Positions 1-49,579 of a stretch of DNA of 49,579 bases are shown piece by piece (within the stretch, counting starts at the first letter, position 1; the number at the start of each line of letters is the position of its first letter). Under the pieces are notes generated by a model. It ran no database searches and was not told the origin of the DNA. It was given only the letters and a program-made list of their open reading frames with translations. The translations under genes were made by a program, and so were the position numbers. The stretch comes from a virus, in IMG/VR virus record IMGVR_UViG_3300021354_000001, positions 64,067-113,645 of that record. One strand, given 5' to 3'.

Positions 1-3000
1 GAACAATTGTTTAAGGATATAGATACAGGTAAATTTAAAAAAGCTAAACTTTCAGAAAGTGTAAAAGACCTAGAACCATTATATAGTCCTGTTGAAGGAA
101 TCACTCCTAAGCAAACACATGAGTTTGTTCAAGATATGACTCTTAGAGCTAGAAACTTCTTATTCAATGAGAATAAAGAATCTATATATAATCCTGCTAA
201 AATGACAAGCAATGAACTATTTAGACAAATAGAAGCTGCTTATATTATAGAGGGAAAAAGAGAAAGACTAAGTGATAAAGCTTGGGTTGATCTTGTTCAA
301 AAGACTAAAGAGTCTTTAAGAACATCTCTAGGTTTGAAGTTTAATGAAGAGGGTATAGCTGATTTAAATGCTGAAGATGCTAATACTAGAGAATATGATA
401 GAGATCCATTTAGTATGGGTAGAAATGATGCTTCTCCTGCTATTAAGATTGGATTAATGCTTCCTATGGTTTCTAATAAAGCTACATTAGGAAAGCTTCC
501 TGAAAGACAAATGTCTAGTATTGATGGATATAAAATCCTACCATATGTTCAATCATTCTCTACAATCATGGATAAATTATCCAATACAAGTGATGTAGAT
601 TTAATTGTAAAGAAATTAGGAGAACTTGCTAAGAATGATCCTAATTATGTTAGAGTGTTTAAAGATATTGGTGGTGATCCTAATGGTTTTACATTCAGTC
701 AAGATAATTTATCAACTCCAGCTGATTGGAGATACTTTGTTGACTTCTATCAAACCTTTAGTAAAATGAGACCAAATGTGGTAGCTCAATATACTAATGG
801 TAATGAAGTTTATTTGGGGGCAGCTAACTTATATACAGCAGCTAAGGGTGTTCAAAAAGGATGGTTACAGAATATGAGAGACCTTGCTAAACAACCAGGT
901 TCTCTTATCAAGTTTGATTCTGAGACTAAAACATATGGTACTGATCCTGAGGTATTTAAGAATACCCCAATAGGAAATGATATTGCTAAGTTAAACTTCT
1001 TAAACCAATTAGGAGTTAATGTTACACCAGAGATGTTTGCTAAGTTTAGTGATAAAGATCAAGAAGAGGTAGCTATTCAAGCTAGCTTAATACATGAATA
1101 TTTAAAAGAAAAGAAAGATTTAGTAAGTCTTACCGATGGTACATTAGATGTTAAAGGTAGATTTGCAACTATAGCTGAGGTTGTAGTTAAGTCAACTAAT
1201 CCATTACAAGATGGTATATATACAGGTGTAGATGGTAAAACAAGACAAGCTAACTCACAAAATAATGCTCTATCTTTATTTGCAAATAGGTTTAATGAAT
1301 CTAATACATTAACTGAACTTAAACAAAATAGACCAGAACTTAATGATGTATTCTGTACACACTCTCTAACTCTTCAAAAAGGAGGACAATTCTTTGATAA
1401 AGATGGTGTTAAAATTCCAGGAAAAGAATTACAAGTGGGATTAATCAGTGGTGATTTAGATGAAGTGAAAGATAAAGGTAGAGGAGTTACTAAACTTTCT
1501 CTTGGTAAAAGACTTGCTGCAGAAATTAATCAAAATGTAAATGGTTCATTTTATGTTCTTAATCCAGGAGATAGTGCTTCTGAATGGCAAAAGAATTTAG
1601 GTATCAATGTTCCATTTAAAGATGTACAAGGAGGTATTGAAAGCGATATTCATAATATTTTTAAAGGTTATTTATTAGATGATGTTGCTCTAGCATTAGA
1701 TTATAAAAATAGACAAAAACTTGCTAACGTTGGTAAGAAAGCTAAAGAACTAAGATTCTTTAAGGATGTTCTTTCTGATAAAGAAGGTAATGCTAATGAT
1801 CAATTAGAAGCAATAAATAATATGATTATTGCAAATAAAAGCTATGATGAAATTAGTAAATATATTACAGATAATATTTCTAAGATTAACACTAGTATTA
1901 TTAAATACTTAGATAATTCTGCAAATATACTTAAAAATGCTTTAATAAAGAATGACCAAATCAAATTAGCTCCAACTAAAAAAGAAGGATCTGATGAAGT
2001 TTTTTATACATTTAAAGGATTAACAAATAAGTTTGCTGAAGAGGCTGGTATTAATAAACTTATGTTAAGTGAACAAGATGTTAATGATTTAGTTAAATTT
2101 ATTGATACAAATAAAACTATAGCAAATATTGAATTTCATAAAATATTATTTGGTGATCCTTATCAATTTAAAGTGAAAGTTGAGAATGGTAAAACTATTT
2201 TTGACCAAACTAAGCGTGTGAAATCTTTTGATTCTCCTGCTGCAACAACATTCAATAGTGATGCATTTAACAACTGGCATAATATAGAATATAATAAAAC
2301 TGGATTATTTGGTCAAGAAGGTAGAATTATAATAGAGAAAGGTACTCCAGGATATGATGAGTTCAAAGATTATATGAGCACTGTTACTACTAATGATGTA
2401 GATGTTATTGGTAGAGTGATGGGTAAATCTACAGAGAATGATGCTTCTTCTATATTGATTGATAGAGCATATAGACAAGTTAAACTTAGAAATGCTGATT
2501 GGGGTCCTGATGCTGAAGCTAACTTCCAATGGAATATGGCTTATACAAGAAGAGCTCTTAATATAAGAAAAGATGTTGAGTGGACCTATGGAGATAATGA
2601 TGCTTTAAAAGCTCATGATGAAGCATTGCTTGCTACACCAGAACCTAAATTTATTAGAGAGGTATTAAAACCTATTGTTAGAGGTAATAAGTATGGTAGT
2701 GATAGAATTGATCTTATATTAGATAAAGATTCTCAAATGCCTTTATATTATAAAGATGTAGAGAAAGATAACACTGTATTAGCAGATTTATATATTAAGA
2801 TGTTACAAGAAGGTAATAAAGATTATATTATTGCTAAGAGTGGTAGAAAGTTAGGTATTGAAGGAATTCATGAATTATATGTTGATGGTAAATTTAACAC
2901 TGCACCATTTGCTGATGACACTATTGTAAATGTTCCTTGGAGTATATATGGTATTCAAGTGGAAAATAATTATGATGCTAAAGGAGGAAAAGTTACCTCT

Positions 3001-6000
3001 TCTGTACAGGTTCCTAAAATTATTAACTTAGACTTATTTGCTAATGGTAAACCAGTTACAACAGATGTAAAAAGAGCAGCAATTATTCAAGCTGAATATG
3101 ATCGTGGTGTAAGAATTAAAAATGCTCTTAATCAAAATGGATATGAGAACTTATTAAATAAACTTGGAATAGATGAAAATTTTAATGTAATTAATAGACA
3201 AGCATTAGCTGATTCTTTAAATCATGAAATTCTTAGAACTGCTGTTTCAGAGAATGTAAAAGATGCTATTACATTAGATGATAATGGTAACTTCATTATT
3301 CCATTTGAAGCTACATTCTCATATAAGAAGATTAAGGACATCATCTATTCAATGTTAGATAAGTCTATCAACCATGCTAAAACAAGTGGTGATGCATATG
3401 TACAGGCTCCTGTAACTATGTGGGAAGATGCTAGTAAGGGTAGAAGAGTAGTAGAAATAAATGGTAAGAAAGTATTAACAGATGACACTCTTCATTTCCC
3501 TACCAAAGAAGATCCATATATGGAAGTGATGCTTCCTCATTGGTTTGGTGAAAAGATAAAAAATAATAAGAGATTTGATACTGATGAGAAAGTTCTTAAC
3601 TATTTAAACACTACAACAGAAGGAAAAGAGATTCTTAGTGGTATAGCTTTCCGTATTCCTTGTACAGGAATGAACTCTATAGATTCTATAAGAGTTGCAA
3701 AGTTCTTACCACAAGCTATGGGTAAAACTGTAGTGGTACCTTCTGAAATTACAGTTAAAGCAGGTTCTGATTTTGACGTAGATAAACTTACTACTTATTT
3801 AAAGAATGTATACATTGATAAAAATAATGATTTAAAACTTGTTAGATATCAAGGATCTGAAGAAGCTACAAGAGCTTTCTTTGCTAAAAATTGGGATGAT
3901 ATTATAGAGGTTAAGAAGTTTAAAAAAGCTGAATTATTAGAAGCTGCTCAAATCCTATCTTATGATCTTGAAGATCCAAAAGGATTAGTAGAAAAATATG
4001 CTAATATATTAGATCAATTTAATCCTGAAACTTTAAGTCAGCTTGAAAATGATATAATGACTTCACTTGAAAAATTAGGTGATATTGATGCACAAGCTAA
4101 ATTAAAAGCAGATTATATCAATGACCATTATAGAGCTGCATTAGAAAATGAATACTATGATCATTTAGAAAAAATGATTAATCTTCCAGAAGTTTATGAG
4201 CAAAGAATGACTCCTGTAGATGATGCTGGATTAGCTAAGTTTGCTGATGAAATAAATGATCTTGAAAATAATAAAGATGAAGATATTAAGAATAGAATGA
4301 TTAATGGTACCTATCTTACAGAACAAAGACATGCTTTTGCTATGGCTAAAGCTTGGATAGGTATTGTTGCTTCAAACATTGCTGCTCATTCTGTTGCTCA
4401 AAAAGGTAATATAATTTTAGATCCTACTAGATTTGATAATATTGATCCTGCAGATCTTAAATATCTTGGAGATGGTAAGATTAATATTCCTCATAATAAA
4501 ATAGAAATTAATGGTGTAACATATGCAACTCTTTCTGGAGTTACAACAGCTGATGGTTCAACTAATATATCTACAAGATTAAGTGGACATGGATCTGCTG
4601 TAGTAGATGTAGTTAAAGATCCATTTATTCTTAAGATTATTAATAGTAATCTTGCTCCTACAATTGCAATGTTCTTAGAAAGAATGGGTACTGGTGAAAC
4701 AGGACTTTTATTAATGAAACAACCAATTGTTAAAGATTTTTTAACTAGATTAGATAATCGTGGTGCTTCTTCATTATTTAATCAATTTGATATTGATGAT
4801 GCTTTTAGTAGATTTATAACCACTGAAAGTGCAATAATATCTGCAGATACATTGAATATTGATAAACTTGAAGAGAATATTAGAAAATATAATAGAGAAG
4901 GACTCACTTCTAAAGAAAATGCTGAACAGCATTTAATATTAAATGAGTTCTTGAAATATGCTAAGATGTCTGAATATATGTCTGACATTAACCAAGCTCT
5001 TACATATGACACAGCTAAATTTGGTAATGGAGAAGCTTTAAGCAAGAAGCAATATAGAACAGAAAGAGCATTAAGTAACAATATATTTGGTGGTGTTCAA
5101 GAGTTATTAGACAATACATTCTTAGGAGAACAATCTAAATTTCTTGATAAAGGTATAAATGCTATTGGTGAAATATTAAAACTTGAAGGTAGAGACTTTA
5201 GAAACATTACTAACCAAGTGTTAGATCCATACATGAAGAATAAGTATTTAGGAGCTAATGACTTTAATACTATTGGAAACAAGATTAAAATGTCTTTCTT
5301 AGACTACATCATTCAAATTAAAAGTGATATTAGTGATAGTATTAAACCTCTTATTGCTGACACACAAACATCAATTGCTTCTCAATTAGCTAAAGCTAAA
5401 GAAGAATATCCTGATATGGAGATATTAAAAGTGCTAGAATCTACACCTGCTATTAGAGAAGGTGGTCCAAGGTCTGTTACATTAAAAATTAATTTAAGAA
5501 ATGATGCAGCTACAGAGGATATCTTCACTGGATATATGAGAGAACTTAGAGATAATGTCGGAACTAATGAATTATATAATAATTTAGTAAAGGTGGCTAT
5601 TCTTCAAGGTATGTACAAGTCTCCAATATCTATTAGTAACATCATCCCTGTAGAAGATTTTAGTAAGTCTATTACACCTATTGTTACTGGTTTACATGTT
5701 GATAAAGAATTAGAAAACTTTACTAAAGGTTGGTTCCAAAGAAACAATTTTAAAGATAAAAGTGTATTTACTAGAATAGAGCCCAAATTTAAAGTGGGTT
5801 CATGGAGTGGTCCTTCTTGGGACCCTAATAGTATTCCTACAATTTATTATTCTATACAACATTTTCCTACAATAGAAACATATAACATTGCTTCTACAGA
5901 TAGAAAAATTCTTAAACTTAATGAGAAGTATAATTACCAGGGAACTAAATCTGACTATGTTCAATTTGCTAGAGGATTAGAAGTAACTAGAGGAGGTAAA

Positions 6001-7872
6001 CCTACAGGAGAAATAATTGATGTTCAAACAGGTAAGCCTATCAGTAAGAACCAATTAAGACTTATGAAAGAGAAAGGAGACACTTCTTTTAAAGACTTAT
6101 ATAACTATCAAAGAGTTACAAATGCAGATGGTTCACCATTCTATGTATATGAGGATGGAGATAAGATACATGTATATAAGCTAATTAATGTATATGGTGA
6201 CGGTAACTTAGTACATGAATACTATGACAGTTTCAAACCTTCTCCATTTAATACTGGTACAATACAAGTGAAAGAAGAACTTACAGATGAGCAAGTGAGA
6301 AATGCTTTATCATTTAAAGCTGATCCAGGTGCTGTTTCTATAGAATTAGCTATAAAAGATGTTAATAAACAAATTGTAATACAAGAAAAACCTATTGAAA
6401 CTCAACCAGTTAAAGAAAAGCCAATTGAGAAAGCTCAACCTACAAGAACTATTCTTGAGGCTAGACAAAATCCTATTGATTACACACCAGGACAAATTAA
6501 AGCTTTGAATCAAGTGGGAGCTTTAATTGATAAGAATGAGCAAGGGTATTATTTATTAGCTGGATATGCTGGTACAGGTAAGACAACTATTGCTGAAAAT
6601 ATAGCTAACTATGCTCAAGAAAATGGTAGACAAGTACATATATTAGCTCCTACAAATAAAGCTGCTAAGGTGTTAAATGACAAACTTAAAGCTACAGGAG
6701 TTAGAACAGATGCACAAACTATTCATAAAGCAATTTATGGAGAGCCTGATTCTAATACAGGAGAATGGATACCTAAGACTAACTTAAAGAATAGTGTTAT
6801 ACTAGTAGATGAGTCTTCTATGATATCTAAGGATGTGATGGCAGATCTTATTACTAATAGTAAAAACAATAATATTATTGTATTTATGGGTGATAGCTTT
6901 CAATTAGAACCTGTAGGAGATGATTCTAAATTATTTACAGGAGGAGTTCCTCAAGTGATAAACTCACAATCTCAACTTACTGAAGTAAAAAGACAATCTT
7001 TAGATAGTAATATATTAAAAGTGGCTACATTAGTTAGAACTGATAATAAAGGATATATTCCTGAACAATCTATGGATGATTTTAAAGTTAGTAAATCTAG
7101 AGGTGAGTTCATAAAAGAGTTTAGAGAAGCTATTAAGAATAATGAAAATGCTGTAGCTATTGTTGCAACAAACAATGAAAGACTTATAATGAATGATGCT
7201 GCTAGAATGGAGAAATTTGGACCAGATAGAAAAATATTAAATGATGGAGAAACATTAATTGCTGTAGCTAACTCTTCTGATATCCCTAACTCAGAGATAT
7301 TTAAAGCAGTTGAGATGAGAGGTGAACCTGAAAAACATGTATTAACATTTGACTTTAATGGTAAAGAATCTACATACAATATGTATTTAGTACATATTGT
7401 TGGAGAAGATGGTAAAGAGAGAAAGGTGATGCATTTTCCTGCATTAGATAAACCTAGTTTATATCACTCTCAAATATTAACAGCTATTCGTAATTCTAAT
7501 CCACAATTATTTAGTAATCTAGATAATGATAGTGATATTATTCATACCAAAAAAGGAGCTAAACTTTCTCCAGCAATTGTAATCTCTACATATGGATATG
7601 CTGTAACAGCTCATAAATCTCAAGGTTCTCAATGGGATAAGGTGTTTGTAAACCAAAACTATAATGCTCCAGGTTGGAATCCTGCTAGATGGTATTACAC
7701 AGCTATTACAAGAAGTGCTAAAGACTTAGTTGTTCTACCTTCAGCTAGTAATATTAGAATCAAAAATGCTGATATAGAAAGCAAGATAAATTCTATTGTT
7801 CCTGAAGAAAATGATATAACTTTGCAAATAGAAAATGAGACAGGTTTAAATACTAAAGACTTTAAATGTTAA
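1..7872 (+). CDS. Giant RNA-polymerase-like protein fused to SF1B helicase (5' partial)
   Basis: The reading frame is open at the window edge, so the true N terminus is missing; residues are counted from base 1. At residues 1257-1261 there is DFDVD in the context GSDFDVDKL, preceded by FRIPCTG and a VVVP strand. This matches the double-psi-barrel active-site loop of multisubunit and crAss-like RNA polymerases (RxPx...DFDxD), whose aspartates bind Mg2+. An earlier segment (SSVQVPKIINLDLF, about nt 3000-3045) could be the other barrel. The last ~450 residues form an SF1B RecD/Dda-type helicase: Walker A GYAGTGKT at 2188-2195, VDESS near 2270, GDSFQLEP near 2298, TAHKSQG near 2537 and YTAITRS near 2567. 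In crAss-like phages such giants are packaged and injected to transcribe early genes; that role is inferred here. The next gene follows after 3 nt, so the two are probably co-transcribed. The helicase call is firm and the RNAP call is good but rests on motifs alone. Confidence 0.85.
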   Translation, partial: EQLFKDIDTGKFKKAKLSESVKDLEPLYSPVEGITPKQTHEFVQDMTLRARNFLFNENKESIYNPAKMTSNELFRQIEAAYIIEGKRERLSDKAWVDLVQKTKESLRTSLGLKFNEEGIADLNAEDANTREYDRDPFSMGRNDASPAIKIGLMLPMVSNKATLGKLPERQMSSIDGYKILPYVQSFSTIMDKLSNTSDVDLIVKKLGELAKNDPNYVRVFKDIGGDPNGFTFSQDNLSTPADWRYFVDFYQTFSKMRPNVVAQYTNGNEVYLGAANLYTAAKGVQKGWLQNMRDLAKQPGSLIKFDSETKTYGTDPEVFKNTPIGNDIAKLNFLNQLGVNVTPEMFAKFSDKDQEEVAIQASLIHEYLKEKKDLVSLTDGTLDVKGRFATIAEVVVKSTNPLQDGIYTGVDGKTRQANSQNNALSLFANRFNESNTLTELKQNRPELNDVFCTHSLTLQKGGQFFDKDGVKIPGKELQVGLISGDLDEVKDKGRGVTKLSLGKRLAAEINQNVNGSFYVLNPGDSASEWQKNLGINVPFKDVQGGIESDIHNIFKGYLLDDVALALDYKNRQKLANVGKKAKELRFFKDVLSDKEGNANDQLEAINNMIIANKSYDEISKYITDNISKINTSIIKYLDNSANILKNALIKNDQIKLAPTKKEGSDEVFYTFKGLTNKFAEEAGINKLMLSEQDVNDLVKFIDTNKTIANIEFHKILFGDPYQFKVKVENGKTIFDQTKRVKSFDSPAATTFNSDAFNNWHNIEYNKTGLFGQEGRIIIEKGTPGYDEFKDYMSTVTTNDVDVIGRVMGKSTENDASSILIDRAYRQVKLRNADWGPDAEANFQWNMAYTRRALNIRKDVEWTYGDNDALKAHDEALLATPEPKFIREVLKPIVRGNKYGSDRIDLILDKDSQMPLYYKDVEKDNTVLADLYIKMLQEGNKDYIIAKSGRKLGIEGIHELYVDGKFNTAPFADDTIVNVPWSIYGIQVENNYDAKGGKVTSSVQVPKIINLDLFANGKPVTTDVKRAAIIQAEYDRGVRIKNALNQNGYENLLNKLGIDENFNVINRQALADSLNHEILRTAVSENVKDAITLDDNGNFIIPFEATFSYKKIKDIIYSMLDKSINHAKTSGDAYVQAPVTMWEDASKGRRVVEINGKKVLTDDTLHFPTKEDPYMEVMLPHWFGEKIKNNKRFDTDEKVLNYLNTTTEGKEILSGIAFRIPCTGMNSIDSIRVAKFLPQAMGKTVVVPSEITVKAGSDFDVDKLTTYLKNVYIDKNNDLKLVRYQGSEEATRAFFAKNWDDIIEVKKFKKAELLEAAQILSYDLEDPKGLVEKYANILDQFNPETLSQLENDIMTSLEKLGDIDAQAKLKADYINDHYRAALENEYYDHLEKMINLPEVYEQRMTPVDDAGLAKFADEINDLENNKDEDIKNRMINGTYLTEQRHAFAMAKAWIGIVASNIAAHSVAQKGNIILDPTRFDNIDPADLKYLGDGKINIPHNKIEINGVTYATLSGVTTADGSTNISTRLSGHGSAVVDVVKDPFILKIINSNLAPTIAMFLERMGTGETGLLLMKQPIVKDFLTRLDNRGASSLFNQFDIDDAFSRFITTESAIISADTLNIDKLEENIRKYNREGLTSKENAEQHLILNEFLKYAKMSEYMSDINQALTYDTAKFGNGEALSKKQYRTERALSNNIFGGVQELLDNTFLGEQSKFLDKGINAIGEILKLEGRDFRNITNQVLDPYMKNKYLGANDFNTIGNKIKMSFLDYIIQIKSDISDSIKPLIADTQTSIASQLAKAKEEYPDMEILKVLESTPAIREGGPRSVTLKINLRNDAATEDIFTGYMRELRDNVGTNELYNNLVKVAILQGMYKSPISISNIIPVEDFSKSITPIVTGLHVDKELENFTKGWFQRNNFKDKSVFTRIEPKFKVGSWSGPSWDPNSIPTIYYSIQHFPTIETYNIASTDRKILKLNEKYNYQGTKSDYVQFARGLEVTRGGKPTGEIIDVQTGKPISKNQLRLMKEKGDTSFKDLYNYQRVTNADGSPFYVYEDGDKIHVYKLINVYGDGNLVHEYYDSFKPSPFNTGTIQVKEELTDEQVRNALSFKADPGAVSIELAIKDVNKQIVIQEKPIETQPVKEKPIEKAQPTRTILEARQNPIDYTPGQIKALNQVGALIDKNEQGYYLLAGYAGTGKTTIAENIANYAQENGRQVHILAPTNKAAKVLNDKLKATGVRTDAQTIHKAIYGEPDSNTGEWIPKTNLKNSVILVDESSMISKDVMADLITNSKNNNIIVFMGDSFQLEPVGDDSKLFTGGVPQVINSQSQLTEVKRQSLDSNILKVATLVRTDNKGYIPEQSMDDFKVSKSRGEFIKEFREAIKNNENAVAIVATNNERLIMNDAARMEKFGPDRKILNDGETLIAVANSSDIPNSEIFKAVEMRGEPEKHVLTFDFNGKESTYNMYLVHIVGEDGKERKVMHFPALDKPSLYHSQILTAIRNSNPQLFSNLDNDSDIIHTKKGAKLSPAIVISTYGYAVTAHKSQGSQWDKVFVNQNYNAPGWNPARWYYTAITRSAKDLVVLPSASNIRIKNADIESKINSIVPEENDITLQIENETGLNTKDFKC

Positions 7873-7875
7873 TCA

Positions 7876-10800
7876 ATGATAGGTTGTCAAGACGGTATAC
7901 AAAATGCTATTAGAAAATATGTAGAGGATAAATCTTATTTAAGATTTGATGGAAAAGACTTTATAGAAGTTCTTACATCATATAAAGCAAGAGTAAATCC
8001 TTCTAATTATTATAGAGTGGCAGAATCTGTAGCTAAAAAACTAAACAAAGATATTAATACAGATCTTGTATTAGGTAAGATATTTTATCCAAAACAATAT
8101 TCAGATGGTGTAGGAGTTATAGCAGCTCCTACAAAAGAACAATTAGCATTATTAAATGCTGCTGGAGAAGCTGAATATAAACAAGCTTTAGATAGTCTTG
8201 ATGAAGTTATGCCTAAAAAGGATAGACTTGATTTAGAAAATAATACAAGCTTTGGTGTAAATAGTGAAGGAGATAGTATGTTACAAAAACCAGGAACTGA
8301 AAGTTCTTTAGCTTCTCCAGAAACAGTTAATTTAGTTAAAGACCTACTTACTAGATTAGGTGTTGATATTAAAGAAGTTGAAAAGATTTATAACAATGGT
8401 GTAAAACAAAATGCTAATGGTATAGCTAGACTAACACAAAGATTAGTAGAAGTGATTCAAGGAGCTGAGGCTAAATCTCTTGGTGAAGAAGGTATGCACT
8501 TTGTTGTAGCTATCATTAAACAAACTAATCCTCAGCTTTATAAACAACTATTAAAAGAAATTAATAGTTATGATATGCTTAATAGGGTGTATGAGAATTA
8601 TGGAACAGATCCTAACTATCAACTTAATGGTAAACCAGATGTATTAAAACTTAAAGAAGAAGCTATTGCTAAAGTTTTAATTGAACATATTATTGATAAA
8701 AATGAAGGATCTACAGAAAAACCTGAGAACTTAGCTAAAACAGAAACATGGTGGCAAAAAATTATTAATTTCATTAAAGGCTTATTTGCTAAAAATGGAT
8801 TTGATAAAGCTGCTATGGATATTATTACTGGAAAAGATATAGGTACAGCTGCTGATATTAGAGAAGAGGCAGGAAGAACATTTGAACAAAAGAAAACAGG
8901 AGATTCACAAACAGATACATTTGATCTTATAAAAGAGGAGGAAAGTAAAATGACTCCTCCAGATAATACTAAAAAAACTCCTTATACATATAATGGAAAA
9001 GATGTAGGTCTTAGAACAAGTGATGTCATAAAAGAATATTATAATGATGTATTTAGAGGTAGAAAAGGTGGAACAGATGAAGAATTTGCAGAAGCTATCA
9101 ACTCTATATATGCAGAAACAGGAACCACTTGGCATGCTGTTCAAGATAGTTTAGTAAAAAATGTATTCACTGATAAAGATGGTTATGTTAGAGAAATAGA
9201 AGGAGATGATAGTGATTATATATCCAACTTAGATGAAATAGATAGAGGGATATATACTATGTTAAAAGACAATATGCGAGATAGAATTAAATCACTTAAT
9301 GAGGATAGAAAGACTAGATTCTTAAGTGAGGTGATGATCATCAATCCTAAATATGGAAGAGCAGGTCTTGCAAGCACTGTAGACTTTATGGCAATTAAAA
9401 GTAATGGTAATATTATTCTTCTTGACTGGAAGTTTATGAAATTAAACACTGATAAATATCAAGATGTTCAATGGTATAAAATTGGTGCTTGGAATGAGCA
9501 AATGGATCTTATTAAGAATACACTTGTAAAAGCATACGGAATTAATCCAAATAGATTTGAACAAGCTATGATGATTCCTATTAGAGCTAATTATAGTAGT
9601 GTTAATAAAGCTAAAAATATTCTTCCTAGACTTTTAAGTATAGAAATAGGAGATGTTAATATTAAAAACATTGCTCTAGATTATTTAATACCTGTAGGCA
9701 TTGAATCTCAATCTACTGGTAAAGATCGTATAGATAGATTATTAAAATCATTAAATGCTGATTATAAGGCAATGGCTAATCAACCTGCAATAGGTTTTAC
9801 TGCTAAGTCTGAGAAGGCTGAGCAAATGAATGCTGCTTTTTCTGCTATAAGAAAATTACAAATGCAGCAAGATATTAAACCATTATTAAAGCAGGCTGAT
9901 ATATTAATGTATTATATCAAGAAAACAATAAATAATTATAAAACTAATTGGGAAGGAACAGATCCATTTATATATAGTGATGAAGTTATGAGTTCATTTT
10001 CTGATGAATTAAGAAATCATCAAGCTTCTTTAAATCCTTATTTAACATTAAATACAGCATTAGCAGAATTATTTGAAAATGATCTTGATAAAGATCAAAA
10101 AGAACTTAAAACAAGACTTAGAGATACAGTGTTTGAGGCAGCTGATCTAATGGAAAGTCTTAAAGAAACTCAAATAAAGTTTGGTGAAAACTTCTTAGCT
10201 GCAAGAGAAGGATTTGATGAATTAGCAAAAGCTGATAAAATAGTTAGAGGAATGGCATGGTTATTTAACTCAATCCCATTAATTCAAACTAGAGGAATAC
10301 AAGTATTTTTTGCTAAAGAAAATAGAACCTTAGCATTAGCTGCTCAAGAAATTTTTAATCAAGCAGAACAATTAAAAAGTATTAGTAAGGAATATCTTCC
10401 AATGGCTACTTCTAAAGGACTTACAAGAAAGAATATTCTTGATCCAATTAAGAAAAAAGATAAACATGAACTTATTGATGAATATAACCCTGAATTCTAT
10501 GAGCAATTAAAAACTAAAATAGAAGAAGGTGATATTAAATGGATTAGAGACAATGTAGATATTGATGCTACAAAAGCTTTATTGCAAGAAAGACTTGATA
10601 AAGAACTTGAAAGTGTTACTAATAGAGGTAATGCAGAAGGTCTATCTGAAGATGAACTTAATAGAAAATTAGATGCTAAACGTAGAGAATGGGATAGTTC
10701 TGAAAAAGGAGCTGGTTGGTTACAATATTATCAAGTTAAACAAAATCCTATAAGAGATAAGTGGGAGTCTCCAGAGTTTAAAAAATTAAATAGTCCTGGA

Positions 10801-12903
10801 TATGAACCAGCTAAAAGATTATATGATTACATAATAGAAAGAAATAAATATAATGCATCTATAGGGTATTTAAGTAAACAAGATGCTGCTAGAACATTTC
10901 TACCATGGATACCTATGGGTATTGTTGAAACTTTAGCTGCTGGTGGAGATTTAAAGATGGCAGAAAACTTATTACAGCATATATCTATAGATAGTGATGA
11001 AGCAGGGTTCAGTAATTATGATCCACGTTCTGGAAAAGAAATTAATAGAATCCCTATATATTTTACTAAAGAAGTTAAAGGAAAAGCTGCAAGTGAAGAC
11101 ATATTTAAAATAATGGCATTATATAATGCTGCAGCAATTAGATTTAAATTCATGCAGGATATTGAAGGACAAGCATTATTACTTTCAGATATAGAAGAGA
11201 ATAAAGATTCTATTAATACATCATGGTTTGGTAGATCAAGAATAAAAAATGGCAAGTTAGATATCATTGAAGGAGATAACACTAGTAACTCTGATTTATT
11301 AAAAGCCATGATTAAGATAGTATTATATAATCAAAGATATTTAGGCACTGCTAACTTTGATGCTTTATTAGGAAAGATCGGTGACTGGGGCCAAAATGTT
11401 AATAAAGCTTTAGGAATTAATATATTTCCAGAAGGGCAAATTAGTCTTAATCAAACTGTACATGCTTTAAATAATTATTTTAGACTTAAAACATTAGGTA
11501 TTAGTATTTTATCACCTATGTCTAACCTATTAGGAGGTACATTCCAATCTATGATTAACTCTGAGAAATATTTTACTAGAGCAGATCATATGAAATATCA
11601 AATAATAACTGCTGGTAAATTATTTGGAATTAGTTTTGAAAATAGAGAAAAGATACTTAAAGCACTAGATTATTTTCTTCCTTATTCAGAAAACTATACA
11701 GCAGAATATGCTAGAGAGCTTTCTTTAAATAAATTAGATGGAGATAAAATAAACCATTTTATGATGGGGCTTATGTCTAAATCTGAAAAAAGTGTTCAGT
11801 TTACAAATTTTTTAAGTTTTATTAATAATACAATAATTAAAGATAGTGTAGTTTTTAATACTAGAGAGTATGTAAGAACACTTCCTGAGTTTAAAAATAT
11901 GTTTATTGGTTCTCAATCAGAACAATTAAATAGAAGAGAAGCTTTTGATAATGAAGTGGATAGACTTAATAAAGAATTTGGTATATTAAAACTTGGAGAA
12001 ATAATCAACAATCAATTTGTTATTCCTGGTATAGAAAGATCTTCTGATAATATTATTAAGTTAAGAACACAAATACAGCAAATTAATACAGATGCATTAG
12101 GTACTATGACAGAGTCTCAAAAAAGAATGCTAAATGCTATGATTTTAACAGATTCTGCAGCGATGTTTAAAGGATGGATTCCACGAATGGTTGATGTAAG
12201 ATTTGGTGATCTTAAATATAACTCAGCATCTCAAGCTTGGGAGTTTGGTAGAATGAGAACATTTGCTAATGAAGTTACTAAAAGAAATTTTTATACATTA
12301 GGTAACTTAAAAGGATTACTATCAGGAACTGTTACAGAAGAAGGATTTAAAAGAATGAAAGAAGATTATGAAAAGAAGAAAGAAGACTATGAAAAACAAA
12401 CAGGAAGAAAGTTTAATATGACTGAAGATGAATTCATGAACTTATATCACAGAAACTTAAGAGGATCTATATTTGATGTATTAGCTAGTCTTACGTTTCT
12501 TGGAATCTTCTTAGGACTTAAAGCTAATGAGCCAGATAAAAATCAGGATGCACAAATTAGAAATAGCTATAAGTTTATGTTAAAAGCAGCTGATAAGTTT
12601 AGAGATGAGCTTACATATTTCTATGATCCATCCAGTATTAGTGGGTTAATTAGTACAGGGATATTTCCTACATTTAAATTAGTTACAGATTTTGAAAAGC
12701 TATTAGCTAATTTTATGAAATATAATTGGGGATTAATTCATGGAAAAAGTTCAGAAGATATGAAAGATATACATTTTATTAAATATTTTATGAATGAGAT
12801 TCCAGGAGTTAACCAAATGCAACCATATTTAACAATGGCTGTTCCTGATGTAGCTAAAGTGATGGGTATTCAACCACAATCTCAGTCTGGATTTAATAGG
12901 TAA
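7876..12903 (+). CDS. Giant probable virion protein with RecB-like PD-(D/E)XK nuclease domain
   Basis: 1675 residues. The start ATG lies 3 nt after the preceding stop. A RecB/Cas4-type nuclease core is visible: GTTWHAVQD at residues 416-424 (the G..H motif), an Asp at 503 (STVDFM), DWK at 517-519 (D-x-K), then a Q..Y-like helix (QWYKIGAW). The N-terminal ~300 residues contain EEGMHFVV and a later EEAIAKVLIEH, faintly like a degenerate zincin, but I do not claim a protease. The C-terminal half has no domain I recognise. It holds one strongly hydrophobic stretch (DVLASLTFLGIFLGL) and the segment GWIPRMVDVRFGDLKY. Its size and place beside the RNAP-helicase giant suggest a second packaged or injected protein. 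Helicase and nuclease on adjacent proteins could act together on DNA ends. The nuclease call is fairly sure and the virion location is inferred. Confidence 0.7.
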   Translation: MIGCQDGIQNAIRKYVEDKSYLRFDGKDFIEVLTSYKARVNPSNYYRVAESVAKKLNKDINTDLVLGKIFYPKQYSDGVGVIAAPTKEQLALLNAAGEAEYKQALDSLDEVMPKKDRLDLENNTSFGVNSEGDSMLQKPGTESSLASPETVNLVKDLLTRLGVDIKEVEKIYNNGVKQNANGIARLTQRLVEVIQGAEAKSLGEEGMHFVVAIIKQTNPQLYKQLLKEINSYDMLNRVYENYGTDPNYQLNGKPDVLKLKEEAIAKVLIEHIIDKNEGSTEKPENLAKTETWWQKIINFIKGLFAKNGFDKAAMDIITGKDIGTAADIREEAGRTFEQKKTGDSQTDTFDLIKEEESKMTPPDNTKKTPYTYNGKDVGLRTSDVIKEYYNDVFRGRKGGTDEEFAEAINSIYAETGTTWHAVQDSLVKNVFTDKDGYVREIEGDDSDYISNLDEIDRGIYTMLKDNMRDRIKSLNEDRKTRFLSEVMIINPKYGRAGLASTVDFMAIKSNGNIILLDWKFMKLNTDKYQDVQWYKIGAWNEQMDLIKNTLVKAYGINPNRFEQAMMIPIRANYSSVNKAKNILPRLLSIEIGDVNIKNIALDYLIPVGIESQSTGKDRIDRLLKSLNADYKAMANQPAIGFTAKSEKAEQMNAAFSAIRKLQMQQDIKPLLKQADILMYYIKKTINNYKTNWEGTDPFIYSDEVMSSFSDELRNHQASLNPYLTLNTALAELFENDLDKDQKELKTRLRDTVFEAADLMESLKETQIKFGENFLAAREGFDELAKADKIVRGMAWLFNSIPLIQTRGIQVFFAKENRTLALAAQEIFNQAEQLKSISKEYLPMATSKGLTRKNILDPIKKKDKHELIDEYNPEFYEQLKTKIEEGDIKWIRDNVDIDATKALLQERLDKELESVTNRGNAEGLSEDELNRKLDAKRREWDSSEKGAGWLQYYQVKQNPIRDKWESPEFKKLNSPGYEPAKRLYDYIIERNKYNASIGYLSKQDAARTFLPWIPMGIVETLAAGGDLKMAENLLQHISIDSDEAGFSNYDPRSGKEINRIPIYFTKEVKGKAASEDIFKIMALYNAAAIRFKFMQDIEGQALLLSDIEENKDSINTSWFGRSRIKNGKLDIIEGDNTSNSDLLKAMIKIVLYNQRYLGTANFDALLGKIGDWGQNVNKALGINIFPEGQISLNQTVHALNNYFRLKTLGISILSPMSNLLGGTFQSMINSEKYFTRADHMKYQIITAGKLFGISFENREKILKALDYFLPYSENYTAEYARELSLNKLDGDKINHFMMGLMSKSEKSVQFTNFLSFINNTIIKDSVVFNTREYVRTLPEFKNMFIGSQSEQLNRREAFDNEVDRLNKEFGILKLGEIINNQFVIPGIERSSDNIIKLRTQIQQINTDALGTMTESQKRMLNAMILTDSAAMFKGWIPRMVDVRFGDLKYNSASQAWEFGRMRTFANEVTKRNFYTLGNLKGLLSGTVTEEGFKRMKEDYEKKKEDYEKQTGRKFNMTEDEFMNLYHRNLRGSIFDVLASLTFLGIFLGLKANEPDKNQDAQIRNSYKFMLKAADKFRDELTYFYDPSSISGLISTGIFPTFKLVTDFEKLLANFMKYNWGLIHGKSSEDMKDIHFIKYFMNEIPGVNQMQPYLTMAVPDVAKVMGIQPQSQSGFNR

Positions 12904-12916
12904 TAAAAGCTAGACT

Positions 12917-12941
12917 AATGCTATATTATGTAGCATAGTTT
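12917..12941 (+). terminator. Weak hairpin after the giant genes
   Basis: ATGCTA (12918-12923) pairs with TAGCAT (12931-12936) around a 7-nt loop and is followed by AGTTTTAT. The stem is only 6 bp and the U-run is short, so it may be a weak terminator or a processing site before the fibre promoter. Confidence 0.35.
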
Positions 12942-12952
12942 TATATAATACA

Positions 12953-12981
12953 TTGAAACTAAATTAAATTCGTTACTTTTG
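12953..12981 (+). promoter_or_regulatory. Bacteroidota-type promoter for the fibre gene
   Basis: TTG at 12953-12955 and TACTTTTG at 12974-12981, spaced by 18 nt, match the Bacteroidota -33/-7 consensus (TTG-N19-TAnnTTTG). Transcription would start near 12987 and leave a leader of about 85 nt before the fibre ATG at 13075. Confidence 0.75.
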
Positions 12982-12986
12982 CGTAT

Positions 12987-13017
12987 ATAGGTGTATATTG
13001 TTAGGATGTACACCTAT
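12987..13017 (+). promoter_or_regulatory. Stem-loop at the 5' end of the fibre mRNA leader
   Basis: ATAGGTGTA (12987-12995) pairs perfectly with TACACCTAT (13009-13017) around a 13-nt loop. It sits at the predicted transcription start, where a hairpin would protect the message from 5'-end decay. A second small stem, CACA-TAGC-TGTG, follows near 13027-13038. The role in stability is inference. Confidence 0.5.
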
Positions 13018-13074
13018 TTTGCATACCACATAGCTGTGTGTTAATTATTTATACATTTTGATTATTTAATATAT

Positions 13075-16000
13075 ATGGAAATTAATTGCTCCGTTGAACC
13101 ATGTCCAGTGATACTAAATGCTACCTGCGTATTTTATGAAGGTGCTAACTTAGTATATACAGGTATCAATACAAATGATAGTGTCCAAACTGCTCTACAA
13201 AAAATAGATGCTAAGTTTGGTGATGCTGCCATTGGATATATATTTCAAAATGGTATAATACAAACTGGTCCAGGATTACCTGTACAACTAGGTGGAACCT
13301 TGATACAGAACACAGTGATTCTTAGTGGTGGTTATACATTTAAGATTACAGATTCTATTGAGTCTGGTGCATTAATAACAACAGGTGGTACATCTTCTGA
13401 TTTTGTAAAAGGAGATGGTAGTCTTGATCCTGGTCCATATCAACCTTCTGGTAATTATATATCAGCTCTAACAGGAGATGGTACAGCCACAGGTCCTGGT
13501 TCTAGTGTATTCACACTAGCTAGTGTAAATCCTAATCCTGGTACTTATGGAACAGCAACACAAGTTCCTATAGTAACAGTGAATACAAAAGGACTTGTAA
13601 CAAACATCACTCCTGTAACTATAACAGTTCCTTCAGGTATACTTATATTTGTGGGTGATGTAACAGGAATAGGTGTAACAGGTTCTCCTACAACACTAAC
13701 ATTAGCAAATGTTAATAGTAATATATATGGTGGTAATACATTCTTAAAATTCTCAGTGAATGCTAAAGGATTAGTTACATCAGCTACTCCTGTAGGCAGT
13801 TTAGATATTATATCTGCATTAGGATATACTCCTGTTCCAACAACTAGAACATTAACAATTAATGGTGTTACACAAAACTTAGCAGCTAATAGAAGTTGGG
13901 TTATCCCAGCAGGAACTAGTGGTACGTCTGGTACATCTGGTACATCAGGAACTAGTGGTTCTTCTGGAACTACAGGAACTAGTGGAAGCAGTGGTACAAG
14001 TGCAACAAGTGGAACTAGTGGCTCTAGTGGTTCTAGCGGTACTAGTGGTACAGATGGTACAAGTGGTACAACAGGTAGCTCAGGTACTTCAGGTTCATCA
14101 GGAACTAGTGGAACTACTGGTTCATCTGGAACTAGTGGAACTACTGGCACATCAGGAACTACAGGTACAAGTGGAAGCTCTGGTACATCAGGTTCTTCAG
14201 GAACTTCTGGTACTACAGGTACATCAGGAACATCTGGTACTAGTGGAAGCTCAGGTACTACAGGTACTAGTGGTAGTAGTGGAACTTCAGGATCAAGTGG
14301 AACAGCAGGAACAACAGGTACATCAGGTACATCAGGTACTGATGGAACAGGAGGAACCTCTGGTACAACTGGTACTAGTGGCTCTAGTGGAACATCAGGA
14401 TCTAGTGGCACATCAGGATCTAGTGGAACAAGTGGTACTAGTGGTACAAACGGAACTGGTGGTACATCAGGTACAACAGGAACTAGTGGTAGTTCAGGAA
14501 CCACTGGAACTAGTGGTTCTAGTGGTAGTTCAGGTACTAATGGTACAGGAGGTACTAGTGGAACATCTGGCTCTAGTGGAACTAGTGGCACCACTGGTAC
14601 ATCTGGAACAAGTGGTACCAATGGTACAGGTGGTACATCTGGAACAAGCGGAACTAGTGGTAGCTCTGGAACTACAGGTACAAGTGGAACTACAGGTACA
14701 AGTGGATCTAGTGGAACAAGTGCAACTAGTGGAACAAGTGGAACCGATGGTACAGGAGGAACTTCTGGCACATCAGGTACAACAGGCTCTAGTGGTTCTA
14801 GTGGAACAACAGGAACTAGTGGCTCAAGTGGAACTAGTGGAAGCTCAGGTACAAGTGGTACAACAGGAACATCAGGCTCAACAGGAACAAGTGGTAGCTC
14901 TGGAACAAGTGGAACTGATGGAACAGGTGGTACAAGTGGTACTGCTGGTACATCAGGAACAAGTGCTACATCAGGTACTAGTGGTTCAACAGGAACTAGT
15001 GGTAGCAGTGGTACTACAGGAACCTCTGGTTCAAGTGGAACAACAGGCACTAGTGGTACAAGCGGAACAGCAGGTACTTCAGGTATCAATGGTGTATCTG
15101 GAGGTCAAGTATATTGGATTAACCAATCAGTTGCAGCAAGTCCTGCAGTAAATACAGATAGACAATTATCACCAACACCAACAAGTACAACAACTCAAAC
15201 TGTTACTTCAACTATTGCAAGTGGTGCATCTAGTATTATAAATACATATATCACAGATGGCGGTGTACCAGGATTAACAAGTCTTTCAGGAGGTAACTGG
15301 GGATTTACTACTCATTTTACAATACAAAATAGTAATTCATCTTTTGATGTATATGGTAAGGTATATAAATATACAATTGGAGGAGTAAGTACATTATTAG
15401 GAACAACAAACTTAGTTCCAATAGCTTATAGTACACTTGTACAACAATTTTTCTATGATACATTTGTTGCTGGTCAAAGTTTAGCTTCAACAGACAGAAT
15501 ATATATAGAATTATGGGCAACCAATACTTCTAATCAATCTCACACAATAACTTTCTATACAGAGGATGGTTCTTACTATTCTTATGTACAAACAACATTC
15601 ACAGCTCCTTCTGGTACTAGTGGTACTTCTGGTACTTCTGGTGTTGGTGGAACTAGTGGCTCAAGTGGTACATCTGGCTCTACAGGAACTAGCGGTAGTA
15701 GTGGGGTGAGTGGTTCTAGTGGAACAACAGGCACAAGTGGAACAACAGGTACAAGTGGTTCATCAGGATCTAGTGGAACTTCTGCTACCAATGGTACAGG
15801 AGGTACATCAGGTACAAGTGGAACTACAGGTTCTAGTGGATCTTCAGGTACAACAGGAACAAGTGGTAGCTCTGGAACTTCTGCAACAAGTGGAACTAGT
15901 GGTACAACTGGCACATCTGGTTCTAGTGGAACTTCAGCTACATCAGGAACATCTGGTACTAATGGTACAGGTGGAACAAGCGGTACTAGTGGCACAACAG

Positions 16001-18819
16001 GAACATCAGGAACTACTGGAAGTTCTGGTACAAGTGGTATTAATGGAACATCAGGAACTTCTGGTTCTACAGGAACATCAGGTAGTTCAGGAACAAGTGG
16101 TACTTCTGGAATTAATGGTACATCAGGATCTTCAGGCAGTAGTGGAATTAATGGTACATCGGGTTCTTCAGGAACTAGTGGTATAAATGGAACTAATGGC
16201 ACATCAGGTAGCTCTGGTATAAATGGAACTAGTGGTACATCAGGAACATCTGGTACCACTGGTACAAGTGGATCTAGTGGTCTTAGTGGTTCTAGTGGAA
16301 CTTCTGGAACAACAGGTACTAGTGGTTCTTCTGGAACTTCTGGAACATCAGGAACTTCTGGAACAACAGGAACAAGTGGTACAAGTGGAACCAATGGAAC
16401 AGGTGGTACATCAGGAACCACAGGAACATCAGGCTCTAGTGGTACATCAGCTACAAGTGGCACCTCTGGTACAACAGGAACTTCTGGAACTAGCGGAGTT
16501 AATGGAACAAGTGGTAGCACTGGTACATCAGGAACAAGTGGAACTTCTGGTACTAGTGGAACCAATGCTTACTTTAGTGGTACACTTAATTATGTAGCTA
16601 AATTTACAGGTAGTGGAACAACAATAGGTAATAGTTTATTATTTGATAATGGTAGTGGTGTAACAGTGGGGAGTGCAACAGTGGTTAGGGCATTTAATAT
16701 TTATTCTGCCACTGCTGATAACCAATTATTAATAGCTGGACCTGCTCCTTCAGTTTCTTTAGCTGATGCATTAACAGGTGCTACCTACCAAGCAAAATTT
16801 GGTTTAGCCACAGGTGTAAATCAATTTGTAACCAATTCAGTTGCAGGTGATTTTGCTATTTCTTCACAAGGAACAAGTAATATCTTATTTGGTATTAATG
16901 GAGTAGAGGCAATGCGTGTTTTTGGTTCTACCAAGAATGTAAGCATAGGTGGAAATTCTACCGATTTAGGATTTAAATTGTATGTAAATGGTACATCAAA
17001 TATAACAGGTCAATTAAAATTAGGCTCTACAATTACCAATGGTACATATACCTATACCCTTCCTTCTGCAACAGGTACTTTGGCTTTAACTAGTGATATA
17101 CCAAGTGGTGCAATTACAGGAAGTGGAACTACCAACTACCTACCTAAATTTACAGGTGCAAGTACAATAGGGAATAGTTTAGTTTATGATAATGGAGCAA
17201 ATGCCGTTGCGGTTGGAACAAATAGCCCAAATGATTTTGGAGGTTCTTTTAAAATATTAGAAGTAAGAGGAACTAGTGGAGGTTATTTATTAGCATCAAA
17301 TTCAGATAACAGTACTATTGCACAAGTTGGTGTAGGTACAGGTATTGCATATTATGGATTAAGAACAGTTGGTAGTATTGCTTTTACTATTAATAGTTCT
17401 GAAAAAATGCGTCTTGACGCTTCAGGCAATTTAGGATTAGGAGTTACACCGAGTGCGTGGGGAAGTACACAAAAAGCTATTGAAGTTAATGGAGCAACAA
17501 TGTTTGGAGGAGGAGGATACAATGCCTATTATACTTCTAATGCATATTATAATGCAGGTTGGAAATATATAAATGCAGGTTCTTATGCTGCTGCGTTATA
17601 TGCAAGTGAAAATGGTTCTCACAATTGGTCGGTAGCAGCAGCAGGAACGGCAGGTAACGCTATATCCTTTACCCAAGCAATGACCTTGTTTAGTGATGGT
17701 AATTTACTTTTAACAAATAGTACAGTTACTAATGCAGGCTACAAACTAGATGTTAATGGTACAGGAAGGTTTAGTGGGGCATTAACAGGTACAACGGGTA
17801 GTTTTTCTAGTACAATGAATGCCGATTCTTATGGAATGGCAGGTGTTGCACAAGCAATGACTTGGACAACTAATACTTTAAGATTAGGACAAGGAAGTTA
17901 TTGGAATAATATAGAATTATGGGATGGTAGTGCTATTAGATTGAAAGTAGCAAGTGGTGGTAATGTAGGTATAGGAACAAGTAGTCCTAATGACCTTTTA
18001 CATATTAATGGAAGTGGCATTATAAAAATGCAAATACAAGGTAGTACAGAAGCACAATTAAGATTAAATAGTGGCTATGGTCAAATATCAAATGTAAGCG
18101 GAGATTTATATTATACTATTGAATCAGCATCGGGTAGCCAAATATTTAGGACAGGTTCTTCTACCGAAAGAATGCGTATTACAAGTGATGGTAAATTACT
18201 TTTGGGTACTTCAACGGCAGCAACATACTTACTAGATGTTAATGGTACAGGAAGGTTTAGTGGGCAAGTAAGATTTGGAACAGGTTTATATATTGAAACT
18301 AATGGTGATTTTTACCAACCATTTACAGGACAAATACAAATATCAGGAGTAGCAGGAAATACGACATATCCATCTTATGGCTTTTATGGAAATACAGGTA
18401 TAGGTATGTATAGAGAAAGTGCTGATGTTTTAGCATTTGTTACAAGTGGGGTTAAAAGACTTACCATATCATCCACAGGAGCAGCTACATTTAGTAGTAC
18501 AGTTACCGCTACTCAATTTAAGACAGGTGAAATGGTATATAGTGCTAATCAAATATATAGAAATAGTGCTAGTGAAATGTATGTAAACTATTCAGGTACA
18601 GGAGTAACGCATGTAGGAAATCCAACATCAGGACTTAGTTTTTATGGAACCGCAATATTTAGTAGTACAATAAAGACAGAAGCACCTACAACAGCACTAG
18701 CAGGAGCAATGAAATTTGGAGCAAGACAAGCAGGTCTAGCAGTAACACCAGCAGGATATTGGACAGTAAATATTGACGGAACAGATTATTATATTAACTT
18801 ATTTAACACATCACCATAA
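13075..18819 (+). CDS. Giant tail fibre with two collagen-like Gly-X-Y blocks
   Basis: 1914 residues. The N-terminal ~280 residues include a short helical motif (NDSVQTALQKIDAKF) seen in many phage appendage proteins and are probably virion-proximal. Residues 280-675 and 847-1164 are Gly-X-Y repeats made almost only of GTS, GSS and GTT triplets with rare GTD, GTN, GGT and GIN. They are separated by a ~170-residue globular insert. The C-terminal ~750 residues hold fibre-type repeats such as MRVFGS..NVSIGG, LYVNGTS, YTLPSATGTLAL, EKMRLDASGNLGLG and ERMRITSDGKLLLG, ending without an S74 chaperone domain. The protein would be a long trimeric fibre with its receptor-binding tip at the C terminus. 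It has its own promoter. From about nt 16900 the codon and CpG use changes sharply, which suggests an exchanged tip. Confidence 0.88.
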   Translation: MEINCSVEPCPVILNATCVFYEGANLVYTGINTNDSVQTALQKIDAKFGDAAIGYIFQNGIIQTGPGLPVQLGGTLIQNTVILSGGYTFKITDSIESGALITTGGTSSDFVKGDGSLDPGPYQPSGNYISALTGDGTATGPGSSVFTLASVNPNPGTYGTATQVPIVTVNTKGLVTNITPVTITVPSGILIFVGDVTGIGVTGSPTTLTLANVNSNIYGGNTFLKFSVNAKGLVTSATPVGSLDIISALGYTPVPTTRTLTINGVTQNLAANRSWVIPAGTSGTSGTSGTSGTSGSSGTTGTSGSSGTSATSGTSGSSGSSGTSGTDGTSGTTGSSGTSGSSGTSGTTGSSGTSGTTGTSGTTGTSGSSGTSGSSGTSGTTGTSGTSGTSGSSGTTGTSGSSGTSGSSGTAGTTGTSGTSGTDGTGGTSGTTGTSGSSGTSGSSGTSGSSGTSGTSGTNGTGGTSGTTGTSGSSGTTGTSGSSGSSGTNGTGGTSGTSGSSGTSGTTGTSGTSGTNGTGGTSGTSGTSGSSGTTGTSGTTGTSGSSGTSATSGTSGTDGTGGTSGTSGTTGSSGSSGTTGTSGSSGTSGSSGTSGTTGTSGSTGTSGSSGTSGTDGTGGTSGTAGTSGTSATSGTSGSTGTSGSSGTTGTSGSSGTTGTSGTSGTAGTSGINGVSGGQVYWINQSVAASPAVNTDRQLSPTPTSTTTQTVTSTIASGASSIINTYITDGGVPGLTSLSGGNWGFTTHFTIQNSNSSFDVYGKVYKYTIGGVSTLLGTTNLVPIAYSTLVQQFFYDTFVAGQSLASTDRIYIELWATNTSNQSHTITFYTEDGSYYSYVQTTFTAPSGTSGTSGTSGVGGTSGSSGTSGSTGTSGSSGVSGSSGTTGTSGTTGTSGSSGSSGTSATNGTGGTSGTSGTTGSSGSSGTTGTSGSSGTSATSGTSGTTGTSGSSGTSATSGTSGTNGTGGTSGTSGTTGTSGTTGSSGTSGINGTSGTSGSTGTSGSSGTSGTSGINGTSGSSGSSGINGTSGSSGTSGINGTNGTSGSSGINGTSGTSGTSGTTGTSGSSGLSGSSGTSGTTGTSGSSGTSGTSGTSGTTGTSGTSGTNGTGGTSGTTGTSGSSGTSATSGTSGTTGTSGTSGVNGTSGSTGTSGTSGTSGTSGTNAYFSGTLNYVAKFTGSGTTIGNSLLFDNGSGVTVGSATVVRAFNIYSATADNQLLIAGPAPSVSLADALTGATYQAKFGLATGVNQFVTNSVAGDFAISSQGTSNILFGINGVEAMRVFGSTKNVSIGGNSTDLGFKLYVNGTSNITGQLKLGSTITNGTYTYTLPSATGTLALTSDIPSGAITGSGTTNYLPKFTGASTIGNSLVYDNGANAVAVGTNSPNDFGGSFKILEVRGTSGGYLLASNSDNSTIAQVGVGTGIAYYGLRTVGSIAFTINSSEKMRLDASGNLGLGVTPSAWGSTQKAIEVNGATMFGGGGYNAYYTSNAYYNAGWKYINAGSYAAALYASENGSHNWSVAAAGTAGNAISFTQAMTLFSDGNLLLTNSTVTNAGYKLDVNGTGRFSGALTGTTGSFSSTMNADSYGMAGVAQAMTWTTNTLRLGQGSYWNNIELWDGSAIRLKVASGGNVGIGTSSPNDLLHINGSGIIKMQIQGSTEAQLRLNSGYGQISNVSGDLYYTIESASGSQIFRTGSSTERMRITSDGKLLLGTSTAATYLLDVNGTGRFSGQVRFGTGLYIETNGDFYQPFTGQIQISGVAGNTTYPSYGFYGNTGIGMYRESADVLAFVTSGVKRLTISSTGAATFSSTVTATQFKTGEMVYSANQIYRNSASEMYVNYSGTGVTHVGNPTSGLSFYGTAIFSSTIKTEAPTTALAGAMKFGARQAGLAVTPAGYWTVNIDGTDYYINLFNTSP
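13912..15099 (+). repeat. Collagen-like Gly-X-Y repeat block 1
   Basis: 132 consecutive triplets, nearly all GTS, GSS, GTT or GTx. Proline is absent, unlike classical collagen. A few triplets replace Gly by Ala (GTS-ATS). Synonymous codons for Gly, Thr and Ser are mixed, so the DNA is less repetitive than the protein. The bias opens long reading frames in other frames, which I treat as shadows. Confidence 0.95.
15613..16566 (+). repeat. Collagen-like Gly-X-Y repeat block 2
   Basis: 106 triplets of the same Thr/Ser-rich, proline-free kind, with more GIN/GTN units than block 1 (for example around nt 16036-16240). It joins the globular insert to the C-terminal fibre tip. Confidence 0.95.
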
Positions 18820-18831
18820 AAAAATAAAATT

Positions 18832-19215
18832 ATGAAATTAATTCAACCAGTAACTTCTTGGGCAAATGGGCAATCCGTAGAAGCAAAAATTTTAAATGCC
18901 TATTCAATAAATGACAACTTAGTAAATTCAGCTAATTTCTACTATGCTCTTTTAGAAGAGAATGCAGATGAAAGCGTAGGTGCAATGGTAGCACAAGGAA
19001 ATCTTACAATGACAGGAGATGATTATACAAATTATGAAACTAACCTTTATGCTTGGGATTGGGTAGCAGCACAATTAAATCTTACTATCATAGGCGATTA
19101 TGTCCCACCAGTACCAAGTACAACAACCACAACAACTGAAGCTCCAGTGGAAACAACAACAACTACCACCACCACTGAAGAACCATTAACCACCACTACT
19201 ACTACTACTATTTAA
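18832..19215 (+). CDS. Small virion-type protein with Thr-rich C-terminal tail
   Basis: 127 residues, starting 12 nt after the fibre stop. The first ~90 residues form a compact domain (KLIQPVTSWANG at the start, NLYAWDWVAAQL near the end). It is followed by an almost pure Thr tail broken by EAP and EEP. The position suggests a fibre accessory or an additional appendage. The same kind of Thr tail ends several small genes at 25.8-28.3 kb. CpG use is like that of the fibre tip and unlike the rest of the window, so it may have been acquired with it. Function unknown. Confidence 0.75.
   Translation: MKLIQPVTSWANGQSVEAKILNAYSINDNLVNSANFYYALLEENADESVGAMVAQGNLTMTGDDYTNYETNLYAWDWVAAQLNLTIIGDYVPPVPSTTTTTTEAPVETTTTTTTTEEPLTTTTTTTI
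19120..19209 (+). repeat. ACN triplet repeat coding a Thr tail
   Basis: Runs of ACA/ACC/ACT codons encode poly-Thr at the C terminus of the preceding gene. Changes in repeat number would alter tail length without a frameshift. Confidence 0.85.
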
Positions 19216-19221
19216 AATAAT

Positions 19222-19252
19222 TTGGTAAATTAAATTATTTAAAATAGCTTTG
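19222..19252 (+). promoter_or_regulatory. Bacteroidota-type promoter
   Basis: TTTGG with TTG at 19222-19224 and TAGCTTTG at 19245-19252, 20-nt spacer, upstream of the ATG at 19271. The flanking sequence (TTTGGTAAATTAAATTA) resembles the promoter near 23381 and the one near 30361. Confidence 0.75.
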
Positions 19253-19270
19253 TAGGAAAATCAAAACATT

Positions 19271-19606
19271 ATGAAAACAGTTAAATTAAAGGTGATTAAA
19301 GAAAACATTGGTGGTAGAGATACAATCTTAACTACATATGATCTACTTAAATCAACAATAAACAACCCAAAAGAGGGTGGTTTTAATGTAGATGAAATGA
19401 TTAAAAGATTAAGACTTCTTGAGAAATTAGATGCTCATAAAGAAACATTCTCAATAAAAGAAGCTGATCTTGAAAACTCTTTAGCTATAACAGCAGAACT
19501 TTCTCTTGAAGATGCTGATTACAATGATTTAAAAGAGCTTTTAAAAGGTATGAAATGGGGAGTTATCTCTCAAGCTATTGTTGATTTAGCTAACGAGTTT
19601 AAATAG
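19271..19606 (+). CDS. Hypothetical protein, 111 aa
   Basis: I do not recognise the family. The protein is acidic and mostly helical in appearance, with a repeated Leu-rich pattern in its second half (MIKRLRLLEKL and YNDLKELLKGM), which could mediate oligomerisation. No signal peptide or membrane segment. It has its own promoter, and its last 21 nt overlap the 3' end of the convergent glycosyltransferase gene. It stops with TAG. Confidence 0.7.
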   Translation: MKTVKLKVIKENIGGRDTILTTYDLLKSTINNPKEGGFNVDEMIKRLRLLEKLDAHKETFSIKEADLENSLAITAELSLEDADYNDLKELLKGMKWGVISQAIVDLANEFK

Positions 19607-22600
19607 TTTATTAATCACTCTACTTGCTTTAATACCCCTATGACATTCAAAATGTTTAGGGGTATTTTTGTTAATAGGGCACCAATCCCAATCCCCTTTA
19701 TCAAATTTAAAATTAGGATTGTTCCAGCATCCATGACATAAACTCTCATCTGTAATTCTAATACAATTAGATTGAAACTCATGGTCCTTGTTGGTAAAAT
19801 TAGAGATCATTACCACCTTTGTTCCTACAGCCCAAGCTAACCAGCTAAGCCCTGAACTAAGTCCTATGAAGAATTCACTATGATAGATTACACTCATGGT
19901 GTTCTCAATGCTTATATCATCTATCTTAATGCAATTATCAAATGGATTATTCTCTTTGGATACATTGATGATTTTATATCCTTCATTGTGTAAATAGTTA
20001 ATCACTTCCTGCCAACCTTCTCTGGTCCAGAACTTACATCCTGTTGTAGAATTAGTAGCTATTGTAACATACCTACCATATTTATTATTACCACGATCAA
20101 ACTTTATATTAGGTCTAATCTCTTGAAAATCAAGACCTAAGATGTTGGTAGCTGCTTGTTGAAGTGGAATAGTGTTTGGTAAAACTGGTTCTTTATTACT
20201 ATTGTATTTCCAACCAAGAACATATTGTCCATATGTATTCACTGTAGATCCTGGTTCTACAAATTCAAGCTCAGGATAGTCCAGTATTTTATTCCAAAAA
20301 GTGGACACAACCACTATACAATTATGTTTCTTTTTAAACTCTAAGCAATAAGGTATCCAAGCTAATGTATCTCCCAGACTCTCACTATCAAAATGTATAA
20401 ACACTGTCTTACTTGTATAATCTAATGTGTAATTATATATAAGCTTATCATCTTGCCAAACCTTTGTTGTCCATTTAGTATAATATTCTCTATTTAATTT
20501 AACCCAATGGTTTATTTTTATATTAAATTCAGTAGAAAGACTACCATTTTCTTCATAAAAACAAACTTTAAACAGACTACCACTCACTCCTTTTATTTCT
20601 AAAAAGGGTTGAATAACAAAATGTTGTTTAATATCCACCCTTTGTTCTTGGAGAGGAATATTCATTACAGTGTTATAAAAGTTTTTATAGGCATTTGTAT
20701 AATCATCTAATTGATTTGGAATACTATATGTAGCTTTTATATCATGTAAGTTTGTATCTATGGGCTGTATGTAGTCAGTAAACATATCTTCATACTGCTC
20801 TAGGTTTCTAGCTACAATAGGTAAGCCATAACCAATTGCTTCTCTAAGAACTAGAGGATTACATTCCCATGTACTATTGAACATAAATATATCAGTAGCC
20901 TCCATAAATAGTTGTGTATCAGCTCTTTCTCCCCATATGGTTATATTAGGTGGTAGGTCTTTCATTAATGGTTCCCAATAATATTTGAAATTAACAGCTT
21001 GGTTACCTACAAAATGAAAATCCATATCAGGATAGTTACGAGCTATCTCAAGTCCTTCTCCCTGATTCTTACCTTGTGTCCACAGTCCTACATTCAATAC
21101 ATTAGTCCTAACTAAACTGATTCCTAATTTAACCTTTGCTTTATGTTTAACTATATCAGATACAACATTGTTCTCTATAGGAAACTCAATCACCTCTTTA
21201 TATGATGGTAAGTTAGCAAATGTCTTTAAGTGATATGGTGTACAGAAAGCATATGCATCAGGATGAAATATCTTTTCATTAGGATTAAAACTCACATCAT
21301 GACAGGTTTCTACAATCCTATAAGTTCTATTAGGATTGTATAGTTCTGTAATCATTTCTCTATCAAATCTTTCAGCTGGCTCATGTATATGAATAATGTC
21401 TGGTTGAATATGATAGATGAGATCAAATAGTTCCATTTTGTTCTCATATAATGTATATACATCTACTAGTTCTTTAATAGCATTACGCTGTACAACATAG
21501 TCTAAGCTATGACATTGATATTCAATTACACTTATATGTACGTAATTCTGTAGCACCTCTACAGTTTTCTGAAGGAAAGCAGGCATTCCTCCTGTGGATA
21601 GATGTGGAGCTAAAAACATTATATTTAGCTTTTTGTCTTTAAGCTTATCAATCATCTTGTACATAACATCTGGTCTCTTTTCCCCATGATAGAATAATAG
21701 ATTTTCTTTTTTAGGAAGTTTAAACCACTGCCAATGCTCCTTATCAAATTCATATTCATCTATCTTATTAAGAATATCAAGACTGGCATTAGTGTATAAA
21801 TATGGTAGACAATCTGTATGTCCATTTTTCCATAAGAGAACATTTGCAATAGTTTCTTCATGAAAGGGAGCATAGAGTTTAAAATCTTCTTTAATTTTAG
21901 GGTGAGTACACATCCAATACCATTCATCTAAAAATGGTATACAATCCTGATTAGCTATAAAATATCCTGTTTGTCTATAAGAACCTCTTTCTGCATCAAA
22001 GAACTCACAAGCTGGAAGCTCAAGATTAGCTTTTCCATTTAACATCATCACATCATATATACTATCTACAAATAGTGGATAGTCAGTAATAGAGAAGTCA
22101 AATATTCTATCTACTAGTGGTGTAGCTACACTATCACTATCTACATAAGCCACTGTATTAGCATATTTAAGACAGTCTTTAACAATCATTGGACGCTCTA
22201 TAAGGATGTTGTAAATCCTATCATCTGTTCTATTAATATAGAATTGATCTTTAGTATTGTATTCTATCTCTTTGATATTACAATCCCATCTGATGGTGGT
22301 AGCTTTATATATCTTTGCATCAGAGTTGAGCATGTATACAAACACTGGATGTTTACTAAATGTAACTAGAGAGTTTACACAAGCTGTTACAATATCATAA
22401 TAAGCCTCTGTAGCATATAGTACAAAAGCTTTATCAATCATCTTTCTTTCTATGTAATATCCATAAAACATATTTCCATAGAGGAGTTCTAATGTGGGAT
22501 AGCGTTCACTCATCACCTCTGTTGTCAAATCTGGTTGTAGATGAGTTTCATATATATTACCCTCATATGTTCCTTGTTCCATCATGTAAGGAATAGCAAC

Positions 22601-22942
22601 TAAACATTGCTTCCCAGCATTCTTCACATCTTGTATAAGCTTCTGTCCTTCCTCAGCTGTTAAATGTTCTAACACATCTCCTAAAATAAGGAAGTCATAA
22701 TTTGACCAATCAAATGTACGTATGTCTCCATCATAAATAACATCATAATAATTCCACAATTCATATTGATCAATATAAGGAGCCCATATCTCAAGAGCAT
22801 CTATGTCATATTCAAGATGTTCTAACAACTTACCATATGTACCTTCTCCAGCACCTACATCTAGTATTCTTGTATTAGCAGGAACATTGTTCTTGAACCA
22901 TTCCTTCACCTCATTTTTAAAGAATTTATAACTAGTAGGCAT
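19586..22942 (-). CDS. Four-domain methyltransferase-glycosyltransferase with Aah/TibC-type heptosyltransferase end
   Basis: 1118 residues from the ATG giving MPTSYKFF. That start fits the -7 box TAAATTTG just upstream better than an upstream TTG codon. Domain 1 (about 1-190) is a class I SAM methyltransferase: RILDVGAGEGTYG, then LILGDVLEHL. Domain 2 (about 190-420) looks like a GT-A transferase with YVDSDSVA as DxD. Domain 3 (about 440-770) is a GT4-like GT-B fold: FLAPHLSTGG, NVGLWTQGKNQ, NSTWECNPLVLREA. Domain 4 (about 775-1118) matches bacterial autotransporter heptosyltransferases: GLSSGLSWLAWAVGTKVV and a four-Cys iron-finger pattern C-x2-C-x15-C-x11-C (CHGCW...WCP...FEC). TibC-type enzymes glycosylate Ser in adhesins. 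Here the likely targets are the phage's own Ser/Thr-rich fibres or host surface proteins; the target is inference. Confidence 0.85.
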   Translation of the reverse strand: MPTSYKFFKNEVKEWFKNNVPANTRILDVGAGEGTYGKLLEHLEYDIDALEIWAPYIDQYELWNYYDVIYDGDIRTFDWSNYDFLILGDVLEHLTAEEGQKLIQDVKNAGKQCLVAIPYMMEQGTYEGNIYETHLQPDLTTEVMSERYPTLELLYGNMFYGYYIERKMIDKAFVLYATEAYYDIVTACVNSLVTFSKHPVFVYMLNSDAKIYKATTIRWDCNIKEIEYNTKDQFYINRTDDRIYNILIERPMIVKDCLKYANTVAYVDSDSVATPLVDRIFDFSITDYPLFVDSIYDVMMLNGKANLELPACEFFDAERGSYRQTGYFIANQDCIPFLDEWYWMCTHPKIKEDFKLYAPFHEETIANVLLWKNGHTDCLPYLYTNASLDILNKIDEYEFDKEHWQWFKLPKKENLLFYHGEKRPDVMYKMIDKLKDKKLNIMFLAPHLSTGGMPAFLQKTVEVLQNYVHISVIEYQCHSLDYVVQRNAIKELVDVYTLYENKMELFDLIYHIQPDIIHIHEPAERFDREMITELYNPNRTYRIVETCHDVSFNPNEKIFHPDAYAFCTPYHLKTFANLPSYKEVIEFPIENNVVSDIVKHKAKVKLGISLVRTNVLNVGLWTQGKNQGEGLEIARNYPDMDFHFVGNQAVNFKYYWEPLMKDLPPNITIWGERADTQLFMEATDIFMFNSTWECNPLVLREAIGYGLPIVARNLEQYEDMFTDYIQPIDTNLHDIKATYSIPNQLDDYTNAYKNFYNTVMNIPLQEQRVDIKQHFVIQPFLEIKGVSGSLFKVCFYEENGSLSTEFNIKINHWVKLNREYYTKWTTKVWQDDKLIYNYTLDYTSKTVFIHFDSESLGDTLAWIPYCLEFKKKHNCIVVVSTFWNKILDYPELEFVEPGSTVNTYGQYVLGWKYNSNKEPVLPNTIPLQQAATNILGLDFQEIRPNIKFDRGNNKYGRYVTIATNSTTGCKFWTREGWQEVINYLHNEGYKIINVSKENNPFDNCIKIDDISIENTMSVIYHSEFFIGLSSGLSWLAWAVGTKVVMISNFTNKDHEFQSNCIRITDESLCHGCWNNPNFKFDKGDWDWCPINKNTPKHFECHRGIKASRVINKLFKLVS
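19631..19669 (+). terminator. Hairpin terminator inside the 3' end of the opposing gene
   Basis: AATACCCCTA (19631-19640) pairs with TAGGGGTATT (19657-19666). An inner stem ACATT/AATGT extends it, and TTTT follows. It would end + strand transcription of the 111-aa gene, yet it lies within the coding part of the - strand glycosyltransferase, where it encodes residues near the last cysteine of its iron-finger-like motif. Confidence 0.75.
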
Positions 22943-22951
22943 ATGATTATT

Positions 22952-22984
22952 TTGTACAAATTTAAGAAAGATTAGGTATATTTG
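22952..22984 (+). promoter_or_regulatory. Promoter for the DUF6165-like gene
   Basis: TTG at 22952-22954 and TATATTTG at 22977-22984 (22-nt spacer, slightly long). The ATG at 22997 follows 12 nt later. The -33 part sits in the palindrome TTTGTACAAA (22951-22960), which is shared with the opposing promoter. Confidence 0.6.
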
Positions 22985-22987
22985 CAA
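22957..22987 (-). promoter_or_regulatory. Divergent promoter for the glycosyltransferase gene
   Basis: On the - strand, TAAATTTG (22964-22957) lies 20 nt below TTG (22987-22985). It directs transcription to the ATG at 22942, with a leader of only a few nucleotides. It overlaps the + strand promoter of the DUF6165-like gene. Confidence 0.7.
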
Positions 22988-22996
22988 AAAAACATT

Positions 22997-23371
22997 ATGA
23001 AAATAGAAGTGAGTATAGGAGAGATAGTAGACAAGTTCACCATCTTAACTATTAAAAGTGAAAGAATAACAGATGAGGATAAGTTAAAGAATGTTACAAA
23101 AGAACTAGGTTATCTGTTAGGAAAAGTTCTTGAATTTGGTATAGATCTGGAAGATGAACTAGTAACAAGTCTTCTTGATGTAAATAAAGACTTATGGAAC
23201 ATAGAAAATAGTCTTAGAATCTGTGAAAAATATAAACTATTTGATAATGAATTCATTGAATTAGCCAGATTTGTATACATATTGAATGATAAAAGAGCTG
23301 ATATTAAGAAAAAGATTAATATAGCTTATGGTTCTCAGTTTGTAGAAGAGAAGTCATATGATACATATTAA
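22997..23371 (+). CDS. DUF6165-like protein
   Basis: 124 residues from the ATG giving MKIEVSIGEIVDKFTIL. A TTG codon 15 nt upstream overlaps the -7 box, so it is unlikely to be the start. The N terminus is typical of DUF6165, a helical family found next to glycosyltransferases in surface-polysaccharide clusters (family recalled from memory). The rest is charged helix with no signal peptide. It is transcribed divergently from the large glycosyltransferase gene, which fits a role in the same glycosylation process. Biochemical role unknown. Confidence 0.7.
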   Translation: MKIEVSIGEIVDKFTILTIKSERITDEDKLKNVTKELGYLLGKVLEFGIDLEDELVTSLLDVNKDLWNIENSLRICEKYKLFDNEFIELARFVYILNDKRADIKKKINIAYGSQFVEEKSYDTY

Positions 23372-23380
23372 AAAAAAGAT

Positions 23381-23411
23381 TTGGTAATTTCAACTGTTTT
23401 ACATAGCTTTG
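23381..23411 (+). promoter_or_regulatory. Promoter for the lysis cassette
   Basis: TTTGG (TTG 23381-23383) and TAGCTTTG (23404-23411), 20-nt spacer. The ~85-nt leader contains an imperfect hairpin (CACATATCTCC..GGGGATTTTTGTG, about 23446-23475). The first ATG is at 23499. Confidence 0.75.
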
Positions 23412-23498
23412 CGTGTACTACTATAATTACCTAAACTAAATAGCACATATCTCCTTAATAGGGGATTTTTGTGTTATATACATCCCTCTTAATCCATT

Positions 23499-23846
23499 AT
23501 GGAAACAAATAACTTCAAACAAGAATTAATCAATATGGATCTTAGACTTACAGAGATGGAAGAGAAAATTGACTCTATTAACACAAAGTTAACTCAAGTG
23601 GTGGATGCAATTATTGGGAATCCATTAACAAAGGTGGGGGGGTTCATTGGTGAGATTGAAATCATGAAGGCAAAAATTCTTGAATTAGAGAAGCAGCAAG
23701 TTAAATATGAAGAGTTTAAAAAGAAAACACTGTGGACTATAGGTGTAATAATGGCTATAGGAGCATTAATTCAATACGCTACAAGCATTTATTCAAATGT
23801 TAACACTGTAAAAACAGCTGAATCCACGCAAATCAAAACTCCATGA
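23499..23846 (+). CDS. Coiled-coil membrane protein, holin-associated candidate
   Basis: 115 residues. A long N-terminal coiled coil (LRLTEMEEKIDSINTKL, then MKAKILELEKQQ) is followed by one membrane helix near residues 78-95 (LWTIGVIMAIGALIQYA) and a short polar tail. This layout is common for phage holin-like or haemolysin XhlA-like proteins. First gene of the lysis cassette; its TGA overlaps the next ATG (ATGA). Lysis role inferred from context. Confidence 0.7.
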   Translation: METNNFKQELINMDLRLTEMEEKIDSINTKLTQVVDAIIGNPLTKVGGFIGEIEIMKAKILELEKQQVKYEEFKKKTLWTIGVIMAIGALIQYATSIYSNVNTVKTAESTQIKTP

Positions 23847-24184
23847 AATTAAAAGACATAGCATTTGTTACTATTATTGTAATATTAGTGACAAAGATTT
23901 TATTCTTTTCACCAAATAAAGCAACAAAGTCTCTTCAGGAAGAAAACAAAGCTTTGACAGACTTAATAGCTCTCTCCATTAAAACTATAGACAGTCTTAA
24001 TATTGCTCAAGCTGTAGAAACAAAGCAAATAGATAGTCTAATTAAGCTTCGTAATGTTATAAAGATAAAATACAAAACTATATATGAAGAATATCAAACC
24101 AAAGATTCTCTTGTTAATAGCCTGTCTGTTGACAGTATTGTTGGGCTATGGACAAAAAGATACAGTTATTATCAAACCAAATGA
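23843..24184 (+). CDS. Inner-membrane spanin-like protein (Rz type)
   Basis: 113 residues. One N-terminal membrane helix (IAFVTIIVILVTKILFF) is followed by a charged, periplasmic-looking coiled coil (KSLQEENKALTDLI onward). This is the i-spanin layout, which would tether the inner membrane during the last step of Gram-negative lysis. Its 3' 101 nt are shared in another frame with the next gene, as in Rz/Rz1 arrangements. There is no sequence family match I can name, so the call rests on topology and position. Confidence 0.6.
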   Translation: MKLKDIAFVTIIVILVTKILFFSPNKATKSLQEENKALTDLIALSIKTIDSLNIAQAVETKQIDSLIKLRNVIKIKYKTIYEEYQTKDSLVNSLSVDSIVGLWTKRYSYYQTK

Positions 24185-24512
24185 TTCTTTGGTAATTATC
24201 ACCAAAGGAATGGCAATTGATATAACAAAAGACTTAGTTAAGAAAGACTATCTAGAGCAAAAGGTGATTCTTTTAGAGAAAGATACAGCAGTTTTGTCGC
24301 AAATGTTTGCTAAATATGTGACAGAATTAGCTATAGCTAATAAGAAAGAAGAAGCTTATAAGTCTATTATAGCTGATGATAAAAAGATAATAGGTAATTT
24401 TAATAACTATATCACTAAACAAGATAGAACATTAAAACTTACAAAGATTAAATCAACCACTGCACAAATATTTCTTTTAGTTTCAACTATATTTATAATA
24501 GTAAAAATTTAG
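24084..24512 (+). CDS. Spanin-like protein with N-terminal signal and C-terminal membrane helix
   Basis: 142 residues, beginning inside the previous gene in a different frame. The N terminus is a signal (PKILLLIACLLTVLLGYG) that contains a lipobox-like LIAC at residues 11-14. The middle is a helical periplasmic segment, and the C terminus has a membrane helix (AQIFLLVSTIFIIVKI). Outer-membrane lipid anchor plus C-terminal inner-membrane helix is the u-spanin layout. The hydrophobic run continuing after the Cys is atypical, so cleavage by signal peptidase I near YGQ is an alternative. Ends with TAG, 2 nt before the holin-like gene. Confidence 0.6.
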   Translation: MKNIKPKILLLIACLLTVLLGYGQKDTVIIKPNDSLVIITKGMAIDITKDLVKKDYLEQKVILLEKDTAVLSQMFAKYVTELAIANKKEEAYKSIIADDKKIIGNFNNYITKQDRTLKLTKIKSTTAQIFLLVSTIFIIVKI

Positions 24513-24514
24513 AT

Positions 24515-24718
24515 ATGAAATTTGGATGGTCACATTACTGGGAATCTACACCTAAAGGTGTTAGAAAGATAGCAGATGCAATAGTATCTGCTTGTGTATT
24601 TGCAGGTGGTCTTACATCACTCAATGGACATCCTATTGTAGGAACCATCATATTTGCTACAGGATTTGTAGCTAAAGCAGTATCAAATTTCTTCACTGAT
24701 GATACCTCTGCAGCATGA
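24515..24718 (+). CDS. Small holin-like membrane protein
   Basis: 67 residues with one or two hydrophobic segments (IADAIVSACVFAGGLTSL and IVGTIIFATGFVAKAV) and charged ends. It lies immediately upstream of the endolysin, with the stop overlapping the endolysin ATG. The combination fits a class II-type holin that releases or activates the endolysin. Homology cannot be shown by eye. Confidence 0.6.
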   Translation: MKFGWSHYWESTPKGVRKIADAIVSACVFAGGLTSLNGHPIVGTIIFATGFVAKAVSNFFTDDTSAA

Positions 24719-25188
24719 TTATAATAAACGATGAGTGTATAGACTTAATAAAATCCTTTGAAGGATTCTCTGCAAAAGCTTATCATGATGATATTGATCC
24801 TCCAGGAGTAGATACAATTGGATATGGCACCATAGTTTATCCACCTACTTATATGGGAGGTAAACGTGTGAAGGTTGGTGATACACCAATCACTGAGGCT
24901 CAAGCAGTTGCATTTCTTAAATGGGAAGTGGAGCTTAAAACTAAAGCAGTGGATATACTACTTAGAGATGACCTTACAGCTAATCAGTTTGGAGCTCTTG
25001 TAAGTTTTACATATAACCTAGGTGAGGGTTCTTTAAAAGGCTCTACACTACGTAAGAAGGTTAATGTTGATCCAACTGATCCAACTATACTACTTGAGTT
25101 TCTTAAATGGGATATGGCTAGTGGGGTTCATTTAAAAGGATTACAAAGAAGAAGACAAGCTGAAGCTGATTTATATTTTAAAAAATAA
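24715..25188 (+). CDS. Endolysin, GH24 lysozyme (T4/P22 type)
   Basis: 157 residues. Catalytic Glu16 in FEGFSAKAY, Asp25/26, and TIGYGT at 34-39 give the E-D-T arrangement of phage muramidases, with a short extra loop (DIDPPGVD). QFGALVSFTYNLGEG and GLQRRRQAEADLY near the C terminus are typical of the family. It cleaves the MurNAc-GlcNAc bond of peptidoglycan. There is no signal sequence, so it needs the adjacent holin-like protein for export. The length is normal for a single-domain lysozyme. Confidence 0.93.
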   Translation: MIIINDECIDLIKSFEGFSAKAYHDDIDPPGVDTIGYGTIVYPPTYMGGKRVKVGDTPITEAQAVAFLKWEVELKTKAVDILLRDDLTANQFGALVSFTYNLGEGSLKGSTLRKKVNVDPTDPTILLEFLKWDMASGVHLKGLQRRRQAEADLYFKK

Positions 25189-25193
25189 CAATA

Positions 25194-25814
25194 ATGATCA
25201 TACAACCATTTCCACGTCCTATTAACCCTAAACTAAAAAGACAAACTGATGATCAGCTTGCTAAGGTGGGGCAATTAAACCAATTAGTTAGAGACATCAA
25301 TAATCTAAATGTAGATGGTTCAACTCCTACAGGTATTCCATTTGACTGGTTTCCACCTGCTGGATTAACTAATGGTGGTCCTAAGTTTACTTACACAGAT
25401 GGTGTAGAGCTTATCTCTTATCATATTAGAGGTATACAGTCAATTTCTAATAATCCTGCTACAGGTTTTAGTGAATATTTATGTACAATAAGTGTTCAAC
25501 CATATCCTGCACCCATCTTTCCAGGAAGTTTAACAGGCATGTTTATAAGTGGAACAGGTAATGATCTTATTACTAGTCCATTAGCTATTGGAGGATTAAT
25601 AGAGATAAATAGTGTTCACGTACCATTAACTTCTCTTGCATTTACCTTATATTACTATTATGATAATCCTCAACCAGATGGTTCACTTTGGTATGCTCTT
25701 GTAGCAGAAGGTTATACAGATGAATCTTCAGGAAATTTAACAGCATTGATGTCATATGATTTTGAAATGTTATTACCAAACTTTATTCCAGCTCCAACTA
25801 TTTTCCAAGACTAA
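25194..25814 (+). CDS. Hypothetical virion-type protein, 206 aa
   Basis: Unrecognised. A basic, Pro-rich N terminus (QPFPRPINPKLKRQ) and a short helix (QLNQLVRDINNLNV) are followed by a beta-rich domain with many aromatic and Gly residues. The N-terminal helix followed by a beta-domain resembles small phage appendage or head-decoration proteins. It begins 5 nt after the endolysin and opens the run of small late genes. No signal peptide. Confidence 0.65.
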   Translation: MIIQPFPRPINPKLKRQTDDQLAKVGQLNQLVRDINNLNVDGSTPTGIPFDWFPPAGLTNGGPKFTYTDGVELISYHIRGIQSISNNPATGFSEYLCTISVQPYPAPIFPGSLTGMFISGTGNDLITSPLAIGGLIEINSVHVPLTSLAFTLYYYYDNPQPDGSLWYALVAEGYTDESSGNLTALMSYDFEMLLPNFIPAPTIFQD

Positions 25815-25825
25815 ATTATATAATC

Positions 25826-25933
25826 ATGGCATATCCATTCACTAAACAACCTGAACCTGTACACTCTGAACAAGTAAAAGCTATTCTTGATAGATTAACT
25901 ACTAGTACAACAACCACTCAAACTCCACAATAA
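25826..25933 (+). CDS. Tiny protein with Thr-rich tail, 35 aa
   Basis: Begins MAYPFTKQPEPVHSEQV and continues as a short helix (KAILDRL) into TTSTTTTQTPQ. The stop TAA overlaps the next ATG by one base (TAATG), a coupling seen repeatedly in this cluster. The Thr tail matches those of three other genes in the window. Function unknown. Confidence 0.6.
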   Translation: MAYPFTKQPEPVHSEQVKAILDRLTTSTTTTQTPQ

Positions 25934-26055
25934 TGGCAAAAACAACTGGTGACTCAAGAAAAACCACATTTGGTAAAAGAAAAGGTGGTAAAGCTAAGAA
26001 AAGCAAAGGTCCTAAAGAGAAAAATGTGAGCAAATACCGTTCACAAGGTAGATAA
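25933..26055 (+). CDS. Lys/Arg-rich peptide, 40 aa
   Basis: Reads MAKTTGDSRKTTFGKRKGG, then KAKKSKGPKEKNVSKYR. It is highly basic with no hydrophobic core, so probably disordered and nucleic-acid binding. It belongs with the other basic peptides of the late cluster (30.7-35.0 kb). Translationally coupled to the preceding gene. Confidence 0.6.
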   Translation: MAKTTGDSRKTTFGKRKGGKAKKSKGPKEKNVSKYRSQGR

Positions 26056-26076
26056 CCAAACAAAAATATATGGAAA

Positions 26077-26283
26077 GTGACAGTAAAACAATTAAGAAGA
26101 TTAAAAGAAGCATCTTTAATGTTAGCGATGTTCTTCCTACCATTTGGATACGATTTCCTTTTCAAGCTGATAATGGATCTAAGTGGCTCCTATTGGATAG
26201 CAGACATTACCTTCTACTCAATTTCAGGATCATTTTGGCTCTCGTATATCTTGTTATCCAAACGCTTAAATAAGTATAACTAA
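26077..26283 (+). CDS. Small membrane protein, probable GTG start
   Basis: 68 residues from GTG (VTVKQLRRLKEASLML). Two hydrophobic segments (LMLAMFFLPFGYDFLFKLIM and ITFYSISGSFWLSYILL) follow a basic N terminus and end in KRLNKYN. A competing ATG frame begins at 26070 with no sensible protein features, while this frame has a coherent two-helix membrane topology, so I prefer it. Could be an additional holin-like protein. Start uncertain. Confidence 0.55.
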   Translation: MTVKQLRRLKEASLMLAMFFLPFGYDFLFKLIMDLSGSYWIADITFYSISGSFWLSYILLSKRLNKYN

Positions 26284-26335
26284 CTTAGTTATAATAGATT
26301 TAATTAATTTGCTTATAGTGAATTAATTAGACTCA

Positions 26336-26365
26336 TTGTAATTATTAAATAATCATATACCTTTA
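26336..26365 (+). promoter_or_regulatory. Promoter with one mismatch
   Basis: TTG at 26336-26338 and TACCTTTA at 26358-26365, exact 19-nt spacer; the last base differs from TAnnTTTG. It lies in a 101-nt gap upstream of the ATG at 26385. Confidence 0.5.
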
Positions 26366-26384
26366 CGCATTAATTTTATTAATC

Positions 26385-26822
26385 ATGGCAATACCTTCTA
26401 GACAGATAGGATGGGGCACAGAAGAGAATCTCTTATGGCAGATATCCAAACAATTGGAATACCTCACAGGGGTGGCATATGCTGCTGGATCAGCATCTTC
26501 TACAACAACATTTCCAGTTCCTGCAGCTGCTAGTACAGTTAGTACAACTGCTGGTGCAGGCACTACAATTATTAATTTTGAAGGGCCCATTGCTAATAGT
26601 TTTACATTAGATGTAACAACAGCACCTGGTGCTCAATTGGGAAATAAGATTTATTTGATGATTACAGGTGGAAATCCTAGTGGAACAATAACATTTGCAG
26701 GAGATCTTAATAATATTGAATGTGGTACTTCTTATAATACATATATTCCTGATAATAATACAAGAAATGTTATTGAATTTGTATATGATGGTCTAGTTTG
26801 GACTGGAATAGATAACTGTTAA
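26385..26822 (+). CDS. Docking-module protein type A with beta-rich payload
   Basis: 145 residues. The first ~32 residues (MAIPSRQIGWGTEENLL, then WQISKQLEYLTGV) are almost identical to the start of the next gene, so this is a duplicated N-terminal module, probably an assembly or docking helix. A Thr/Ala-rich linker leads into a beta-rich domain (IINFEGPIANSFTLDVTT, then NVIEFVYDGLVWTGID) that resembles small phage appendage domains. It has its own promoter. Virion location is inferred. Confidence 0.7.
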   Translation: MAIPSRQIGWGTEENLLWQISKQLEYLTGVAYAAGSASSTTTFPVPAAASTVSTTAGAGTTIINFEGPIANSFTLDVTTAPGAQLGNKIYLMITGGNPSGTITFAGDLNNIECGTSYNTYIPDNNTRNVIEFVYDGLVWTGIDNC

Positions 26823-26832
26823 AAATAAAGAA

Positions 26833-27015
26833 ATGGCAATACCATCAAGACAAATAGGTTGGAGTACAAAAAGCAATTTGCTTTGGCAGATATCTAAGCA
26901 ATTAGAAGCTTTGACAGGAGTGATGGCTAGGAACCTTCCTGCTACCACCACCACTACAACTAGTAGTAGTACTAGCACAAGCACTACGACCACAACTACT
27001 ACAGCTACTCCATAA
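26833..27015 (+). CDS. Docking-module protein type A with Thr/Ser tail
   Basis: 60 residues. The N-terminal module (MAIPSRQIGWSTKSNLL, WQISKQLEALTGVM) is a paralogue of the gene 11 nt upstream. In place of the beta-domain it carries a low-complexity Thr/Ser tail of about 25 residues ending TATP. Same anchor, different payload. The tail could be a glycosylation substrate given the glycosyltransferase immediately downstream; this is inference. Confidence 0.75.
   Translation: MAIPSRQIGWSTKSNLLWQISKQLEALTGVMARNLPATTTTTTSSSTSTSTTTTTTTATP
26944..27008 (+). repeat. Thr/Ser triplet repeat
   Basis: ACC/ACA/ACT and AGT codons encode the Thr/Ser tail of the preceding small gene. The opposite strand of this block reads as poly-Val and is not a gene. 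Confidence 0.8.
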
Positions 27016-27039
27016 GAATAAAACAAACCAAAACTACAT

Positions 27040-28056
27040 ATGAAGGATTTAAAATTTATCTGTGCCCAACCAGATGATACTTATTACACTTGGCAGGTAC
27101 ATGCTTGGTTAGAAAGTCTTAAGAATATTGGGCACTCAGATAAAGCTATTGTACTTGTGTACACTCCTAGCTTTAGACAGAAAAGTGATAAATGGCAAAA
27201 GATTGAAGACCTCTATCCAGAAGCAGAGTTTGCTTATTACAAGGATGGGGGGGAGGTCAGTCAGCTCTTAGGAACTTATATTCCTGTTCTGCGTCCTTAC
27301 AGTCTTATGAGATACTTCCAGGATAATCCTGAAATGTCTACAAAAGCTGTCTTCTATTGTGATTGTGATATATTATTTACAGATAAATTTAATGTAGATG
27401 CTTATATAGATGATGACACATGTTATCTCTCTGACACAAACAGCTACATAAATGCTTCATACTTTGATAGTAAGATAAAGGATGTGCTTCCTGATATGAT
27501 AGAAGCATATAAAAAGATTGATGTTTTAGAGCAGCTTGCTTCTAAAATTGGTATTTCAAGAAAGATAGCTGAGGCTAACAATAACAACTCAGGAGGAGCA
27601 CAATACTTCTTAAAGAATGTAGATGGTGCTTTCTGGGAAAAGGTGATGAAAGATTGTATAACAATACGTTTGTATTTACAAACTATAAATAAACAATATT
27701 TCGCAAATGAGAATAAAGGGTTTCAAAGCTGGTGTGCAGATATGTGGGGAGTGTTATGGAACCTTTGGTTGATAGAAAAAGAAACTAAAAATATACCTGA
27801 AATGGACTTTTCCTGGGCATCAGATCCAATTGAGAAGGTGCAAAAGCTTGGAATGTTCCACAATGCAGGTATAACTAGTAGAGACATGGATGGTTATCCT
27901 GCTTTTTACAAAGGGGCTTACCACACTGGTAAAGATCCATTTGAAGATACACATATGCTCACAGTGGCTAATGATGTAAATGCTAAAGGTAGAGGAACAC
28001 ATTACTATGTCACAAAACTTATTGAATTAAAAAACAAATATAATTTAAATTACTAA
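27040..28056 (+). CDS. Putative GT-A glycosyltransferase
   Basis: 338 residues. Begins MKDLKFICAQPDDTYYTWQ and contains a DxD-type metal/nucleotide-sugar motif in FYCDCDILF near residue 105, then LGMFHNAG near 270 and AYHTGKDPF near 290. The layout recalls transferases of the peptidyl-Ser/hydroxyproline glycosyltransferase type, which act on low-complexity extracellular proteins. It is flanked on both sides by genes encoding Thr-rich tails, so those tails are natural candidate acceptors. Exact sugar and acceptor unknown. No signal peptide or membrane helix, hence cytoplasmic action before assembly. Confidence 0.7.
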   Translation: MKDLKFICAQPDDTYYTWQVHAWLESLKNIGHSDKAIVLVYTPSFRQKSDKWQKIEDLYPEAEFAYYKDGGEVSQLLGTYIPVLRPYSLMRYFQDNPEMSTKAVFYCDCDILFTDKFNVDAYIDDDTCYLSDTNSYINASYFDSKIKDVLPDMIEAYKKIDVLEQLASKIGISRKIAEANNNNSGGAQYFLKNVDGAFWEKVMKDCITIRLYLQTINKQYFANENKGFQSWCADMWGVLWNLWLIEKETKNIPEMDFSWASDPIEKVQKLGMFHNAGITSRDMDGYPAFYKGAYHTGKDPFEDTHMLTVANDVNAKGRGTHYYVTKLIELKNKYNLNY

Positions 28057-28058
28057 TT

Positions 28059-28301
28059 ATGGCCCAAAATAATAATCGCCCTCTCAAAGCTTATGTACGC
28101 TTTGATGGTACTGGAAGAATAGTTCCAAGCAGCCTAATTTTACGGAGAAAGAAACCAAAGGTGGGTAAATGGGTAGAAATTCCAGCTTATGAATGCTGCA
28201 ATTATGTTCCTACAACAACCACTACAAGTACAAGTAGTACAACAACAACCACTACCACAACTGCTACTCCTACCACTACAACAACAACAACTGTACTTTA
28301 A
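28059..28301 (+). CDS. Docking-module protein type B with Thr tail
   Basis: 80 residues. The N-terminal ~47 residues (LKAYVRFDGTGRIVPSSL, then KVGKWVEIPAYECCN) are paralogous to the next gene and to the start of the 323-aa gene at 31242. The remainder is a Thr-rich tail with a few Ser, Ala and Pro residues, ending in VL. The conserved Cys-Cys of ECCN could form a disulfide or bind metal. Starts 2 nt after the glycosyltransferase. Virion role inferred. Confidence 0.72.
   Translation: MAQNNNRPLKAYVRFDGTGRIVPSSLILRRKKPKVGKWVEIPAYECCNYVPTTTTTSTSSTTTTTTTTATPTTTTTTTVL
28210..28295 (+). repeat. ACN triplet repeat coding a Thr tail
   Basis: ACA/ACC/ACT-rich stretch with AGT interruptions, encoding the tail of the docking-module protein at 28059. 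Fourth such tail in the window. Confidence 0.8.
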
Positions 28302-28313
28302 AATTAAATAAAA

Positions 28314-28739
28314 ATGGCAAATAGCAATAATAGATTAAAAGCATATGTACGTTATGATGGTACAGGACGTGTTATAGCAGGTAGTTTAATTCTACAAAGA
28401 TCCAAACCAAAGATTGGTAACTGGCATGAGATTCCTGCACATGAGTGTTGTAATCCTGCTCCTACAGTACTATTATTTAGTCCAAATCTTCCTTATTCAT
28501 ATCCTGCTGTAACTATCTATTGTGATGAAGTGAATGTAGCTTATGCATATGTACAAGATAATACAGAGATTACAACTATAGATCAATTAGTAGAAGCACT
28601 TAATGCAAATGAAAATACTCGTGCATTTGGAACATATTCAAACGCAGGACCAGGAGGTCTTCAATTAACAGTTCCATTATCAGTTAAGAATAACTTATGT
28701 CCTAATGGAATTTTAACGTTTTCATCTCAAGCAGACTAA
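28314..28739 (+). CDS. Docking-module protein type B with globular payload
   Basis: 141 residues. The first ~47 residues (LKAYVRYDGTGRVIAGSL, KIGNWHEIPAHECCN) repeat the module of the preceding gene. They are followed by a ~90-residue domain (TVLLFSPNLPYSYPAVTIY, then TTIDQLVEALNAN, ending ILTFSSQ) that I do not recognise. Its mix of beta-strands and one helix suggests a small globular display domain. It lies between the Thr-tailed paralogue and the Dps-like gene. Confidence 0.7.
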   Translation: MANSNNRLKAYVRYDGTGRVIAGSLILQRSKPKIGNWHEIPAHECCNPAPTVLLFSPNLPYSYPAVTIYCDEVNVAYAYVQDNTEITTIDQLVEALNANENTRAFGTYSNAGPGGLQLTVPLSVKNNLCPNGILTFSSQAD

Positions 28740-28754
28740 TAAAAACCAAATAAA

Positions 28755-29180
28755 ATGGCAATCAAATCACTATTTCCTGATGAAATGATGGAAAATGCAA
28801 TAGGAAATGCACTTACACTAGAAACAATTTCTGGTAAGCTGTCATATTTCTATGAGCAATTACATCTATTACATTTCCAAACTACATCATTTGCTGAGCA
28901 CGAAGCTTTAGGTAAAATATATGATAAGGTGGGAGATTTTCAAGATGAGATTGTTGAGAAAATTATGGGTTATTCAGGAAGAAGAATCAAAGCATATAAA
29001 ATTGATGTTTTAAAAGATTATTCTTCAGGTGCACCCAATCAAGTGGTAAAAGAATTAGTTTCTTTTGCTAAACAGTTAGAAGAATTTGGAGAGGCTAATA
29101 ACATGCCTGATATTGAAAATGTAGCACAATCCCTATCTGGAGAAGCTGCTCAAACTTTATATCGTCTAACATTGTCTTAA
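28755..29180 (+). CDS. Dps-like ferritin-fold protein
   Basis: 141 helical residues. His37, His49, Asp64 and Glu68 reproduce the spacing of the Dps ferroxidase ligands (H-x11-H-x14-D-x3-E), within LHLLHFQTTSFAEHEALG and DFQDEIVEK. The acidic residue four positions after the second His in classical Dps is Gly53 here, so the site is close but not identical. Dps proteins oxidise Fe(II) with peroxide at subunit interfaces and protect DNA. A phage copy in the late cluster could protect DNA or act as a structural shell protein. Related phage proteins are sometimes labelled DUF5856 (from memory). No signal peptide. The next gene starts at the base after the stop. Confidence 0.72.
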   Translation: MAIKSLFPDEMMENAIGNALTLETISGKLSYFYEQLHLLHFQTTSFAEHEALGKIYDKVGDFQDEIVEKIMGYSGRRIKAYKIDVLKDYSSGAPNQVVKELVSFAKQLEEFGEANNMPDIENVAQSLSGEAAQTLYRLTLS

Positions 29181-29465
29181 ATGCAATTAAGTAAAAAGTT
29201 TTTCCCAGAGGTGATGCAAGATAATGAAACAACTTATTTTGCTCACCTTTTTGGAATTATAGATTCTATTGATGAACTTTCTACATTAGAAATAACTAAA
29301 AATCCTTCAGCATATCACTTTAGGTTGGCAGCATCTCTTCCAAAATATAATGAGATGCTATTAGAAGAGATATTAAAGCTTCACAACATCTTCCAGATAC
29401 ACATTGATATGAGTAAGAGTATTAAAAGCTCTGCTACAATAGTGTTTGAAATCGAATTAAACTAA
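29181..29465 (+). CDS. Hypothetical protein, 94 aa
   Basis: Unrecognised. It begins MQLSKKFFPEVMQDNE, similar in style to the start of the Dps-like protein (SLFPDEMMENAIG), so the two may share a short N-terminal attachment motif, but the rest differs. Mixed helix and strand, no Cys, no signal. It abuts the Dps-like gene with no gap, suggesting a joint function or complex. Confidence 0.65.
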   Translation: MQLSKKFFPEVMQDNETTYFAHLFGIIDSIDELSTLEITKNPSAYHFRLAASLPKYNEMLLEEILKLHNIFQIHIDMSKSIKSSATIVFEIELN

Positions 29466-29470
29466 AAAAT

Positions 29471-30358
29471 ATGCCTACATTTATTAAAACAGGATTTTGG
29501 GAGAAAGTAGCTAAAGGTTACAAAGGTTGGTTAAATCTTGATGATTTAATTCATTCTATTGCTAATACAAGTTCATCTAGTAGTAATTTTCCTACAGTAC
29601 AAAAAGAAACAGAAGTATTTAATGATGTTACATTAGCTGGTATAGATATACCAACATATACTAGCATATATTCTACTTCTTTTTTATTTCCAAACTTAAC
29701 AAATGTAATAGATGGTATAAATATTAGTTCAAATAATTCAGATAATTTTCAACTTTTAGATTTTCCAAATCTTGAAACTATTAATGGTAGTTTTTATATG
29801 GATACATCTTCATTAAGAGTATTAAATGTTCCAAAATTAAGTTTTATAAAAAATGCTTTTCAAGTTAGTAATAATTACGTTATGTCAGCATTAGCTCTTT
29901 CTAGTTTAATCACTTTAGGTGATGATCCTTACAGTGATGCTTTTCGTATAGAGAGTTGTAGCGATATAGTAACTATAAACCTATCTAATTTAACCACTGT
30001 AATTGGATTAATTAATATTAATGATTTACAATCTTTAACCACTCTTAATACATCTAGTTTAGAAAGTGTACGAGGTAGTATTATAATAACATATTGTCCT
30101 AATTTAAATACAATTAATTTACCAAACCTTAATACTTTTCTTCCCCCATCAGCTCCAACATTTGATGTTGGTTATAATGGATTAACAGAAACATGCATAA
30201 ATGCATTATTAGCTAAACTTGTAGAAATTGCAACAGTTTATATTACTGTTGATTGGATAATTAAAATGGAAGGAGGAACAAATGCTGCTCCTTCTGGTCA
30301 AGGTATATTAGATGTAGCTACATTAGAAAGCAAGGGTTGCACTGTAACCACAAACTAA
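29471..30358 (+). CDS. Leucine-rich-repeat-like display protein
   Basis: 295 residues. The N-terminal ~30 residues (TFIKTGFWEKVAKGYKGWLNLDDLI) form a separate module. From about residue 60 a repeat of ~22-25 residues with the pattern (F/L)PNLxxxxGxxx(I/L)xx can be followed (FPNLETINGSF, VPKLSFIKNAF, LSNLTTVIGLI, LPNLNTF). This is like BspA-type LRRs or the receptor L-domain, and forms a curved solenoid for protein or glycan binding. No signal peptide, so phage-structural rather than secreted. A host-surface adhesin role is inferred. Confidence 0.65.
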   Translation: MPTFIKTGFWEKVAKGYKGWLNLDDLIHSIANTSSSSSNFPTVQKETEVFNDVTLAGIDIPTYTSIYSTSFLFPNLTNVIDGINISSNNSDNFQLLDFPNLETINGSFYMDTSSLRVLNVPKLSFIKNAFQVSNNYVMSALALSSLITLGDDPYSDAFRIESCSDIVTINLSNLTTVIGLININDLQSLTTLNTSSLESVRGSIIITYCPNLNTINLPNLNTFLPPSAPTFDVGYNGLTETCINALLAKLVEIATVYITVDWIIKMEGGTNAAPSGQGILDVATLESKGCTVTTN

Positions 30359-30360
30359 AT

Positions 30361-30392
30361 TTGGAAAATTAAAATAGTTTTCCCTATCTTTG
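30361..30392 (+). promoter_or_regulatory. Bacteroidota-type late promoter
   Basis: TTTGG (TTG 30361-30363) and TATCTTTG (30385-30392), 21-nt spacer, followed by a short leader to the ATG at 30418. The sequence TTTGGAAAATTAAAATAG resembles the promoter at 19222. Confidence 0.75.
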
Positions 30393-30417
30393 TAATTAAA
30401 CCAAAAAAATAAATTAT

Positions 30418-30672
30418 ATGTCAGAAGTAGTAAATGAAAAACCAGCATTTGATCCAAATAAGAAATACACATGGTCAATGGATACAGAATTTGTATTAAG
30501 TGGTAGTGAGTTTGGTCTTGTTTTAAATGCTTTACGTAGCATAGTTAGTACACCAGAAGCTCAATCTATCTTCTTAGCTAATAAAGCTGTAGATATGATT
30601 GAAACAACTCTTGGAAAAGCAATTGAAGCTGGTAGTGTTCAAGAAATAGTTGAGAACAAAGCAAGTTTATAA
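30418..30672 (+). CDS. Hypothetical protein, 84 aa
   Basis: Unrecognised. Acidic, with a polar N terminus (VNEKPAFDPNKKYTWSMD) and a helical body (LVLNALRSIVS, ANKAVDMIETTL). First gene after its own promoter, leading the Lys-rich peptide genes. Because its partners are strongly basic, a chaperone-like or charge-balancing role is possible but speculative. Confidence 0.65.
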   Translation: MSEVVNEKPAFDPNKKYTWSMDTEFVLSGSEFGLVLNALRSIVSTPEAQSIFLANKAVDMIETTLGKAIEAGSVQEIVENKASL

Positions 30673-30690
30673 AAAATTAAAAACATTAAT

Positions 30691-30888
30691 ATGGCAACAG
30701 TTAAAAAGTCTGGAGGTAGTCTTTCAGGATTAAAAGCTTCTAATAAGCGTGTAGGTCCTGTAGATCCTAAAGGTGCTTGGACTAAGGTTCAAAAGAAAAC
30801 ATTAGCACATGCTAAAGGAAAAGCTAAGCTTACACCTGATAAAGAGTTAGGTGCTACAAAAATGAAAAGTAAAGCTAAAAGTAAATAA
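30691..30888 (+). CDS. Lys-rich basic protein, 65 aa
   Basis: Starts MATVKKSGGSLSGLKAS and ends KMKSKAKSK. Very high Lys content and no hydrophobic core. Belongs to the family of small basic proteins that begin MA(T/S)xKK in this cluster; probably binds DNA inside the capsid or is a disordered virion component (inference). Confidence 0.65.
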   Translation: MATVKKSGGSLSGLKASNKRVGPVDPKGAWTKVQKKTLAHAKGKAKLTPDKELGATKMKSKAKSK

Positions 30889-30890
30889 TC

Positions 30891-31049
30891 ATGGCTACCG
30901 CTAAGAAAGATAAAAAATGGATTCAAAAGGCTGTAAATCCTGCACATAAGGGATTTTGCACACCCCTTTCTAAAGCTACATGTACTCCTAAAAGGAAAGC
31001 ATTAGCTAAGACATTCAAAGCAATGGGTAGAGCTAGAAAAGCAAGCTAA
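30891..31049 (+). CDS. Lys-rich basic protein with two Cys, 52 aa
   Basis: Starts MATAKKDKKWIQKAVNPAH, contains GFCTPLSKATCTPKRK and ends MGRARKAS. The paired cysteines eight residues apart could bind metal or form a disulfide. Its TAA overlaps the next ATG (TAATG). It follows the preceding basic gene by 2 nt. Confidence 0.65.
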   Translation: MATAKKDKKWIQKAVNPAHKGFCTPLSKATCTPKRKALAKTFKAMGRARKAS

Positions 31050-31240
31050 TGATATTTGAACCTCAAAATAGGGTGGAAGTTAGTACACCTAAAGGTGATG
31101 GAATAATATGGATGGTTATAGATTATGGTCATGAGACAGATACAATTTACACAGTGATTATAAATGACACTGGTGAATTCTGGCAATTTACTCATAAGAA
31201 TATTAGAGCTAAAAAAAATATAACATTTAATAGAAAATAA
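31049..31240 (+). CDS. Small beta-barrel-like protein, 63 aa
   Basis: Begins MIFEPQNRVEVSTPKGDG. Alternating hydrophobic strands (GIIWMVIDYG, IYTVIINDTGEFWQF) suggest a small SH3-like barrel. Coupled by one-base overlap to the preceding gene and followed after 1 nt by the LCIB-like gene. Function unknown. Confidence 0.6.
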   Translation: MIFEPQNRVEVSTPKGDGIIWMVIDYGHETDTIYTVIINDTGEFWQFTHKNIRAKKNITFNRK

Positions 31241-31241
31241 A

Positions 31242-32213
31242 ATGAGTAGAAATCCAAAGTTAAAACCTTATGCAAGATTTTTAAAAAATAATGAAATAGT
31301 ATCAGGAAGTCTTGGTTTATACACTCATGCTCCTACTGTTGGTATTTGGAAGGAAGTTCAACCAATTGAATATTTTAATAAAACTACTAAACATTATAGT
31401 GAGGTAGTTAATGCTACATATCCAAATGCTTTATTAGCTAACAATGTTGCTTATAAATTAGTAAGTTTTCTTGATGGTTTAGGTGCTGATGCATATAATA
31501 CTGTTTTGAATTCTACAGTTTGTTCAGATGATGTTAATGCTTCTGAGTTTGCTAATATATTTAACATAGGTCAAAATCCTCCAGCATTAAATAACTATCT
31601 TGGACCATTTATGGGTGGTGGACTTGCTGGATATCCTCACACAGGTATATTAGGAGCACAAGCTTGGCAAAGTCACACTACATCAGATGATAATGCAAAT
31701 GGACCATTATTATTAATTAACATGCCTCATATAGGAATTACACAACAAGCTGACCTTATTGCAGCTAATGATAATGTAGGTAGAATGTTAAGAAGAGGTA
31801 AGAGTTCTGCTACAGCTGATAATACATGTGGAGCTGTTGCTACAGCTATTGCTGATGCAATTACATTAAATGGTGTTGCACCAGTGGCTACAAATGCTCC
31901 TTTTGTAAACAATTATCAAAGATATCAACTTGCATTAATTGTTTATGCTTCTTATACTTATTATAATACACATACATATTCACAGAATATGATTCAAGCT
32001 ACAGAACTTATAAGAGTTGCAAGTTATAATATATTACATAATACAATTATTCCTGCATTAGGATCTGTAAACAATTTATATTTGTTTAGTGGTACATTTA
32101 TTAATGCTGATGATGGTTATTCTGCATTTATTAATATTAATTCATTAGAAGTAAGAACTGGATCAACTTGGACATCTCTTACAACAAGTTTTTTAAATTT
32201 TGTAAATGGCTAG
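31242..32213 (+). CDS. Docking module fused to LCIB-like (carbonic-anhydrase family) domain
   Basis: 323 residues. Residues 1-46 (LKPYARFLKNNEIVSGSL, VGIWKEVQPIEYFN) repeat the type B docking module of the genes at 28059 and 28314. Residues ~50-210 resemble the LCIB C-terminal family, zinc enzymes related to beta-carbonic anhydrases. Cys94 with an adjacent acid and Asn (VCSDDVNA), a GGGLAGYPHTG loop at 125-135, His163 in PHIGI, RRGK at 184-187, and Cys196 in TCGA would supply the Cys-His-Cys zinc site and the Asp/Arg pair. The remaining ~110 residues are unassigned. If active it would interconvert CO2 and bicarbonate; catalysis is not shown, and a binding-only descendant is possible. Family assignment is by motif from memory. 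Confidence 0.65.
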   Translation: MSRNPKLKPYARFLKNNEIVSGSLGLYTHAPTVGIWKEVQPIEYFNKTTKHYSEVVNATYPNALLANNVAYKLVSFLDGLGADAYNTVLNSTVCSDDVNASEFANIFNIGQNPPALNNYLGPFMGGGLAGYPHTGILGAQAWQSHTTSDDNANGPLLLINMPHIGITQQADLIAANDNVGRMLRRGKSSATADNTCGAVATAIADAITLNGVAPVATNAPFVNNYQRYQLALIVYASYTYYNTHTYSQNMIQATELIRVASYNILHNTIIPALGSVNNLYLFSGTFINADDGYSAFININSLEVRTGSTWTSLTTSFLNFVNG

Positions 32214-32613
32214 TATTAAAAAACCTGGTCCTTATAACCCACAGAAAGCAACAGCTTATGTAGGGAAAGGTGTTCTTAAGAATGGTGGTGGTATCACTCC
32301 TGTTCCTAATGGTCCTTTAGTTAAAAAGAAAGGAGAGTTTAAAGGAAGCACATTAAAAAATGGTGGATCTACACCTGCTTGGACTAGAAAAGAGGGTAAG
32401 AATCCAAAAGGTGGATTGAACGCTAAAGGAAGAGCTTCATACAATGCAGCTAATCCTGGTTCTCATCTTAAAGCTCCTCAACCAGAAGGTGGTCCTCGTA
32501 AGAGATCATTCTGTGCTAGGATGTCAGGAATGAAGAAGAAGCTTACAAGCTCTAAAACAGCTAATGATCCTAATTCACGCATAAATAAAAGTTTGAGAAA
32601 GTGGAAGTGCTAA
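32206..32613 (+). CDS. Basic protein of the MA(T/S)xKK family, 135 aa
   Basis: Starts MASIKKPGPYNPQKATAYV inside the last codons of the LCIB-like gene. Gly/Lys/Pro-rich, with repeated KNGG (LKNGGGITP, LKNGGSTP), and ends with a Cys-containing, strongly basic tail (SFCARMSGMKKKL, SRINKSLRKWKC). Probably disordered. Similar low-complexity basic proteins are frequent in Bacteroidota phage late regions. A capsid-interior or DNA-binding role is inferred. Confidence 0.65.
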   Translation: MASIKKPGPYNPQKATAYVGKGVLKNGGGITPVPNGPLVKKKGEFKGSTLKNGGSTPAWTRKEGKNPKGGLNAKGRASYNAANPGSHLKAPQPEGGPRKRSFCARMSGMKKKLTSSKTANDPNSRINKSLRKWKC

Positions 32614-33224
32614 TTAGTAATGAAAATAAACAAAAATACTTTTCTGAAAAACAAAAAGGAGGAGTTATTTATAAAATTACTAATAAGATAGATGGTAAGT
32701 TTTATATAGGAAGTACAAACAATCTGATAAAAAGATATTATACTCATATAAATCATATAAGAACTAATAAAAATACTTGTGTTAAACTAATTAGAGCAGT
32801 TAATAAACATGGAGAAGATAACTTTAAGTTTGAGATTATTTGTGAATGTTCTACAGAAGAAGTTCTTAAATTTGAACAGAAATATTTAGACAGCCTAAAG
32901 CCACATTATAATGTTGCTAAAATTGCTGGAAGTAATCTTGGAATTAAAAGAACACAAGAAGTTAAACTTAAAAAGTCAGTTTCCCAAAAAGAAAATTGGA
33001 AAGATGAGTCTTATAGAGTTAAACATCTAGAAAATTTATCAAAGAACTGGAAAAGTGGAACCAGTCATAAAATGGCTAAACTTACAGAAGAACAAGTAAT
33101 TCAAATTAAAAAACAATTATTAATTGGTCTTCTTCCTAAACAAGTTGCAGATACTCTTAAAGTAAGTTATTACTCTGTAAAAGATATTCATAGAGGAAAA
33201 ACTTGGAAAAATATAATTGTATGA
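32601..33224 (+). CDS. GIY-YIG homing-type endonuclease with C-terminal HTH
   Basis: 207 residues from a GTG that overlaps the previous gene by 13 nt; no in-frame ATG lies nearby. The GIY-YIG core is clear: GVIYKITNKIDGKFYIGST near residues 18-37, YYTHINHIR (catalytic Arg region), Glu in FKFEIICE and a closing EQKYLDSLKPHYN. The C-terminal ~50 residues (EEQVIQIKKQL, PKQVADTLKVSYYSV) form a helix-turn-helix of the type found in phage homing endonucleases. It makes site-specific DNA breaks that promote its own spread, and is probably a selfish insertion among the basic-protein genes. Overlaps the next gene by ATGA. Confidence 0.88.
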   Translation: MEVLISNENKQKYFSEKQKGGVIYKITNKIDGKFYIGSTNNLIKRYYTHINHIRTNKNTCVKLIRAVNKHGEDNFKFEIICECSTEEVLKFEQKYLDSLKPHYNVAKIAGSNLGIKRTQEVKLKKSVSQKENWKDESYRVKHLENLSKNWKSGTSHKMAKLTEEQVIQIKKQLLIGLLPKQVADTLKVSYYSVKDIHRGKTWKNIIV

Positions 33225-33361
33225 AAAAGAAAGTAAACAAATTAGGAGTTGAAAACTCCCTTTGGAATAACATAAGAGCTGCTAAAGGCTCTGGTAAGAA
33301 ACCTACAACACAAATGCTTAAGCAAGAAAAGAAAATTAAATTACAATCTAAAAAGAAATAA
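33221..33361 (+). CDS. Lys-rich basic peptide, 46 aa
   Basis: Starts MKKKVNKLGVENSLWNNIR and ends KIKLQSKKK. The ATG overlaps the endonuclease stop. Basic at both ends with a short central helix-like segment. Member of the local basic-peptide series by composition only. Confidence 0.58.
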   Translation: MKKKVNKLGVENSLWNNIRAAKGSGKKPTTQMLKQEKKIKLQSKKK

Positions 33362-33363
33362 AA

Positions 33364-33795
33364 ATGGCTACTGTTAAAAAATCAATGAAAAAAGCAGCTC
33401 CTAAGAAAATGATGGCTGCTCCTCAACAATCTGCTCCAATGCAAGCTCCTCCTATGGGTGGTCCAATGATGAAGAAAGGTGGTAAAATGAAAAAGGCACA
33501 AGATGGTACAAGTGTATCAGAATTCTTAGCAAAAAGAAAAGCTGCTTCTAAAGATAGTACACCAAAATATGATAGAGGTGAAGCTATGAAGAAGTATGGT
33601 ATTGCTAAAGGAGAAAGTCAAGCATCTAAAGATAGTACTTCTGCTGCATATGAACCTACTCGTGAAGCAGGTATGAAATCAATGGGATATAGTAAGAACA
33701 AACCTGCAGGTTATAAAGCAGGTGGTAAAATAGCTAAAGCTATGAAAGTGGTAAAAGCTGTTAAAGCTGTTAAAAAAGCAATTAAATCTAAATAA
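33364..33795 (+). CDS. Basic low-complexity protein with AQxG and GGKMKK motifs, 143 aa
   Basis: Starts MATVKKSMKKAAPKKMMAA, then a Pro/Met/Gln region (MQAPPMGGPMM), KKGGKMKKAQDG, two copies of SKDST, and YKAGGKIAKAMK towards the Lys/Ala/Val-rich C terminus. The Lys/Ala/Pro composition resembles histone H1-like phage proteins. It shares AQxG, (A/Q/K)DSx and (A/G)GGK elements with the next three genes, which suggests serial duplication. Probably DNA-binding or a disordered virion component. Confidence 0.65.
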   Translation: MATVKKSMKKAAPKKMMAAPQQSAPMQAPPMGGPMMKKGGKMKKAQDGTSVSEFLAKRKAASKDSTPKYDRGEAMKKYGIAKGESQASKDSTSAAYEPTREAGMKSMGYSKNKPAGYKAGGKIAKAMKVVKAVKAVKKAIKSK

Positions 33796-33797
33796 TT

Positions 33798-34043
33798 ATG
33801 GCAACTATTAAGAAGCTTGCAAAAGCACAAATGGGAAAAGATGTTCCTAAAGACAAAGCTAGAACAGAAATGGGTGATCTTGTTGATAGAAAAGAATTCT
33901 TAAAAAGACAAGATTCTATGGCTGATAATCTAGATAGACTATCTGGGAAAGGTAAATATGCTCCTAAAGCTAATCCTGCTATCAATAACAAACCTGTTGT
34001 TAAAAAACCTATGAAAATGGGTGGTAAAATGAAAAAGAAATAA
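33798..34043 (+). CDS. Basic protein of the same family, 81 aa
   Basis: Starts MATIKKLAKAQMGKDVP, contains RQDSMADNLDRL and ends KMGGKMKKK. The N-terminal KAQMG and C-terminal GGKMKKK align by eye with the flanking genes. Two nucleotides separate it from the previous gene. Confidence 0.62.
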   Translation: MATIKKLAKAQMGKDVPKDKARTEMGDLVDRKEFLKRQDSMADNLDRLSGKGKYAPKANPAINNKPVVKKPMKMGGKMKKK

Positions 34044-34064
34044 AAACTAATAAAATTAATTAAT

Positions 34065-34523
34065 ATGGCAACTATTAAAAAATCTATAAAAAAGATTAAA
34101 AAAGCTCAAAATGGTGCACCAATACGTAACGGTGAACGAACTGCAGATAGTTCAAATTATTATACCAAAAAAATATTGGATAATATAGAAGCAGGTTCTA
34201 ATCTTAGAAAAGCAGGGGTTAGTGAAAAAAATCTTGCTGGATATACAAGAGAGGCTATCAAAGCAGAAGATAATTTAGACAGACAAAGTTATAAAGGAAT
34301 GGCTGGTTTTGATAAAAATGGATTTCCTGTACTTAAGAAAAAAAATGGTGGTAAAATGGCAAAAGCAAAATCTGGTGGTTCATTTCCTGATTTAAACAAA
34401 GATGGTAAAATCACCAAAGCTGATATTCTTAAAGGACGTGGTGTTATTGCTAAGAAAGGTGCAAAGGTTGGAAAAGCTAAAATGGGATGTATGTCTTGTG
34501 GTGGCAAAATGAAAAAGAAATAA
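34065..34523 (+). CDS. Basic protein of the same family with CxxC, 152 aa
   Basis: Starts MATIKKSIKKIKKAQNG, contains a helical middle (DSSNYYTKKILDNIEAG), a second basic block and FPDLNKDGKITKADIL, which looks like a single EF-hand or dockerin-type calcium loop (DLNKDGKITKADI), and ends MSCGGKMKKK with CMSC. The calcium-loop resemblance is good (D-x-N-x-D-G-x-I-x-x-x-D). Role unknown; possibly an anchored virion interior protein. Confidence 0.65.
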   Translation: MATIKKSIKKIKKAQNGAPIRNGERTADSSNYYTKKILDNIEAGSNLRKAGVSEKNLAGYTREAIKAEDNLDRQSYKGMAGFDKNGFPVLKKKNGGKMAKAKSGGSFPDLNKDGKITKADILKGRGVIAKKGAKVGKAKMGCMSCGGKMKKK

Positions 34524-34546
34524 TTAATAATTTAAAATAAAATAAA

Positions 34547-34822
34547 ATGGCTATTGCTAAAAAAGTTAAGAAATATCAAACTGGTGGTAATATAGGTGGT
34601 TCTTCTGCATCTAAAGGTCCTAAACAAACTGCAGCTCAAGATAGTGCTACAAATAAAAAAATGAATAGTGCAGTTAAATCATCTATTGGAGATGATTTTA
34701 AAAAAGCAGGAATGATACCTATAAGTGATACTGCTGGTATGAGAAAAGCAGGTATAGATATAAATAAAAGATACAAAGCTGGTGGCAAAGTTGTTAAAAA
34801 AGTAGTTTCTAAAAAGAAATAA
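34547..34822 (+). CDS. Basic protein of the same family, 91 aa
   Basis: Starts MAIAKKVKKYQTGGNIGG, contains AAQDSATNKKMN and two KAG(M/I) units, and ends YKAGGKVVKKVVSKKK. Shares the YQTG/AQxG, QDS and AGGK elements with its upstream neighbours. Confidence 0.62.
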   Translation: MAIAKKVKKYQTGGNIGGSSASKGPKQTAAQDSATNKKMNSAVKSSIGDDFKKAGMIPISDTAGMRKAGIDINKRYKAGGKVVKKVVSKKK

Positions 34823-34823
34823 T

Positions 34824-35000
34824 ATGGCAGTAAAAGCTATGACAGCTGGTAAAGCTAAGAAATCAGGTGCACCTCGTAAGGCACCAAAGGTAGCTCCTCC
34901 TAAACCTATCAATGGTAATTATATGAAGGAGAGTGACAGTCCTAAGACCAAAGGAAAATCTCCTATGGCTCCTATGACTGGTAAAAAGTTATCAAAATGA
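34824..35000 (+). CDS. Lys/Pro-rich basic peptide, 58 aa
   Basis: Starts MAVKAMTAGKAKKSGAPRK, continues with KVAPPKPINGNYMKE and ends MTGKKLSK. It begins 1 nt after the previous stop and overlaps the next ATG (ATGA). Composition like the rest of the family. Confidence 0.58.
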   Translation: MAVKAMTAGKAKKSGAPRKAPKVAPPKPINGNYMKESDSPKTKGKSPMAPMTGKKLSK

Positions 35001-35086
35001 TCTGTGCTGTACATGAGATTCTTCTCATTGAAGGAGAATGTCCTAAATGTATGGAACAAAGTAATAAAAAGGCCCCTATAAATTAG
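34997..35086 (+). CDS. Tiny Cys-containing peptide, 29 aa
   Basis: MICAVHEILLIEGECPKCM, then EQSNKKAPIN. Contains CPKC, a possible metal knuckle. The ATG overlaps the preceding stop and the TAG lies within the terminator stem. Last gene of the + strand block; may be a genuine coupled microprotein. Confidence 0.45.
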   Translation: MICAVHEILLIEGECPKCMEQSNKKAPIN

Positions 35087-35097
35087 GGGCTTTTTCT
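35067..35097. terminator. Bidirectional terminator between convergent gene blocks
   Basis: GCCCCTA (35072-35078) pairs with TAGGGGC (35084-35090) around a 5-nt loop. An A-run lies on the left and a T-run on the right, so it can stop transcription from both the + strand late genes and the - strand early genes. Confidence 0.9.
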
Positions 35098-35632
35098 ATT
35101 TCTTTATTCCCCAAAAATATAAATCTTGAGGCCATGTTTCTCTAGCAATAAATTCATGCTCAGAGAAATGGTTTTCCATATCTATCTCTTCACGAACATC
35201 TTGTTCTGTGAGATTCATGTAATAATCATTTTCTATTAAGGATGTAAATGGAGAGTCTTGAGGACTTGTTCTACGTGTACCATGTTCAGGTCTTCCTGTT
35301 GTAGCACAGCTAAACAAAAACACTCCCCCTAGTTTAGTTAAAGCAATACAGTTTTTAATTGTATCCTTCCAGAACTCATCATGTTCAAAGCACTCAGCTG
35401 ATATAACAATATCAAATCCTTCAGAGTCTTTGAATTCATGTCCTCTACATACAATATCTACATTCTTTCCTGCACCAATATCTACACCAATGTATTTATA
35501 ATCTGTAAATAAATATCTATTGTTTCCATTAATATCTAATGAACCAATATCTAGCACTCTACAATTAACAAACTTTTCAGGAAACTTATCTTTTACATAT
35601 GTCATGAATGTTCTTTGTTCTGGATGTGCCAT
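35096..35632 (-). CDS. SAM-dependent methyltransferase
   Basis: 178 residues. Class I fold: RVLDIGSLDINGN (motif I, near residue 25), YIGVDIGAG (acidic end of strand 2), DIVISAECFEHDEF (motif IV region), and GGVFLFSCATTGRPEH. The pattern resembles methyltransferases of sugar or glycan gene clusters rather than DNA methyltransferases, since no DPPY/NPPF motif is present. It sits 1 nt after the GT2 gene, and the two may modify the same glycan. Substrate unknown. Confidence 0.8.
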   Translation of the reverse strand: MAHPEQRTFMTYVKDKFPEKFVNCRVLDIGSLDINGNNRYLFTDYKYIGVDIGAGKNVDIVCRGHEFKDSEGFDIVISAECFEHDEFWKDTIKNCIALTKLGGVFLFSCATTGRPEHGTRRTSPQDSPFTSLIENDYYMNLTEQDVREEIDMENHFSEHEFIARETWPQDLYFWGIKK

Positions 35633-35633
35633 T

Positions 35634-36377
35634 TTATAAGTTTAAATATGTCTTTAATAAATCTACATAGTCTATCTTCCAACAAGGATTTAATTGAACA
35701 TCTCCTGTAGGAATATTTCCTTTACTTCTTTCTCTTTCAATATGAGCACTGTGTCTTTGTATAGCATTGAGTTTTCCAGAATGATCTGTACCTTCACCAC
35801 TCATATGATAACCTCTACCTCCCCACATATAGAACCAACTTGCTTCTTCTTTAGGAGGTTTAGCAAACAGTCTTCCTCCATATGCATTAATGCGTTCAAT
35901 GAATGTCATATCATATCCAGCATTCTCAAGAGGATGTCCTCCTATAGCTTTCCAAGCTGACTTTCTAAACACAATACCAGAGTTACCTATCCAACCAACC
36001 TGTTCAATACCTGTAACATGACATAACACTCCTGTTTCCCAATGAATAATATTCACCTTATCAGTCATGTATTTAGCTACATTTTTTAAATGGTGTGGTA
36101 GAGCTACATCATCATCATCCCATTGACATATTATATCTCCTTGGCATAATTCTGTTGCATAGTTTTCCTTTTCACCTATAGTATCAAATGTTTTGTCTAG
36201 GTTAAATATCTTAATTTGAGGATGATCAAATACAAGAGTTTGTAAAGGATAATCATTAACTATTATAAGCTCACATCTATCTGCAGGATAGTCTTGCTTG
36301 AGGAAAGATTCAACACTCTCCTCAAGCGTAACTATTCTACCATAGGTTATACATTTACATGATATAAATGGATACAT
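35634..36377 (-). CDS. GT2 family glycosyltransferase
   Basis: 247 residues from the ATG giving MYPFISCKC, located 1 nt after the upstream stop; a farther ATG would overlap that gene. GT-A features: CKCITYGRIVTLEESVESF, LIIVNDYP, a QWDDDDVALP metal/nucleotide site near residues 95-104, and GNSGIVFRKSAW. It transfers a sugar from a nucleotide donor. Together with the adjacent methyltransferase it could alter host surface glycans or phage proteins; it is distant from the fibre genes, so the target is unclear. Confidence 0.85.
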   Translation of the reverse strand: MYPFISCKCITYGRIVTLEESVESFLKQDYPADRCELIIVNDYPLQTLVFDHPQIKIFNLDKTFDTIGEKENYATELCQGDIICQWDDDDVALPHHLKNVAKYMTDKVNIIHWETGVLCHVTGIEQVGWIGNSGIVFRKSAWKAIGGHPLENAGYDMTFIERINAYGGRLFAKPPKEEASWFYMWGGRGYHMSGEGTDHSGKLNAIQRHSAHIERERSKGNIPTGDVQLNPCWKIDYVDLLKTYLNL

Positions 36378-36378
36378 A

Positions 36379-36642
36379 TTAATTGATTGCTCTAAATTTA
36401 ATAATGTCATCACCCTCTAGTGTAATCTCTGATTGATACACCTTACGTTCTCTCTTATATCCCTTCATCTTATTAGTCTTAGGATCAATTTCTGGAACAT
36501 TTTCACTACGCTCATGCATATCATCTAATAGGATTAAAAGACTGTTGTCTTCCATTTCTACAGACCTAATCACTTTGTTTAGATTAAAGCTATCTGTATA
36601 GCTTTTGTCATCTGTCTTTCTTGTGTAAAAGAATTGGCTCAT
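36379..36642 (-). CDS. Hypothetical protein, 87 aa
   Basis: Unrecognised. Starts MSQFFYTRKTDDKSYTDSF and contains LLILLDDMHERSENVPEID and ITLEGDDIIKF. Mixed strands and charged loops, no membrane segment. Overlaps the upstream lipoprotein gene by ATGA and is therefore probably co-translated with it. Confidence 0.65.
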   Translation of the reverse strand: MSQFFYTRKTDDKSYTDSFNLNKVIRSVEMEDNSLLILLDDMHERSENVPEIDPKTNKMKGYKRERKVYQSEITLEGDDIIKFRAIN

Positions 36643-37076
36643 TTTATTTTGTTTATTTGGTTATAAAATCCTTCTGAGAGATATTGCATTTCATATGCAT
36701 ACACTTCTTCTGTAGTGTCATTAAATGGTACACCAGCCCAATGCATTATATCAATTGTAGCATGTAAAAGCTCATGATTAATAACAGATATATTAGCATT
36801 ATATGGAATCCATATAATAGGAGATTTACCATCTATTGTAGTGAATGTAGTGGCTCTAGAATCAAATGCTTCTGATATAATTGTACTATCTAGATTCTCT
36901 CTAACATATCTAAGAGCAAATGCTGTATCATCTGTAACAATCACTTTTACGTTAAGATCAAATGTACCACTATTGATTGTAATCAATTGATATCTAGTAC
37001 CTAATCCACTATTTTTACAAGAACATATTCCTATTATTCCTGCAATTACAAATAGTAATTTAAATTTATTTACCAT
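36639..37076 (-). CDS. Predicted lipoprotein with HExxH metallopeptidase motif
   Basis: 145 residues. The N-terminal signal (KFKLLFVIAGIIGICSC) ends in a lipobox-like GICSC with Cys20 as the lipidation site. HELLH at 101-105 gives the zinc ligands His101 and His105 and the catalytic Glu102. A third ligand could be Glu123 or Glu124 (TTEEVYAYE). The protein looks like a small gluzincin-type zinc protease fold placed in the host envelope. In a - strand, presumably early, operon it could act on host surface proteins, for example in superinfection exclusion; this role is inference. Confidence 0.62.
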   Translation of the reverse strand: MVNKFKLLFVIAGIIGICSCKNSGLGTRYQLITINSGTFDLNVKVIVTDDTAFALRYVRENLDSTIISEAFDSRATTFTTIDGKSPIIWIPYNANISVINHELLHATIDIMHWAGVPFNDTTEEVYAYEMQYLSEGFYNQINKIK

Positions 37077-37719
37077 ATTCTAGTTCTAATATTTTACCTA
37101 CTAAATCAGATCTATGATTTTCTTTAAGCTTAATCCATTTAACTTCTTCTAGTTTTTTAGAAAGCTCAATAGCATAAGATAGTCCATTCATACCATGAGT
37201 GCTAATATCAGTTTGTTCATTATCGCCATTGATAATAATCTTACCTGTCTTACCTAACCTAGTTAGAATAGCAAGCATTTCAGCTTTAGATAAATTCTGG
37301 GCTTCTTCTACAATAAGAAGATCATCCACTGTCTTACCCCTGATAAACTGTACAGGATACGCTAGAATTTTCTTCTCAGCTACAAGTTCCTCCACCTTTA
37401 ACTTCTCATGGCATTTAATTAGGTTTTCCATAAAAGCTTCTAAATAAGGATTAAACTTGTCCTCTAAAGCCCCAGGTAAAAATCCCATAGAATTACCCAC
37501 TTCTATAGTGGCTCTAGTAACAAACACCTTGTCACATTCTTTTTTAAACAAAAAGTCTAAAGCACACTGAGCTGAGACTAAAGATTTACCACATCCAGCT
37601 CTACCTGTTATAACTACTATTTGATTCTCTCTAATAAGCCTTTTAGCTTCTTTTTGTTCATCATTTAATTGTAACTTATACTTGATATCATTTTTACGTT
37701 CTCTATTGGGTTCTTTCAT
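37066..37719 (-). CDS. phoH: PhoH-like ATPase
   Basis: 217 residues. Walker A GRAGCGKS near residue 40, FVTRATIEVG and MGFLPGALEDKFNPYLE (typical PhoH segments), Walker B LLIVEEAQNL, and IINGDNEQTD with a final KENHRSDLVG. PhoH-like proteins are P-loop RNA helicase/nuclease-associated ATPases widespread in phages. Exact phage function is not established. Overlaps both neighbours, so it is part of the recA-dut operon. Confidence 0.9.
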   Translation of the reverse strand: MKEPNRERKNDIKYKLQLNDEQKEAKRLIRENQIVVITGRAGCGKSLVSAQCALDFLFKKECDKVFVTRATIEVGNSMGFLPGALEDKFNPYLEAFMENLIKCHEKLKVEELVAEKKILAYPVQFIRGKTVDDLLIVEEAQNLSKAEMLAILTRLGKTGKIIINGDNEQTDISTHGMNGLSYAIELSKKLEEVKWIKLKENHRSDLVGKILELEYGK

Positions 37720-38110
37720 ATTTCTTTTTTAAATATTCACGTCTTTTATTTATTTCATCATACTTGTATATATCACTTTCCACATTAGTGTGTTCATCCA
37801 GTGTCAAAAGTATGATATTTTCCTCATCTAATTTAGCTTGAGGGTATTTTTCTTTAGGAAGAATATGATGAAAGAATGTAGATAGAGGTTCTTTTCCTAA
37901 ATGGTCTCCACTAACCTCAGACTTATGCGTTCTTTCTTTCCATATAGATAGAAAGAAATCTTGCATCTGTTGAATACTCTCAATATTTTGGGCAGACTTA
38001 TTTGGAATAATCAACATTTTAGTCTGAGCTAGTGGTTTCCTGGTTTTATGGATAAAACAATGGGTTCCTTCACAATTTTTACCACAGGTTAAACATTTAC
38101 TTTTAGCCAT
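37703..38110 (-). CDS. HNH-type/NinG-like nuclease
   Basis: 135 residues. N-terminal zinc-binding motif CLTCGKNCEGTHCFIH. The middle has SEVSGDHLGK and FFHHILPKEKYP, then ENIILLTLDEHTNVE, which together resemble the HNH core of NinG/Rap-like phage recombination nucleases. Located next to phoH and near recA and a PD-(D/E)XK exonuclease, so a role in recombination or DNA processing is likely. The catalytic His is probably within FHH. Confidence 0.7.
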   Translation of the reverse strand: MAKSKCLTCGKNCEGTHCFIHKTRKPLAQTKMLIIPNKSAQNIESIQQMQDFFLSIWKERTHKSEVSGDHLGKEPLSTFFHHILPKEKYPQAKLDEENIILLTLDEHTNVESDIYKYDEINKRREYLKKKYERTQ

Positions 38111-38490
38111 TATTTAACTCCTGAATAGTGATACAAGCAAGTTCTGTCTCTATTAATCAACTTAGCTGCTTTGCGAATATTAATTTTATTATATAGTATT
38201 AAAGAAGAATATTCCATTACAGCTTTTTTCTCTTTATCATACTCACTGTATTGTAATCTATGTTTTCTATCTCGTATTATATTAATATCAGCTTTATGTT
38301 TTGTTACACATTCATCAAGTAGCTGTTGTGGATCCAAAGGTCTTCTATCATCTTCACCTCTCACTATTATACCTCTCTCATATCTAGGTAGGCCCTTCAT
38401 AGCCATCCAATCAATATGTAACTTCTTATCATATAGAGCTAAGAACTCACGTTGGTATTCTTTAATCTTTGTTAATTCTACTGAATCCAT
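38110..38490 (-). CDS. Putative HTH DNA-binding protein, 126 aa
   Basis: The N-terminal half is charged and helical. The C terminus (IRKAAKLINRDRTCLYHY) forms a helix-turn-helix that resembles the DnaA box-binding signature (RDxTxxxHH-like) by eye. No ATPase domain. It could bind the phage origin or an operator, but no target is visible. Shares one base with the next gene. Confidence 0.55.
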   Translation of the reverse strand: MDSVELTKIKEYQREFLALYDKKLHIDWMAMKGLPRYERGIIVRGEDDRRPLDPQQLLDECVTKHKADINIIRDRKHRLQYSEYDKEKKAVMEYSSLILYNKINIRKAAKLINRDRTCLYHYSGVK

Positions 38491-38708
38491 TATTTGATTT
38501 TTTCATAATATGTATATCCCACTCTAGTGTTATACATATCAATTAGGAAATTAATGTCTTTCTTCCATTCCTTATACTCTTTAGTACGTTTGTTTGCAGG
38601 AGTTATTGAATCAAGTCTCTTGATTTCTTCTCTTACATCAGGAAGGTTAACATATTGTTTTTTAAAAAGCTTTATATCAGCTTCTGTAACATTTGATATT
38701 ATACTCAT
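38490..38708 (-). CDS. Hypothetical protein, 72 aa
   Basis: Unrecognised. Charged and helical, with KLFKKQYVNLPDVREEIKRL and EYKEWKKDINFLIDMY. Situated between dut and the HTH gene in the same tightly packed operon. Confidence 0.6.
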   Translation of the reverse strand: MSIISNVTEADIKLFKKQYVNLPDVREEIKRLDSITPANKRTKEYKEWKKDINFLIDMYNTRVGYTYYEKIK

Positions 38709-38713
38709 AGCAT

Positions 38714-39163
38714 TTATTTGATTCCTGTACTACCAAATCCACCAGTTCCTCTAGTGCTATTTGATAATTCATCTGTTTCTACAAATTTAACACTCATCAC
38801 TTCTTCAAAATATATCTGTGCCACTCTATCACCTACACCATAAGGAAGAGGATTACTAGTCATATCTTCTTTCAAAGATGATAGTATTATCATCCATTCA
38901 CCACGATAGTCACTATCAATAACACCAAAGCTATTATTCATAACCCATTCATGTTTTGTTAGATTGCTTCTGGGAACAATGATTCCTTTATATCCTTCAG
39001 GGATTTCTGTAGAGAACCCTAGTCCTATACAAATTTTGTTAGGACTAGGAAATGTTATACTATGAGCATATACATCATAACATGCTGCATTTTCAGAACC
39101 TTTTACAGGCATTAATGTATTATATTCCTTCTTCTTAAATTTCACTAATAACATCTTCTTCAA
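38714..39163 (-). CDS. dut: dUTP diphosphatase (dUTPase)
   Basis: 149 residues of the trimeric dUTPase family. ACYDVYA (motif 1), PRSNLTKH (motif 2), GVIDSDYRGEW (motif 3, uridine pocket), GDRVAQIYF (motif 4) and the C-terminal GTGGFGSTG (motif 5, P-loop-like lid). Converts dUTP to dUMP, keeping uracil out of phage DNA and feeding dTMP synthesis. The start overlaps the end of recA by 29 nt in another frame. Confidence 0.95.
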   Translation of the reverse strand: MKKMLLVKFKKKEYNTLMPVKGSENAACYDVYAHSITFPSPNKICIGLGFSTEIPEGYKGIIVPRSNLTKHEWVMNNSFGVIDSDYRGEWMIILSSLKEDMTSNPLPYGVGDRVAQIYFEEVMSVKFVETDELSNSTRGTGGFGSTGIK

Positions 39164-40172
39164 TTTTGATTTCAGTTTTATTAATTTTGTTTATAATTTG
39201 CTCTTTAACAGAAGCATAGAATTCTTCATTATCCATTAACATTGCTTTGAACTCTTCAAGATCATATTTAATCTCATTAAAAGTGAATGTTTTACCATAC
39301 TTTCTACCAAGTTCAAAATCATTTAAAAGATCCATGATTTCCTTTAGTTTATCAATACCTACACCATAAACAATTTCAAATTGTGTTAATCTATAAGGAG
39401 CAGACATTTTGTTCTTAGTACATTTCACCTTAGTGATGTTACCATATTGAACATCTCCTTCTTTAGCTGCAGATTTACTCACCTCAATTCTTACATCACT
39501 GTAAAACTTAAGAGCATGTCCTCCTTGTGTAGTGGTTGGATTACCAAACATCATACCTATCTTCTCACGATATTGACTAACAACAATAACACAAACATTG
39601 TGTTCTGATAGAGCACTCTTTAATTTTGGATAGGCATTACTATTTAACAATGCTTTCTTACCAATTGAGCTATCACCAACATCACCATCTAACACCTTCT
39701 TAGGAATCAATGATGAATCTGAATCAATGATAACAAGATCAATGTCTCCTGTGTTAATCATATCCATAGCAACCTGGAAACCTTCCTCACCACAACTTGG
39801 TTGAGCAATTAACATTTTAGATGTATCAACACCAATAGCCTCAAAATACTTTTTGTCTACAGCATGCTCACCATCAATGTATAACACTGTTCCACCCTTC
39901 TTTTGGCACTCAGCAACAGCATGTCCACATATTGTAGACTTACCTGAACCTTCCCAGCCCATCAACTCATAGAGCTTACCCTTAACAAACCCACCAACAC
40001 CAAGTGTAATACTATCAAAGCCTACACTACCAGTGGAAATTAAATCATAATTACCATTTGATTTACTGTCTAATGTAAGAACAGTTCCTTCACCATAAGC
40101 TTTATTTAGCTTATCTAGTGCATCTTGAAATTTAGAGATTGAGCCCTCTTGAGCCTTAGCTGCTTTTGCCAT
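39135..40172 (-). CDS. recA: RecA/UvsX-like recombinase
   Basis: 345 residues. Walker A GWEGSGKST near residue 70, YIDGEHAVDKKYFEAIG, LVIIDSDSSLIPK (Walker B), VIVVSQYREKIGMMFGNPTTTQGG (loop region with the conserved Gly and Thr) and KFYSDVRIEV. Promotes strand exchange during phage recombination and repair. It heads an operon running through dut, the HTH gene, the NinG-like gene, phoH, the lipoprotein, the GT2 and the methyltransferase, all overlapping or nearly so. Confidence 0.95.
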   Translation of the reverse strand: MAKAAKAQEGSISKFQDALDKLNKAYGEGTVLTLDSKSNGNYDLISTGSVGFDSITLGVGGFVKGKLYELMGWEGSGKSTICGHAVAECQKKGGTVLYIDGEHAVDKKYFEAIGVDTSKMLIAQPSCGEEGFQVAMDMINTGDIDLVIIDSDSSLIPKKVLDGDVGDSSIGKKALLNSNAYPKLKSALSEHNVCVIVVSQYREKIGMMFGNPTTTQGGHALKFYSDVRIEVSKSAAKEGDVQYGNITKVKCTKNKMSAPYRLTQFEIVYGVGIDKLKEIMDLLNDFELGRKYGKTFTFNEIKYDLEEFKAMLMDNEEFYASVKEQIINKINKTEIKIEEDVISEI

Positions 40173-40193
40173 ATTTAATTGTTTTTGTGTTTA

Positions 40194-40201
40194 CAAATAT
40201 A
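40194..40201 (-). promoter_or_regulatory. Promoter -7 element for the recA operon
   Basis: TATATTTG on the - strand, about 20 nt upstream of the recA ATG. No clear TTG lies 19-22 nt farther up, so the -33 part is weak or activator-dependent. Confidence 0.5.
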
Positions 40202-40250
40202 CTAATTTTTCTGTGAATATTGACATCTTTTCTACATTACTTTATGAAAT

Positions 40251-40283
40251 AAAAAACCCCAGAATAGATATTCCAGGGTTTTG
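40251..40283 (-). terminator. Terminator of the HNH cassette
   Basis: AAAACCC (40253-40259) pairs with GGGTTTT (40276-40282), with an inner GAATA/TATTC stem. On the - strand it is followed by a run of T. It closes the single-gene HNH unit before the recA promoter. Confidence 0.8.
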
Positions 40284-40328
40284 ACAAATCACAATTAAAA
40301 TGAAAGAAAACAAACGAACACACAAATA

Positions 40329-40838
40329 TTATACTATTTCACATGCACCTATCAACTTGCACACATTTATGAAATAAGTTTGATCAAAATTATTTTTCAT
40401 TCTGTTAACATCTTTATGAACAAGTTGAACATTATCTAGAGTATACTCTTTTAAACTATCTATTCTATCTATAGAACAAGTATGACCTTTACCATCATCA
40501 CAAAATCCTATAGTTACTCTTGAGAGTGCACATTTTTTATTTTGTTTTATCCAAAGAGCATGTATATCTTGAATAGTTATATCTCCAGTTCTTTTGTTAT
40601 TAGTTCTTTTGTTAGCTCTCTTAAAATATTTACTAAACCAACCATATGGAATTTCTTCATATCCTTTCCATTGACTGTTGTTTTCTTTTTTAGTATTTCT
40701 TTTAGAGCTTTTATTAGCTATTACACTTCTACAAGATTTACACATACCATTTCTATTCTTAGCTGTCCAATAAGATTTATAACTCTGATACTCAATCTCA
40801 ACACTACATATTCTGCAGGTATGTTTATACGTTTTCAT
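40329..40838 (-). CDS. HNH endonuclease, free-standing
   Basis: 169 residues. N-terminal zinc-type cysteines CRIC and CKSC. The HNH core reads KCALSRVTIGF, TCSIDRIDSLKEYTLDNVQLV, then KDVNRMKNNF, as in phage homing HNH enzymes. It has its own near-perfect promoter and terminator between recA and the ribonucleotide reductase. The predicted transcription start falls at or next to the ATG, so the message may be leaderless. Probably a selfish mobile gene rather than part of the operons around it. Confidence 0.85.
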   Translation of the reverse strand: MKTYKHTCRICSVEIEYQSYKSYWTAKNRNGMCKSCRSVIANKSSKRNTKKENNSQWKGYEEIPYGWFSKYFKRANKRTNNKRTGDITIQDIHALWIKQNKKCALSRVTIGFCDDGKGHTCSIDRIDSLKEYTLDNVQLVHKDVNRMKNNFDQTYFINVCKLIGACEIV

Positions 40839-40843
40839 ACCTG

Positions 40844-40873
40844 CAAATATATGTATAATGTTTATATCTTCAA
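40844..40873 (-). promoter_or_regulatory. Consensus promoter of the HNH gene
   Basis: On the - strand TTG (40873-40871), a 19-nt spacer and TATATTTG (40851-40844), only 5 nt before the ATG. Best match to the Bacteroidota consensus in the window. Confidence 0.85.
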
Positions 40874-40912
40874 AGGAAGATATGTTAATAAATTGTTAAC
40901 CTTTGAAGATAT
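40864..40912. repeat. 13-bp perfect inverted repeat
   Basis: ATATCTTCAAAGG (40864-40876) and CCTTTGAAGATAT (40900-40912), 23-nt spacer. One arm touches the reductase stop codon and the other contains the -33 TTG of the HNH promoter. As RNA it could end reductase transcription, although no U-run follows directly. As DNA it could be an operator. Confidence 0.8.
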
Positions 40913-42858
40913 TACTCAATTGAGCATTGCCCACCAGCACATGCTTGTATAGAACCAAAATCTACATAATCATCTACTTCAGAAACTTTAGTTAAGTCAA
41001 TTGAAGTTAATGAATTGATTCTTCTTTCGTATTCTTCTTTAGTGATATCAAAGAAAGGTGGTTGTACGTAAGAACCTCCATCATAGTTCAAAACTGACAA
41101 ACCGTTGTACACATTTCTATTCTCCCACATCCATTCTCCTACAACTTCCCATTCATCTAAAGAGTCCTCTAAAAATTCCTCTATTATAGGATTTGAATGG
41201 TTATCTATAATAACATCAGTCTTAAATACAGAAGGATAAGTTCTATTCTTATCAATAGAAATTGTAGCACTTACATTATGTGTATTAGCACCATCAGTGT
41301 GTCCTGGAATGATCCATTCTTTAGAGAACTTCTTAACACGCTCAAGTGTATCAATTGCTGATTCAGTTCTGAATATACTTCCTTCTGGAGCTTTAACAGG
41401 AATACGTACACATAATGTATCTTTTGGACGTAGAATATCATCTTCACATAGTTCAGGATGATTTATCTCTAGATACATAGCTATGTCTTCATTCTTATTA
41501 AAACGCATAGTTCTTAAATAATAAGGAGCATGCCACGCATGAATACCACTTGCTGTTCCTAACACCAATGATGTTGTACCAGAAGGTTTAATACATGTAA
41601 GTCTAGCAGCTTCATTAGTTCCTATTATAGCAGATATATCACTATTAACTGTTTTAGCTGTATGTGCCACTAGTTCTAGGTTGTATTTAAGAATTTCTCC
41701 ACTTCCTATACCAGTCATACCAATTCCCAATAAAGCGTCTTTAGCAGTGGTCTTAGACCATATAGGACGTAAGTAGTGGAAATCATAGAAACCTGCCTGT
41801 AATGTACCAAAGAATGATGCTACAGCCACTCTATCGTTAAGATCTGACTGATCTACCAAATCTGACACATTTAGCTCGCACAGATTACAGAATTGAAAAG
41901 GTCTTAAGCCTATTTCACAACAAGGATTAGTTCCCCAATCTTTATCATTTGTCCAATAGATTCCTGGTTCTCCAGATCCACTAGCCTCAATTCTTTTCCA
42001 TAGAGCTTTAAACTCTTCTTCTCCTACAGAACCTCTTTCTAAAACAGCACTATTATTACTTCTACCTCTTTGTTCATTTAGTTCCCACCATGCTCCATAT
42101 TTGCATGTAATCATTTCCTCATCATCATGACTGAACAAACTAATCATTGCACTTCTTCTAATACCACCTGCAAGAACAGAATTAGCTATATGACACATAA
42201 TATCATGAGCTTCTAAAGAAGATAGTTTACTACCATCTTCTTTTCTTTCCATAATAGCATCAATATGACTTAACGCAATCTTTAATGGTTCTGGTCCAGG
42301 TGCTTTACCACCAGCTGTTACTAATCTAGCTCCTTTATGACGAATAGATCTAAAATCAAACTTAGGCTTAAATCCTCCTTCAAAATAAAACTTCATTAAC
42401 ATCTTAACTGAATCAGCCCATCCCATGATAGAATCCTCAATTAAATAATTACGCTGTTTATATGTTTGTTGTTTCTTAATAGCTGGTAATTGCTCTACAT
42501 GATGCTTTTGTACAGAAAATCCTACACCAGATCCACCTAATAATAAAAACATAGTCTCACTGAAACTATACAAGCTATCAACAGGTAGGTAAGCACAGTT
42601 ATAACCTCTTGCATTATTCACTTCCATAGCTGGTCCTGCAAACTGTAGAGCTCTCATAGATGGTAACACCTTCTTATCTCTGATAAACTTAGCACTTTCT
42701 ATTATTGCTTCTTCTAATTTAGGATATTTCTTGATCATCATTGCTTGATACCTGTCAACTATCTCATCCCAAGTTTCTCTTCGTTTAAGCTTTGGGTTGT
42801 ATTTAGCGTATTTGCTAAACACTGTAATTTTACTTAATGCTTCTAATCCTAAATCCAT
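40912..42858 (-). CDS. nrdJ: Class II (adenosylcobalamin-dependent) ribonucleotide reductase
   Basis: 648 residues from the ATG giving MDLGLEALSKI. An in-frame ATG 66 nt farther up lies upstream of the promoter's -7 box and cannot be the main start. Motifs: GYNCAYLPVDS, LLLGGSGVGFSVQ, NPCCEIGLRPFQFCN (active-site Asn-Cys-Glu), CIKPSGTTSLVLGTASGIHAWHAPY, and a C-terminal redox pair CAGGQC four residues from the end or so. These fit monomeric class II reductases like the Lactobacillus triphosphate reductase. It makes deoxynucleotides for phage DNA synthesis using a cobalamin radical and works with or without oxygen. No separate small subunit is needed or present. B12 must come from the host or medium. 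Confidence 0.93.
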   Translation of the reverse strand: MDLGLEALSKITVFSKYAKYNPKLKRRETWDEIVDRYQAMMIKKYPKLEEAIIESAKFIRDKKVLPSMRALQFAGPAMEVNNARGYNCAYLPVDSLYSFSETMFLLLGGSGVGFSVQKHHVEQLPAIKKQQTYKQRNYLIEDSIMGWADSVKMLMKFYFEGGFKPKFDFRSIRHKGARLVTAGGKAPGPEPLKIALSHIDAIMERKEDGSKLSSLEAHDIMCHIANSVLAGGIRRSAMISLFSHDDEEMITCKYGAWWELNEQRGRSNNSAVLERGSVGEEEFKALWKRIEASGSGEPGIYWTNDKDWGTNPCCEIGLRPFQFCNLCELNVSDLVDQSDLNDRVAVASFFGTLQAGFYDFHYLRPIWSKTTAKDALLGIGMTGIGSGEILKYNLELVAHTAKTVNSDISAIIGTNEAARLTCIKPSGTTSLVLGTASGIHAWHAPYYLRTMRFNKNEDIAMYLEINHPELCEDDILRPKDTLCVRIPVKAPEGSIFRTESAIDTLERVKKFSKEWIIPGHTDGANTHNVSATISIDKNRTYPSVFKTDVIIDNHSNPIIEEFLEDSLDEWEVVGEWMWENRNVYNGLSVLNYDGGSYVQPPFFDITKEEYERRINSLTSIDLTKVSEVDDYVDFGSIQACAGGQCSIE

Positions 42859-42882
42859 GTGTTTTTGTTTAATTGTTATAAA

Positions 42883-42916
42883 TAAGGGGGCTGCAAAAGT
42901 AATGCATACCCCCTTA
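42883..42916. promoter_or_regulatory. Inverted repeat around the reductase -7 box
   Basis: TAAGGGGG (42883-42890) and CCCCCTTA (42909-42916) flank 18 nt that contain the -7 element TACTTTTG. The arms lie at the predicted start site and between the -33 and -7 boxes, positions suited to a repressor. It could also be a terminator stem for the upstream operon. Confidence 0.6.
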
Positions 42917-42924
42917 CCATCCAA
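42894..42924 (-). promoter_or_regulatory. Promoter of the ribonucleotide reductase gene
   Basis: - strand TTG (42924-42922), 20-nt spacer, TACTTTTG (42901-42894). The leader to the ATG at 42858 is about 30 nt. Confidence 0.75.
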
Positions 42925-42939
42925 GAGAATTGAAAAATT

Positions 42940-43242
42940 CTAACTAACTAAATTTCTTATTTTTTCTCCTAGTTCTGCATTATTAGAATGCTGTTTAACC
43001 AAGTTGGTTATTTCTTTATTTAAGCTCATTAGCTTTTGTAAATAAAGAGTGGCATCCATTAATTCTTCCTGGAGATGTTTAAGATAGTTGTCATGATTAT
43101 TCTGTTCTAGTGTGGTACCATATTTAAGAATACCAACACCACTTCTCTGAGAATATTTTTCAATCACTTCTAACACTATTTGATCACTGTCTTGATTTTC
43201 CCACATTTTTACATTTGGATCTATATCATTATTGTATATCAT
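42940..43242 (-). CDS. MazG-like NTP pyrophosphohydrolase-type protein
   Basis: 100 residues, all helical. GILKYGTTLEQNNHDNYLKH followed by LQEELMDATLYLQKL fits the ExxE..D metal-binding helices of the all-alpha NTP pyrophosphohydrolase superfamily (MazG, dUTPase-like phage proteins). The role would be clearing or balancing nucleotides, fitting the adjacent reductase and the nearby dUTPase. The protein is short and contains only part of the usual fold, so the assignment is moderate. Overlaps the upstream gene by ATGA. Confidence 0.62.
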   Translation of the reverse strand: MIYNNDIDPNVKMWENQDSDQIVLEVIEKYSQRSGVGILKYGTTLEQNNHDNYLKHLQEELMDATLYLQKLMSLNKEITNLVKQHSNNAELGEKIRNLVS

Positions 43243-43616
43243 AACTTATCATTTAAAATTTTAAATGCTTCTGTTACAGCTGCTAATTCAGCTTCTTTTC
43301 TTGTATTGTATTTAATATATTCTGTATGCATCACATCTAGATTTCTAACAGTGTATGTAAATGTTACACTCTCTTCATGATCTAAAAGTATTTCTATATA
43401 CACTTCATGATTATCAAACACATCAAACAATCCCCTAGGAGCTGAATCTATAATAGCTCCTATTTTATCATTATCAATTCCTTGCTCTCTAACAAAATCT
43501 TTAAAATTATCTGGTAGATTATCATCATTTAATGATTCTAACATAAATTCTAAATAATAACGCTTGATAATAGCAGCTGATTTGTCATAAGTTTCTAATA
43601 ATTCTAAACTATTCAT
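43239..43616 (-). CDS. Hypothetical protein, 125 aa
   Basis: Unrecognised. The first half is helical (SAAIIKRYYLEFMLESL); the second has strands (VYIEILLDHEESVTFTYTV) and a closing helix (KEAELAAVTEAFKIL). No signal peptide. Coupled by 4-nt overlaps to both neighbours. Confidence 0.65.
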   Translation of the reverse strand: MNSLELLETYDKSAAIIKRYYLEFMLESLNDDNLPDNFKDFVREQGIDNDKIGAIIDSAPRGLFDVFDNHEVYIEILLDHEESVTFTYTVRNLDVMHTEYIKYNTRKEAELAAVTEAFKILNDKL

Positions 43617-43822
43617 ACTTTTTCTTTTTTAAGGTTGATTACTCTTGTACCTTCTAATTTTTTACCATTTTCTTTCCACCAATCTCTCTCAAAATCAAAT
43701 TCATTCTCATTGTTGCTATCCATTAACAATGAATTCTTTACACTTTCCATTTGACAGAATATGATGGTGTTTTCTTCACCAAATTGTCTTATTAGCTCTG
43801 CTAATATTTCTTTGTTATACAT
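43613..43822 (-). CDS. Hypothetical protein, 69 aa
   Basis: Start chosen at the ATG giving MYNKEILAELIRQFGEEN. An upstream start in this frame would lie deep inside the preceding gene and add an unlikely leader. Contains CQMESVKNSLL and an acidic/aromatic stretch (FDFERDWWKENGK). Unrecognised. Confidence 0.6.
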   Translation of the reverse strand: MYNKEILAELIRQFGEENTIIFCQMESVKNSLLMDSNNENEFDFERDWWKENGKKLEGTRVINLKKEKV

Positions 43823-44366
43823 GTTGTTTAATTTTATCAAGGTTAAGAATCTCATCTTCTTCAATAAAACCACCCCAGACTTCCATTTCATCATCAAAAT
43901 CCACACCAAGTCTTTCTTGCCAATATTCTTTCATATCAGCAGTTTTATTGAAAACTCTCCATTGTAAACTGATTTCATCTTTATGTAAACCATTTAATTT
44001 TAATTTAACAATCTTTGGAAATATTTCTTGAAACTTCTTAGAGGTTTTAGAATATTTACCTTGTTTTATTAACTCAATATCTGCTTTAAGTTTTTCATGA
44101 AGCTTGTATACAATTACAACAAAACCATCTTCATAATCATAATCATCCACTATAGACTTAGTTCTTTCATATTCTTCATCCAAAAAGTCTCTAAATTTAT
44201 CCAGATCTTTTGGTTTGAATAATAAATAAACACAACTGTCATATTGGACATCTTTTCTTTCATCTTTTACATATCCATTAATATATCCATTGTCCAACAA
44301 CTTTTCTCTTCCGATACTCAGTGTTGGTACAATAAATATACTAGTGATGGTCTTTTTTATATCCAT
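43815..44366 (-). CDS. Hypothetical protein, 183 aa
   Basis: Unrecognised. Begins MDIKKTITSIFIVPTLSIG. Alternating strands and helices (SCVYLLFKPKDLDKF, GFVVIVYKLHEKLKADIEL), a central basic segment, and an acidic tail (EVWGGFIEEDEIL). No motif of a known enzyme. Part of the - strand operon between the exonuclease and the MazG-like gene. Confidence 0.65.
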   Translation of the reverse strand: MDIKKTITSIFIVPTLSIGREKLLDNGYINGYVKDERKDVQYDSCVYLLFKPKDLDKFRDFLDEEYERTKSIVDDYDYEDGFVVIVYKLHEKLKADIELIKQGKYSKTSKKFQEIFPKIVKLKLNGLHKDEISLQWRVFNKTADMKEYWQERLGVDFDDEMEVWGGFIEEDEILNLDKIKQHV

Positions 44367-44371
44367 TACAC

Positions 44372-45412
44372 TTATAAGTTTACAACTCCATTATTAATAT
44401 AATTATCTCTAGAAATATTCCATACATCATTTTCAACAGCCCAATCAAGACTATCAATGATAGAATAAACTCCTGGATAATCTTTCCCTTTGTGTGAAAA
44501 GCCTTCTTCTGCAAGCTTCATAGAATCAGCACTCATTGTATAAATCAATGGACTCATATAATTTGTGCTATCACAAACTATGAATTGTGGAAAGAGAATA
44601 GTATAATCACCATAACCCATTTCACTAGCCCAAGATGCTGCAGCATGAAAATATAGATAGCCTTGGATGTATGCTCTACGATAGAGATAGTATTCTTCAT
44701 AGAATCCTTCTACAGACCATGTACATTTCAAATCATACACTTGAACTGTTTTCTTCTGATGATCAACTACTAATTTATCCATCATACTTTTGAACAAATG
44801 TCCATTGACACTATATCCTTCAACCTGTAATTGATTATACACTGAATATCGTGAACTATTAACTAAGTTTACAATTTCTGCAGTGATAGGATTAGTCTTT
44901 AGTTCTTCTACAATCTTTGTAGCATTATCAATCTCTTGTGTTGTTACCACTGTAAGACCTTTAGCCCTAACTTCTCTTATCTCTTTATAATACACTTCTG
45001 CATCACTTCCTATGAATTTAGCAAGAACAGCATCTAATTTGATTTTAAATCCACTATCAATATGTGCATCTCTAGCTATTTCTTCAAAGTTTCTGGTAAC
45101 ATTACCATCATCATCTGTAGCTTCTGCTGTGTGTTTATACAATGCTTCTACAAAAGCTAACATTAAACTTGTAGGAGCTGTTAAACATACAGATAGATGG
45201 AACTTATCATCAAATAACTCAGGTTCTAAAAGTAGTGTTTCTACTACCCTTCCTGTTGTAGCAGCTTTATTATCTTCTTCTTCCACTCTTTCATTAAGAA
45301 TATACTTCTTATAGTATTTCTTTCTATTCATTGAAAACTCTTTCAAACTTGAAGAGCTATCCATTATTACAGCTCTATATTGAGCTTCTGTCTTAACTTG
45401 TCCTTGTATCAT
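44372..45412 (-). CDS. PD-(D/E)XK exonuclease (phage recombination type)
   Basis: 346 residues from the ATG giving MIQGQVKTEAQYRAV; a TTG 24 nt upstream is less likely. Nuclease features: SSLKEFSMNRKKYYKKYIL (N-terminal helix), an Asp in SMMDKLVVD, VQVYDLKCTW (the E/D-x-K motif) and RRAYIQGYLYFHA (Q-xxx-Y helix). This resembles the C-terminal nuclease of RecE/DUF3799 or lambda-exonuclease-like proteins. It would resect DNA ends for the RecA-like recombinase encoded nearby. A -7 box (TAAATTTG, 45451-45444) precedes it. Confidence 0.75.
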   Translation of the reverse strand: MIQGQVKTEAQYRAVIMDSSSSLKEFSMNRKKYYKKYILNERVEEEDNKAATTGRVVETLLLEPELFDDKFHLSVCLTAPTSLMLAFVEALYKHTAEATDDDGNVTRNFEEIARDAHIDSGFKIKLDAVLAKFIGSDAEVYYKEIREVRAKGLTVVTTQEIDNATKIVEELKTNPITAEIVNLVNSSRYSVYNQLQVEGYSVNGHLFKSMMDKLVVDHQKKTVQVYDLKCTWSVEGFYEEYYLYRRAYIQGYLYFHAAASWASEMGYGDYTILFPQFIVCDSTNYMSPLIYTMSADSMKLAEEGFSHKGKDYPGVYSIIDSLDWAVENDVWNISRDNYINNGVVNL

Positions 45413-45443
45413 TCTGTTTCTGTTTAAATGCGTCAATAATTAC

Positions 45444-45451
45444 CAAATTTA
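45444..45451 (-). promoter_or_regulatory. Possible -7 element before the exonuclease gene
   Basis: TAAATTTG on the - strand, about 30 nt upstream of the exonuclease ATG. No TTG at proper spacing, and it overlaps the stop of the upstream gene, so it is a weak candidate. Confidence 0.35.
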
Positions 45452-45691
45452 TTTTTCAAAAGTTTGAAGAAAAGCATCAATTACATAAGGATACATTGCT
45501 CTTATTTCTCTTGGTACATGTTGAAAAAACCATTTCACTTCTATGCCATATTCATTTCCATGAGGATCAACTCCTTGTGGATGTATTAACCAGAATTGAT
45601 GTGTTTCTTCACCCAGTGTAACAGATCCTTCATACCAAACTTCTGTAAATGAAGGTGTTTTGTTGATTTCAATCTTTACTTGATCACTCAT
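45449..45691 (-). CDS. Hypothetical protein, 80 aa
   Basis: Unrecognised. Strand-rich (FTEVWYEGSVTLGEETHQFWLI) with HPQGVDPHGNEYGIEVKWFF and a closing helix. Overlaps the HNH gene by ATGA. Confidence 0.62.
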   Translation of the reverse strand: MSDQVKIEINKTPSFTEVWYEGSVTLGEETHQFWLIHPQGVDPHGNEYGIEVKWFFQHVPREIRAMYPYVIDAFLQTFEK

Positions 45692-46083
45692 TTTTTATCT
45701 AATTTTGTTTTTACATCATGACATGCTGTACAAAGCACTTGTAAGTTATCCTGCTCACAAAATAATCTATTAACAAATCCTGGTAGGTCATTAGCACAAT
45801 TCAATGAACCAGCTCCTACAATATGATCAACGTTAATATTCTTCTCTGCAAACCATTCCTTACATTGATTACACTTGTATTCAAACTTTTGTCGTTTATT
45901 AGGACCTTTATATGCTCTACGAGCTTTCATTTTACATTCTGTAATAGGTTTCCACCATCTGCTCTTCTGCCTAAGACCACTTCTAATAAAACTCCAAAAA
46001 GCTGATTCAGTCATTGTACCAGCATTTCTAACCTTAGCAGTTTTAACTCTAGGTGTTCTCTTTGTAACTTTCTTCTTTATCAT
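45688..46083 (-). CDS. HNH endonuclease with zinc ribbon
   Basis: 131 residues. A strongly basic N terminus is followed by YKCNQCKEWF, NVDHIVGAG (HNH His), CEQDNLQVLCTACHDVKT (second CxxC and the final His). This is the classical zinc-stabilised HNH fold of small phage endonucleases, some of which act in packaging. Its position next to rIIB makes a homing or recombination role equally possible. Confidence 0.88.
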   Translation of the reverse strand: MIKKKVTKRTPRVKTAKVRNAGTMTESAFWSFIRSGLRQKSRWWKPITECKMKARRAYKGPNKRQKFEYKCNQCKEWFAEKNINVDHIVGAGSLNCANDLPGFVNRLFCEQDNLQVLCTACHDVKTKLDKK

Positions 46084-46093
46084 AGTTAATAAT

Positions 46094-46128
46094 TAAAATA
46101 GCCCTAGAGAAATTAATCCCTAGGGCTA
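46094..46128 (-). terminator. Hairpin between rIIB and the HNH gene
   Basis: TAGCCCTAG (46099-46107) pairs with CTAGGGCTA (46120-46128), 12-nt loop. On the - strand it is followed by TTTTAATT. Ends or attenuates the rIIA-rIIB transcript. Confidence 0.75.
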
Positions 46129-46133
46129 CAAAT

Positions 46134-47636
46134 TTAATCTATTTCTACGATTCTTTTAGAAATTTCATGCTTAATTTCATCAAGACTCTTTACAATAGTG
46201 TACATCTCTACAGCAGATAAAGCTGGTAGATTGAAATCATGCTTCTTAGCTTCAGCAGTGAAACCTTCTTTAGCTTTCTCAGCTAAATTATCTAATTCAC
46301 GCACAGCATAAGCTTCATCAAGTTCTAATGTATCAAATTCAAGGTCATGTAAAATCTCTGTTGCTTCATCACGAGGAACAGTCATGATTGGTAAATATTC
46401 ATAACATCTACCTTTAGCAGTACCAATACCTACCACCTTCATAGGATTGATGAGAACAAGCACGCTTGTATCACCACATCCTACATAATGAATTTGGTCA
46501 CTAGTAAAATGTAATCCTGCAGCAGCACAATCTTGTGTACTCCAGTTACAATCACTCATTGGCATACTTACAGGTCTACCAATACGAATATCAAATGTTT
46601 TGGTCCAATCATCTGTAAATCTATTCTCTGCTCTATTAGGCAAATCTAGATATAGTTCTGTTAGGTTACCAATCTTCTCACCATGATCAACAGTGACAAT
46701 ATCCTCATATCTACCTTCACCATCACATTCTGGACAATTAGTATCTTCATCATATTCTGGATCTATTCCTCTTCCATCACAATATTCACAAACCATCATT
46801 CCACCTTCATACATAGCTTCTGTATGAACTAGTTTATATTCACCATTCTGTAAGAAGACAAAATACTCATTAGGCTTCTTCTTCCATACAGCTTTCACTT
46901 TATTATAAGCATTGCTTATGAAATGTACAAGCTCAGGAGATCCATGTAATGTAACAACATTACGAAGAGCTACAAAGAAACCTTGTTTAGTGATTCTGAA
47001 GCTGTTGTCTTTTAAGAATCTATACAACTCATTAGCAACCTCAGCTCTTGGATTCAAGCAACACCACATGAAGAAGCGTTTTAAAGCTACATACTCTTCA
47101 TCTTGTTTGATTAAATCATTTAACTCACGTTCATCTAATGTACTGCTAAATGGATAACTACCGATGATTGATAAGAACTCTTCTACCATAATTGTAGGAA
47201 GACTTCTGTTGATTCCTTTTATATACAAAGAACCACCAATCATTTCAAAATCATCAAACTTAGCTAGATATTCAGCACCTTGTTGAACAGCTTTAGCTTT
47301 CTTATATTCAGCCTCTGCTTTCACTCTTTCTTCTACCACTTCTGCTGCACCTACAATATTCAATAAGCAAAGTTCTGTTTTACACTCCCTAGCTTTATGA
47401 AAATCTGCTGATGTTGCACTAGACTTGGTAAGAATACTACCATCATTTAACACAATAGTTAAATTGTCATTTACCATTTTGATGTTAGCATAAGGCTTAC
47501 CACCTGCAGAGATGGAAGAAGGAGCTTCTGCTCCCTCTTCTTTACCTAATTCATCGAACGCTTGTTCAATTTTGTTCTCTACTACTTTTTCGATTGTGCG
47601 TTCAATAGCACTTTTAAACCACTTTAAACTTAGCAT
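46134..47636 (-). CDS. rIIB: rIIB-like protein
   Basis: 500 residues. The N terminus is helical (IEKVVENKIEQAF), followed by NLTIVLNDGSILTK, KRFFMWCCLNP, KNSF-like RITKQGFFVALRNV, a DnaJ-type zinc motif CEYCDGRGI...CPECDGEG, and the rIIB signature GLHFTSDQIHYVG, VLVLINPMKVVGIG. T4 rIIA and rIIB act together at the membrane and are tied to lysis timing and protection from prophage exclusion. It follows rIIA by 12 nt as in T4. The zinc motif insert is an addition relative to T4. Confidence 0.82.
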   Translation of the reverse strand: MLSLKWFKSAIERTIEKVVENKIEQAFDELGKEEGAEAPSSISAGGKPYANIKMVNDNLTIVLNDGSILTKSSATSADFHKARECKTELCLLNIVGAAEVVEERVKAEAEYKKAKAVQQGAEYLAKFDDFEMIGGSLYIKGINRSLPTIMVEEFLSIIGSYPFSSTLDERELNDLIKQDEEYVALKRFFMWCCLNPRAEVANELYRFLKDNSFRITKQGFFVALRNVVTLHGSPELVHFISNAYNKVKAVWKKKPNEYFVFLQNGEYKLVHTEAMYEGGMMVCEYCDGRGIDPEYDEDTNCPECDGEGRYEDIVTVDHGEKIGNLTELYLDLPNRAENRFTDDWTKTFDIRIGRPVSMPMSDCNWSTQDCAAAGLHFTSDQIHYVGCGDTSVLVLINPMKVVGIGTAKGRCYEYLPIMTVPRDEATEILHDLEFDTLELDEAYAVRELDNLAEKAKEGFTAEAKKHDFNLPALSAVEMYTIVKSLDEIKHEISKRIVEID

Positions 47637-47648
47637 GTTTTTGTTTTT

Positions 47649-49579
47649 TTAAATTGTTTGTAATTGTTCAATAGATTCATCTGTCAGAGTTTCTTCCAAG
47701 GAAGCATCTTCATTAAGCTTAATTGTGTAATGTTCAAGATTCACTCTATGTTTGTGATACTTAAACAAATCAGCAATAGCAACATTTAATACATCTGTAT
47801 AATCAACCACATCACTAGTAGGATATGGTAGTTGATACATTATTGCATTCAAGAAAGGAAGCTTTGTAAACACTTCTTTCACACCCTTATATATGGTGTA
47901 TATTTCTTGATCGAATAGGTTGTGCTCTGTAGCTAAATCTATGATTTCTTTCTTTGTACTATCATCTGCATATCTTTGTTGATATTTACTATGATAGTTT
48001 TGTAAAAGAGTTAATTTATCACTTAAGTCTTTAGATATAGAAGAAATTCTTATTCTTCTGTCAAATGTGGCTTTATGTTGTCTTATAAATTCCTCAATAA
48101 GAAACTCTGTAGCCATTGTTCTAAATGGTCTGTTCTTACCTTCCATAAATTTTTCCATAGTTATCCAGTTATGTAAATCTGCCTCTTTTAAAGTTTTAAA
48201 TGTACTATCTGCAACAAGAACTAAATTAATTTGCTGATTAAAAGCAGACCAAAGACAATCCATCTTCTTTCTGTCTTCTTCTTTAGCATATACATACAAC
48301 TTCTTTAGTTTATGAGCTTCTTCTAATTTAAATGTTGTAGGAACAAACTTACAATACTGATCACTTACAGACTTTTCTAAACGTGAACCCACCTTACCAG
48401 AGAACTCACCTTTAAGTCTCACCTTCCTTTGACCACTAGCAGTGGTAGTAGAAGATAACACTTTCATTCTTTTAGCCTTTTGTTGATCTATCCATGTTTG
48501 TGGAATATCAATAGCATCTAAATCAATGAAATCTTTAGCAATCATGCTTACAATAAGCTGAAACTCCTTAATCACTTGTCTCCATTGAGCTTTTGGATAA
48601 AGACCAAGATCTAAAACAGAATAGTAAGTTTTGTAATCAGTCTTACTAGCTTTACCTAATTTGAAAGTTTCTTTCTTACAAAACCAGTGATTTTTATTAT
48701 CACTTGCTATTTGAGTTCTTAGATAGTCTTGTTTACCTTTAGTAAGCTTATCAGAAAACAAATAAACATTTCCTGCATTATAGCTTGTAAGATCTTCTGT
48801 TCTAATACAGTCATAATAGTAGTTCTTAACAGCATTAAATCTTCCGCCATTAAACTTAAACTTAAGTTTATATTCACCTAATGTATAATCTTTAGTGGTG
48901 GTAGCAAGTCTTTCTAGGTTTAATAACTCAATTCCTTCTAGTTTAGGTTGTATCATAGGAATAGTTGCATATTTCATAAGCTCCTTGATATCCACTCTAT
49001 CTTTACCACTATTAAAGAAACTATCAACACTTCTTTTTCTACTACCATAGAATTCTAAAACAGATTTTGCATCAGCTTTTACAGAAATAGATTCATTAAA
49101 TTTCTCCATGAATACATCTGCCACCTTAGCTATTTTAGCTAATATTGTCTTTTTAGCCTCTTGTGTATATCTGATAGCCTCTCTATTAGGAGTTGGGAAT
49201 AAACCATCACTCAATGTAAATCTCAATGCTACAGGAATATCTATTCTATCAATACCAAGCTTTTCCCAATCAATAGGATAGCTAACATTGTCCAAGCATA
49301 AATGCATATAATCATTCTGTGCTAATCCAGAGAATTGAAAATGTTCAGCTCTATGGATAACAAAATCATTAGGAACAGCATAACCAATAGATTGGTCTAC
49401 ATCAAAATATACACTCTCAAAATAAGCTAATTGCTCTTTGATCTTTTTAGTAAATGAATGTCTGTCATAATATGCTACAGGAACAATCACCTTTACACCA
49501 TTGCACTCATGTGTTTTTGTTTCATACAAAAGGTCAATACTGTTTGTATCTTCTCCTTCGTACATCATATACTTACGTT
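47649..49579 (-). CDS. rIIA: rIIA-like protein (N terminus outside the window)
   Basis: At least 643 residues. The frame continues past two adjacent Met codons (KYMMYEGEDTNSIDLL) to the window edge, so the N-terminal GHKL ATPase part is probably cut off. Visible features are PVAYYDRHSFTKKIKEQL, DIPVALRFTLSDGLFPTPNREAIRYT (typical of rIIA and other GHKL proteins after the ATPase domain) and a long helical C terminus with an acidic end. Next to rIIB, which supports the assignment. Confidence 0.75.
   Translation of the reverse strand, partial: RKYMMYEGEDTNSIDLLYETKTHECNGVKVIVPVAYYDRHSFTKKIKEQLAYFESVYFDVDQSIGYAVPNDFVIHRAEHFQFSGLAQNDYMHLCLDNVSYPIDWEKLGIDRIDIPVALRFTLSDGLFPTPNREAIRYTQEAKKTILAKIAKVADVFMEKFNESISVKADAKSVLEFYGSRKRSVDSFFNSGKDRVDIKELMKYATIPMIQPKLEGIELLNLERLATTTKDYTLGEYKLKFKFNGGRFNAVKNYYYDCIRTEDLTSYNAGNVYLFSDKLTKGKQDYLRTQIASDNKNHWFCKKETFKLGKASKTDYKTYYSVLDLGLYPKAQWRQVIKEFQLIVSMIAKDFIDLDAIDIPQTWIDQQKAKRMKVLSSTTTASGQRKVRLKGEFSGKVGSRLEKSVSDQYCKFVPTTFKLEEAHKLKKLYVYAKEEDRKKMDCLWSAFNQQINLVLVADSTFKTLKEADLHNWITMEKFMEGKNRPFRTMATEFLIEEFIRQHKATFDRRIRISSISKDLSDKLTLLQNYHSKYQQRYADDSTKKEIIDLATEHNLFDQEIYTIYKGVKEVFTKLPFLNAIMYQLPYPTSDVVDYTDVLNVAIADLFKYHKHRVNLEHYTIKLNEDASLEETLTDESIEQLQTI

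Follow-up and report, generated by a model that had tools for sequence, protein, structure and literature searches.

The window analysed here, 49,579 nucleotides of viral DNA that make up positions 64067-113645 of a 113,645-base IMG/VR record (IMGVR_UViG_3300021354_000001), opens within a giant gene. Its positions 1-7872 (plus strand, as are all features below unless marked otherwise) form a single open frame of 2,623 aa ending in TAA. A sequence-only reading had counted at least 2620 residues and called for recovery of the missing 5′ end, which proves to be an ATG at record position 58766, 5.3 kb upstream of the window. The whole is a fused protein of 4,390 aa with no internal stops, and the window holds aa 1768-4390: the end of a module termed A, an RNA polymerase (RNAP) module termed B, a superfamily 1B (SF1B) helicase and a terminal cysteine, with two internal cysteines (aa 2219 and 2988). 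Could so long a frame be two genes joined by misassembly, as had been feared? The same arrangement is present as one 4,680-aa frame in a record from a different metagenome (L015; IMGVR 3300025387_000013), 64-67% identical along the whole length, RNAP half and helicase half alike, and since that relative is equally fused, misassembly is ruled out. Adjoining the giant frame on its 5′ side (record positions 50945-58766; L001) are proteins of 607, 1,074 and 888 aa, all Cys-free, which read as consecutive cargo or structural proteins.

That an RNA-polymerase-like core surrounds the sequence DFDVD (3769-3783) had been surmised from the letters, and the region is now confirmed as the core of a virion RNA polymerase of crAss-like type, in the phi14:2 gp66 family. 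The motif, which binds the catalytic metal, aligns with DFDID at aa 1361-1365 of the phi14:2 enzyme (catalytic Asp 1361, 1363 and 1365), GSDFDVDK standing against GSDFDIDK so that the conserved GSDFDxDK context is preserved, and FRIPCTGMNS (3649-3678) is the counterpart of YRIPTQG in other crAss-like RNAPs. A profile of six crAss-like cores, from which phi14:2 was left out, found the phi14:2 virion RNAP in the PDB (6VR4) at E=2.5e-74, the next match being at chance level; phmmer with the single window protein does not reach 6VR4. AlphaFold2 on the 860-aa core (2329-4908; 46 sequences) gave pLDDT 86 and pTM 0.83, and with this model Foldseek returned 6vr4_A on top (E=6.3e-24, probability 1.00); nearly all the lower-ranked hits were RNAP chains, cellular or phage, with E values short of significance. 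The alignment to 6VR4 covers the whole core, compared as one unit rather than barrel by barrel, at a TM-score of 0.63 by query length and an rmsd of 10.4 over 932 columns. The predicted fold of the domains, that of the DFDVD region included, agrees with 6VR4; their relative orientation in the model is different or uncertain. By analogy with its homologues the window RNAP would be packaged in the virion and would synthesize RNA.

Past the polymerase, a Pro/Glu-rich linker (approximately 6352-6459, placed by eye from the usual length of B in relatives and the start of the helicase match) leads to an SF1B helicase domain of Dda/RecD2-like type (6418-7800). Motifs I, Ia, II, III, V and VI are present: GYAGTGKT (I) at 6562-6585, VDESSM (II) within 6796-6822, GDSFQLEP (III) within 6880-6912, AHKSQGS (V) within 7597-7650 and TAITRS (VI) within 7693-7725. 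In the window fragment, residues 2154-2578 hit the Dda-like helicases of PHROG 325 at E=2.4e-68, Pfam AAA_30 (5e-27) and UvrD_C_2 are both above cut-off, and the PDB matches are RecD2 and Dda, all of which supports membership of the SF1B Dda/RecD2 group. As AlphaFold2 had only five sequences to work from and its model is of low confidence (pLDDT 46), this assignment rests on sequence. The claim that a full set of RecD/Dda motifs shares one frame with the polymerase stands, the motifs being intact.

By TerL, portal and major capsid protein (MCP), which match PHROG head families, and by the crAss-like gene order TerL-portal-MCP-tail-cargo, with the first three upstream of the giant frame, the window phage belongs to the order Crassvirales. 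Its closest named TerL (pairwise identities rather than a tree) is that of cyanophage Lbo-JY46 at 38.8%, then that of Cellulophaga phi4:1, then those of crAss genomes at about 27%. Elsewhere in the window are a 1,914-aa tail-fibre-like protein (13075-18819) with long collagen-like Gly-x-y (GTSGTSG) repeats and cysteines only at residues 5, 10 and 18, the L015 counterpart having a similar N-terminus (MNVTCSAKTC); a 1,133-aa minus-strand frame amid plus-strand genes (19586-22987); and, all on the minus strand, a family 2 glycosyltransferase (35634-36413), a RecA/UvsX-like recombinase (39135-40172), a ribonucleotide reductase (40912-42924) and an RIIB-like protein (46134-47636).

The giant frame is one part of a set of three modules, A (phi14:2 g067, crAss001 Gp47), B (g066, Gp50) and C (g065, Gp49). 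Module C of the window (7876-12903; 1,675 aa), a homologue of the RNAP-associated virion proteins crAss001 Gp49 and phi14:2 g065, starts three bases past the stop of the giant frame. In profile comparisons window A matches the Gp47 family at 8e-67 and g067 at 4e-14, and window C matches Gp49 at 5e-28 and g065 at 1e-7. Homologues of all three modules have been detected by MS/MS among the virion proteins of phi14:2, per its annotation, and of crAss001 (PMC10172136).

The modules come in several gene layouts, and it is in the boundaries between them that the main finding lies. Where two neighbouring modules are unfused, whether A and B or B and C, one cysteine lies close to the C-terminus of the leading protein and another close to the N-terminus of the one that follows; where they are fused both are missing, and the modules are otherwise Cys-poor. 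With all three separate, as in phi14:2 and cr111_1, there is cysteine at the end of A, the start and end of B and the start of C: in phi14:2 the last residues of A are ..NTIC, B runs from MACK to ..QECK, and C opens with MSCK, with no further cysteine in its A or B. With A-B fused and C separate (window, cr118_1, cr50_1, cr52_1, cr53_1, cr130_1) only the end of B and the start of C have them, which in the window are Cys4390, the last residue of the fused protein (codon 7867-7869), and Cys4, the sole cysteine of C (7885-7887). With A separate and B-C fused (p-crAss, Rudgehvirus, crAss002, cr110_1; in the p-crAss group A and C were assigned from position and annotation only) they are at the end of A and the start of B and not at the end of the fusion, though in crAss002 gp33 (L104:13100) and cr110_1 gp40 (L107:13070) the cysteine sits at an internal Met that makes a better start; their annotated starts are likely too far upstream, the likely start being the internal Met followed by Ser-Cys. 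Finally, in four environmental loci (L162, L166, L170, L187) A-B-C occupy one frame with no cysteine at either end; such apparent single frames, here with L168 added, are of about 5,000-5,600 aa and lack terminal cysteines. The giant frames of cr52_1, cr130_1 and cr53_1 (L014, L105, L106) contain 37-74 in-frame TAG and no TGA, a use of TAG resembling that of recoded crAss-like phages, and keep the terminal Cys.

How general is the rule? In a first set, cysteine lies within the final six residues of all 74 complete RNAP frames (74/74), other cysteines being at 0.0002, and the gene after the RNAP frame starts M-x(0-4)-C. Over the 168 distinct loci used for statistics, upstream boundaries had both cysteines in 21 cases, neither in 16 and were discordant in one; downstream boundaries had both in 123, neither in one and were discordant in six, of which four have a cysteine 9-10 residues from the end and one has it at residue 9. 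The C-terminal cysteine is missing from 17/17 C-fused frames. Internal cysteines are rare, at a density of 0.0008 for B frames and 0.0007 for C frames; the remaining long ORFs at these loci have 0.0108. To allow for kinship among the phages, lineages of unlike fusion state were set against each other, which gave about 20 independent changes in all: of 11 A-B changes, with A-fusion scored from frame length, 9-10 were concordant, and of 10 B-C changes nine were, with none opposite and a median p of 0.004 for each boundary. Apparent exceptions are few: in L184 and L202 a start slightly downstream gives M..C, L131 looks truncated, and L155 and L211 have their cysteine some 20-25 residues from the end. 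In human-gut relatives there are several internal cysteines, so that there the terminal one is not always unique. Leptolyngbya phage Lbo-JY46, inspected after the rule was formed, obeys it: a 1,552-aa protein whose one cysteine is its last residue is followed by a 2,748-aa protein whose one cysteine is residue 4. Neither giant protein (PP438436; L236:14355-27261) has DFDxD, and the second has two HExxH motifs. Since the 2,748-aa protein lacks DFDxD, the rule may, judging from this sequence, extend beyond RNAP carriers. The Cellulophaga phi4:1 region surveyed contains no giant proteins and does not bear on the rule. We found no mention of terminal cysteines in the open literature.

What might such cysteines be for? 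We think it likely that the 4,390-aa protein is virion-packaged cargo, composed of A, the RNAP and an accessory helicase, and is one length of an A-B-C chain whose adjacent modules would be joined by a peptide bond where fused and, where encoded by separate genes, by a disulfide between their terminal cysteines. Such cargo would be packed in the particle, threaded part-unfolded through the tail and refolded in the host, where B, to extrapolate from phi14:2 and crAss001, would transcribe early genes. With somewhat less assurance, though still leaning in favour, we propose that the three modules reach the host as a single linear thread: disulfides linking the C-terminus of A to the N-terminus of B, and the C-terminus of B to the N-terminus of C, would fix the order, the scarcity of other cysteines would avoid cross-links while the chain is unfolded, and the reducing host cytoplasm would then separate the parts. 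In the portions of the crAss001 structural atlas drawn on here (PMC10172136), giant cargo is proposed to unfold in part so as to clear a tail of under 50 angstrom, the sequence in which cargo proteins leave the virion and how they are linked are stated to be an open question, and the cryo-EM disulfides reported are those of the tail barrel and hubs, with none between cargo proteins. A mature virion can evidently be oxidised, as that particle has tail disulfides; counting against disulfide staples, virions assemble in a reducing cytoplasm, so the oxidation would need to come late.

An alternative view takes the giant chain for a polyprotein that a zincin-like region of A or a host protease would cleave once it is injected, with RNAP and helicase then acting separately. 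Module A does have a HELFH motif of zincin-like character, p-crAss gp45 and its relatives are annotated as fused to a zincin protease, and zincins are thought to process the polyvalent proteins of phages (PMC5512222). Searches of A against Pfam and PHROG gave no peptidase match, though, no cleavage site was found, and phi14:2 encodes A, B and C as full-length separate genes, which together leave us doubtful. Rather improbable, in our estimation, is that the terminal cysteines bind not each other but a metal or a third partner such as portal, scaffold or chaperone. Shared metal sites can draw on single cysteines, and a disulfide between cargo proteins is deduced from sequence; but the cysteines are paired, with both or neither at a given boundary, both vanish upon fusion, and the outer ends of the set lack them (the N-terminus of A has none and the C-terminus of C has one in 1/116), a pattern for which an anchor to a third partner has no need.

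Fusion of a helicase to an RNAP of this type is not new, having lain unremarked in GenBank: gp14 of cr118_1 (4,946 aa, 'exonuclease V') and gp59 of cr50_1 (4,774 aa, 'DNA helicase') each combine a PHROG 325 helicase with an RNAP core. No description of such a fusion was found in the literature, though Yutin et al. 2021 reported large multidomain transcription proteins, some with a PDDEXK domain. Among 80 viral-contig relatives only L016 (same contig as L015), L041, L042 and L058 have one, a count that is maybe too low since the survey profile, made from three helicase sequences, missed the cr50_1 helicase that PHROG 325 finds. On the RNAP tree the helicase label changes about four times, at least three of these being forced by well-supported branches, and 20 relatives lacking the fusion, when their whole records were searched, had no strong hit to PHROG 325. 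Towards their C-terminus, other RNAPs have NADAR, DUF7831, cpYpsA/SLOG, 2OG-Fe(II) (AlkB-like), histidine phosphatase or RNase H domains, in some relatives nothing at all, and in cr126_1 a NADAR lies close to the N-terminus of B. NADAR, DUF7831, AlkB-like 2OG-Fe(II) and cpYpsA/SLOG domains were noted in the linkers of virion RNAPs in the tails of L041, L042, L038, L058, L028, L017 and L025 and at aa 62-189 of L100; possibly they are delivered counter-defence enzymes. The RNAP linkers are places that accept accessory domains.

The sequence-only reading had gone on to suggest that the fusion could draw DNA in or clear the template as it transcribes, and while its crAss-like virion RNAP fused to an SF1B helicase has held up, that dedicated role has not fared as well. 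In its favour are that SF1B helicases move on DNA, that the window motif set is intact, and that the helicase is covalently tied to the polymerase, an arrangement kept in L015. A motor pulling the genome in, or working ahead of its fused polymerase, is nevertheless hard to reconcile with sporadic occurrence among the surveyed loci, with the lack of any strong PHROG 325 hit across the records of the relatives searched and with non-motor domains in the same slot, and we regard it as decidedly improbable. The helicase may still be coupled to transcription in some way. Since the fusion is sporadic, no replacement helicase is found in the relatives searched and unrelated domains take the same slot, the most economical reading is of the helicase as an accessory passenger that is delivered, rather than an essential DNA-pulling motor; it is probably not essential. 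Inserted in a linker like other such effectors, it would be co-delivered to act on incoming or early-transcribed DNA, perhaps by unwinding it, by removing bound proteins or hybrids, or by countering defence. As for the cysteines, an origin in a signal at the nucleic-acid level, RNA or DNA (translational coupling, or a start overlapping a stop), to which Cys codons a few bases from gene ends and genes often 2-20 bases apart might seem to point, is scarcely credible and is rejected by the inverted gene A of crAss001 and cr106_1, which runs antiparallel to B and lies far from its start but still ends ..RCNS and ..ECLE where B starts MSKRC and MSKIC, and by wide variation of the intergenic sequence beside a cysteine conserved at the protein level.

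Set among known systems, the proposed A-B-C chain has its nearest model in phi14:2, whose virion RNAP gp66 (6VR4) with g065 and g067 shares the homologous core and fold, DFDxD, A-B-C order and terminal cysteines; there the genes are three and lack a helicase, whereas the window has A fused to B plus the SF1B helicase. Like the window, cr118_1 gp14 and cr50_1 gp59 have an A-B fusion, a Dda-like helicase past the RNAP core, a terminal Cys and a separate C that starts with Cys, though cr118_1 is distant (about 23-25% identity) and, with several label changes on the tree, their helicases were gained independently or often lost. The polyvalent proteins of Iyer et al. 2017 (PMC5512222) are likewise giant delivered multidomain proteins with unrelated enzymes and zincin-like domains, of whose features the window frame has the HELFH motif and lacks a peptidase profile match; their RNAP examples are N4-like, of single-subunit type, while the window polymerase would be of double-psi-barrel type. 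Giant virion RNAPs fused to other functions and codelivered with DNA are also known from P23-45, with an unrelated delivery part (tape measure), and from N4, with an unrelated polymerase family, both without helicase. For phi-crAss001 Gp45-Gp50, the parts of PMC10172136 relied on here place homologues of A and C in the capsid and propose partial unfolding through the tail; they propose no linkage between cargo proteins, and channel proteins of the Gp45/46 type are outside the Cys chain.

If true, joining by terminal cysteines would be a new way of coupling protein ejection and would explain how fused and unfused gene layouts coexist. The rule furnishes a concrete and cheaply testable prediction for cultured phages (phi14:2, crAss001, DAC15), a redox-sensitive A-B-C adduct. 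The linkers, for their part, are the places to search for accessory enzymes that are delivered, the window helicase being a likely example.
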